Below are positions 1-43,393 of a DNA stretch of 43,393 nt, in pieces (the stretch's first letter is position 1; every line of letters begins with the position of its first letter). A model generated the notes under the pieces. It saw nothing but the letters and a program-made list of their open reading frames with translations, searched no databases and was not told the DNA's origin. Made by a program: the position numbers and the translations under genes. Source of the DNA: Candidatus Siliceabacter maunaloa (GTDB lineage Bacteria > Actinomycetota > Thermoleophilia > Solirubrobacterales > Solirubrobacteraceae); contig JANDLV010000034.1 in assembly GCA_024330185.1 (NCBI GenBank), positions 1 to 43,393 of the forward strand. Reading direction: 5' to 3'.

Positions 1-117
1 GACCGTAGGCGAAACCTTCATCGGTCCGAACTTGAGAGGACCGTAGGCGAAACCTTCATCGGTCCGAACTTGAGAGGACCGTAGGCGAAACCTACCTCTC
101 CCGGAGGTCCGAGCTTG
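1..117. repeat. 38-bp tandem direct repeats at window edge
   Basis: Two identical 38-bp units (1-38, 39-76) are followed by a third that keeps the first 16 and last 15 or so bases but has a changed middle (77-117), then a decayed start of a fourth near 118. Each unit contains an inverted pair GGACCG/CGGTCC (for example 38-43 and 60-65), so the RNA could form a hairpin. The copies probably continue to the left of the window. The stop codon of the DedA-PAP2 gene (92-94) lies inside the third copy. The unit is not a multiple of three, so it is not a coding repeat. Function unknown. Confidence 0.75.
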
Positions 118-1696
118 AGAGGACCGCAGGCAAGACATCGCCATCATCGCGTACGTGCCCGACGACGAGGGCGACGACCGCGCACAAGGCGAACAGCGAC
201 AGCGCCAGCCCCCAGCCCCCCACCACGTCGGAGAGGTAGTGCGCACGAAGTTGCACGCGGGTCAGGCCCACGGCCACCGCCAGGACCACGGCGGTCACGA
301 CCACTGCGACACGGCCCGCGACCCAGGGTATCGCCCGCCACAACGCGACCGCGATGGCGATCCAACCGACGGCGTAGGCCGCGTGGCCGGACGGATAGCC
401 CGCGAACTGCGTCTCGATGAGGGGCAGTTCGGGGCGGGGGCGGTCCAGCGCCGCCTTGGTCACGTGGACCGCCACGAAGGTCAGCAGGGCGCCCGCGAGG
501 AGCACCCCCGCGTCGGCGACATGGCGGCGCACCAGCAGGACCACCGCTGTGAGCAGGATCGCCGGGCCCACCACGACGCTCGCCCCGGCGTGTGTGGTGA
601 CGCGGGCCAGCTCGGTCGCCGCCCCGAAGCGCAGCCCGTCGGCGATGAGCAGCGCGCGCAGGTCCAGCGGGGCGTAGTCCTGGCCGCTGAGGACCACGAG
701 CAGGGCGGCGAACGCGTAGCCGCCGCCGGCCACCAGCGCTATGAGCGTGGTCAGCTCCAGCCCCAGCCCGCCCGGCGTGAGCCGCTGCCAGGTGAACCGC
801 GCCGGGCCGGACGCGCGACGAGCCATGGGCACGAGCGCCCCGCGGTAGACCGGCGCGCCGGCCCGAACGAGCTGGCGCAGCGGCGGTCGCTGGGCGGCGC
901 GGTCGATGCGCGCGCTCAGAGCTGCGCGGCGCTCCCTGTCGCTCAGCGCGCGGTAGAGGAGGACGGCGCCCACGGCGACCGCCGCAGCCACCCCGAGGCC
1001 GAAGGCTCCCTGGCCGACCCAGTTGGTGACCTCGTCGAAGCTGCGCCAGAAGACGTAGCCCAGCAGGACGAAGAAGGCCGCGTAGAGCCCGCCACCGACC
1101 ACCGCGTAGGGGAAGAAGCGCGCGAAGGACAGCCCGGAGGCCCCGGCCAGGAAGGGCGCGACGGCCCGCACGAGGCCGATGAACCGGCCGACGAGCAGCG
1201 TCTTGCCGCCGTGGCGCTCGAAGAAGCGCTCGACCTGCTCGAGGCGCTCGACCGTGATCTGCACCTTGGGTCCGTGGCGCAGGATGAAGCCGCGACCCAG
1301 GCGGCGGCCCAGGACGTAGGAGACGCTGTCGCCCGCGACCACCGCGGTCCAGACCAGGCCCAGCAGCAGGTAGACGTCGATGACGCCCTGCCCGGCGACC
1401 ACCCCGCCGAGGATGATCAGGGTCTCGCCCGGCGCCAGGAGCCCGACGAAGGCGCCGGTCTCCAGGAAGGCGCCGAGCCCGACGACGAGGTACGTCCACT
1501 GGCCCAGCCTGCGCCCGACCTCCGAGATGATCGCTTCGACGTCGGGGAGATCGATGAGGCCCGAGCCGTACAGGGCGGCGGCGGCGAGGGCGACGAAGGC
1601 GGCGATGAGCTGGACGCGGTTGATGCGCCCGGTCCGCCGGGCGTAGAGCGCTACGCACAGGCCCAGCGCCGAGCCGCCGAGCCACAGCGGCTTCAC
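92..1696 (-). CDS. DedA / PAP2 two-domain membrane protein
   Basis: A 534-residue polytopic membrane protein fusing two lipid-related domains. The N-terminal half is a DedA (SNARE-associated) domain with GLLAPGETLIILGG, AGDSVSYVLGRRLG and GRFIGLVRAVAPFLAG. The C-terminal third is a PAP2 phosphatase with its three motifs: KAALDRPRP, YPSGHAAYA and the RAHYLSD signature. DedA proteins are linked to lipid scrambling or membrane homeostasis, and PAP2 enzymes remove phosphate from lipid phosphates such as undecaprenyl pyrophosphate, so recycling of a carrier lipid is a reasonable inference. The GTG start overlaps the ispE stop as GTGA, making it the last gene of the metG operon. Its last residues are encoded inside the tandem-repeat zone at the window edge. 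Confidence 0.88.
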   Translation of the reverse strand: MKPLWLGGSALGLCVALYARRTGRINRVQLIAAFVALAAAALYGSGLIDLPDVEAIISEVGRRLGQWTYLVVGLGAFLETGAFVGLLAPGETLIILGGVVAGQGVIDVYLLLGLVWTAVVAGDSVSYVLGRRLGRGFILRHGPKVQITVERLEQVERFFERHGGKTLLVGRFIGLVRAVAPFLAGASGLSFARFFPYAVVGGGLYAAFFVLLGYVFWRSFDEVTNWVGQGAFGLGVAAAVAVGAVLLYRALSDRERRAALSARIDRAAQRPPLRQLVRAGAPVYRGALVPMARRASGPARFTWQRLTPGGLGLELTTLIALVAGGGYAFAALLVVLSGQDYAPLDLRALLIADGLRFGAATELARVTTHAGASVVVGPAILLTAVVLLVRRHVADAGVLLAGALLTFVAVHVTKAALDRPRPELPLIETQFAGYPSGHAAYAVGWIAIAVALWRAIPWVAGRVAVVVTAVVLAVAVGLTRVQLRAHYLSDVVGGWGLALSLFALCAVVALVVGHVRDDGDVLPAVLSSSDLRER

Positions 1697-2658
1697 GGGG
1701 CCTCCCCCGCGGGGCGGGGCGCGCCCGCGCCCGCGGGCAACGGGGCGGCGGCGAGGGGGAACGGGCGGCGGTGGGCGAGGCCAGCGGCGGCCGCTTGGGC
1801 CCGCTTCGGACCGTCGCGCCCGGTGAACAGGCCCAGCGCGGTGGGGCCGGAGCCTGAGACGAGCGCGTGGTCGGCCCCGGCGGCGCGCGCGGCCTCGAGG
1901 GCCTCGTCGATGGCGGGGCACAGCGCCCGGGCGGGTACCTCGAGGTCGTTGGCGACGAGGCCGGAGGCGAAGAGGGCGCCGGGTGCCGCTCCGCCCTCGG
2001 CGACGAGGCCGGAGGCGAAGTGCCCGCCGGGCACGGCGGCGCCCAGCGCGTCCTCGACCGCCTCGCGCGCGGTGGCCAGCCCCTCGGCGTCGCGGGCCAG
2101 GCCGAGGCGGTCGGCGGTCGCGTAGACCTCGCCGGCGCCCAACCGGGCATCGACGGGCAGCACGAGCGCTCCGTAGAGCTCGCCGTCGGCGGGGAGCGGT
2201 CGAAGTTCTTCCCCCGCGCCGCCCGCCAGCACGCGCCCGCCGCGCACCTGGGCGGGCACGTCGGCCCCCAGGCCCGCGGCGAGCTCCTCCAGCAGCGCGG
2301 GGTCGTCGATGCCGGCCGCGGCGGCGGCCAGGCGCAGGGCGGCCGCGGCGTCGGCCGAGCCGCCGGCCATGCCACCGGCGAGGGGGATCCGCTTGTCGAT
2401 GGTCAGGCGCACGGGCGGGCCTCCCCACCCCGTACGCGCGCGGAAGGCGATCAGTGCATCGGCGGCCAGGTTGGGGCCCTCGACGCCGGGACAGACGAGC
2501 TCGTCTTCGGTGCCGGCGGCGGGCTCCATCGTCACCCTGTCGGCCAGATCGAGCGTGTCGAAGACGGTGACGAGCTCGTGGCGCCCGTCGGCGCGGACCG
2601 GCCCCACGAAAAGGCACAGGTTGACCTTCGCGGGCGCGAGCGCCGCGAGCGGCCTCAC
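1693..2658 (-). CDS. ispE: 4-diphosphocytidyl-2-C-methyl-D-erythritol kinase
   Basis: 321 residues, a GHMP kinase of the non-mevalonate (MEP) isoprenoid pathway that phosphorylates the 2-hydroxyl of CDP-methylerythritol using ATP. Visible marks are the N-terminal APAKVNLCL with the conserved lysine at residue 11, the ATP loop PLAGGMAGGSADAAAAL at about 92-108, the LGADVP segment with the expected catalytic aspartate, and the late glycine motif SGSGPTALGLF. It starts at GTG inside the rsmA stop (GTGA) and ends inside the next gene's start. The neighbourhood rsmA-ispE is common in actinobacteria. The length is normal. Confidence 0.95.
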   Translation of the reverse strand: MRPLAALAPAKVNLCLFVGPVRADGRHELVTVFDTLDLADRVTMEPAAGTEDELVCPGVEGPNLAADALIAFRARTGWGGPPVRLTIDKRIPLAGGMAGGSADAAAALRLAAAAAGIDDPALLEELAAGLGADVPAQVRGGRVLAGGAGEELRPLPADGELYGALVLPVDARLGAGEVYATADRLGLARDAEGLATAREAVEDALGAAVPGGHFASGLVAEGGAAPGALFASGLVANDLEVPARALCPAIDEALEAARAAGADHALVSGSGPTALGLFTGRDGPKRAQAAAAGLAHRRPFPLAAAPLPAGAGAPRPAGEAP

Positions 2659-3527
2659 GAGACCTCCAGGGCGATGGCCAGCTCGCGAAACTCCGCCGGC
2701 GAGAGACGCTCGGCGCGGGCGTCGGCCGGGTGGCCCAGCGCCTCCAGGGCGGCGCGGGCGCGGGCGCGCACGTCACGCGGCGCGCCGGGCGCCAGGGCGA
2801 GGGACCGGGCCAGCGCCTTGCGCCGGTGGGCGAAGGCGTGGCGGACGAGCTCGCGCAGCGCGGGCTCGGGGCCCGGCCCGGTGCGCGCCATCCCCAGCAG
2901 CACCGAGTCCACGCCGGGCACCGGGTGGAACACCGTGCGCGCGACGGCGCGCAGCACCCGGACCTCGCAGGCGAGCTGGGCGAGCACCGACGGGACCCCG
3001 TAGGCGCGCGAGGCGGGCGCGGCGGCGAAGCGCGCCCCCACCTCGCGCTGGACCATGCCCACCCAGCGCGTCACGCCGGGGAGCTCCTCGACGGTGCGCA
3101 GCAGCACGCCGGCGGCGATGCCGTAGGGCAGGTTGGCCACGACCGCGGTGGGCGCGGGATCCAACGCGCGCAGGTCCAGCGCCATCGCGTCGGCGAGGTG
3201 CAGCGTGGTGTTGGCGTGCGGATCCAGGGCGTCGCGCAGCGGCGCCTCCAGCGCGCGGTCGACCTCCACCACGTGCACGTGCGCCGCCCTAGCCGCGAGG
3301 TGCTCGGAGAGCACGCCCAGCCCGCCGCCGACCTCGAGCACTACGTCGGCGGGGTCCAGGGCGGCAGCGCGGTCGATGACGCCGAGGATGTTGGAGTCGA
3401 TGAGGAAGTTCTGCCCGAGGTCGTGCCGGGGCCGCACGCCGAAGGCGGCCATGCGCCGCAGCGAGGGCTGCGCGGGGAGCTGTCCACGCGCGGGGAGCTC
3501 GCCACCCGCCGCGCGCAGCGCGCTCAC
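2655..3527 (-). CDS. rsmA: 16S rRNA (adenine(1518)-N6/adenine(1519)-N6)-dimethyltransferase
   Basis: About 290 residues, the KsgA/RsmA methyltransferase that dimethylates two adjacent adenosines near the 3' end of 16S rRNA using SAM. It shows the family entry PRHDLGQNFLID, the SAM loop VLEVGGGLGVLSEHL and the catalytic NLPYGIA. I place the start at the GTG at 3527 because it overlaps the tatD stop as GTGA, like every other junction in this operon. An internal ATG (MAAFGVRPRHDLGQNF, about 30 residues in) is the alternative. The open frame continues upstream into tatD, but that part is shadow sequence. Confidence 0.94.
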   Translation of the reverse strand: MSALRAAGGELPARGQLPAQPSLRRMAAFGVRPRHDLGQNFLIDSNILGVIDRAAALDPADVVLEVGGGLGVLSEHLAARAAHVHVVEVDRALEAPLRDALDPHANTTLHLADAMALDLRALDPAPTAVVANLPYGIAAGVLLRTVEELPGVTRWVGMVQREVGARFAAAPASRAYGVPSVLAQLACEVRVLRAVARTVFHPVPGVDSVLLGMARTGPGPEPALRELVRHAFAHRRKALARSLALAPGAPRDVRARARAALEALGHPADARAERLSPAEFRELAIALEVS

Positions 3528-4273
3528 CACCCCAGCAGGGCGGCCGCGTTGCGCTGCACCGTGGCCTCGAGTTCCTCGTAGGCCACACCGCGGCGCTCGG
3601 CCAGGAAGCGGGCGGTGTGCACGACGTAGGCGGGCTGGTTGCGCTCCTTGCGCACGGGCTGCGCGGTGAGGTAGGGCGCGTCGGTCTCCACCAGCAGCCG
3701 GTCGTCGGGCACCCGCTGCGCCGCAGCGGCGAGGTCGCCGGCGCTGGGGTAGGTGACGTTGCCCGCGAAGGAGATCCACCAGCCGCGCTCCAGGCACTCG
3801 TCCAGGCGGTCGGGCATGGAGAAGCAGTGCATGATCACGCGCACGCCCTCGGCGTGCTCGATCAGCGTGGCCAGCGTGTCCTCCTGCGCGGCGCGGCTGT
3901 GGATGACCAGCGGCTTGTCGACCTCACGGGCCAGCTCGATCTGGGCGCGGAACGCGCGGTGCTGGTCCTGCGCCGGCGCGTTGTCGCGGTGGAAGTCCAG
4001 GCCGGTCTCGCCGACGGCGGCGCACGCAGGGTGGGCGGCCAGCGCGCGCAGCTCGGCGAGGTCCTCGTCGTCGAAGCCCGTGGCGCTGTTGGGGTGGCGA
4101 CCGATCGCGGCCCGCACCTGCGGGAAGGCCTCGGCGGCGGCCAGCGCCGCACGGCACGACGCGCCGTCGGTGCCCACGGTGAGCATCCGGTGCACGCCCG
4201 CGGCCTCGGCGGCGGCGACCAGGTCGCTGTCGTCTGGGCTGCAGCTGTCCAGATGGGTGTGGCTGTCGATCAC
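3524..4273 (-). CDS. tatD: TatD family metal-dependent deoxyribonuclease
   Basis: 249 residues, a TIM-barrel metallohydrolase of the TatD family, Mg2+-dependent nucleases tied to DNA repair or turnover. Seen directly are the metal site IDSHTHLD at the N-terminus, the VGETGLDFHR glutamate motif, an IHSR histidine segment, MHCFS, and the late VETDAPYL aspartate motif. The GTG start (4273) overlaps the metG stop as GTGA, and the stop overlaps the rsmA start. The metG-tatD-rsmA order is widely conserved in Gram-positive bacteria, which supports the call. The length is typical. Confidence 0.94.
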   Translation of the reverse strand: MIDSHTHLDSCSPDDSDLVAAAEAAGVHRMLTVGTDGASCRAALAAAEAFPQVRAAIGRHPNSATGFDDEDLAELRALAAHPACAAVGETGLDFHRDNAPAQDQHRAFRAQIELAREVDKPLVIHSRAAQEDTLATLIEHAEGVRVIMHCFSMPDRLDECLERGWWISFAGNVTYPSAGDLAAAAQRVPDDRLLVETDAPYLTAQPVRKERNQPAYVVHTARFLAERRGVAYEELEATVQRNAAALLGW

Positions 4274-5802
4274 GCCGTGGCCTCGATCTGCTCCACCTTG
4301 GGGAACAGCGGCGCGAGGCGCTCGACGCCGGTGGGCACCTCGGCGCCGTAGCGCGCGGCGGCCAGCGAGCGGTCGCGGGCGCCCAGCGCGTCGAGCAGGC
4401 GGCCCATGGTCTCGGGCAGCCAGGGCAGGAGCACGACCGCGACCACGCGCACTCCCTCGACGAGGGAGGCCAGCGTGCGGTCGAGATCGCCGGCGCTGTC
4501 GGGGTCCTTGGCCAGCGCCCAGGGCGCCTGCTCCTCGACGTAGCGGTTCAGCCGGCGCACGGGCTGCCACGCGGCCTCGAGCGCCGGGCTGAGCTGGGCG
4601 CTGTCGAGGTGGCGGCAGACCGCGGCGGGGGCGACGTCGATCTCCGCGCCCAGGGCCGGGTCGAGCTCGACCTGGGGCACGTTCCCGTCGCGGTAGCGGA
4701 CGACCATCGCCGTGACCCGGCCGGCCAGGTTGCCCAGCTCGTTGGCCAGCTCACTCTCGTAGCGGGCCGCGAAGCCGGCGGTGGACACGCCGCCGTCCTG
4801 GCCGAAGGAGACCTCGCGCAGCACGTAGAAGCGCAGCGGATCCGCGCCGTAGTTGTCGAGCACCTCGAAGGGGTCCAGGACGTTGCCCAGCGACTTGCTC
4901 ATCTTGTGGTCGACGCCCTCGGAGTCGCGCATGAGCAGGAAGCCGTGGACGTAGAGGTGGTCGGGCACCGGCAGGCCGGCGGCAAGCAGGAGAGCAGGCC
5001 AGTAGACGGCGTGGAACTTGAGGATGTCCTTGCCGATGAGGTGGAACGTCGCGGGCCAGAAGCGGTCGGTGAGGTCCTCGCCGGGGCGGGCGAAGGCCAG
5101 CGCGGTGACGTAGTTGAGCAGCGCGTCGAACCAGACGTAGAAGACCTGGTCGGGGTCCCACGGGACGCTGATCCCCCACTTCAGGTTCGCGCGGGTCAGC
5201 GAGACGTCGCGCAGCCCCTGGGCGACGAAGACGCGCGCCTCGTTGCGGAAGGCGCGCGGCACGACGAAGTCGCTGTCGTCGGCCAGCAGACGCTCCAGGT
5301 CGGTCTGGAAGGCCGACAGGCGGAAGAACCAGTTGTCCTCCTTCTCGCGGTCCAGCGGGATGCGGTGGATCGGGCAGGTGTAGTCCTCGCCGGCCTCCTG
5401 CTCGCTCTTGAAGTCCGCGCAGCGGGGGCAGTACCAGCCCTCGTAGGTCCCCTTGTAGACGTGCCCGTTGTCGTGGACGCGCTGGAGGATCTCCCGCACG
5501 CGGTCGGCGTGCTCGGGGTCGGAGGTGCGGATGAAGAAGTCGTTGGTGACCCCCAGGCGCGGCAGGAGCGCCTTGAACCGCTCCACGTTGCGGTCGCCCA
5601 GCTCGCGCGGAGTGATCCCCTCGCGCTGCGCGGCCAGCGCGACCGGCTCCCCGTGCTCGTCGGTACCCGTGAGGAAGAAGACGTCCTCGCCGCGCTGGCG
5701 CATGTGGCGTGCGAGCACGTCGGCGGCGATCGTGGTGTACGCGTGGCCGAGATGCGGCGCCGCGTTCACGTAGTAGATGGGAGTTGTGACGTAGAAGGCC
5801 AT
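4270..5802 (-). CDS. metG: methionyl-tRNA synthetase
   Basis: 510 residues, a class I synthetase that charges tRNA-Met. It begins MAFYVTTPIYYVNAAPHLGHAY, where PHLGHAY is the HIGH-type ATP motif. The second signature is DHKMSKSLGN. A single zinc knuckle (CPRC ... CPIH) lies in the connective domain. There is no C-terminal tRNA-binding extension, as in the short MetRS type. It is the first gene of a five-gene minus-strand operon and is divergent from the DGPF/sigma genes. The open frame extends further upstream, but the ATG at 5802 gives the canonical N-terminus. Confidence 0.96.
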   Translation of the reverse strand: MAFYVTTPIYYVNAAPHLGHAYTTIAADVLARHMRQRGEDVFFLTGTDEHGEPVALAAQREGITPRELGDRNVERFKALLPRLGVTNDFFIRTSDPEHADRVREILQRVHDNGHVYKGTYEGWYCPRCADFKSEQEAGEDYTCPIHRIPLDREKEDNWFFRLSAFQTDLERLLADDSDFVVPRAFRNEARVFVAQGLRDVSLTRANLKWGISVPWDPDQVFYVWFDALLNYVTALAFARPGEDLTDRFWPATFHLIGKDILKFHAVYWPALLLAAGLPVPDHLYVHGFLLMRDSEGVDHKMSKSLGNVLDPFEVLDNYGADPLRFYVLREVSFGQDGGVSTAGFAARYESELANELGNLAGRVTAMVVRYRDGNVPQVELDPALGAEIDVAPAAVCRHLDSAQLSPALEAAWQPVRRLNRYVEEQAPWALAKDPDSAGDLDRTLASLVEGVRVVAVVLLPWLPETMGRLLDALGARDRSLAAARYGAEVPTGVERLAPLFPKVEQIEATA

Positions 5803-5854
5803 GGGGGTGGGTCTGAGGCTACCGGCGGTGCTCCGGAGGAAATCTTGCCGGGCG

Positions 5855-5884
5855 TGTCGATTTCGTCCCGCCTCGTTCGACGTG
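5855..5884 (+). promoter_or_regulatory. candidate ECF42-type autoregulated promoter
   Basis: TGTCGA at 5855-5860 is followed after 17 bp by CGACGTG (5878-5884), about 40 bp before the DGPF gene. From memory, ECF42 sigma factors recognise a TGTCGA-type -35 with a CG-rich -10 element, and ECF sigma factors usually control their own operon. The match is therefore consistent with self-activation by the downstream sigma factor. This is a motif-level inference only. Confidence 0.45.
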
Positions 5885-5921
5885 CCGGTAGAAACCCCCC
5901 AACCACCACCAGGAGGTAGCA

Positions 5922-6341
5922 ATGCGTTTCATGGTTCTGGTCCCCGGCAGCGCCGAGTCCGAGGCGGGCGAGATGCCCAGCACGGAGCTCCTGGAGGCGA
6001 TGACGAAGTACAACGAGGAGCTCGTCAAGGCGGGCGTCATGCTGGCGGGAGACGGCCTGCACCCGACCGCCAAGGGCGCCAAGGTCCGCTTCGACGGCGC
6101 GCAGCGCACCGTCATCGACGGTCCGTTCACCGAGGCCAAGGAACTCGTCGCGGGCTACTGGATCTGGGAGTGCGCGTCGCGCGACGAGGCGATCGAGTGG
6201 CTCAAGCGCGCGCCGTTCGACGGCGGCACGGAGATCGAGCTGCGCCAGGTCTTCGAGGCCGACGACTTCGGCGAGCAGCTCACCCCCGAGTTGCGCGAAG
6301 CCGAGGAGCGGATGCGCGAGCAGATCGGCGAGCGGGACTAG
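5922..6341 (+). CDS. DGPF/YciI-like domain protein
   Basis: 139 residues of the YCII-related (DGPF) family: a small ferredoxin-like fold beginning MRFMVLVPGS with the family tetrad D66-G67-P68-F69 in VIDGPFTEAKEL and the GYWIWECASRDEAIEW segment. The biochemical role of the family is not established. A strong Shine-Dalgarno AGGAGG (5911-5916) sits 5 nt before the ATG. The next gene, an ECF42-like sigma factor, starts 2 bp after the stop. The DGPF-sigma pair is a conserved two-gene unit in actinobacteria, so this protein probably works with, or is a target of, that sigma factor. Confidence 0.9.
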   Translation: MRFMVLVPGSAESEAGEMPSTELLEAMTKYNEELVKAGVMLAGDGLHPTAKGAKVRFDGAQRTVIDGPFTEAKELVAGYWIWECASRDEAIEWLKRAPFDGGTEIELRQVFEADDFGEQLTPELREAEERMREQIGERD

Positions 6342-6343
6342 TA

Positions 6344-7603
6344 GTGGCAGAGTCGGCCACCCATCGTGCGATCGACGCCGTCTGGCGGATCGAGTGGGCC
6401 CGGCTGATCGCCGGGCTGACTCGCGTCGTGCGCGACGTGTCGGTGGCCGAGGACCTGGCTCAGGACGCGCTCGTCGCCGCGCTGGAGCAGTGGCCGCAGT
6501 CGGGCATCCCGGACAACCCGGGTGCCTGGCTCATGGCCACCGCCAAGCGTCGGGGCATCGACGCGCTGCGTCGCCGCGTCGCGCTCGAGCGCAAGCACGA
6601 GCTGATCGGGCACGAGCTGGCGATCCTCCAGCAGCTCGACCCGCCCGACCTCGCCGCGCAGGTCGACGACGTGCAGGACGACGTGCTGCGCCTGGTCTTC
6701 ATGACGTGCCACCCGGTCTTGTCGCGTGAGGGGCGCGTCGCGCTGACGCTGCGCCTGCTCGGCGGCCTGTCGACGCCGGAGATCGCCCGGGCGTTCCTCG
6801 TCTCCGAGGGGACCGTCGCGCAGCGCATCGTGCGCGCCAAGCGCACGCTGGGCGAGGCCCGCGTGCCGTTCGAGGTCCCGGGCCGCGGCAAGCTGGCCGA
6901 CCGTCTGTCTGCGGTGCTCGAGGTGATCTACCTGGTCTTCAACGAGGGCTACGCCGCGACCGCCGGCGAGCACTGGATCCGGCCGGCGCTCTGCGCGGAC
7001 GCCCTGCGCCTGGGGCGGGTCCTCGCCGCGCTGATGCCGTGCGAGCCCGAGGTCCTCGGCCTGCTGTCCCTGATGGAGCTGCAGGCCTCACGGCTGCGGG
7101 CGCGGGTCGGGCGCCACGGCGAGCCGGTGCTGCTCGCCGATCAGGACCGCGCAATCTGGGACCGCCTGCTCGTGCAGCGCGGCCTGGCCGGGCTGCGGCG
7201 CGCCGAGGAGCTCAGCGGCGCGCTGGGCCCGTACACGCGGCAGGCCGCGATCGCCGCCTGCCACGCACGCGCGCGCAGCGTCGAGGAGACCGACTGGCGG
7301 CGGATCGTCGCGCTGTACGACGGTCTGGCGGCGCTCACCGGCTCCCCGGTCGTCGAGCTCAACCGCGCGGTCGCGGTGACGATGGCGTTCGGCCCCCAGG
7401 CCGGGCTCGAGCTCCTGGACTCGCTCGCCGACGAGCCCGCGCTGCGCGGCTACCACCTGCTGCCCAGCGTGCGCGGCGACCTCCTCGTCCGCCTGGGTCG
7501 CCTGGCCGAGGCGCGCGAGGAGTTCGTGCGCGCGGCCGACCAGTGCGACAACGACCCCGAGCGCGAGCTGCTGCTGTCGCGCGCGGTCGCCTGTGGCACC
7601 TAG
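6344..7603 (+). CDS. ECF42-like RNA polymerase sigma factor with C-terminal TPR-like extension
   Basis: 419 residues starting at GTG 6344, just after the DGPF gene. The N-terminal part has sigma region 2 (DLAQDALVAALEQWP, about 35-49, then GAWLMATAKRRGIDALRRR) and region 4 with its helix-turn-helix (LSTPEIARAFLVSEGTVAQRIVRAKRTL). The remaining ~250 residues are a helical, TPR-like extension with the family motif VFNEGYAA, an NRAVAV segment and a late LGRLAEAREEF repeat. Group ECF42 is known for this extension and for lying next to DGPF genes. It has no anti-sigma gene nearby, so the C-terminal domain may regulate activity. The longer upstream open frame is antisense and intergenic noise. Confidence 0.93.
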   Translation: MAESATHRAIDAVWRIEWARLIAGLTRVVRDVSVAEDLAQDALVAALEQWPQSGIPDNPGAWLMATAKRRGIDALRRRVALERKHELIGHELAILQQLDPPDLAAQVDDVQDDVLRLVFMTCHPVLSREGRVALTLRLLGGLSTPEIARAFLVSEGTVAQRIVRAKRTLGEARVPFEVPGRGKLADRLSAVLEVIYLVFNEGYAATAGEHWIRPALCADALRLGRVLAALMPCEPEVLGLLSLMELQASRLRARVGRHGEPVLLADQDRAIWDRLLVQRGLAGLRRAEELSGALGPYTRQAAIAACHARARSVEETDWRRIVALYDGLAALTGSPVVELNRAVAVTMAFGPQAGLELLDSLADEPALRGYHLLPSVRGDLLVRLGRLAEAREEFVRAADQCDNDPERELLLSRAVACGT

Positions 7604-7613
7604 TCGTCGTCCA

Positions 7614-8492
7614 CTAGGCCCGCGCGTGGCCCCGGATGGAGCGGGCGAGCTCCGGTCGGAGCGAACCGTCAGCGCAGCGACATCCGCCATGCGCCCGTTC
7701 CTCCTGCCGCCGTCGCCGCACACGCACGAGGGCGCCCACGGGCAGGCCCGCCGCCAGCAGCGCGAGGCCGGCCCAGGCGGCGAGCGGCAGGGCGCGCCCG
7801 GGCGGCGAGGTCGCAGCGAGCGGATCGGTGAAGGAGGTGGCGGGCCCGGGGTGGGCCGGCGCGGTGAGAGGCCCCGGGACGGGCGCCCCGCGCGGCACGA
7901 CAGCCGGGACGGGCGCTCCTACCGGGGCCGGCGCCCCTCGAGGCGATGGAGCCGCGCGCGGCGCGGGGCCCAGCGGAGTCGGGCGCAGGCGCGGTGCGGT
8001 GCGGGGGCCGGCGAGCACCGGTGGTGGGGACGTGCTGGGGGCCAGGAGGTCGCGGGGGTCGACATAGCGGCCGGAGGACAGCTCCCGGGCGCCGAGGTGG
8101 AGGTGAGCCGGGCCGCGGCCGGGCCGACCGGTGCGCCCGACGGTGCCCAGCCGGGTCCCGGGCGGCACGGGTTGGCCACGGCGGACGGCGATGGACTCCA
8201 GGTGCAGGTAGGTGGCGACGTGCTCCCCGCACACGACGCTCACGGTGCGCCCGTTGTCGGCGACGGGCCCGGCGAAGCGCACGCGTCCGCCGCACGCCGC
8301 GCGCACGGGTGTCCCCACCGGCGCGGCGACATTGATGCCGCGATGCTGGCCCGGTGCGAAGCGGTCGGCGCCCACCGCGAACTCGCGCACGACCTCGCCC
8401 TCGACGGGCCAGCGCCAGGCACCCGCCGCCCCGGTGGGGGCGAGCAGCAGCAGGAGGACTGCCACTCCCGGGACGGCGAGAACCGTGCGCAT
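7614..8492 (-). CDS. M23-like (LytM) secreted/anchored protein, atypical metal site
   Basis: About 292 residues. N-terminal signal peptide (MRTVLAVPGVAVLLLLLAPTG ... GAA), then an M23/LytM beta domain (residues ~25-130: GQHRGINVAAPVGTPV ... PAHLHLGA), a long Pro/Ala linker and a C-terminal hydrophobic segment followed by basic residues, so it is probably anchored or sortase-like in topology. M23 peptidases need HxxxD plus HxH zinc ligands. Here the HxH (HLH) is present but the first motif reads HRGIN, with asparagine in place of aspartate. It may be a degenerate, regulatory LytM domain rather than an active peptidase. The start at 8492 gives a clean signal peptide; an ATG at 8525 is the alternative. 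Confidence 0.8.
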   Translation of the reverse strand: MRTVLAVPGVAVLLLLLAPTGAAGAWRWPVEGEVVREFAVGADRFAPGQHRGINVAAPVGTPVRAACGGRVRFAGPVADNGRTVSVVCGEHVATYLHLESIAVRRGQPVPPGTRLGTVGRTGRPGRGPAHLHLGARELSSGRYVDPRDLLAPSTSPPPVLAGPRTAPRLRPTPLGPAPRAAPSPRGAPAPVGAPVPAVVPRGAPVPGPLTAPAHPGPATSFTDPLAATSPPGRALPLAAWAGLALLAAGLPVGALVRVRRRRQEERAHGGCRCADGSLRPELARSIRGHARA

Positions 8493-8585
8493 GTCCACGA
8501 CGCTACGTGCCCCAGCGCCGTCCACGACCCCCTGTCACAGATTCGACACAGAGACGGCACGCAGTCGTTACCTACCCTGCGAGCG

Positions 8586-8918
8586 ATGGCACCGACGACG
8601 GCCCCAGGCCCGCCCGAGCGCGTCTGCCCGCACTGCTCCACCCTCACGCGCACGACCGACCAGCGCTGCCCCTTCTGCCGGCGGTCGTACTACCGCAGCG
8701 GCCCGGGGGCGATCGCGGGGATGCTCGCCGTCGCGGTGATCGTCGTGCTCGCGGGCACGGCGGCGCTGATGCTCCTCCTCTTCCTGCCGGCCCTCGAGAC
8801 CGAGCTGGCCAGTCAGGTCGAGACCGTCCAATCCGACCTCGAGCGCCAGGTGCGCGAGCTCGAGGGCGCCGTGAGCGACGAGTTCGACCAGCGCTTCGGC
8901 CCCGGTCCGGCGGGCTGA
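8586..8918 (+). CDS. small zinc-ribbon membrane protein
   Basis: 110 residues, function unknown. The N-terminus carries two CxxC pairs (VCPHCSTLT ... QRCPFCRRSYY), a typical zinc ribbon. It is followed by one transmembrane helix (GMLAVAVIVVLAGTAALMLLLFL) and an acidic coiled-coil-like tail (VETVQSDLERQVRELEGAV). It is divergent from the M23-like gene. The short conserved design suggests an envelope accessory protein, but nothing in the sequence indicates a specific function. Confidence 0.75.
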   Translation: MAPTTAPGPPERVCPHCSTLTRTTDQRCPFCRRSYYRSGPGAIAGMLAVAVIVVLAGTAALMLLLFLPALETELASQVETVQSDLERQVRELEGAVSDEFDQRFGPGPAG

Positions 8919-8955
8919 GCGCAGCCCGGCGCGCGCCGCTCCCCCGAGCCCGGCC

Positions 8956-9774
8956 CTACTCGCCGCCCTCGGTCAGCGCCCGATACAGCGCGTTGGCCCG
9001 CAGGCCGGTCAGCTCGGCGACCACCGTCGCCGCGGCGCGCGGGCGCGCGCCCGCCTCGACCAGGCGGCGCAGCGCGTCGACGGCCGGCGCCTCCTCACGC
9101 CCCGGTCCTGCGGGCGCTCCGGCCACCACGAGCACGACCTCCCCCCGCGGCGCCTGCTGCGTGTAGCGCTCCGCAAGCTCCGCGGCGCTGCCGCGCACGA
9201 CCTCCTCGTGGACCTTGGTCAGCTCACGGCAGACCGCGACTCCCCGGTCGGGGTCCTCGGCCGCCAGTGCCCGCAGGGTCGCGGCCACCCGCCCCGGCGA
9301 CTCGAAGGCGACCACCGTCTCGGGCCGGGCGAAGACCTCCCGTCGCTCGCCCACCTTGCGCGGCAGGAAGCCCACGAAGCGCCAGGTGTCGGCGGGCAGC
9401 GCGCTGGCCACCAGCGCCGCCACCGGCGCGCTGGGCCCCGGCAGCACCTCGACCTCCAGCCCCGCCGCGACGCAGGCGCGCACCAGCACGAAGCCGGGGT
9501 CGCTCACGAGCGGCATCCCGGCGTCACTGACCAACGCCACCACGCCGTTGGCCTGCATGCGCTCCACGAGCTCGGTGGTGCGGGCCCGCTCGTTGTGCTC
9601 GTGGTAGCTGACCAGCTTCGCGCTCACCCCGTAGCGGTCCAGCAGCACGCGGGTGCGCCGCGTGTCCTCGCAGGCCACCACGTCGGCCTCGCGCAGCACG
9701 GAGAGCACGCGCAGGGTGACGTCCTCGAGGTTGCCGATCGGCGTCGGGCAGACGACCAGGCGCCCGGGCCTCAT
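8956..9774 (-). CDS. rsmI: 16S rRNA (cytidine(1402)-2'-O)-methyltransferase
   Basis: 272 residues, a tetrapyrrole-methylase-fold SAM enzyme that 2'-O-methylates C1402 in the 16S rRNA decoding centre. It shows the family N-terminus LVVCPTPIGNLEDVTLRVL, ACEDTRRTRVLL, the YHEHNE motif, LVSDAGMPLVSDPG and LPGPSAPVAALVASALP. The ATG at 9774 overlaps the stop of the ROK kinase gene as ATGA, so the two genes form one transcript read leftward. The length and motifs are standard. Confidence 0.95.
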   Translation of the reverse strand: MRPGRLVVCPTPIGNLEDVTLRVLSVLREADVVACEDTRRTRVLLDRYGVSAKLVSYHEHNERARTTELVERMQANGVVALVSDAGMPLVSDPGFVLVRACVAAGLEVEVLPGPSAPVAALVASALPADTWRFVGFLPRKVGERREVFARPETVVAFESPGRVAATLRALAAEDPDRGVAVCRELTKVHEEVVRGSAAELAERYTQQAPRGEVVLVVAGAPAGPGREEAPAVDALRRLVEAGARPRAAATVVAELTGLRANALYRALTEGGE

Positions 9775-10826
9775 GCTCGGCCCCCGCGGAAGAGGGCGGT
9801 GGAGGGAGGGCCGGCGGGGCGCGCCCTCGCGGCCGGATCCTCCCCGGCAGCCGGCGGCGCGACGCCCGTGGGCAGCAGCCCCTCCCAGGCCAGCGCCGCC
9901 GCGCCGACCATCCCAGACTCGGCGCCGAAACGCGCCGGCACGACGCGCACCAGTTCGCCCAGTGGCGGAAGGGCATGGCGGGCCAGGGCCTCGCGCGCGG
10001 GCGTCAGGAGGTGGTCGCCCGCGGCCACCACGCCACCCCCCACGACCACCACCTCGGGGTCGAAGGTGTTGGCCAGCCCGGCGATGCCCACGCCCAGCCA
10101 GCGGCCGATGCGCCCCACCGCCTCCACCGCCGCGGGGTCGCCCTCGTGGGCGAGCTGCGTGGCCAGCGCGCCCGTGACCTCCTCGCCGGCCGCCAGCGCC
10201 CGGCCCAGCGCCGAGCGCGGATACTCGCCCGCCAGCGCCAGCGCCTCGCGGGCCAGCGCCGTCCCCGAGGCCAGCGCCTCCAGGCACCCCCGGTTGGGAC
10301 AGCCCGGCCCACAGGGCGGCCCCGCGGGGTCGACGACCACGTGACCCAGCTCGCCGGCCATCCCGCGCGCGCCGCGCACGAGCGCCCCTTCGACCACCAG
10401 GCCGCCGCCGACCCCCGTGCCCAGGGTCAGCAGCACCGCGTGGCGCGCCCCGGCCGCGGCGCCCAGGCGCCATTCGGCCAGCATGGCCGCCGTGGCGTCG
10501 TTGTCGAGCCACACGGGCAGGCCCAGGCGCTCGGCCATGACCTCGCGGAAGGGCACGTCGTGCAGCGGGAGGTGGACGGAGTGCGCGGAGGTGCCCCGGG
10601 CGCAGTCGACCAGCGACGGGATGCCGAAGCCCACGCCGTGCACCGGGCCGTGCGCGGCGTGGACCGCCTCGCCGACGCCGTCTACGATGGCCTCGAGCAG
10701 AGCCGCCTGCTCCAGGCCGCGCGCCATGCGATGCGCACGGTGGTGCACGTTGAGCTCGCCGTCCAGCGCGCCGGCCAGCAGCTTCGTGCCGCCCAGGTCG
10801 ACGCCGATCACGCTGCCGGCCGCCAT
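9771..10826 (-). CDS. ROK-family sugar kinase, glucokinase-like
   Basis: 351 residues. The phosphate-binding loop VIGVDLGGTKLLAG lies at about 6-19. The substrate region contains WLDNDATAAMLAEW, then LLTLGTGVGGGLVVEG and the ROK zinc-site pattern GHVVVDPAGPPC-GPGC-NRGCLE. It phosphorylates a hexose with ATP; glucokinase is the most likely member, but specificity cannot be read from sequence. No N-terminal helix-turn-helix is present, so it is an enzyme rather than a ROK repressor. The ATG at 10826 is chosen because residues upstream are low quality and run into the divergent LCP gene only 19 bp away. Confidence 0.88.
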   Translation of the reverse strand: MAAGSVIGVDLGGTKLLAGALDGELNVHHRAHRMARGLEQAALLEAIVDGVGEAVHAAHGPVHGVGFGIPSLVDCARGTSAHSVHLPLHDVPFREVMAERLGLPVWLDNDATAAMLAEWRLGAAAGARHAVLLTLGTGVGGGLVVEGALVRGARGMAGELGHVVVDPAGPPCGPGCPNRGCLEALASGTALAREALALAGEYPRSALGRALAAGEEVTGALATQLAHEGDPAAVEAVGRIGRWLGVGIAGLANTFDPEVVVVGGGVVAAGDHLLTPAREALARHALPPLGELVRVVPARFGAESGMVGAAALAWEGLLPTGVAPPAAGEDPAARARPAGPPSTALFRGGRA

Positions 10827-10845
10827 ACGGCCACCATACCCTCCG

Positions 10846-11886
10846 ATGCCCCAGCCGTCCCCTCCGCAGTACAACGTCTACCGCGCCCGCCGTGGCCTGC
10901 TGGGCCGCCGGCGGAGCGGCGACGGCGGCGTGCCCTCCCCCAAGCCGTCGCGCCGCGGGCTGCGCGACCGCGGGCTGACGCCCGGCAGGTTCGTCAAGTG
11001 GCTGCTGCTCGCGGCACTGGGCTGGCTCGCGCTCTCGCTCGTCGTCTTCCTGGTCAGCGCGCAGATCCAGTCCTTCCAAGTCGGCGGCGACGTGGGCGAC
11101 GCGTTGGGCGGCGGCGGATTCCCGCCCATCGGCGCCACCACGATCCTCGTGCTGGGCTCCGACCAGCGCAGCGAGGACAACGCCGAGCCGGGTTCAACCA
11201 GCGAGGAGGGCCCCAGCCGCGCCGACACCATCATGCTGCTGCGCGTCGGCGGCGCCCAGAACCAGCGCCTCTCCATCGCCCGCGACACCCGCGTGGACAT
11301 CCCCGGCCGTGGCCGCCAGCCCATCAACGCCGCCCTGGCCATCGGCGGGCCGACACTGGCCGCCCGCACGGTCGAGGACTACCTGGGCATCGACGTCAAC
11401 CACGTGATGCTGGCCAGCTTCGACAACTTCCCGCCCCTCATCGACGCCATGGGCGGCCTGACCTACGAGGGCGCGTGCGTCGTCGGTCGGGTCAACGGCG
11501 GCTACGCCAACGGCGGCGTGACCGTCCGCGTGCCCGCCGGGGAGCCGACGCAGCTCAACGGCGAGCAGGCGCTCGCGCTGGCACGCACGCGCAAGAACGA
11601 GTGCCGGCCCAACGAGACCGATCTCAGCCGGGCCCGCCGCCAGCAGAAGATCATCGGCGCCATCAAGAACGGCGTGTTCTCCCCCAAGGCCTTCCCGCGC
11701 CTGCCGCTCATCGCCTGGCAGGGCCCGCGGGCGGTGCGCTCGGACATGAGCGGCCCGACGCTGCTGGGCACCTTCGCGGCTCTGGCCGTCACCCCCAGCC
11801 CCGATCCCGACGTGCTCGGCAGCGGGTCGGGCGAGGTGCCCGAGGAGGCCCGCGCGGCCGCAGCGCAGCGGCTGCTGGGCCGCTGA
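10846..11886 (+). CDS. LytR-CpsA-Psr (LCP) family cell-wall glycopolymer ligase
   Basis: 346 residues: a basic cytoplasmic N-terminus, one transmembrane helix (about 51-70), and an extracellular LCP domain. Domain marks are ILVLGSDQR, SRADTIMLLRV, LSIARDTRVDIPG, INAAL and DLSRARRQQKII near the C-terminal side. LCP enzymes transfer undecaprenyl-linked wall polymers onto peptidoglycan. The gene lies head to head with the ROK kinase, with a 19-bp gap, so their control regions must overlap or transcripts must be nearly leaderless. The length is at the short end for actinobacterial LCP proteins; no LytR_C domain follows. Confidence 0.9.
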   Translation: MPQPSPPQYNVYRARRGLLGRRRSGDGGVPSPKPSRRGLRDRGLTPGRFVKWLLLAALGWLALSLVVFLVSAQIQSFQVGGDVGDALGGGGFPPIGATTILVLGSDQRSEDNAEPGSTSEEGPSRADTIMLLRVGGAQNQRLSIARDTRVDIPGRGRQPINAALAIGGPTLAARTVEDYLGIDVNHVMLASFDNFPPLIDAMGGLTYEGACVVGRVNGGYANGGVTVRVPAGEPTQLNGEQALALARTRKNECRPNETDLSRARRQQKIIGAIKNGVFSPKAFPRLPLIAWQGPRAVRSDMSGPTLLGTFAALAVTPSPDPDVLGSGSGEVPEEARAAAAQRLLGR

Positions 11887-11898
11887 GGCGGCCAGCCG

Positions 11899-12291
11899 CT
11901 AAGAGGCCTTCTTGGCCGGCGTGCTGGTGGAGCCCGACTTCTCGCTGGAGCCCGACGTCGACGACGAGCCCGAGGAGGAGGACTCCGACGAGGTGGACGA
12001 GGACGAGGACGAGGAGCCTCCGTCGCCGCCCTTGGACCCGTCCTTCTCGCCCTTCTTGGCCTCGGTCTTGTCGGCGCCGTCCTTCGCGGACTTCTCGAGC
12101 TCCCGCTGGCGGTTCTTGGTCCCGTAGTCGGTGTTGTAGAAGCCCTTGCCCTTGAAGTGGAGGGCGGGGGAGTGGAACACGCGCTGTACCGGCGCGCCCG
12201 TCTCGGGGTCGGCGGTCAACGTGTCCTCCGTCATGCGCTGGATGATCTCGAAGGTCGTTCCATCCGGACGGCGGTACTCGTAGATCGGCAT
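11899..12291 (-). CDS. FmdB-like protein without zinc ligands, Ser-rich tail
   Basis: 130 residues. The start MPIYEYRRPDGTTFEIIQRM is the FmdB/zinc-ribbon-8 fold, but both cysteine pairs that normally bind zinc are absent. The middle (HFKGKGFYNTDYGTKNRQ) is conserved in the family. The C-terminal third is low complexity, with runs of Ser/Thr/Gly and charged Lys/Glu/Asp between about 85 and 125. FmdB proteins were named as putative regulators of formamidase but have no firm function. The ATG at 12291 gives the canonical N-terminus. It converges with the LCP gene. Confidence 0.85.
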   Translation of the reverse strand: MPIYEYRRPDGTTFEIIQRMTEDTLTADPETGAPVQRVFHSPALHFKGKGFYNTDYGTKNRQRELEKSAKDGADKTEAKKGEKDGSKGGDGGSSSSSSSTSSESSSSGSSSTSGSSEKSGSTSTPAKKAS

Positions 12292-12372
12292 GGCGCTCCC
12301 AGTATAGAAGTGCCACTGGCGCAACCGTTCCCGGCGCGCCCCTGGCGTCCCTCGGGCCCGCTGCCCGCTCGG

Positions 12373-13593
12373 TCACTCGACGAACTGACCGCTCGGCCGC
12401 CCGTCGCCGCTCGGGGTGCGGTTGTTGACGCTGGGCCAGAAGTCGCCTCGAACCGGGCTGCCGCCCCGGCGGTCCCAGCGCAGCACGTCGGCCATCAGGA
12501 AGCGCCGGTAGGTCTTGCCGTCGCGCTTGAGCAAACAGTCGTTGCCGTTCTGCCGAACGCCGGGCTCGGGCTCACCGAGGTAGGCGTGGTAGAAGATCTG
12601 CCAGCTGTCGCCGGACTTGACCACGTCCTGGTGGCCGACCCCGCAGAAGAGACGATTACCGGAGCCCCTGAGGATCGGGTTGCCCTCGAAGCGCTTGAAC
12701 CTGCCGGTGGGACGGTTGTCGCGCCCCTTCAGCGAAGCCGCCACGCCAACTGCGTAGCTCTCACGCGCGTAGTTGGCGCCGCTGTAGAACAGGTAGTACC
12801 GCCCCTTGCGGTAGATCATGGTCGGCGCCTCGACGCTCTTGCCTTCCCAGGTGCCGGGGCGCGCGGCTATGAGCTTGGTCGACGGGCCCAGGCCCGCCCT
12901 TGCGTCCGGGTTGATCGGGCGGATCACGATGTCCTGGGGGCGATTGCGGAACTTGCGCTCCGCGGGCGTCAGCTTGCCTCGCCCCGCCCCGAAGTTGCGC
13001 TTGTACAGCAGGAAGTACTTTCCGTTGCGCTCGAACAGCGAGGGGTCGATCAAGCTGTAGCCGCCGTCGTCGCGGCACTCGAGCGCATACCCTGCGCGTG
13101 ACTTACCGGAGCCCTCGGCGGGGATCATGCGACCGTGGCTGGTGAAGTTGAAGGGGCGATCCGAGACGGCGCGCCCGATGCAGCCCTTGCCCTTGGGTCC
13201 CTGGCCGCTGAACAGCATCACGTACTTGCCGATCGCCGGGAGCCAGTAGATCTGCGGCGACCCGGCACGCCCGTCCCGCAACCAGCTCGGCGTCTTGATG
13301 AAGTGCGGTCCGGCGTCGGTCCAGGTGCGACCGTCGGTGGTGGTGCGCACCGGCCCGCGGGCCGATCCGGTCGAGGTGACGAACACGCCCGGGGTGCCCG
13401 GCTTGAGCCTCGCGATCCCGGGATCCGCGGAACCGCGGACCTTCTCGCCCGGGGGCTGGGGAGGGACGAACAGCGGGTTGCCCGACTGCGCCGACGCGGC
13501 GCCGGGGGCGACGAGCGCGGCTGCGGCGAACGCGGCGGCGGCGGCGAGGCCGGCGAGGCTCGCGCTGGGTGTGGCCTTGCTCGAGGGGTCCAT
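12373..13593 (-). CDS. secreted glycoside hydrolase family 43-like protein
   Basis: 406 residues with an N-terminal export signal (hydrophobic Ala-rich stretch ending AASAQ). The body is a five-bladed beta-propeller of the GH43/DUF377 type, with repeated KYFLLYK and RYYLFYSG strands, IDPSLFERNGKYFLLY and VEAPTMIYRKGRYYLFYSG, where the Glu before Ala-Pro fits the general acid, and a late GHQDVVKSGDSWQIFYHAYL. GH43 enzymes cleave arabinans or xylans; the substrate here cannot be told. The gene is divergent from the GlyRS gene. The start at ATG 13593 is chosen because it yields a proper signal peptide. Confidence 0.82.
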   Translation of the reverse strand: MDPSSKATPSASLAGLAAAAAFAAAALVAPGAASAQSGNPLFVPPQPPGEKVRGSADPGIARLKPGTPGVFVTSTGSARGPVRTTTDGRTWTDAGPHFIKTPSWLRDGRAGSPQIYWLPAIGKYVMLFSGQGPKGKGCIGRAVSDRPFNFTSHGRMIPAEGSGKSRAGYALECRDDGGYSLIDPSLFERNGKYFLLYKRNFGAGRGKLTPAERKFRNRPQDIVIRPINPDARAGLGPSTKLIAARPGTWEGKSVEAPTMIYRKGRYYLFYSGANYARESYAVGVAASLKGRDNRPTGRFKRFEGNPILRGSGNRLFCGVGHQDVVKSGDSWQIFYHAYLGEPEPGVRQNGNDCLLKRDGKTYRRFLMADVLRWDRRGGSPVRGDFWPSVNNRTPSGDGRPSGQFVE

Positions 13594-13705
13594 GCGTGTC
13601 TTGTAGCGCAGCCGGACGACGCTCAGCAACCCCACCAAGGTGGCGATCGACCCCACCTGCGGCGTCGGATCGGCCGCCACAGCCATGCACTACTAGGCTT
13701 GCGCG

Positions 13706-15070
13706 GTGCCCACCGACGTCGTCACCATGGACAAGATCGTGGCGCTGTGCAAGCGCCGCGGCTTCGTCTTCCCCAGCTCGGAAATCTACGGCGGGCTGGG
13801 CTCGACCTACGACTTCGGCCACTACGGAGTGCTGCTCAAGCGCAACGTCAAGGACGAGTGGTGGCGCGCGATGCTCCAGGACCGCGAGGACATCGTCGCG
13901 CTGGACTCGGCCATCCTCCAGCACCCCCGCACCTGGGAGGCCAGCGGGCACCTGGCGGGCTTCACCGACCCGCTGGTGGACTGCCGCACCTGCGGAACGC
14001 GCTTTCGCGCCGACCACCTGGCCGACCTGCAGTGCCCGCGCAAGCCCTCCAAGCCGCCCGGAGAGGGGCCCGAGTGCGACCTGACGGACGCGCGCGAGTT
14101 CAACCTCATGTTCGAGACCACGGTGGGCCCGGTGCGCGACGCCGGCTCGGTGGCCTACCTGCGCCCCGAGACCGCACAGGGGATCTTCGTCAACTTCAAG
14201 AACGTCCTGCAGTTCGCCCGCAAGAAGCCCCCCTTCGGCATCGCCCAGGTGGGCAAGTCCTTTCGCAACGAGATCACCCCGGGCAACTTCATCTTCCGCA
14301 CGCGCGAGTTCGAGCAGATGGAGATGGAGTTCTTCGTCCCGCCCGGCGAGGCGCAGGACTGGTACGCGTTCTGGAAGGAGGCGCGCTTCGACTGGTACGT
14401 CGAGCTGGGCATACGCACCGATCACCTGCGCCTGCGCGCCCACGACTCCGACGAGCTCAGCCACTACTCCAGCGGCACCGCCGACGTGGAGTACCTCTTC
14501 CCCATCGGTTGGTCGGAGCTGGAGGGCGTGGCCAACCGCGGCGACTTCGACCTCACCCAGCACACCGAGTACTCCGGCGAGCGCCTGGAGTACTTCGACC
14601 AGGCCACCAAGGAGCGCTACACCCCCCACGTGATCGAGCCCGCCGCGGGCGCAGACCGCGCCACGCTGGCCTTCCTGGTCGACGCCTACGACGAGGACGA
14701 CCTCGGCGGCGAGCAGCGCACGGTGCTCAAGCTCCATCCGCGCATCGCGCCGGTGAAGGTGGCGGTGCTGCCCCTCGTGCGCAAGGACGGCCAGCCCGAG
14801 CTGGCCCGCGAGGTGCTGGCGTCCCTGCGCGGCGTGGGCCAGGCCGAGTACGACGAGGGCGGCTCGATCGGCAAGCGCTACCGCCGCCAGGACGAGATCG
14901 GCACGCCGTACTGCGTGACCGTCGACCACCAGTCGCTGGAGGACCGCACCGTCACCGTGCGCGACCGCGACACGCTGGCCCAGGAACGCGTCGCCGTCGA
15001 CGCGCTGCCCGGCGAGCTGGCCGGCCGCCTGGCCGCGCCGTGGCGCTCGCCGAAGTCGGCACCCGTGTGA
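13706..15070 (+). CDS. glyQS: glycyl-tRNA synthetase, single-chain (alpha2) type
   Basis: 454 residues, a class II synthetase. It starts at GTG (13706) reading VPTDVVTMDKIVALCKRRGFVF; an in-frame ATG seven codons in is the alternative. Features are SSEIYGGLGSTYDFGHYG, a zinc pair CRTCG, the class II motif 2 region VGKSFRNEITPGNFIFRTREFEQMEMEFF, and the C-terminal anticodon-binding domain LKLHPRIAPVKVAVLPLV with DEIGTPYCVTVD. A perfect 14-15-bp hairpin lies directly after the stop. Normal length for the actinobacterial/eukaryotic-type GlyRS. Confidence 0.96.
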   Translation: MPTDVVTMDKIVALCKRRGFVFPSSEIYGGLGSTYDFGHYGVLLKRNVKDEWWRAMLQDREDIVALDSAILQHPRTWEASGHLAGFTDPLVDCRTCGTRFRADHLADLQCPRKPSKPPGEGPECDLTDAREFNLMFETTVGPVRDAGSVAYLRPETAQGIFVNFKNVLQFARKKPPFGIAQVGKSFRNEITPGNFIFRTREFEQMEMEFFVPPGEAQDWYAFWKEARFDWYVELGIRTDHLRLRAHDSDELSHYSSGTADVEYLFPIGWSELEGVANRGDFDLTQHTEYSGERLEYFDQATKERYTPHVIEPAAGADRATLAFLVDAYDEDDLGGEQRTVLKLHPRIAPVKVAVLPLVRKDGQPELAREVLASLRGVGQAEYDEGGSIGKRYRRQDEIGTPYCVTVDHQSLEDRTVTVRDRDTLAQERVAVDALPGELAGRLAAPWRSPKSAPV

Positions 15071-15085
15071 CGCTGAGAGCCGTTC

Positions 15086-15127
15086 GCGAGCGGCTCCTCC
15101 GAGCGGTTGCCAGGAGGAGCCGCTCGC
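15086..15127 (+). terminator. GC-rich terminator hairpin after glyQS
   Basis: A perfect inverted repeat: 15087-15100 pairs with 15113-15126 (14 bp, extendable to 15 bp), with a 12-nt loop. It begins 16 nt after the GlyRS stop. There is no U-run, as is usual for terminators in high-GC actinobacteria. Confidence 0.75.
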
Positions 15128-15837
15128 TCGGGTCCGGGAGCCTGCCGCCGCTCGCGACAGACCTGGGGCTACCGGTGGGCACCTTGGTTCTTGTTCCAGC
15201 ATCGCTGTGGTTCGCCTGGCTCCGGGACGGGGGTTCACGGTGGCGCGCACGTATGCCGACATCGAAGGACACTTCAGCGTGTGGGGTGAGCCCGCGGACC
15301 TGCTCGAACCACATCGCGGGTCAGCCGCCAAAAGCCCGACCTTGTCGACGATGTCGGCATTCGCCCATACTCCGAGGGACTTCCGGCCGGTGCATTCGAA
15401 GCAGGCTCCGCGGTACTGCGGGTCAGCATCGCTCAGCAGCAACTCGCCTGATCGGTAGCCCGGAGCATCGCCATGAGTGCGTTTCGCTCGTATGTGCAGA
15501 GTTGGGGACTGCGCTACGACCCAGCACTTCAGGCGTCAAGCGATCCACGTAACCGACCGCAGCTACCGCATCGCACCGGCGCACGCGGTAGGAACTTACG
15601 AAGCCGTCCTCGCGCTGATGCGCACTGCTCCGGGCTCCGGGTTGTCCTGCGCGTAAGCAAGCAGCTTCTCGACCTGCTCTCGCGGCACTAGCCCGTACGC
15701 GTGTTCTCGTGACTGGCGTGACAATGACAAGATCGGGCAGGAAGCGTTCTCGCGTTGAGCGGCAAGAGACACCCTCGCAGCGTGCGTCGCACCGGTTGCT
15801 CGGCGTAGCGCCCGCGCCCACGGGTAGGGTCACGATC
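15128..15837. other. intergenic stretch without a supported gene
   Basis: About 0.7 kb with no open frame that looks coding. Base composition drops compared with the flanks. On the minus strand, frames around 15160-15440 contain protein-like fragments (for example ECTGRKSLGVWANADIVDKVG, and in another frame MWFEQVRGLTPHAEVSFDVG), which could be the wreck of a frameshifted gene. I do not recognise a family and cannot exclude chance. Confidence 0.35.
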
Positions 15838-16200
15838 GTGCTGCGCCAGGGCCCCATCCCCCGCTTCGTCCACGGTGTCATCGAGTACCTGGCCGGCGTG
15901 TTCCTGATCGTCGCGCCGTTCCTGCTGGCCTACGATGCCAGCGCGGCGATCGCGGTATCGATCGTCGCCGGCGTGGCCGTCCTGCTTGTCGCCGCGGCCA
16001 CCGTGGGGCCGACATCGCTGATCGACTCCATTCCGGTGCCGGTCCACGTGGCGATCGACTATGGGCTGGCCGCGCTGCTGGTGGCCACGCCGTTCATCTT
16101 CGGGTTCTCCGGCGAGGGAGCGCCGACCGCGGCCTTCATCGCCCTCGGCGTGGCCCACCTGCTGGTCACGGTGGGTACGCGCTTCCGCGCGAGCGGTTGA
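15838..16200 (+). CDS. small four-helix membrane protein, SPW-repeat-like
   Basis: About 120 residues, function unknown. After VLRQGPIPRFVHGVIEYLAG come four hydrophobic segments (GVFLIVAPFLLAY, AVSIVAGVAVLLVAAATV, HVAIDYGLAALLVATPFIFGF, AFIALGVAHLLVTVG). The pattern IPRFVHGVIEYLAGV with APFLLAYD resembles the SPW-repeat/hypothetical membrane family common in actinobacteria. GTG 15838 is chosen because the family-like sequence begins there and a GGGTAGGG stretch lies upstream. The open frame extends to 15709, but the extra N-terminus looks non-coding. Confidence 0.7.
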   Translation: MLRQGPIPRFVHGVIEYLAGVFLIVAPFLLAYDASAAIAVSIVAGVAVLLVAAATVGPTSLIDSIPVPVHVAIDYGLAALLVATPFIFGFSGEGAPTAAFIALGVAHLLVTVGTRFRASG

Positions 16201-16231
16201 CTCGGCAGGGCCCCAGATCGGCCGCGCGGGC

Positions 16232-16280
16232 GATGATTGGTCGATCGCCCCCGGATAGCGGGGTGGATCGACCAATCGTC
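16232..16280. repeat. inverted repeat, possible bidirectional terminator
   Basis: Perfect 12-bp arms at 16235-16246 and 16266-16277 extend to 15 bp with one mismatch. An inner CCCC/GGGG pairing lies in the 19-nt centre. It lies between the SPW-like gene (plus strand) and the convergent gene ending at 16505. Termination of the upstream gene is the simplest role. There is no U-tract, so a protein-binding palindrome is possible. Confidence 0.55.
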
Positions 16281-16473
16281 ACCGACCGGCCGTGACGAAG
16301 CCACGAGCGCCGGCTCTCCTCTCCTTTTCACCGATGCCGTTCGCCGCCATGACCGCCCTGAGCGCTGGTGGTCCGCCTCGCACGACCTACACCGCCAACG
16401 GCGCGTGCCGCCTGCGGAGGACGGCCGCCGCCCGCTCACCCCGCGCAGCCGCGCGCGCGGCCCCCGCAACGGC

Positions 16474-16497
16474 GGAGGGCGCCTCGCGGCGCCCTCC
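16474..16497 (-). terminator. hairpin downstream of the 16505-16984 gene
   Basis: Ten perfect base pairs (16474-16483 with 16488-16497) around a 4-nt loop, 7 bp beyond the stop of the minus-strand gene. Very GC-rich stem, no U-run. Likely terminator. Confidence 0.65.
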
Positions 16498-16504
16498 GGG
16501 CGGC

Positions 16505-16984
16505 TCAGGTGACGGGCTGGGCCGGGGGCGGCGCGCCCGCCGGCGTGGTCGTCGAGGTGTAGTCGAACTCCTCCTCGGCGCCGAAGAGCATGTCGAGCAC
16601 CTTGTTGCGCAGATCCTCGCTGACCACCAGGGCGACGATGCCGCCGACGACGGTGGCTGTCAGGAGCGTGCCCAGGCCCATCCCGCCGCGCTTGGCCTTG
16701 CGCTTGCGCTTGCCAGTGCGCAGGGAGTCGCCCACGTCGCGCATGGCCTCCGCCGAGCGTTGCAGATCCTTGTGGAACTTCTTGTCGTCGAGCAGGACCT
16801 TCGTCGGGGCCTTGCCGTTGTTGAGTCGGCCGTACGCGTCGCGAGCAGCCTCGAAGGCCACCCGCACGTTGTCACGCAGATCCTCGTCGTCCGCGATCCT
16901 CTGCAGGTACGGATTCTCTTTCGCCGCCGTGATCGCGGACCCGGCCGACGCGGCCTTCTTCGCCGCCTTGCGCTTCGCTGCCAT
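16505..16984 (-). CDS. hypothetical basic membrane-associated protein
   Basis: 159 residues, family not recognised. Layout: Lys/Ala-rich N-terminus (1-22), a soluble helical region (NPYLQRIADDEDLRDNVRVAFEAARDAYGRL ... KVLLDDKKFHKDLQRSAEAM), a strongly basic cluster KRKRKAKRGG (92-101), one transmembrane helix (about 102-121), then VSEDLRNKVLDMLFGAEEEF and a Thr/Pro tail. The arrangement resembles YtxH-like stress or envelope proteins. It follows lon on the same strand with a 9-bp gap and may share its transcript. Confidence 0.8.
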   Translation of the reverse strand: MAAKRKAAKKAASAGSAITAAKENPYLQRIADDEDLRDNVRVAFEAARDAYGRLNNGKAPTKVLLDDKKFHKDLQRSAEAMRDVGDSLRTGKRKRKAKRGGMGLGTLLTATVVGGIVALVVSEDLRNKVLDMLFGAEEEFDYTSTTTPAGAPPPAQPVT

Positions 16985-16993
16985 GGGCTCACC

Positions 16994-19456
16994 TCAAGTC
17001 GCTTGCTGACCTTGGCTGAGCATATACCCGGGCTGGCGGCCCCGCACCCGGCCGTTCTCGGGACGCGGCTCGAGGGCGGCCTCGAACACCTCGTCGATGT
17101 CCGAGACGAACGCGAAGTCCAGCCGTCTGCGCAGGTGCTCGGGGACGTCCAGCGCGTCGGCCTCGTTGAGCTGGGGCGCGATGATGCGCTTGACGCCGTG
17201 GCTCTGGGCGGCCAGGGCCTTCTCCTTCAGCCCGCCGATGGGCAGCACCTGGCCGGTCAGCGTGATCTCCCCGGTCATGGCCACGTCGTCCTGCACGCAG
17301 CGTCCGCTGAGCAACGAGGTGAGCGCGGTGGCCATCGTGATGCCGGCGCTGGGCCCGTCCTTGGGGATCGCTCCCGCGGGCACGTGCACGTGGATGTCGT
17401 GGGTGGCGAACCAGTTCTCCTCCAGCTCGGGCGCGAGCGCGCCCACATGACCCTTGACGTAGGACAGCGCGGCCTGGGCGGACTCCTTCATCACGTCGCC
17501 CAACTGTCCCGTGATGGTCAGCACGCCGGTGCCCGGCATGGACGTGGCCTCGACGAACAGCACGTCGCCGCCCACGGGCGTCCAGGCCAGCCCGGTGGCC
17601 ACGCCAGGCACGCGGGTGCGCCGCTGGGCCTCGGAGAAGAACTTGCGCTTGCCCAGCAGCTCGCGCGCGCGAGCCTCGGAGATCGACGGCTTGGTGACCT
17701 CGTTGCCCTCGGCCACCTCGCGGGCGACCTTGCGGCAGATCGTCCCGATCTCGCGCTCCAGGTTGCGCACGCCCGCCTCGCGCGTGTAGTCGCGGATGAC
17801 CGCGCGCAGCGCCCTGTCGCCGATCTTCAGCTGTGCGCGCTTGAGCCCGTTGCGCCCGATCTGGCGCGGCACGAGGTAGCGCTTGGCGATCTGGAGCTTC
17901 TCGTCCTCGGTGTAGCCGGCGAGCTGGAGGATCTCCATGCGGTCGCGCAGCGGCCCGGGGATGGTGTCCAGCGTGTTGGCCGTGGTGATGAACATGACGT
18001 TGGAGAGATCGAACGGCACGTCGAGGTAGTGGTCGCGGAAGGAGGAGTTCTGCTCGGGGTCGAGCACCTCGAGCATGGCGCTGGCCGGGTCGCCGCGGAA
18101 GTCGGCGCCCATCTTGTCGATCTCGTCGATGATCAGCAGCGGGTTGTTCGAGCCCGCGTCGCGCAGGGAGCGGATGAGCGTGCCGGGCATCGCGCCGATG
18201 TAGGTGCGCCGGTGGCCACGGATCTCGGCCTCGTCGCGCATGCCGCCGACGCTCAGGCGCTCGAAGTTGCGCTCCAGCGCGCGGGCGATCGACCGGCCCA
18301 GCGACGTCTTGCCCGTCCCCGGCGGGCCGACGAAGCACAGGATCGAGCCGCGCGGGACCTCCTTGCGCCCGCCGGTGAGCTTGCGCACGGCGAGGAACTC
18401 GATGATCCGGTCCTTGATCTGCTCGAGGCCGTGGTGATCGGCCTCCAGCACCTCGCGCGCGTGGGCGAGGTCGAGGTTGTCCTGCGTGGTGGTCGACCAG
18501 GGGAGCTGGGCGATCCACTCCAGATAGGTGCGGATGACCCCATACTCGGCGGCGGCCGGATTGAGGCGCTCGAGACGGCCGAGCTCGCGGTCGGCCTGCT
18601 TGCGCGCGTCCTCGGGAAGGTCCAGCGCGGCGAGCTGCTCGCGCAGCTCGTCGGCCTCCTGCTGGGCCTCGTCGCCCTCGCCCAGCTCGTCCTGGATGGC
18701 CTTGAGCTGCTGGCGCAGGACGAACTCGCGCTGGCCCTTCTCCATCTCGCTCTGGACCTGGCTCTGGATCTCGCTGCCGATGGAGATCACCTCGAGCTCG
18801 CGCGCGAGGATCTCCACCAGGCGGCGCAGGCGCCGGGCGACGTCGAGCTCCTCCAGCAGTCCCTGCTTCTCCTCGGAGGGCAGGCGCAGGGAGCCCGCGA
18901 TGAGGTGGCTCAGCGCGCTGGGATCGTCGATGTTGGCCACCGCGAGCTGCAGCTCCTCGGGGAGGTAGGGGACCTCCTCGACGATGCGGCTGAACGTGAC
19001 CTGCACGTTGCGCATGAGCGCGGTGAGCTCCGGCGACTCGGTGATCGTGTCGGGGCGCTCCTCGACGTGGGCGACCAGGTAGGGCTGCTCGGACTCCCAT
19101 CCGGTCAGGGCGACGCGCTGGCCGCCCTGCACGAGCAGGCGCAGCGTCCCGTCGGGCACCTTGAGCATGCGCGCGACCGTGCCCACGACCCCGACGTCGT
19201 AGAGCTGCTCGGGGCCGGGCACCTCCAGCTCGGGCTCGCGGCTGGCCACCATGACCAGCAGGCGGTTGCCGGCCAGGACGTCGTTGACCAGGGCGACCGA
19301 GCGCTCCTGGCCGACGGCCAGCGGCGTGACCGTCTCGGGGAAGGGGACCGTCTCGCGCAGCGGGAGGACGGGCAGGGCGCCGGGCACCGCGGCCCGCGCG
19401 CCGATCTCCACGTCGCGCGGCTCCCCGCCGTCGCTGTGGGCCTCGACGTCGATCAC
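16994..19456 (-). CDS. lon: ATP-dependent protease Lon
   Basis: About 820 residues. Order: N-terminal substrate-binding LON domain ([22 protein letters not shown]), coiled region, AAA+ module with Walker [14 protein letters not shown] and Walker [12 protein letters not shown], and the C-terminal serine-lysine protease domain with [12 protein letters not shown] (Ser about 703) and [12 protein letters not shown] (Lys about 746). It degrades misfolded and regulatory proteins in the cytosol. The GTG at 19456 starts a sensible N-terminus ([11 protein letters not shown]); the frame upstream of it reads through non-coding sequence. Hsp20 lies just upstream on the same strand, giving a protein-quality-control cluster. 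Confidence 0.95.
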
Positions 19457-19616
19457 GAGATGGCCGCTTCCGAATGGGACGGGTTCGTGGTGGTGCGTCG
19501 GGCGCCGCAGGGCGCCGCACGCGGGTGAAGACGATGCCCCAGGCATCGGCGAACCCGCGGGTGGCGATCCTGCGGTGATCCGGCGTGCCGCCACGGACGC
19601 GGAGATTCGGAAGCGG

Positions 19617-20072
19617 TCATCCTGAGCGCTGCTGCGTGTCGATGGGCACCGAGAGCGTGCGCCGGTCGGGCGGGATCAGCGGCAGCTCGACCTTGAGGAT
19701 GCCGTCGTGGTAGGTCGCCCTGGCGGCGTCGGCCACGACGTCGGCGCCCAGCGGGATGACGCGACGGAACGGGCCGTGCTCGATCTCGAGCTGCTGGTAG
19801 ACGCGGCCCTCGGCGCGCGCGGCCTTGCGGTGGCCGGCGAGCACCAGCTCGCGCCCCTCGATCTCCAGGCTCAGCTCGTCGGGGTCGATGCCCGCCAGCT
19901 CGGCGTGCACCACCGCCCGCGGCGGATCGTCGGCGTAGAAGACGTCCACCGAGGGGCTGAACCCGTGGCGCCGCGGCGCCAGGCGCGTGCGGTCGAACAC
20001 GTCGCCGAACAGCTCGTCCATCTCCCGGCGCATGCGCTCGAAGTTGGCGAAGAGGTCGGGGTGGCGGGGCAT
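19617..20072 (-). CDS. Hsp20/alpha-crystallin small heat-shock protein
   Basis: 151 residues. The alpha-crystallin domain runs from about PSVDVFYADDPPRAVVHAELAGID to the end, with the family signatures ELAGIDPDELSLEIEGRELVLAGHR, RRVIPLGADVVADAARATYHDGILKVELPL and a short C-terminal tail. It acts as an ATP-independent holdase for unfolding proteins. It lies 160 bp upstream of lon on the same strand. No clear HspR (HAIR) or CIRCE site was found by eye. Confidence 0.92.
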   Translation of the reverse strand: MPRHPDLFANFERMRREMDELFGDVFDRTRLAPRRHGFSPSVDVFYADDPPRAVVHAELAGIDPDELSLEIEGRELVLAGHRKAARAEGRVYQQLEIEHGPFRRVIPLGADVVADAARATYHDGILKVELPLIPPDRRTLSVPIDTQQRSG

Positions 20073-20108
20073 GGGTTTGAGCGTACTGCCCCCGAGCGGT
20101 GGATCCAG

Positions 20109-21107
20109 TCACCGCCGGCTCGCGAGGTACTCTTCGACAGCGCCGCGGGTGGCATACCATCGGCCGCCCTCTCGCACAGCTCGCAGCCGGTCGCGGCGAG
20201 CCGCCGCGATCATCGCCCGCACAGACAGATCAGGACGCTCGAGCGCGGCAAGCGGGATAAGACGGTGATCCCCCGCGAGGGCCGGCAGTAGGACGCGCTC
20301 GATCCCATCGCGGATCGACCTCGCCGTTAGCTGGACGAGCGGTCCGGCGTCACCGCGATCGCTCCGGTCGAGGGCAGCGAGGTACTCCCTGCGCTGGCGG
20401 GCCGCGATCAGCGCAGGCGGATAGCCGGAACGGACGAGCATCAGGTTCATCGCTAGACGACCGGTCCGACCGTTGCCGTCGCGAAAGGGATGGATGCGTT
20501 CGAACTCGGCATGGAGGGCGCTGACCCTCAGGACGACGTGTTCGCTCGCGGCGCGAGGCTCGTTGGCGCGATCGACCCAATCCGTCATCAGGTGGGGCAC
20601 CTCTGGCCACTCGGGCGGACGCATGCCGTCTGGGAAGGCCAGGATGTCGTGGACCCGAAAGCCCCCGGGCCCTTCCTCCGGTCGAAGGTCGTGCGGGGCA
20701 ACGTGCTCCCACACGGGGCCGATGAGCAGTTCGTGGACGTGACGAAGCTCGGTCAGATTGATCGTGGCGGTCGCCTCAGCGCTCGACCGATGGGCGACGG
20801 CGTGCGCATAGACCCACTGGGCGGCGCGCGCGTAGGCGGACACCTCCAGGTAGGCGGCCATGCTCTGGCCTCCGAGAGCAACGTCGTCATCCAAGAGGGC
20901 GGTCACCTGGGGCTCGGACAGAGGATTGCCCTCGATGGACGTGGACCCATGTGTGTCCTCGATCCATAGGCGACGCCAGATCGCCTGCGCCTCCGTGGGG
21001 TGGGGCAGACCACCGACGCGTTCGAGGTCGCCGCGCGCACGATCAAGCGCTTCAAGAGCCGCGCCAACCGAACGATGATCGCCTCCACCACGTGACAGGC
21101 TGGACAT
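20109..21107 (-). CDS. Fic-domain protein (AMPylase-type), class II with N-terminal inhibitory motif
   Basis: 332 residues. The catalytic Fic loop HPFRDGNGRTGR lies at 206-217 with the conserved histidine. An autoinhibitory helix motif (S/T)xxxE(G/N) is present as STSIEGN at 55-61, so this is a self-inhibited class II Fic protein, followed by the usual PPEWPEVPHLM flap. The C-terminal 80 residues look like a winged helix (LSVRAMIAAARRDRLRAVREGGRWYATRGAVEEYL). Such proteins transfer AMP or another NMP to target hydroxyls; the target here is unknown. It is divergent from the cas operon, 223 bp apart, so it may be a passenger of the defence region. Confidence 0.92.
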   Translation of the reverse strand: MSSLSRGGGDHRSVGAALEALDRARGDLERVGGLPHPTEAQAIWRRLWIEDTHGSTSIEGNPLSEPQVTALLDDDVALGGQSMAAYLEVSAYARAAQWVYAHAVAHRSSAEATATINLTELRHVHELLIGPVWEHVAPHDLRPEEGPGGFRVHDILAFPDGMRPPEWPEVPHLMTDWVDRANEPRAASEHVVLRVSALHAEFERIHPFRDGNGRTGRLAMNLMLVRSGYPPALIAARQRREYLAALDRSDRGDAGPLVQLTARSIRDGIERVLLPALAGDHRLIPLAALERPDLSVRAMIAAARRDRLRAVREGGRWYATRGAVEEYLASRR

Positions 21108-21165
21108 GGCTCGAGGGTACTCTCCCGGATGTGTCTGTGCATCGGTCTACCCAAAGATGTGACAC

Positions 21166-21194
21166 TTGCTGTCCTTTGCTTTCCGCGCTAAAGT
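21166..21194 (+). promoter_or_regulatory. candidate promoter of the cas operon / mini-CRISPR RNA
   Basis: TTGCTG (21166-21171) and TAAAGT (21189-21194) are separated by 17 bp. The predicted start site, about 21201, is just upstream of a repeat-tail sequence (21206-21213). It is the best sigma70-like pair in the 223-bp gap between the Fic gene and cas3. The minus strand of 21179-21189 (PAM-like TTT at 21192-21190) matches the first 11 nt of the adjoining spacer-like stretch at 10 of 11 positions. Confidence 0.55.
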
Positions 21195-21200
21195 CAAGCT

Positions 21201-21290
21201 ACCCAGTTGAAGCAGCGCCGAAAGGCCTCGATGCTCTCTAGCTTGCCCTGCTCCCGGGTGATCGAACGATCTCCCGGGCTCCATTGAAGC
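21201..21290 (+). ncRNA. candidate mini-CRISPR (CreR-like) autoregulatory crRNA
   Basis: 21206-21213 is GTTGAAGC, identical to the last 8 nt of the array-1 repeat, the expected crRNA 5' handle. 21214-21250 is a 37-nt spacer-like stretch, the same size as array spacers. 21251-21290 is a degenerate repeat: CCCGGG arms around an inner GATC/GATC pairing, then GGCTCCATTGAAGC, which matches the array repeat's 3' part with one change over 14 nt. The distance between the two repeat ends is 77 nt against about 72 in the array. The spacer's first 11 nt match the promoter just upstream except at position 6, next to a TTT PAM. CreR RNAs in other type I systems use exactly this design to recruit the effector to the cas promoter. 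Inferred from sequence alone. Confidence 0.6.
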
Positions 21291-21330
21291 GATCTGTCAG
21301 AAGCGCCTCGACCATGGCGACCCGATCCCC

Positions 21331-23784
21331 ATGACCATCGCCTCCGTCTTCGAGATTGCCACCGGCGAAACGCCGTACCCGTGGCAGTCAGGCCTCGCCG
21401 AGCGGAGTGAACCCGCCGTCGGGATCACCGCTGCGACCGGCACGGGCAAGACGGAGGCCGTCGTCTTCGACTGGCTGTGGCGACGGCGTCTGAGCGGCGA
21501 CCCCGCCCAACGCGCGACAACGCCGCGACGGCTTCTCCTCACCCTCCCGATGCGGGTGCTCGTCGAGCAGACCCACCGGCGCGTCCTCGGGATGGTCGAC
21601 CGTCTCGCCGAGGCCGCGCTTCTCGATCCGGAGGATGCCGTCCGGGTCTCGGTGCTCATGGGCGGCGCCCTCGACAAGGGGTGGTCGAACCATCCGGCCG
21701 CCGACCAGATCATCGTCGCGACGATCGACCAGGCGCTCTCCCGCGCGCTCAACCGCGGATATGGTCGCTCCCGCGGCCTCTGGCCAATCGACTTCGGCCT
21801 CGTCAACACTGACACTCGTTGGATCATCGACGAGGTCCAGCTCCTCGACGCTGCCCTGGCCACCAGCGCCCAGCTTGCCGGTCTGCGGGCTGACGGCCAT
21901 CGCCGGTCGGCGTCCACCTGCTGGATGTCGGCCACGCTGGACCCCGGTTGGCTCGAGACCATCGACCACGAGGCCCCCAACCCGGATCTGGTCCACGGCC
22001 TCACCGCGCAGGACCGTGACGGCCCGCTGCGCAACCGTCTCGAGGCGCCCAAGCGTCTTGTACGCATGGAGGTCGACCCGCAGAACACCGAGCAGGTGGA
22101 GGGGATCGTGCTTGACGCCCATGCCCGCGTGCGCCCCAGCAGCCCCGGTGGACGGGGTTGGCTGACGATCGCCATGGTCAACACGGTCGCGCGCGCTCAG
22201 GCTCTCTACGCAAGGCTGGCGCGACTCCACCACGAGTTCGATCTCGTCCTGCTGCACTCGCGCTTCCGACCGGCCGACCGGCGCCGCCTTGGCGAGCACC
22301 TCGACGAACCGATCCCGCCCGGTGGACGAGTACTCGTGACCACCCAGGTGATCGAGGCGGGCGTCGACCTGGACGCCGCTGCCCTCGTCACCGAGCTGGC
22401 TCCGTGGGCCAGCATGGTGCAGCGCGCGGGCCGCCTCAACCGAGCAGGTGGGAGGGGTCGCCACGTCGGCGACGCCGACGATCCGCGCCTCGTGTGGCTC
22501 GATCCGCCGGGAGACCTCGACCCGGGCGCAGCGCGCCCGTACAACGAGGAGCAACTCGAACGCTGCCGGACAGCGCTGAGGGAGAGCGAGGACAGATCGT
22601 TCTCCCCCAGCGCGATCAACGCCGCCGTGGGTTCGCGACCGGCGGGTTCGCTGCTCACCCCTCCGCCCCGTGGGTTGCTGCTGCGTCGCCCCGACCTGCT
22701 CGCCCTGTTCGACACGGACCCGACCCTCGACGGGGACGACGACGATGTCGGCCGCTTCATCCGCTTAGGCGAGGACCTCGACCTGACGGTCGCTTGGCGC
22801 GCCGACCTCCCTGCGGGCGGACCGACGTCCAAGCGCGACATGCCGGAGCACGAGGAGCAGTGCGCTGTGCCGATCCGCGACTCGAAGGCCCTGCTCGCGC
22901 TTGCGCCTTGGCGCTGGTCGTACACGGAGCGGCGCTGGTCCCGGGTGGAGGCCGCGGCTCGTCTGCTGCCGGGTGACCAACTGCTTGTCGACTCCCGCCG
23001 GGGTGGCTACAGCACGACCACCGGCTGGACGCCAGGCCTACGGGGAGCGGTGGATCCCATCGCATCGCGGGCCGACGCAACGCTGGAGGCCGACAGCGAC
23101 TCTGACGATGCGCTCAGCGAGGGCGCGTGGCTCACCATCGCCGACCACACCGATGCGGTCGTCGCGGCTCTCGAAGCCGATCTCGTTCGGCTCGACCTCT
23201 CGGCGGAGGAAGCCGAAGCGTTGCGGCTGGCCGCCCGCTGGCACGACGTGGGCAAGGCGCACAAGACCTTTCAGGAGCGCCTCGGCGTCGACGTCCCAGA
23301 TCTCGTGCAGCCTCCGTGGCACGGCCTCTGGGCCAAGGCGCCGGGCGACGGCAAACGCCCCACCCGGGTGTTCCGCCACGAGGTCGCCTCGGCGCTGCTC
23401 GTCGCGGACACCCACGAGCTGGACGAGCCCGTGGTCCAGCTCGCCGTGTACCTGATCGGCGCCCACCACGGCAAGCTTCGTCTCACCCCGCGCCTCGAGC
23501 CCCTCGGCGTAAGGTCGGGCAAGAGGACGTGCATGGGGGTGGCCGACGGCGACGCGGTCCCCGAGTCGCGCGACGCGGCCATCAATCTCGGCGGCGGGGT
23601 GCAGGCCTCACGAGCGATCGTCGATCTCTCGCTGTTCGATCTGGGCGCCATCGATCGGCCCACCTGGACCGAGATGGCTCTCGACCTTCTAGCCCGCCAC
23701 GGGATCTTCCGCCTCGGCTATCTCGAGGCGTTGCTGCGCGCAGCCGACCACCGGGCAAGTGGCGCAGGACGAGACGGTGGTTGA
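21331..23784 (+). CDS. cas3: Cas3 helicase-nuclease, type I-G (I-U) arrangement
   Basis: 817 residues. The helicase comes first and the HD nuclease last, the order typical of type I-G. Motifs: ATGTGKTE (35-42), DEVQ (167-170), SAT (200-202), QRAGRLNR (364-371); HD site WHDVGKAH with His638-Asp639, and a later GAHHG. It degrades DNA once Cascade has opened an R-loop. It is the first gene of the operon; the preceding 223 bp holds the promoter and mini-CRISPR candidate. No clear Shine-Dalgarno is seen, but a 6-codon ORF (21314-21334) overlaps the ATG as ATGA and could couple translation. It overlaps csx17 by 26 bp. Confidence 0.95.
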   Translation: MTIASVFEIATGETPYPWQSGLAERSEPAVGITAATGTGKTEAVVFDWLWRRRLSGDPAQRATTPRRLLLTLPMRVLVEQTHRRVLGMVDRLAEAALLDPEDAVRVSVLMGGALDKGWSNHPAADQIIVATIDQALSRALNRGYGRSRGLWPIDFGLVNTDTRWIIDEVQLLDAALATSAQLAGLRADGHRRSASTCWMSATLDPGWLETIDHEAPNPDLVHGLTAQDRDGPLRNRLEAPKRLVRMEVDPQNTEQVEGIVLDAHARVRPSSPGGRGWLTIAMVNTVARAQALYARLARLHHEFDLVLLHSRFRPADRRRLGEHLDEPIPPGGRVLVTTQVIEAGVDLDAAALVTELAPWASMVQRAGRLNRAGGRGRHVGDADDPRLVWLDPPGDLDPGAARPYNEEQLERCRTALRESEDRSFSPSAINAAVGSRPAGSLLTPPPRGLLLRRPDLLALFDTDPTLDGDDDDVGRFIRLGEDLDLTVAWRADLPAGGPTSKRDMPEHEEQCAVPIRDSKALLALAPWRWSYTERRWSRVEAAARLLPGDQLLVDSRRGGYSTTTGWTPGLRGAVDPIASRADATLEADSDSDDALSEGAWLTIADHTDAVVAALEADLVRLDLSAEEAEALRLAARWHDVGKAHKTFQERLGVDVPDLVQPPWHGLWAKAPGDGKRPTRVFRHEVASALLVADTHELDEPVVQLAVYLIGAHHGKLRLTPRLEPLGVRSGKRTCMGVADGDAVPESRDAAINLGGGVQASRAIVDLSLFDLGAIDRPTWTEMALDLLARHGIFRLGYLEALLRAADHRASGAGRDGG

Positions 23785-25846
23785 GGCGGAGCACAAGCGA
23801 CTGCGGGGCTGCCGCGCGGACACCCTCGACGGGTACCTTCGTGCGCTGGGCCTGCTCGTCCTCGCCGACCGGGCGGGAGTTGCCGTGCGTTCCTCGTGGA
23901 ACGAGAGCGGGGTGCTCGAGCTCCATCTGCCGAAATCAGAGCGCTCGCTGTTCGCGGCGCTTGCAGAGACCGACATCGACCGCCTGCTGCCGGAGGTCCG
24001 CACCCCCTGGCGCGGCAAGGAGGGCCGGGGCTCGAGCTTCGCCGAGCTGCGCAACAACGCGAGCGACGAGGCCTTGGCCTGGTTCGACGCCTGTGCGGTC
24101 CCGCTCCTCCAGCGGCAAGCCGACAGGTCCGACAAACGAAACAATCCACTCCTAGGCCAAGGGGGAGGGTTCGGACGCTCCGAGTTGCAGGCCGCCTACG
24201 AGGACGCAAGAGAGCTTCTCGAGAAGGCGTCGACACGCCGCACGGTGCTCGCGACGGCGCTGGAGGACCTACTCGCGGGACGCGAGCCGGCGAAGGAGAC
24301 CGTCAAGCAGCTCTCGGTGCGCAGCAAGGTCCTGGGTGCCTACCAGTCCGGGCGCGCGACCGGCCCCGGCGCCACGCGGGCGGACGGTGACCCTTCGGGT
24401 CAACAGGCCTGGACCAACGCCTGGGATCTCGTCCTCGTCGTCGCCGGTACTCGCTGCTTCACGGGCTCGCTCTCGCGCAGGCCGGCGCCCGGCGCCGCGC
24501 TCCAGACCACTTTCCCGCTGCTCGTGCGCAGTCGGGCGATCGGACTGGACACCGGCAACGCCTACAGCCTCCGTGAGGAGGACGACAACGCCTATGAGCT
24601 GCTCGCGCCGTTGTGGAGCGCTGCCGCGCGGACGGATGTCGTCGTTCATCGCCTGCGTACGCTGCGCGTGCGCGTCGCCTCGGGCGCCCCGGCGCGCGAC
24701 GCCCTCGAGGCCGCCGTAGCTCAAGCGGCCACGGCGGCCGGTGCCGCGGGCTTCGATCGCCTGGAGCGCTTCGCCCTCTTCGCCCCGAGCGATCCTCGCT
24801 ACCGCTTCGCGCTGCACCGTGGGCGCCTCACAGCGCGCTCCTCCGAGGTGGCGATCGCCGCCGGACGTGACCTCCTCGCGCCGCGTCGTCGCATGGAGGC
24901 TGCCGCCGGCGACCGCCCACCAGAGGGGGTACGGCGGGCTCGAAGCGCCTTCGACGAGGCGCTTGCTCGCAACGAGCCTGCGACGACCACGCTGCTGGCT
25001 CTCACGCGCTACGAGCACGCGCTCGCGCAGAGCCTGGACGAATCTCGGCGCGAGCGCCTGCGGCTGGCGTGGCTGGATCGCAGATGGGACGCTCTCGCAG
25101 GCCGACAGCGAGAGGCTGGCTGGCGGATCGGGCGGGGCCTGGCCTGGGCCTTTCAGGTCCCGTTGCATGCGAACCGCTCGGCGGGATGGTTGCGCGGCCC
25201 GCTCCTCGGTCAGCGCTTCGACGGTGCCTGGCGCCTGGATCCATCGGGGCGCGCGGTCGATGTCATCGCGAGTGCCACGCCCCTGGACGCGCTCGTGCGC
25301 GAGGCCATCGCTGAGGGGCGACGTCTTCACGACGTGGTTGCGGCCCCGGCGCCGGTGCTCCTCGGCGACATCGTCGCTCTGCTGAGCGGCGCGGACGATC
25401 GCGAGGTGGTGAGCGCGACGCTCGGCGCAGCCCGCCTGGACGGTGTCGTACCGAGTAACAGAACGCAACCTGGCGAGGACGCGATTACTCGCGCAGACAT
25501 CGGGCGGTGGGGCATTGATCGCTTCACGGCCGTCGTCATGCTGGCCGCCCAGTCCGAGAGCGCTGGGGAACCGGCGGGCCAGCTCCTAGCGCGTCGCCTG
25601 GACCTGGCCTCGTTTGCCCTTGCGCGCGACCGTGCCCAGCTGCTGCGAACGGCGATGGCCTCGCTGTGGCGCCGCGCGCTACCGGTCGCCGCGGTTGCCC
25701 CCACGGGCTCGCTCCCGGCGCGGCCGGAGGCGCTCGCACTCGCCCTCCTGCTGACCATCGACCCCAGGGTCGTGCACGCCCTCCAAGACCGTGTCGCCCC
25801 GCCCACCACCGAACGAGGAGGACAGTCACGCGATGAGCGCCAATGA
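23759..25846 (+). CDS. csx17: Csx17, type I-G large (Cas8-like) subunit
   Basis: 695 residues. It opens with the Csx17 signature LRGCRADTLDGYLRALGLLVLA (15-36) and contains FAELRNNASDEALAWFDACAV, GTRCFTGSLSRR and ALQTTFPLLVRSRAIGLDTGN, all of which fit the subtype I-U/I-G marker protein. The family is the probable PAM-recognising large subunit of the effector. It starts at GTG 23759 inside the 3' end of cas3; a second GTG at 23777 is possible. The C-terminal half is Arg-rich. The gene end overlaps cas7 by 14 bp. Confidence 0.9.
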   Translation: MAQDETVVEAEHKRLRGCRADTLDGYLRALGLLVLADRAGVAVRSSWNESGVLELHLPKSERSLFAALAETDIDRLLPEVRTPWRGKEGRGSSFAELRNNASDEALAWFDACAVPLLQRQADRSDKRNNPLLGQGGGFGRSELQAAYEDARELLEKASTRRTVLATALEDLLAGREPAKETVKQLSVRSKVLGAYQSGRATGPGATRADGDPSGQQAWTNAWDLVLVVAGTRCFTGSLSRRPAPGAALQTTFPLLVRSRAIGLDTGNAYSLREEDDNAYELLAPLWSAAARTDVVVHRLRTLRVRVASGAPARDALEAAVAQAATAAGAAGFDRLERFALFAPSDPRYRFALHRGRLTARSSEVAIAAGRDLLAPRRRMEAAAGDRPPEGVRRARSAFDEALARNEPATTTLLALTRYEHALAQSLDESRRERLRLAWLDRRWDALAGRQREAGWRIGRGLAWAFQVPLHANRSAGWLRGPLLGQRFDGAWRLDPSGRAVDVIASATPLDALVREAIAEGRRLHDVVAAPAPVLLGDIVALLSGADDREVVSATLGAARLDGVVPSNRTQPGEDAITRADIGRWGIDRFTAVVMLAAQSESAGEPAGQLLARRLDLASFALARDRAQLLRTAMASLWRRALPVAAVAPTGSLPARPEALALALLLTIDPRVVHALQDRVAPPTTERGGQSRDERQ

Positions 25847-26828
25847 CGTCATCGATGAGCTGCGCGCCGAGCGCTTCCTGGCCCTGGACGTCGAGCTCGA
25901 GCCGCTCGGCTCTCCGACCTTCCAGGTCACGACATTCGCCAACACCGGTCCCTCGTTTTACGTTGACGCCGCCGAGCGGCTGAGCGTCATCGTCGACTCC
26001 GTCGCCTCCATGGCCAACCAGCTCGAAGCGACCGTCTGGGACCAGGTCACCGACGCTCCGGCAGCGTCCATCGCCCCCCTTCCCTGGGTCGAGGTCGTGG
26101 ACGCAGGCGGGGGCCGGTACACGACGAGCCGCGCCGCGGCGCACCGTCTCAACGCTCACACGATGTGGCAGGGCACCCTGGAAGGCGGAGAGACCTTCGG
26201 GGCGAACGTCATACATCGACTCGGCGAACCTGCTCCGCCGATCGCGCCGCCGCTGGCCGGCGTAGTCTGGGAGCTCGACCCGCTGTCGCTCCTCCAGGGC
26301 ATCTGGCTCGCTGATGCGTGGAAGGGACGGGCGCGCCTCACACGTGCCATCAGCGCACGCATCGACGCCCACGACGTACAGACCCAGAGCGTCCAGGTCG
26401 GTGGCCAGAAGACCGCCGACGCGCTGAGCGAGGTCGGTGTCGCGCAGACCCGCGAAGGCAACACCGTCCCTGGCGAGATCCCCCACCACACGAGCGAGGT
26501 GAGCGCGCGGAGCATCACGGCACGCATCCTCCTCGACGTGCGGCTACTGCGCTCCTACCGCTTGGCCGAAGCCGCCGAGCGCGCCCTGCTCGCCTGCGCG
26601 CTGCTCGAGATCGGCGAGTTGCTGGCTGACTGGCCGCGGCGGCGCAGTCGCTGCGCCCTCGACGTCAGCGCCCAGGACATCCGGCGCGGGCCGGGCAAGT
26701 GGGAGGCGCTGCCCGGGATCGATGACCTGAGGGCCCTCGCACAGGACGCCTGCCGGGCCGCCTGCGGCGAGCAGGATGCCGAGCCGTTGCGGGTCACTGC
26801 TCCGGCGAGGAAGAAGGCCGGTTCGTGA
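25833..26828 (+). CDS. cas7: Cas7 (Csb1/GSU0053 family), Cascade backbone
   Basis: 331 residues. It reads MSANDVIDELRAERFLALDVELEPLGSPTFQVTTFAN, then SVASMANQLEATVWD, a conserved IIHR-like NVIHRLGEP segment and ARSITARILLDVRLLRSYRL. These belong to the Csb1 (Cas7u) family that lines the crRNA in type I-G complexes. The ATG at 25833 is preceded by a Shine-Dalgarno (GAGGAGG, 25815-25821) and lies inside the csx17 end. Its stop is fused to the csb2 start (GTGA). Strict overlaps along the operon imply equimolar coupled translation. Confidence 0.92.
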   Translation: MSANDVIDELRAERFLALDVELEPLGSPTFQVTTFANTGPSFYVDAAERLSVIVDSVASMANQLEATVWDQVTDAPAASIAPLPWVEVVDAGGGRYTTSRAAAHRLNAHTMWQGTLEGGETFGANVIHRLGEPAPPIAPPLAGVVWELDPLSLLQGIWLADAWKGRARLTRAISARIDAHDVQTQSVQVGGQKTADALSEVGVAQTREGNTVPGEIPHHTSEVSARSITARILLDVRLLRSYRLAEAAERALLACALLEIGELLADWPRRRSRCALDVSAQDIRRGPGKWEALPGIDDLRALAQDACRAACGEQDAEPLRVTAPARKKAGS

Positions 26829-28594
26829 GCATCGCCACCCCCGTAGGTGTCGACCTGCGTCTGAGCTTTCCGTTCGGACGCTACGCGGCAACGCCCTGGT
26901 TTCGCTCCCGGCGAGAGCATGTCGGGAATGTCGAGTGGCCACCGTCGCCGTGGCGTATCGCCCGGGCTCTGGTCGCGGTCGCAGCGCGCAATCACGCGTC
27001 GGCGGCGCTCGAGGACGTCGTCACGCTCGTACGGGCGCTCGCGAAGGAGCCTCCCGTCTACAGGCTGCCGGTCACGCGCGCCCTCACCTACACCCAGTGG
27101 ATGCCGCGCTTGAATTTCGGCGACGCACTGGGATCGGACGAGCGGTTGGACAACGGACACTCGCTCCTCGATATCGCTCCCGACCAGGAGGCGACCGTGC
27201 GCTGGCCCACCGTCGAGCTCGATGAGCGTCAGCTGGCGCTCCTGGATTCCCTGCTTCTCCACCTCCCCTACCTCGGTCAGAGCGTCAGCGTGTGCGAGGC
27301 ACGACTCGCCACTACCGGAGAGCCCGACCACCCCGATGCCGAGCTGAACGCCATAGCCGGTGACCAGCCGCCGCTCGAGGAGCAGCGTTCGCGGCGCCTG
27401 CTCAGCCCCAAGACCACCGTCACGCTCGACCAGCTGAGCATCGATACGGCATGGGGTGCCGTGCGCAGCATGCCGGCGCCGCCGGGGAGCGAGTGGATCG
27501 ACTTCCTGGTCGACCAGCCGCCGCCCAGCGAACCCGTGCGGGCGCCAGAGCCCCGCGCCACGGGCGTGGTCCTGCGGCTCTCGGGTGTCCTTCGTCCGAC
27601 GGTCGCGCGACCCGAGGACCCGAGGACGGACCCGCCGGATGTGGTGATGCGCAGGCAGCTCGACAGCCGGCTCGGCCACCTCAGCGACCTGAGACTGCTG
27701 GACGACGACGGGGACGGCCGAGCCGAGCGCGTGGCGGCTCGCTTTTCGGCGCCGCGCCCAGTGAGCCAACTCCGCCGCGCCCTCGAAGGATTCTCCCTGC
27801 GGCAGGGCGATCCGGACGCGCCCCGCATGGACTGCATCGTCGATGTCGAGGAGCTCGACTGGCGCGAACCGGTCGCTCCACAGGCGGAGGCGCTGATCGA
27901 CGAGCCGGTCTGCTTTGCGCTTCGGTCAAACAACCCTCCGCTGCTGGCAGACGCGATCACCGTCGCCGAGAGCTTTCATCGGCGGCTGCTCGGGGTCGCC
28001 GCCACCCGCTTCGGTCGTGCTGCCATCCCTCCACGTCTCAGTGGCAGGAGAGCCGACGGCGAGCGGTTGCGCAGCGATCATCGCCACGCGCACGTTCTCG
28101 TGGGCTCTCGTGACGGCACGACCGCAACCCACCTCATGGTGTGGGCGCGGGGCGGGTTCTCCCCGGCGGAGGCCGAGGTCGTCCGCCTGGTCACGTTGCC
28201 GGCACTGTGCGGCTCGGGGATCATCCTCCGCGGAGTCAGCGATCATCCTTCGCTGGGCTCCTCGCAGCGATGGCAGAGCGTCACGCCGTTCTTGCCTGTG
28301 CGCCACTCCAAGCGTCGCGGCGGGCAGGTCGTGGACGGCATCGAGGATCAGGTTCGCGCCGAACTCGCGCATCGGAGCCTCCCCGCTCCCGCGGCCGTCC
28401 GGACCCCGGGTCGCGACTGGTCTGCCTTCCGCACGGTGCGAGCCAGGCGAGATCGCAGCAAGCCAGGCCTCGGCGCCCACGCGGTTCAGCTCGACTTCGC
28501 CGCTCCGGTCGCCGGGCCGCTGGCGCTCGGCGCCAACGCCCACTTCTCGATGGGCCTGTTCGTTCCGGTGAGCGACGAGCATGGCGACGGGTGA
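26825..28594 (+). CDS. csb2: Csb2, Cas5-Cas6 fusion of type I-G
   Basis: 589 residues joining a Cas5-like N-terminal part (LRLSFPFGRYAATPW ... VEWPPSPWRIARALVAV) to a Cas6-like endoribonuclease part. The Cas6 half shows LSGRRADGERLRSDHRHAHVLVG with histidines at 419, 421 and 423 as candidate catalytic residues, and a C-terminal G-rich loop LGANAHFSMGLF (568-579). It should cleave the repeat hairpin to leave an 8-nt handle (GTTGAAGC in array 1) and cap the crRNA 5' end. GTG start, GTGA overlap with cas7. Confidence 0.92.
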   Translation: MSIATPVGVDLRLSFPFGRYAATPWFRSRREHVGNVEWPPSPWRIARALVAVAARNHASAALEDVVTLVRALAKEPPVYRLPVTRALTYTQWMPRLNFGDALGSDERLDNGHSLLDIAPDQEATVRWPTVELDERQLALLDSLLLHLPYLGQSVSVCEARLATTGEPDHPDAELNAIAGDQPPLEEQRSRRLLSPKTTVTLDQLSIDTAWGAVRSMPAPPGSEWIDFLVDQPPPSEPVRAPEPRATGVVLRLSGVLRPTVARPEDPRTDPPDVVMRRQLDSRLGHLSDLRLLDDDGDGRAERVAARFSAPRPVSQLRRALEGFSLRQGDPDAPRMDCIVDVEELDWREPVAPQAEALIDEPVCFALRSNNPPLLADAITVAESFHRRLLGVAATRFGRAAIPPRLSGRRADGERLRSDHRHAHVLVGSRDGTTATHLMVWARGGFSPAEAEVVRLVTLPALCGSGIILRGVSDHPSLGSSQRWQSVTPFLPVRHSKRRGGQVVDGIEDQVRAELAHRSLPAPAAVRTPGRDWSAFRTVRARRDRSKPGLGAHAVQLDFAAPVAGPLALGANAHFSMGLFVPVSDEHGDG

Positions 28595-30257
28595 GGCAGA
28601 CGCACTCGACGTCGTGCCGCCGGTGGTCCCGGCCCGGATGCTCAACGAGCACGTCTACTGCCGACGGCTCGCATACCTCGAATGGGTCGACGCGCGTTTC
28701 ACCGACAATCAGGACACGGTCGAGGGCCGGTTCGCCCATCGCCGTGTCGACACGACGCGCGGAGCCCCGCCGGAACCGGGGGAGGACGAGGGAGAAACGC
28801 GGCCTGCGAGCACCTCGGTCTGGCTGTCCTCGAACGAGCTCGGGCTGAGCGCCAAGATCGACCTGCTTGAGAGCCATGGGGAGACGGTCAAGCCGGTGGA
28901 GTACAAGCACGGCCGTCCACGCAGCGCGGAGCAGCCGCTGTGGGAGCCGGAGCGCATCCAGCTATGCGCACAGGTCCTGCTTCTGCGCGCCTCGGGCTAC
29001 CGGGTCGAGGAGGCCGAGGTCTACTTCGAGGGCTCGCGCTCGCGCCATCGCATCCCGATCGACGACGAGCTCGTCCGGGCCGCCAGGGAGGCCGTGACGC
29101 AGTTGCGCGCCGACGCCGCGCTCAGCGAACCACCTCCACCGCTCGTGGACAGCCCGAAGTGCCCGCGCTGCTCACTGGTCGGGCTGTGCCTCCCGGACGA
29201 GGTCTCCCAGCTCGGCGGCGTGCGGAGCCCGCCGGCGCGGCGGCTGGTCGCGAGCGACAACCCGGCACAACCGCTCTATCTCACCGAGCAGGGCGCCACG
29301 CTGACCAAGCGTGGCGCCCGGCTGATCCTCCTGCACGAGGGAAAGGAGATCGCTTCGCGGCGGCTGCTGGACGTCTCTCACATCGGGGTGTTCGGCAATG
29401 CCTCGGTGCGAAGCGCCGCGCTGCGCGCATGCTTCGAGGCGGGGGTCACGGTGCTCTGGTTCAGCTACGGAGGCTGGTTCGCTGGGTTCGCCGGTCCGCT
29501 GTCGGGTGGGAGTGTCGAGCTGCGGGCGCGCCAGCACCGAGCAGCCGCGATCGGCGCCCCCGAGCTCGCCGCCGCGTTCGTCGCGGGCAAGATCCGCAAC
29601 TGCCGCACCTTGCTTCGCCGCCACGGCGGCGAAGCCATCCGACCACTGCTCGGTCAGCTCGCCTCTCTCGCGGCGCAAGCCGAGAAGGAGCGGCGACTGG
29701 ACGCACTGCTCGGTCTCGAGGGAACCGCCGCGCGGTTGTACTTCGGCAGCTTCGCCGGGTTGTTCGCCCACGCTCGCTCCCCGGGCACCTTTGATTTCGA
29801 AGGGCGCAATCGGAGACCTCCGCTCGATCCGATCAACGCGCTGTTGTCCTTCGCGTACGCAATGTTGATCAAGGACACGACGGTCGCTCTTGTCGCCGCC
29901 GGGCTGGATCCCTACGTCGGGATGTATCACCGCCCGCGGTTCGGGCGCCCAGCGCTCGCACTCGACCTGGCAGAGGAGTTCCGTCCACTGATCGCCGACT
30001 CGACCGTACTGCGGGCGATCAACAACGGCGAGATCGACGCAAAGGACTTCATTCACCGCGCGGGGGCCGTCTCGTTGACACCGGCTGGCCGGAAGCGCAT
30101 GATCGCCAGCTACGAGCGTCGCATGACCGACGAACTGCTCCATCCGGTATTCGAGTACCGGGCAAGCTACCGGCGGACCCTCGAGATCCAGGCGCGGATG
30201 CTCGCGGCAACTCTTGTCGGCGACGTCGACGAGTACCGATCCTTGACAACCAGATAG
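28581..30257 (+). CDS. cas4-cas1: Cas4-Cas1 fusion integrase
   Basis: 558 residues. The Cas4 part (1-210) has Cys27, RecB-type nuclease residues Asp94 and Glu107/Lys109 (KPVEYKHG), and the iron-sulfur cysteines CPRCSLVGLC (194, 197, 203). The Cas1 part (about 220-558) has the metal-site triad Glu380 (LGLEG), His450 (GMYH) and Asp462 (ALDLAEEF). Such fusions are a hallmark of type I-G adaptation. Cas4 trims and orients prespacers by PAM; Cas1 with Cas2 inserts them. It overlaps csb2 by 14 bp and precedes cas2 by 3 bp. It appears intact, unlike the copy at 41376-42957. Confidence 0.95.
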   Translation: MATGEADALDVVPPVVPARMLNEHVYCRRLAYLEWVDARFTDNQDTVEGRFAHRRVDTTRGAPPEPGEDEGETRPASTSVWLSSNELGLSAKIDLLESHGETVKPVEYKHGRPRSAEQPLWEPERIQLCAQVLLLRASGYRVEEAEVYFEGSRSRHRIPIDDELVRAAREAVTQLRADAALSEPPPPLVDSPKCPRCSLVGLCLPDEVSQLGGVRSPPARRLVASDNPAQPLYLTEQGATLTKRGARLILLHEGKEIASRRLLDVSHIGVFGNASVRSAALRACFEAGVTVLWFSYGGWFAGFAGPLSGGSVELRARQHRAAAIGAPELAAAFVAGKIRNCRTLLRRHGGEAIRPLLGQLASLAAQAEKERRLDALLGLEGTAARLYFGSFAGLFAHARSPGTFDFEGRNRRPPLDPINALLSFAYAMLIKDTTVALVAAGLDPYVGMYHRPRFGRPALALDLAEEFRPLIADSTVLRAINNGEIDAKDFIHRAGAVSLTPAGRKRMIASYERRMTDELLHPVFEYRASYRRTLEIQARMLAATLVGDVDEYRSLTTR

Positions 30258-30260
30258 CCC

Positions 30261-30557
30261 TTGGCCACCCGCACGAGGTACCTGCTCGCCTACGACATCC
30301 GGGCGCCGCGCCGGTTGAGACGCGTGCACGAGGTGGCCAAGGGCTACGGCGATCCGTTGCAGTACTCGATCTTCGTCTGCGACCTCAGCGGTGTCGAGCT
30401 CGTCGCGCTCCGCAGTGACCTGCTGGAGGAGATGAACCTGGCCCAGGACAGCGTTGCCATCTTCGACCTCGGTCCGCCCGCGAGCAGGGGGGTCGAGTGC
30501 ATAGAGTTCATCGGGGTACGCCGGAATCTGCCCGACGGCAGGGCCATCATCTGGTGA
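30261..30557 (+). CDS. cas2: Cas2 endoribonuclease-fold adaptation protein
   Basis: 98 residues with the ferredoxin-like Cas2 start TRYLLAYDIRAPRRLRRVHEVAKGYGDPLQYSIFVCDL; the conserved Asp is residue 12. It bridges two Cas1 dimers in the integrase. The start is TTG at 30261, 3 bp after the cas4-cas1 stop, with no good Shine-Dalgarno, so coupling to the upstream gene is likely. The array leader follows directly. Confidence 0.95.
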   Translation: MATRTRYLLAYDIRAPRRLRRVHEVAKGYGDPLQYSIFVCDLSGVELVALRSDLLEEMNLAQDSVAIFDLGPPASRGVECIEFIGVRRNLPDGRAIIW

Positions 30558-30735
30558 GCGAGCACTCCATTGCTGCGCAGATCGCTGCGAGCGCTCGCGC
30601 GGAACGTCATGCCTGCAAAACGGCACCTTCAGTGTAATGCTGCGAAATATCTGCACGGCGATCACTGCGCCAGAAGGAGGAGCGCTCGCAAGCAGCCAAG
30701 AACGCCCTGCAAATCGCTGTACAATCTGGCGAGCT
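30558..30735 (+). promoter_or_regulatory. leader of CRISPR array 1
   Basis: 178 bp between cas2 and the first repeat, less GC-rich than its surroundings, no gene. TACAAT (30720-30725) lies just before the first repeat and would place a transcript start at about 30732. No good -35 is seen. Position next to cas2 and repeat orientation (3' end GTTGAAGC) agree with a leader at the left end. Confidence 0.8.
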
Positions 30736-33700
30736 GTCACCGGGGTCTTACGGCCCCGGCTCCGTTGAAGCGGAGGACGCTGGAACGACGTACTGGTCGG
30801 CGCCGGGTCACCGGGGTCTTACGGCCCCGGCTCCGTTGAAGCATGTTCGGCTCCTTGGATCGCAGTGCGCGAGGATGTGTCACCGGGGTCTTACGGCCCC
30901 GGCTCCGTTGAAGCACGTGGTAGCGCGCCATCCCGCGCGCGTCGAGGCGGTCACCGGGGTCTTACGGCCCCGGCTCCGTTGAAGCGCGTCGTCGTCGTTG
31001 GTGCCCACGAGCTGCTTGAGGTCACCGGGGTCTTACGGCCCCGGCTCCGTTGAAGCCGAAGGCGTCGGGTCGCCTCATCCGCGCTCCCCGGTGAGGTCAC
31101 CGGGGTCTTACGGCCCCGGCTCCGTTGAAGCAGCGAGACGGCGATGTCCGTTGCACGGCCCGCGGATCGTCACCGGGGTCTTACGGCCCCGGCTCCGTTG
31201 AAGCACCTCCTGGCGGATGGCCTGCCCGAAGGTGCCCTTGGTCACCGGGGTCTTACGGCCCCGGCTCCGTTGAAGCACCGAGAGCCTGGCCAAGGGGCTG
31301 CCCGCGATCGTGTGGTCACCGGGGTCTTACGGCCCCGGCTCCGTTGAAGCTTCGGCCGGGACGTGGTGTCGATCTGGCCGGTCGAGCGTCACCGGGGTCT
31401 TACGGCCCCGGCTCCGTTGAAGCCTCTTGTCGGCGATCGACCCGACCGAGCCCGCCGCGTCACCGGGGTCTTACGGCCCCGGCTCCGTTGAAGCGTTGCC
31501 AGGTGCGCTGTGCCTGGGGCTGAGTGGTGTCACCGGGGTCTTACGGCCCCGGCTCCGTTGAAGCACGATGAACGGCGACCGGGGACAGCAGGTGGCATGA
31601 CGTCACCGGGGTCTTACGGCCCCGGCTCCGTTGAAGCATGGGGCAGCCGGTCATCTTCTACTCCGTGGCTGAGCGTCACCGGGGTCTTACGGCCCCGGCT
31701 CCGTTGAAGCCGCGGCAGACCATCGAGCGTGTAGGTCGCCGAGTCGAGGTCACCGGGGTCTTACGGCCCCGGCTCCGTTGAAGCACTACCTCGACGTGAC
31801 CCGGCGTGGGCATCGCGCCGGTCACCGGGGTCTTACGGCCCCGGCTCCGTTGAAGCTAGGCGTTGACGGCGGCGTCGACGGCGGCGTCGACGTCACCGGG
31901 GTCTTACGGCCCCGGCTCCGTTGAAGCCTCACGGGCCCGTTGATCAGCATCTTCACTAAGCTGTCACCGGGGTCTTACGGCCCCGGCTCCGTTGAAGCTT
32001 GGCGCCGGCGAGCTTCTCGTCGACCTCGCTGACGGTCACCGGGGTCTTACGGCCCCGGCTCCGTTGAAGCGACCTCGACCGCAGCTATCGCAACTTCTTC
32101 GAGGGGGGCGTCACCGGGGTCTTACGGCCCCGGCTCCGTTGAAGCCTGCGCGACGCGTCGATCGACGTGAGGTGCTTGGCCGTCACCGGGGTCTTACGGC
32201 CCCGGCTCCGTTGAAGCCGGGAGCAGTCGGCTCAGTTGACCGATGCCCGCCGCGAGTCACCGGGGTCTTACGGCCCCGGCTCCGTTGAAGCCCGTTGATC
32301 CGTGGCTGCTGGGCTACTGGCTCGGGGGTCACCGGGGTCTTACGGCCCCGGCTCCGTTGAAGCGTTTCCGCGGATGTACGGCCGGTGGGCGTGCTCGGGC
32401 GTCACCGGGGTCTTACGGCCCCGGCTCCGTTGAAGCCCTGGGGTACCCCAAGCGCCGGCACTAAAGCCCCAAGGTCACCGGGGTCTTACGGCCCCGGCTC
32501 CGTTGAAGCCTCCCCTCGCGGTCGCCGCGCTCCAAGATGTTCGCGACGTCACCGGGGTCTTACGGCCCCGGCTCCGTTGAAGCTGCGCGGCTTGGCGGAC
32601 ATAGCCCTTGCTGCTGGTCGTCACCGGGGTCTTACGGCCCCGGCTCCGTTGAAGCGACGCTAACCACGGGCCCGGGCAGGGCGGCGGGATCGGTCACCGG
32701 GGTCTTACGGCCCCGGCTCCGTTGAAGCGGGGACCCAGCCCGCAGCAGCGCGCCGCGATGGCCGTCACCGGGGTCTTACGGCCCCGGCTCCGTTGAAGCT
32801 TCTCGTGGATGAAGGCCAGGCCATCATCGAGGGCGTCACCGGGGTCTTACGGCCCCGGCTCCGTTGAAGCCAGAACATGAGCCAGGTGGCCGATCGCTGG
32901 GGTCGGTCACCGGGGTCTTACGGCCCCGGCTCCGTTGAAGCGACACCACCAACCGCAAGATGAACCGGTGGGTCCGCGGTCACCGGGGTCTTACGGCCCC
33001 GGCTCCGTTGAAGCGGGGGACGCTCGCTCAGCGGCCGCGCGCGCGTATGGTCACCGGGGTCTTACGGCCCCGGCTCCGTTGAAGCCGCAGGAACCACTCG
33101 TTGGCCTCGCGGCCCTGGGCGGTCACCGGGGTCTTACGGCCCCGGCTCCGTTGAAGCCACTCACCGAACGCCGCGTTGTCCAGCAGCGCCGCGTCACCGG
33201 GGTCTTACGGCCCCGGCTCCGTTGAAGCGCCCGCGACGCGACGATGACCGCCGATCAGGCCCGCGGTCACCGGGGTCTTACGGCCCCGGCTCCGTTGAAG
33301 CGCGAAACGAATCGTCTCGTAGGAGTTGCGCCGGTAGGCGTCACCGGGGTCTTACGGCCCCGGCTCCGTTGAAGCAGGGGTGTCCTCGCCGGGGCCGGGG
33401 TTCGCGGCGCTGTCACCGGGGTCTTACGGCCCCGGCTCCGTTGAAGCGACTCGTCGCCTCGAACTCCAGGCTGTGACCTTGGTGGTCACCGGGGTCTTAC
33501 GGCCCCGGCTCCGTTGAAGCTGGCCGACATCAGATTAGCCGCCACGATGCTGCCGTCACCGGGGTCTTACGGCCCCGGCTCCGTTGAAGCGAGGGGCTGC
33601 CCGAGCTGGCGGGCCGCGTGGACGTGGTCACCGGGGTCTTACGGCCCCGGCTCCGTTGAAGCCTCTCCATCCCCCCGCGCCTGGTCGGCGTGTTCGCTGT

Positions 33701-35816
33701 CACCGGGGTCTTACGGCCCCGGCTCCGTTGAAGCAGCCAGAGCATCGGGAACGTCGCCCGGCTCCACGGCGTCACCGGGGTCTTACGGCCCCGGCTCCGT
33801 TGAAGCATCGACCGCCACCAGGGGGTAACGGGCGGAGCGCGTCACCGGGGTCTTACGGCCCCGGCTCCGTTGAAGCCAGAACAACCTCGGCGGGCTGCGC
33901 TCCTTCGGGCTGTCACCGGGGTCTTACGGCCCCGGCTCCGTTGAAGCTTCTTCTTCTTCTTCTTCTCGCTGTTGTTCGTTGGGTCACCGGGGTCTTACGG
34001 CCCCGGCTCCGTTGAAGCGCTGTTCACAACTGCGGCTTGGTGGTCGATGTCGCGTCACCGGGGTCTTACGGCCCCGGCTCCGTTGAAGCCGCTTCTGGTC
34101 CGGCGTCGCCTTCGCGCGGCTATCACGTCACCGGGGTCTTACGGCCCCGGCTCCGTTGAAGCTTCCTCAAGCTCGACCAGATCATCGAGGAGCTGGACGT
34201 CACCGGGGTCTTACGGCCCCGGCTCCGTTGAAGCCGCAGCACCGGGCTGACGCAGACAGGCTGGTCGGTGTCACCGGGGTCTTACGGCCCCGGCTCCGTT
34301 GAAGCGCGATCGCCGGCGCCGGGCTGACGGCCACGCTGCACCGGTCACCGGGGTCTTACGGCCCCGGCTCCGTTGAAGCTGGTGACCCACGCGAAATCGG
34401 TGGACGATGCATGGTCACCGGGGTCTTACGGCCCCGGCTCCGTTGAAGCAGCCTCACCATCCAGCGCCACAACGCGCGCCCCGTCGTCACCGGGGTCTTA
34501 CGGCCCCGGCTCCGTTGAAGCGTCGAGGGGCTGCGCGTCGGGCCCGACCGCGAGACGTCACCGGGGTCTTACGGCCCCGGCTCCGTTGAAGCACCATCAG
34601 GTGGGTGTGCCACGCGACCGCTAGGCCAGGTCACCGGGGTCTTACGGCCCCGGCTCCGTTGAAGCCGCAACATCGCGCCGTCGGGCCGGCCGCAGCAGGT
34701 CACCGGGGTCTTACGGCCCCGGCTCCGTTGAAGCACGCGCTGCTCGCACTCGTCGCTTCGACCGGGGCCGTCACCGGGGTCTTACGGCCCCGGCTCCGTT
34801 GAAGCGCGGAACTGACGACCCCGGAGTGGGTGGCCGCCTGTCACCGGGGTCTTACGGCCCCGGCTCCGTTGAAGCTACGTCCGGAGGGCGTTGGCACCAC
34901 GGTATCCAGGTCACCGGGGTCTTACGGCCCCGGCTCCGTTGAAGCTTCGCGTCGACGTTGACGAGCCGGGGGTCGGACGCGTCACCGGGGTCTTACGGCC
35001 CCGGCTCCGTTGAAGCGCCTCATGACCGCGAAGGAACAGCTCCAGCCGCTGGTCACCGGGGTCTTACGGCCCCGGCTCCGTTGAAGCCCAGAACTCGCGG
35101 GTGGAGGGCCGCAGGAACGGCATCGTCACCGGGGTCTTACGGCCCCGGCTCCGTTGAAGCCTCCACGCGCTGCACTACACCTACGCTGAGATCGGCGGTC
35201 ACCGGGGTCTTACGGCCCCGGCTCCGTTGAAGCAGGACCTGCATCTGCTGCGTGTCGACCCGCGCCGTCGTCACCGGGGTCTTACGGCCCCGGCTCCGTT
35301 GAAGCACGGTGCATCCGTACAACGCGTGGGGCGACGAGCGTCGTCACCGGGGTCTTACGGCCCCGGCTCCGTTGAAGCGACCTCGAAGCCTTCTACGCCG
35401 CCGGGCCGCTGCGGCGTCACCGGGGTCTTACGGCCCCGGCTCCGTTGAAGCCGCAAGCAGATCCTTCCGATGGCCACCGTGGAGCACCGTCACCGGGGTC
35501 TTACGGCCCCGGCTCCGTTGAAGCTGGGATCCCAATGGAAGGGTATACCTACTTCTTCACCGTCACCGGGGTCTTACGGCCCCGGCTCCGTTGAAGCCCG
35601 GTAGCGGGTACTACGTCGGCGTGACCGTGGAGCAGGTCACCGGGGTCTTACGGCCCCGGCTCCGTTGAAGCCTCGTCATCCGGGCTGCGCCATCCCTCGT
35701 GGCGCGGCGTCACCGGGGTCTTACGGCCCCGGCTCCGTTGAAGCAACCGGACGCTCACGCCGTCCTGCTCGGCGGCGCGTGTCACCGGGGTCTTACGGCC
35801 CCGGCTCCGTTGAAGC
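30736..35816 (+). CRISPR. CRISPR array 1, 71 repeats of 36 nt, 70 spacers
   Basis: I counted 71 repeat starts by hand from 30736 to 35781, mean period about 72 nt, spacers about 33-38 nt. Every repeat read looks identical, including the last one. The repeat carries a 6-bp stem CCGGGG/CCCCGG around an 8-nt loop and ends GCTCCGTTGAAGC, so the last 8 nt GTTGAAGC should be the crRNA handle. The form fits type I-G repeats and the adjoining cas genes. No repeated spacer was noticed. Two spacers are low complexity (31857-31891, three near-copies of a GGCGTCGAC word; 33948-33982, a CTT run). Confidence 0.99.
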
Positions 35817-35969
35817 ACGGGCACGTTGACCTGTTGAGCGCAGGCGGGGGGCGGTGGTCTGGTCCGCGGTCCAGCGGACCTCCGTCTCCACAACGCTGCC
35901 CTGCGCTGGCGAGACGACGACGAGCGGAGCGAGCAGGACCATCAGGAAGGGGGCAGCAAGTCGACACAT
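35817..35969 (-). pseudogene. possible truncated secreted-protein start abutting the array
   Basis: From ATG 35969 the minus strand reads a clean signal-peptide-like start (MCRLAAPFLMVLLAPLVVVSP with AQG), then about 25 ordinary residues (VVETEVRWTADQTTAPRLR) before running into the last CRISPR repeat. It looks like the first exon-sized piece of a lipoprotein or exported protein cut off by the array. No ribosome site is evident and the piece is short, so chance cannot be excluded. Confidence 0.3.
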
Positions 35970-36085
35970 CGCGCCGTGGTAAAAGACCACGCCGGCGCCA
36001 CGGTCGGGTTTCCCGCGCCTCCGGCGTCTGGGGCGCCCCGGTGCGCGGGGCCGAGGGTGCTGGATACCTAACATCCGGGTACGTG

Positions 36086-36679
36086 ATGTTTGGCAACCAG
36101 ATACTGGATGCAACCGCCGTAGGCGAGCTGCTGCACGCGCTCGCTGACCAGCTCGCAGTACGGCAGCAGCGATTCACGCTGGCCGTCGTGGGCGGCTCCG
36201 CGCTGCTCGTCCTCGGACTCGCCTCGCGGGTGACCCGCGACGTCGATGTCGTCGCGGTGCTCGATGGCGACGCCCTGTTGGCGGCCCAGCCGCTTCCCGA
36301 GCGCCTCGCCGAAGCCGTCCGAGTCGTCGCCCGCGACTTCGGACTCGACGAGGACTGGCTGAACCCCGGCCCTACCGCCCTTCTCGACTTCGGCCTCCCC
36401 GAGGGCTTCTACGAACGCGCGCACCGCCGCGCCTACGGCGATTCGCTCGCCGTCCTCTTCGCCTCGCGCATCGACCAGATCCATCTCAAGCTGTACGCGA
36501 CGGTGGACCAGGGCGCCGGTAAGCACCTCGCTGACCTGGAGGCTCTGCAGCCCACCGCGCAGGAGCTCATGGCCGCCGCCCGCTGGAGCCGCACACACGA
36601 CCCATCAGAGGGCTATCGCAGTGTGCTGACCCAGGTCCTCGCCCACCTCGGAGTCGACGATGCACCCCTCGACGCTTAG
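36086..36679 (+). CDS. DUF6036/AbiEii-like nucleotidyltransferase
   Basis: 197 residues. The core LAVVGGSALLVLGLASRVTRDVDVVAVLD has the nucleotidyltransferase G-G-S and D-x-D pattern (RxTxDxDV), followed by FGLDEDWLNPGPTALLDFGLPEGF and RIDQIHLKLYATVDQGAGKHLADLEAL. This is the DUF6036 type of minimal nucleotidyltransferase, related to AbiEii toxins. A TAACAT -10-like box (36069-36074) suggests a nearly leaderless transcript starting around 36081. The next gene overlaps by 20 bp. A role as a toxin or antitoxin partner is inference. Confidence 0.8.
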   Translation: MFGNQILDATAVGELLHALADQLAVRQQRFTLAVVGGSALLVLGLASRVTRDVDVVAVLDGDALLAAQPLPERLAEAVRVVARDFGLDEDWLNPGPTALLDFGLPEGFYERAHRRAYGDSLAVLFASRIDQIHLKLYATVDQGAGKHLADLEALQPTAQELMAAARWSRTHDPSEGYRSVLTQVLAHLGVDDAPLDA

Positions 36680-37673
36680 CCGCCGACTCGTTGACCCGCT
36701 CGTCGCCTTCGCATGGACGGAGTGGGCGCAGATGGGCGTGCTCGCCGCACCCGAGCGCCACAGCCCCTGGGCTCAGGACCCCGAGGCCATGGTCGTGTTC
36801 ACCCTGGAGGTCGCCCGCCACGAGCCGCGGCTGTTCGACGAGCTGCTCGACTGGCTCGTCGTCAGCGAGCCGCTGCTCAGCGTCCGACGGCTGCGCACTA
36901 TGTGCGTCGACCAGACCGACGGGGCGCTGACGAACGCGGCGCTGGCGTGGCTCGCCCGCGGGAGACCGCGCGCCCGCCTGCGGGGGGGAGGCGATGCCGC
37001 CGGCGCCACCGGGCCCCTGGAGCCGCTCTTCCACTCCGGTGGGCCCGTCACCGAACCCGACGAGGACTTCGCCGCAGCCGGCTTCCTGCGTGCGCGATCA
37101 GCTCCCTCCGGAAAGTCCCGCCCGCCGGATCCACTCGCCCCGATCAACCTGGCCTTCCGCCTGCGCCAGATCCTCGGAGTCGGCGTGCGCGCAGAGATCG
37201 TCCGAGTCCTGGTGACCACAGACGCCCAGCGGGTCACCGCCCAGACCCTCGCACGCGCGACCGGGTACGCCAGGCGCAACGTCCACGACGCCCTCGGCGG
37301 GCTGACAGCGGCGGGCGTGGCGTCCGCGGTGACCGTCGGCACCGAACAGCGCTACGCAGCCGACCGCGACGCCTGGTCGGCGTTGCTCGCCCTCACGCCG
37401 GACCGTGCTCCCAGCCACCGCCCCTGGCCCCAGCTCCTGGCCAGCCTCCGCCGGATCCTCCGCTGGGCCGCCCAGTCACACCTCAAGGACCTGTCCGGCT
37501 ATTTGCTGGCCAGCAGCGTCCGCGACCTGCTCGAGAGCCTGCGGCCCGAGCTGGCGTTCGCGGGCGTCCCCGTCGGCTCCACTGCGTCGGCGCAGGGAGC
37601 GTGGCGCGACCTCGACGCGCTGGTCGCGGAGCTCCTGGCGGCGCTCCAGGCCCCCGTGGCGCTCCCGCCGTAG
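36660..37673 (+). CDS. winged-helix protein paired with the nucleotidyltransferase
   Basis: 337 residues, family not recognised. N-terminal helical region (LVDPLVAFAWTEWAQMGVLAAPE ... ARHEPRLFDELLDWLVVSEPLL), a charged linker with GGGDAAGATG, then a winged helix at about 175-240 (VGVRAEIVRVLVTTDAQRVTAQTLARATGYARRNVHDALGGLTAAGVASAVTVG). The remainder is helical and Leu/Ala-rich. It overlaps the nucleotidyltransferase gene by 20 bp, so the two are co-translated. The nucleotidyltransferase plus DNA-binding pair recalls AbiE toxin-antitoxin pairs, but the gene order and the large second protein differ. Confidence 0.75.
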   Translation: MHPSTLSRRLVDPLVAFAWTEWAQMGVLAAPERHSPWAQDPEAMVVFTLEVARHEPRLFDELLDWLVVSEPLLSVRRLRTMCVDQTDGALTNAALAWLARGRPRARLRGGGDAAGATGPLEPLFHSGGPVTEPDEDFAAAGFLRARSAPSGKSRPPDPLAPINLAFRLRQILGVGVRAEIVRVLVTTDAQRVTAQTLARATGYARRNVHDALGGLTAAGVASAVTVGTEQRYAADRDAWSALLALTPDRAPSHRPWPQLLASLRRILRWAAQSHLKDLSGYLLASSVRDLLESLRPELAFAGVPVGSTASAQGAWRDLDALVAELLAALQAPVALPP

Positions 37674-38088
37674 GCCGGCTCAGCTCAGACGGCGGACTGA
37701 CGTCGGGACGGGGCCCGAGACCGCTTTCTTCCTCGATCTCGGCCGCCATGTCGATCAGTGGGCCACTGGCCCCACGGCGTCGGCGTCCGACAGCTCGGCC
37801 CCACTACGCTCGTTGAACATCACCACCAGCGCGCCCAGCAACCCCGTCGGGACCTTCCCACCGCCAAGGGCGAGCTGGTCACAGCACGCCCCGACCTTGC
37901 GGCATGCGCCTGTGGCGATCAGCTCATCAGCGGGACACGCTCGCCGTCCCAGCCCGCGTGCAGGCGCTACAGGAGGTTCTCGAGGCGCGGGTCGACACAG
38001 CCCTCGTTCGTTCGAAGGGGCGACCGATGCACGCACGAAGGCGCCGCGCGCAGGAGGATCGCACCGACGGCCATGGTTGACGTCCCGC
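37674..38088. other. intergenic region, no supported gene
   Basis: About 0.4 kb. An imperfect inverted repeat at 37712-37744 (GGCC-GAGA with TCTCGGCC) could end the upstream transcript. No ORF here has a recognisable domain. Confidence 0.4.
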
Positions 38089-38292
38089 GTGGCGAAGAAG
38101 TACCGCGACGTCCAGGCGGCGCTCCGGGACGCCGGGTTCGAGCGAGTACGCACCTCAGGTAGCCACGAGGTCTGGCGCCACGGTGACGGACGGCAGACCA
38201 CGCTCTCCGCGGGAGGGAAGGCAAACCGAGAGGTGGCTCGCGGAACACTCGCTAGCATCCGCCGTGACACAGGGTTGGAGGATCTTCGGTGA
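38089..38292 (+). CDS. hicA: HicA toxin (mRNA interferase)
   Basis: 67 residues of the HicA double-stranded-RNA-binding-like fold. The catalytic histidine sits in TSGSHEVWRHGDG, and the C-terminal GTLASIRRDTGLEDL is the family ending. HicA cleaves mRNA and halts translation until neutralised by HicB. The start is GTG 38089; an upstream in-frame TTG (38077) is possible. An AGGAGG at 38052 is too far away to serve. It is translationally coupled to hicB by a GTGA overlap. Confidence 0.9.
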   Translation: MAKKYRDVQAALRDAGFERVRTSGSHEVWRHGDGRQTTLSAGGKANREVARGTLASIRRDTGLEDLR

Positions 38293-38501
38293 CGACCTAC
38301 AACGTGGTCTATGAGCAAGCGGGCGACGGAAGCTGGAGCGCGTCGTCGCCTGACGTACCAGGGTGCTACTCAGTAGGCGACACCGTCGAGGAGGCCGAAG
38401 CCGGAATGCGTGAGGCGATGGCTGTGCACCTCGAGGAGTTGCGCCGGCACGGCGACCCGCTCCCCAAGCGACGCTCCGCTGTCGGGACGGTCACGGCGTA
38501 A
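38289..38501 (+). CDS. hicB: HicB antitoxin
   Basis: 70 residues of the short HicB type with YNVVYEQAGDGSWSASSPDVPGCYSVGDTVEEAEAGMREAMAVHLEELRRHGDPLP. It binds HicA and blocks its active site. There is no C-terminal DNA-binding domain, so autoregulation probably depends on the complex or on coupling. GTG start overlaps the hicA stop. Confidence 0.92.
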   Translation: MTTYNVVYEQAGDGSWSASSPDVPGCYSVGDTVEEAEAGMREAMAVHLEELRRHGDPLPKRRSAVGTVTA

Positions 38502-38597
38502 CGGATCGTCGGCCGCGGGCGCCGACCGTGGCGTCCGCGGCAGCCGGCGGGCAGCGCGGCGAAGGTCTCGCCTGCATCCCTCACGCGCTCCCGCACG

Positions 38598-39228
38598 TCA
38601 GCCGAGCGAGCGGACGGTCTGCTTCGACGGCCAGCGTTCGCGGACGTAGTCCTCGATCTCGATCCCGGTAGCGCGCGGGTGCTGTTGCTCATCCGCACCC
38701 AGAAGACCTCGCGCTTGTCGCTCATGCGGGCGTGGACGGGCGAGGAGGAGCGCGCGACGTCGACGCGACAGATCTCCCGCCCGCGCACCCAGTCGATCCG
38801 GCTGCGGGTGCGCATCACCGGGGTGTGGCGCAGCGCCCCGATGAGGTGGGTCGTGAGCCAGTTGACGAGCCCGTCGGCGTTGGGCGGCTTGACGAGGGCG
38901 AGGTCGTGGTCGAGCCCGATGGGCGTGCGCGCGTCGTCGACCCCGATGAAGAGGGTGCCGCCGTCGGCGTTAAGGAACCCGGCGATCGTCTTGACCACCG
39001 CGTCCTCCATGCGCTTGTCCTTGCACCCGTCGCGCACGTTCCAGCGGGCCGTGGACTTGAACTCGACGTCGTGGGTCTCGTCGGCGGCGATCAGCTCCTC
39101 GCTGGGCACCGCGAAGAAGGCCTTGTCGCCGCGCAGCTGCTCGGCGACCAGCCCGGCGAAGGCGGCGTCGGTGCGGATGCGCTCGAGGACGCTGATCGTG
39201 ACCGCTTCGACATCGAAGTTGTGGACCG
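38598..39228 (-). pseudogene. AlbA_2/Schlafen-like DNA-binding protein fragment, frameshifted
   Basis: The minus strand encodes an AlbA_2 (PF04326-type) domain: DETHDVEFKSTARWN ... VKTIAGFLNADGGTLFIGVDD ... FWVRMSNSTRA. The frame then breaks in a (CG)n run. Removing one CG pair restores TRATGIEIEDYVRERW and a stop at 38598. At the other end the frame continues as VEAVTISVLERIRTDAAFAGLVAEQL until it meets transposase sequence at about 39230, where the 5' part is missing. So the gene is cut at one end and shifted at the other. Confidence 0.65.
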
Positions 39229-39460
39229 GGGGACGGGCTTCACGGCCCCAAGCTCGTCCGCGCGACCGCCCGCCGGACGGTGCTGCTGGCGTTCATCGAC
39301 GATCACTCGCGGCTGCTGGTCGGCTGGCGGTGGGGCGCTGGCAAGGACGTGTTCGGGCTCGAGGCCGCGCGCGCTCGGGGCTGTTGGCGCACGGGCTTCC
39401 CGATGCGGTCCTGGTCGATCGCGGCTCGGCGTTCGTGTCCTCGCAGCTGCTGCGGGAACA
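39229..39460 (+). pseudogene. DDE integrase-core transposase remnant (IS481/Mu-like)
   Basis: From 39232 the plus strand reads DGLHGPKLVR ... LLAFIDDHSRLLVGWRWG ... DVFGLEAA, then, in another frame, GLPDAVLVDRGSAFVSSQLLR. These are the typical core strands of an rve/DDE transposase. Both ends are missing: the left meets the AlbA_2 gene, the right runs into the degenerate CRISPR repeat at 39448. Not functional. Confidence 0.75.
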
Positions 39461-40892
39461 CTCGCCCCTGAAGGAGGCGAGGCTGTACCGCCGCGCCCAG
39501 GAACCCGGCCGGTTCGTGCCTCGATGAACTCGCCCCCTGAAGGAGGCGAGGGGCGACGGCGCACCCCGACGCGGCGAAGCGTCGCGCGCCTCGATGAACT
39601 CGCCCCCCTGAAGGAGGCGAGGGAGAGTCCTACCCAGCGCTCGACACGCTGGCGAAGCCTCGATGAACTCGCCCCCCTGAAGGAGGCGAGGGTTGCTGGC
39701 ACTCCGGACAGACGAGCTTTGCGGTGCGGCCTCGATGAACTCGCCCCCCTGAAGGAGGCGAGGGACCGCTGCGCCTCGGCTGCCAGCACCGTCAGGTCGC
39801 CTCGATGAACTCGCCCCCCCTGAAGGAGGCGAGGGCTGCGCATGAGGCGTGGCCCACCGTCGTGACTGACGCCTCGATGAACTCGCCCCCCTGAAGGAGG
39901 CGAGGGGGCGCAGCCCTCCGCGTCCGCGCGGCGACGACACGCCTCGATGAACTCGCCCCCCTGAAGGAGGCGAGGGACCGCTGCGCCTCGGCTGCCAGCA
40001 CCGTCAGGTCGCCTCGATGAACTCGCCCCCCTGAAGGAGGCGAGGGCAGGTCGAGGCCACCCTCGACTCGGTCGCGACGCGCCTCGATGAACTCGCCCCC
40101 CTGAAGGAGGCGAGGGGGTCTCGAGCCTGCCGTCCGCGCTCGTGCTGCTCGCCTCGATGAACTCGCCCCCCTGAAGGAGGCGAGGGCGGGGTCGCCGTCC
40201 ATCCTACTGCGCAGAGCGCGCCTCGATGAACTCGCCCCCCTGAAGGAGGCGAGGGGATGGTGGCCGGCGATGACTACGTGTGTGCGGTGCGGGCCTCGAT
40301 GAACTCGCCCCCCTGAAGGAGGCGAGGGCTGCGCATGAGGCGTGGCCCACCGTCGTGACTGACGCCTCGATGAACTCGCCCCCCTGAAGGAGGCGAGGGG
40401 GCCCTCAACTGCTCGGGGGTCACCTTTGCGTCGCCTCGATGAACTCGCCCCCCTGAAGGAGGCGAGGGACGGCGCGCCCCGACGGCGGTGCTCTGCCAGC
40501 GGCCTCGATGAACTCGCCCCCCTGAAGGAGGCGAGGGGTGACGGACGCCCAGCAGACCATCACCGTGAGTCGGCCTCGATGAACTCGCCCCCCTGAAGGA
40601 GGCGAGGGCCTCATCGGTGTGGCCATCCACGAAGCACTGGAAGCGGCCTCGATGAACTCGCCCCCCTGAAGGAGGCGAGGGTATGGACACCGGGCGACAT
40701 GGTCGCCTTCAACGGGCCTCGATGAACTCGCCCCCCTGAAGGAGGCGAGGGCCTTGAGCACCCGCCAGGCGAACCGCAGATCAAGACGCCTCGATGAACT
40801 CGCCCCCCTGAAGGAGGCGAGGGTTGGTTTTCCTCTCCTGCTGTCGCGCTATGGACGCCTCGATGAACTCGCCCCCCTGAAGGAGGCGAGGG
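39448..40892 (-). CRISPR. CRISPR array 2, about 21 repeats of 36 nt
   Basis: Twenty good repeats from 39518 to 40892 plus one strongly degenerate copy at about 39448-39482. Period about 70-71 nt. In the transcribed (minus) orientation the repeat has a CTCGCC/GGCGAG stem, extendable to about 9 bp, and ends ATCGAGGC, recalling the GTTGAAGC handle of array 1. The leader and cas2 lie at the right. The poly-C tract varies: 5 C at 39518, 7 C at 39799, 6 C elsewhere. Two spacers occur twice: 39765-39798 equals 39977-40010, and 39836-39870 equals 40329-40363. Confidence 0.98.
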
Positions 40893-41076
40893 TCCGGCTC
40901 AAGATCAACCGGGAATTGCAGCGGCTTTTGGCGTCAGTGCGCAGGGTCACGTCGGTAGCCGGTCAGATGAGGTTGTCAAGGAGCGCGGCTCCAACAGAGA
41001 CTAAGCGCTTGCAGGCTTATCTCTAGATCGCAGGCTCACCGCACATCTCGGCTCACCGCAGCCCGCGCAAGCGCGC
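40893..41076 (-). promoter_or_regulatory. leader of CRISPR array 2
   Basis: 184 bp between the array and cas2 (minus strand), relatively AT-rich, no ORF. On the minus strand TTGACA (40979-40974) is followed after 16 bp by TACCGA (40957-40952), a weak -10, so the pair is only a candidate promoter for the array. Confidence 0.6.
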
Positions 41077-41379
41077 CTACAGGATCAGGGCCGAGGCGTC
41101 GCCCGTCAAGGTGGGGGGCCGCCCGAGGTAGGTCATCGCCCGTCGAGCGGCATTCTGCCGTGCTCCAAGGTTACAGAAGAGGACACGGTCAACACTCTCG
41201 TCGATGATGGTCCTGAGTTCCAGCCTGAGCCGCACGAACTCCGCCGGACGTCCGTCGACAATGAAGACGCTGTACTGAATCCGCTCTCCGTGGCCTTGGA
41301 GCGTTACCGCCACTCGGTCGCGACGAGCATCGTTCGCGATGTCATAGGCGACCAAGAGCCGCTGGACTGATTCGCTCAT
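41077..41379 (-). CDS. cas2: Cas2 of the second CRISPR locus
   Basis: 100 residues with SVQRLLVAYDIANDARRDRVAVTLQGHGERIQYSVFIVDG, conserved Asp13. It differs clearly from the Cas2 at 30261, so the two loci are not recent duplicates. Its ATG overlaps the cas1 stop as ATGA. The array leader follows it on the same strand. Confidence 0.95.
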   Translation of the reverse strand: MSESVQRLLVAYDIANDARRDRVAVTLQGHGERIQYSVFIVDGRPAEFVRLRLELRTIIDESVDRVLFCNLGARQNAARRAMTYLGRPPTLTGDASALIL

Positions 41380-42957
41380 CTGACCATTATGGGTCGGTAC
41401 CCGTCCATCTCCCCCAGTACCACGCCCAGGAACATTCTCGCCTGCACCTCCATCGCCCGGCGCCAGGTCACGCGATAGCCGAAGCGTGGATGAGTGAACT
41501 CGGCGTTCGCCCGACGCTCGTACGCACCGATCACCGCCTTCCGCCCGCGCTCGGTCAACCGGACCGCGTCGAGATCGCGTCGAAAGTCGTGCTCACGCAG
41601 CTCACCGTTGTTGATCGCCCAGAGGACCGCGGAATCGGCGACGGGAGCGCGGAGTTCCTCCATCAGGTCCAGCGCAAGCGCAGGTTTGTTGCGCTTCGCA
41701 GTGTGTAGGACGCCCCCCGAGGGGTCGAGTCCGCAAGCGACCACGCTGCGCAACACGTCGGCGAGCAGGAGGCCATAAGCGAGATTCAGTGCCGCGTTGA
41801 CAAAGTCGGGCGCGGGCCTCGACATGCGGCGCGGGATCACCGCCCAGTCCGGAGCGAGCGCCGACGACAGCTCAGGGAAGTAGAGCGCGGCGGCGCGCCC
41901 TTCGAGACCGAACAGCTCCTCGATGCTGGGGGCTACCTCAGCGGTGACTGCCAGCCGGCGGAGCATCGAGCGTGTCGCATTCCCGTGCCGGCGAAGCACA
42001 GCGGCCTGGTTTCGTACCTTGGCCGCCACCATGGCCCGGGGCGACCTCCAGCCGGACAGCCTCAGGTAGTCGGTGCTGGAGACTGCGCGCCTCGCCGTTG
42101 GGACCGCCCGCCGAGTTCGCCCAGCCAACCACGCGGCCGGACCAGGCACACCACACCACCGGATAACCGCGCATCAGGGTCTCGCGCAAGAGCGCCGCGG
42201 ACACGTCCACGTTTCCGTGAATCACCAACCCCGCGGTCTGGGCGAGCGGAACCGTCGTCGGTGGTTCGTCTCGGACGTAGACCTGGATCTGTCCGCGGCG
42301 CAGGCTTGCCCGACTGCCCGCTGACGAGAGATGCAGGACCCGGCCGGTGGGGTCCGCCACGCCGATCCGTCGCGCTGAGGGGCGGAGGCGATGCTCGTCC
42401 GGCAGGCAGACCGACACGTGGCTGCACCGCCGGCAGCGTGGGTCATCCTCGAGGGGAGGAGGAGGCGCCGGCGCGTCGATGACCTGCCGCGCAGCACGAG
42501 CCTGTCGCTCGGCCTCTCCGAGCAGCTCGTCGTCGAGCCCGACCTCGACGCGGCGATGGGTGGTGCTAAACCACACTGCAGCCCCGGCGACCTCGTCTCC
42601 CCGCTCCCGCAAGCACAACGCCTGGAGCGCGAGCTGAACGCGCTGTGGCAGCGTCGGTTCGGAGCTGCGGCGCACCGGTGCCGCCTTGTGCTCGACTACG
42701 GTCATCGCCCCGTCATCGGACAGCTCGACGGTGTCGCAGCGGCCAGTCAGATCGAGGCGCTCGGAGCGGACGTCGACGGAGCGCATGCGCACGGATCGCG
42801 AGGTGCCCGGATCATCCACGGCGGCGTGGTCCGCGATGCCCTGCGCCACCTGCCCGGTGTCCGTGCGCTCTCCGTGCACCTCGAGCCAGGCCCGGCGGGG
42901 GCAGAAGGCATGGTGGGCGACGAGGCTGATCGGGAGCGGATCGTCCGGAGCCGTCAT
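41376..42957 (-). pseudogene. cas4-cas1: Cas4-Cas1 fusion, disrupted by a single-base frameshift
   Basis: Reading from ATG 42957: a Cas4 domain (CPRRAWLEVHGER, VVEHKAAP, CRRCSHVSVCLPDE) then Cas1 start (GRVLHLSSAGSRASLR ... VIHGNVDVS ... VVWCAWSGRVVGW) up to about SLQHR (42071-42080). The frame then shifts by one base, and the rest of Cas1 continues in the new frame (YLRLSGWRSPRAMVAAKVRN ... LFGLEGRAAALYF ... GVLHTAKRNKPALALDLMEEL) to a TGA at 41376-41378, with the Glu, His and Asp sites intact. One extra base near 42069 explains it. Total length is 1582 nt, one more than a multiple of three. It may be a true pseudogene or a sequencing error. Confidence 0.85.
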
Positions 42958-43393
42958 AGCCCGACCCTCTCGCCTCGGGCGAAGGTGAAGGACACGCTCT
43001 GTCCCGTCGATCGGTTCACGCGCGAGAAGATCACGACTTCGCGGATCCCGAGCGCGCGTAGGCGGGCCGCGTCCGAAGCTGCGAGAAGCGCGCTTCCGAT
43101 CTGCAGCTCCGGACGCTGGAGCAAGCACCGGAGGCGCGCAATCGACACGGGCGCGTCGAACACCGGGAGCGTCGCCCCCTGCCCCTCTCGCCAGAAGCAG
43201 GGCGTCGTCGCTCGCCCGCTCGCGGACTGCCCGACGGGCAGGAGGCTGAGGCCGAGCGCCCCAGCCACTGATGGACAGCGTCGACACGTGTTCCGGGCGG
43301 CGACCACCCAGTCTTGTCGTCCTCCCCGGCGAGCGATTGGAGGTTGCCCGGATCGTCGTGGAACTTTGACGGCGATCCCATCGGGATTGTGAT
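42954..43393 (-). CDS. 3' part of an unidentified cas gene (cut by window end)
   Basis: At least 146 residues, open to the right edge. Readable parts: VVAARNTCRRCPSVAGALGLSLLPVG, ATTPCFWREGQGATLPVFDAPVSIARLRCLLQRPEL, and the end LGIREVVIFSRVNRSTGQSVSF. Its stop overlaps the cas4-cas1 ATG as ATGA, so it belongs to that operon. It is not csb2 and does not end like csx17 here. It could be a Cas8-like or subtype-specific effector component. The assignment to the cas operon is firm by position only. Confidence 0.6.
   Translation of the reverse strand, partial: HNPDGIAVKVPRRSGQPPIARRGGRQDWVVAARNTCRRCPSVAGALGLSLLPVGQSASGRATTPCFWREGQGATLPVFDAPVSIARLRCLLQRPELQIGSALLAASDAARLRALGIREVVIFSRVNRSTGQSVSFTFARGERVGL

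What the first reader, a model, noticed from the sequence alone, without database searches (positions are those of the whole stretch)
39220..39520. Old end of array 2 fused to a transposase remnant
A frameshifted DDE transposase core runs directly into a degenerate last repeat: the repeat's distal half (CTCGCCCCTGAAGGAGGCGAGG) is preserved but the rest is replaced by transposase coding sequence. On the other side the transposase cuts off an AlbA_2 gene. This marks an IS-mediated deletion that trimmed the array.
Basis: partly seen in the sequence, partly recalled or inferred. Interest (0 to 1): 0.5.

Follow-up and report, generated by a model that had tools for sequence, protein, structure and literature searches.

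The report
Transposase scrap abutting CRISPR array end
At the old end of a bacterial CRISPR array, a 240-base scrap from the middle of a decayed transposon is wedged between the broken tail of a restriction-enzyme gene and a clipped CRISPR repeat; it is most likely an ordinary scar of genome decay.

Summary
Window 39217-39456 is a twice-frameshifted piece of a DDE (rve) transposase, 75.5-82.1% identical in DNA over 229-242 nt to 28 of 41 relatives compared. It abuts a clipped outermost repeat of array 2 (39456-39482), then a normal 35-nt spacer. Three points change. (1) The 'AlbA_2 gene' is the tail of a Type I restriction HsdR subunit; about 1,100 residues are missing. (2) The clipped repeat keeps 27 of 36 nt at 24/27 identity; the outer 8-9 nt are gone. 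(3) The intact element in Conexibacter is 4.56 kb with inverted ends; the scrap is purely internal, 1.28 and 3.06 kb from them. Neither junction is an element end, so a classical IS-mediated adjacent deletion is not supported. Overlap at both joins is 0-3 bp and the genome encodes Ku, so end-joining of deletions after an insertion is the likeliest route. Loss of whole spacer units is not shown. A curiosity: the repeat is cut where type I-G Csb2 would cut the RNA, so the last crRNA keeps its hairpin. A new instance of a known kind; low interest.

The parts
38598..39216 (-). 3' remnant of hsdR (Type I restriction R subunit): C-terminal AlbA_2-bearing ~185 residues, frameshifted again near its end (~38666; the last residues and stop at 38598 are read by eye in another frame); about 1,100 N-terminal residues absent
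   Evidence: tblastn to residues 1102-1285 of the 1306-codon HsdR ORF of G067, 72% identity; domains of that HsdR; own C69 paralogue 78% nt over 577 columns, ending at 39216
39217..39456 (+). internal fragment (about aa 157-236 of 455) of a DDE/rve transposase, two frameshifts
39217..39217 (.). join 1: hsdR / transposase interior, 0-3 bp overlap
39456..39456 (.). join 2: transposase interior / repeat, about 1 bp overlap; outer 8-9 nt of the repeat lost
39456..39482 (-). clipped outermost repeat of array 2; hairpin kept, 3' handle part lost
   Evidence: 24 of 27 identity; RNA fold -13.5 kcal/mol with an 8-bp stem
39483..39517 (-). outermost spacer, 35 nt
   Evidence: length within the range of the other 19 spacers, 33-37 nt
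39518..40892 (-). CRISPR array 2: 20 full repeats of 35-37 nt, type I-G neighbourhood
40893..41076 (-). leader-like stretch between array 2 and cas2, sharing TTGTCAAGGA(A/G)CG with the corresponding stretches in G055 and G022, by eye
   Evidence: sequence
41077..41379 (-). cas2
   Evidence: PF09827 E 3e-17; TIGR01573 over its cut-off
41376..42956 (-). cas4/cas1 fusion (type I-G), broken by a frameshift at about 42038-42064; start codon at 42956 is by eye
   Evidence: NF049935 matches in two overlapping ORFs; two-frame tblastn to the open G055 protein

Best explanation
The site is a double-junction scar. At some time a copy of a 4.5-kb DDE transposon (transposase + AAA ATPase + two more ORFs, as found in Conexibacter) sat near an hsdR gene and the trailer end of a type I-G CRISPR array. 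Later deletions with almost no sequence overlap, most simply made by end-joining of broken DNA, removed both ends of the transposon, the first ~3.3 kb of hsdR and the outer 8-9 nt of the last repeat, leaving about 240 bp of transposase interior welded between the two. Shown: the identities of the three pieces, both junction positions, the absence of element ends, the frameshifts, and that searches of the assembled genome found no second copy of this transposase and no HSDR_N domain. Inferred: that the full transposon was once inserted here, the order of events, and end-joining as the agent. The remnant has no function that I can see. The array's last repeat-spacer unit should still be processable because its hairpin is intact.
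For: Transposase homology starts at 39217 in 25 of 32 aligned loci and ends at 39448-39456 in 29 of 32, while hsdR homology ends at 39216 in the own C69 copy and in G077, and at 39211 in G067. The fragment lies 1,277 bp and 3,056 bp from the ends of the 4,562-bp element. In the own genome no second copy of this DNA or transposase and no HSDR_N (the same search is positive in 9 of 14 control genomes) was found; the element's AAA protein also found nothing (a search without a positive control). Frameshifts cluster here: two in the transposase, one near the hsdR end (~38666), one in cas4/1, whereas the five long system-1 cas ORFs at 21331-30257 are open. Joins share at most 3 bp (read by eye). 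Ku is present, E 1.4e-53. None of 41 element loci holds the 13-nt repeat core, so the repeat is not part of the element.
Against: No relative with the intermediate (whole element between hsdR and an array) was found among 231 other genomes of the order, so the insertion step is unseen. The two relatives with a similar repeat have neither hsdR nor this transposase in the 19.5 and 18 kb read around their arrays, so the ancestral neighbourhood is unknown. The genome is a 120-contig assembly and its reads cannot be examined. Ku shows capacity, not cause. Overlaps of 0-3 bp are also expected by chance.
Confidence: 0.72

Rival explanations
1. Transposition-driven adjacent deletion: the element itself made the deletion into the array (or hsdR), and a later unrelated deletion removed the element's end, hiding the signature.
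For: A transposase sequence does sit at the junction; loss of CRISPR units next to IS6110 is described in M. tuberculosis (PMC7708916, passages seen).
Against: Neither junction is at an element end; it needs one more event than the simple scar.
Confidence: 0.12
2. Relocation: the array-2 module arrived or was moved by recombination next to an already degraded hsdR-transposase scrap, so the array itself was never invaded.
For: The same-genus genome G001 lacks this repeat and this transposase; the stretches read around the arrays of G055 and G022 hold no match to hsdR or the transposase.
Against: It still requires a break inside the terminal repeat and inside the transposase; I saw no mark of an incoming boundary, though I did not search for one beyond these joins.
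Confidence: 0.1
3. Assembly chimera: the joins are artefacts of assembly.
For: 120 contigs; a second transposase/hsdR join exists on contig C69.
Against: The joined pieces share at most 3 bp, far below usual assembler overlaps (recalled); searches found no other copy of the transposase piece in the genome to be misjoined from; frameshifts argue for old decay.
Confidence: 0.06
4. CRISPR self-targeting: a spacer matched the transposon or hsdR and Cas3 resection made the deletion.
For: Two type I-G loci are on the contig; that Cas3 self-targeting can delete DNA is recalled, not looked up.
Against: 90 spacers (70 of array 1, 20 of array 2) against 16 transposon/hsdR loci and the masked window gave at best 15-nt exact or 18/19-nt matches; the same spacers read backwards, as a control, gave 5 hits of 30 bits or more against 7, with the same maximum.
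Confidence: 0.02

Closest known systems
4.56-kb DDE + AAA-ATPase transposon of Conexibacter sp. S30A1 (NZ_CP097127.1; 9 transposase copies)
   Same: Window fragment aligns to the interior of its transposase at 75.5% (main type) and 77.8% (divergent copy) nucleotide identity; other MAG copies reach 82.1%.
   Different: Window holds about 5% of the element: no element ends, no AAA ORF, no other ORF, two frameshifts.
IS6110-linked loss of CRISPR units in Mycobacterium tuberculosis (PMC7708916, passages seen)
   Same: Array shortened or bordered next to a mobile element.
   Different: There IS6110 copies border the deletions and recombination between IS copies or repeats is the explanation given; here only an interior scrap without ends remains.
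IS elements disrupting or flanking CRISPR loci in E. coli (PMC2886076, passages seen) and IS transposition into cas genes (PMC10359306, search listing only)
   Same: Mobile elements degrade CRISPR loci.
   Different: Those are element insertions or flanks; here the element is reduced to about 240 bp.
HsdR subunits with a C-terminal AlbA_2 domain (domains shown for G067; similar long ORFs in G077, G098)
   Same: 72% protein identity over 184 residues to G067.
   Different: Window lacks the regions that in G067 carry HSDR_N, SWI2/SNF2, T1R domain 3 and T1RH-like_C.

Membership tests
Conexibacter-type 4.56-kb DDE/AAA transposon | rve-type transposase homologous over the catalytic core | tested here: met
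   for a piece only: 32 of 41 loci align; 10 of 232 order genomes, own included, match the first 50-aa piece
Conexibacter-type 4.56-kb DDE/AAA transposon | terminal inverted repeats at both ends with target duplication | tested here: not met
   fragment lies 1.28 and 3.06 kb inside the element; it is a remnant, not a member copy
Conexibacter-type 4.56-kb DDE/AAA transposon | partner AAA ATPase ORF | tested here: not met
   none of the other three element ORFs matches the window at E<=0.01; AAA protein: no match in own genome, without a positive control
IS-mediated adjacent deletion | an intact element end at a deletion junction | tested here: not met
   both junctions inside the transposase ORF
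IS-mediated adjacent deletion | an undeleted relative showing the lost DNA | tested here: inconclusive
   no relative with either junction among 231 other genomes of the order (2 candidates scored per genome)
Type I-G CRISPR array | adjacent cas2 and fused cas4/cas1 of the Cas4g/Cas1g family | tested here: met
   NF049935 is the best NCBIfam match of both pieces of a frameshifted gene, each below the whole-protein cut-off of 560 bits (210 and 240); cas2 over its cut-off
Type I-G CRISPR array | its own complete effector set (Csb1, Csb2, Cas8g, Cas3) | not testable with these tools
   contig ends at 43393; the effector genes seen lie beside array 1, with Cas8g/Csx17 below its cut-off (80 of 150 bits)
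Type I HsdR | HSDR_N nuclease, SWI2/SNF2 motor and C-terminal domains | tested here: not met
   only the C-terminal AlbA_2 part remains; full set in G067

The most novel reading that the evidence does not exclude
The break in the last repeat is not random. In the transcript direction the repeat keeps its hairpin plus UUC and loses exactly the 8-nt handle, i.e. it is cut at the place where type I-G Csb2 would cleave a 36-nt repeat RNA to leave an 8-nt handle (PMC9638904, passages seen). Either selection kept only joins that leave the last crRNA processable, or the processing site itself marks a preferred break.
Probability: 0.05. Interest if true: 0.55.

Novelty: new member of a known kind. Interest (0 to 1): 0.2.

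Why it matters
It is a clean, mappable case of how an array's old end and a neighbouring restriction gene decay through a transposon, and it warns that a transposase at an array edge does not prove IS-driven deletion: the element's ends must be mapped. If the cut at the Csb2 site recurred at other arrays, it would say that the outermost repeat is under selection to keep the last crRNA processable, which surveys of array ends could test directly.

Tried and rejected
Element end at either junction: rejected. Repeat as part of the element: none of 41 element loci holds the 13-nt repeat core. Second copy or other half of the element in the own genome: not found (completeness given as 95.43%; one search has no positive control). 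The 9 rve hits do not include this place, and the transposase search found none of them, so they are other transposases. Same junction in relatives: none seen. Self-targeting spacers: hardly more than in a reversed-spacer control, 7 against 5 hits of 30 bits. CRISPR-associated-transposon reading: considered because the element has a transposase plus AAA ATPase pair (its likeness to TniA/TniB is recalled), rejected because only an internal transposase scrap is present, without ends. Exact repeat search in the named genome collection: 0 matches, the own genome possibly left out. Named organism of the window: not established; the searched relatives include Conexibacter, order Solirubrobacterales. 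Paper searches for precedents; none of the titles listed there describes this particular scar.

Full report
What is there. Array 2 runs 39518-40892 with 20 full repeats GCCTCGATGAACTCGCCCCCCTGAAGGAGGCGAGGG (+ strand; the copy at 39518 has 5 and that at 39799 has 7 C's in the run) and 19 spacers of 33-37 nt between them. Beyond it to the left lie one more 35-nt spacer (39483-39517) and a clipped repeat (39456-39482, 24 of 27 identical). The leader side is on the right: cas2 (41077-41379), a cas4/cas1 fusion of the I-G family, and between them and the array a stretch sharing TTGTCAAGGA(A/G)CG with the same place in relatives G055 and G022 (by eye). In G055 and G022 too, cas4/1 and cas2 homologues lie on that side.

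The transposase. Window 39217-39456 aligns with the interior of a transposase gene in 32 of 41 element loci (several loci are the same place fetched twice); 25 of the 32 alignments start at 39217 and 29 end at 39448-39456. Eight copies of the main type are 99.8-100% identical over 4,561-4,576 bp, begin TGTTGAGCGCCGTT and end with its complement, and 6 of 7 inspected copies (L079, L080, L078, L081, L083, L084; not L082) show 5-7-bp target duplications (read by eye). The element encodes a DUF6431/HTH-like protein (below Pfam's cut-offs), an rve + Mu-transposase-C protein of 455 aa, an AAA ATPase of 271 aa and a 423-aa protein without a Pfam match. The window fragment corresponds to 4217-4445 of L079, so it is 1,277 bp from the left end (2940) and 3,056 bp from the right (7501). 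The two halves are in different frames (39229-39402 and 39375-39455), and the DNA alignment shows one extra and one missing base.

The left neighbour. The AlbA_2 sequence is not a gene of its own. In G067, G077 and G098 the homologous stretch is the C-terminal tail of ORFs of 1,306-1,328 codons stop to stop; the G067 protein has HSDR_N, SWI2/SNF2, T1R domain 3, T1RH-like_C and SLFN_AlbA_2. The window matches its residues 1102-1285, so about 1,100 residues are gone. DNA homology to hsdR ends at 39216 in the own C69 copy and in G077, and at 39211 in G067, one base or a few before the transposase begins. HSDR_N was not found in the assembled genome, while the same search is positive in 9 of 14 control genomes.

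The junctions. Laid side by side, left: hsdR ...TCGA and element ...CGAGTTGTGGAC give window ...TCGAAGTTGTGGAC, an overlap of 0-3 bp. Right: element ...CTGCGGGCGTG (a composite; single loci read TTGCGGGCG, CTCCGGGCG, CTGCGCGCG or TTGCGTGCG) and repeat ...GATGAACTC give window ...CTGCGGGAACACTC, an overlap of about 1 bp. The genome has Ku. None of the other 231 genomes of the order shows a match spanning either join: their matches lie at query 2-120 (hsdR) or 118-357 (transposase) (13 of 232 genomes matched, own included, and only 2 candidates per genome were scored).

Comparison arrays. The 71 array-1 repeats found (up to 6 substitutions allowed) are identical, the trailer copy included, and no further repeat-like copy follows within about 180 nt. 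The outermost repeats of the G055 and G022 arrays are degenerate by substitution but keep CCTCGATGAAC. So in 3 of 3 comparison arrays the outer 8 nt are present, which suggests that their loss here belongs to the rearrangement rather than to ordinary end-repeat drift; three is a small sample.

Does the array still work? The clipped repeat folds into an 8-bp stem (-13.5 kcal/mol, z -1.65; the full repeats at 39518 and 39588 give -16.9, z -2.19, and -17.7, z -2.12). In type I-G, Csb2 cuts a 36-nt repeat leaving an 8-nt handle, 4 nt 3' of the hairpin base (PMC9638904, passages). Here the full repeat's predicted stem ends at nt 25 and the 8-nt handle would start at nt 29 (a 3-nt gap in this fold). 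The break removes just these 8 nt. The outermost crRNA should therefore still mature if the locus is transcribed and a Csb2 acts on it. Agreement of one breakpoint with one site out of about 36 is weak, noticed after the fact, and may be chance.

Mechanism. The simplest history is insertion of the element near hsdR and the array, followed by deletions joined without homology that removed both element ends. Transposition-driven deletion would leave an element end at a junction (recalled), and none is there; it cannot be excluded as an earlier stage. Whether whole spacer units were lost cannot be told. Frameshifts in the transposase, the hsdR tail and this locus's cas4/1, against open cas ORFs in system 1, suggest an old, decaying region (sequencing error cannot be ruled out for each one). 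Spacers give no sign of self-targeting.

Novelty. Mobile elements trimming or bordering CRISPR loci are in print (PMC7708916, PMC2886076, passages; PMC10359306, listing only). This is one more case, with unusually clear breakpoints.

Noticed in passing
L071 3033-5234 and 4889-5917 (own genome C69): A second hsdR remnant in the same genome is also cut (at residue ~563) and joined out of frame to the interior of an IS1595-type transposase, so both hsdR remnants found lack their N-terminal part and each abuts a different broken transposase.
   Followed up: partly
41376-42956: cas4/cas1 of the array-2 locus is frameshifted near 42038-42064 relative to an open relative (G055), so new spacer uptake by this locus may be dead or may use the open Cas4/1 at 28581-30257.
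   Followed up: partly
39765-39798 and 39977-40010; 39836-39870 and 40329-40363: Two spacers of array 2 each occur twice, a sign of internal duplication.
   Followed up: no
30736-35816: Array 1 has 71 repeats found and all are identical, with no degenerate trailer repeat seen.
   Followed up: partly
38089-38501: HicA/HicB toxin-antitoxin pair with overlapping genes between the two arrays; a DUF6036/AbiEii-type nucleotidyltransferase lies in the ORF 35699-36679.
   Followed up: no
L077 2823-10926: In Conexibacter sp. S30A1 one copy of the element appears inserted inside a divergent (~77-80%) copy of the same family.
   Followed up: no
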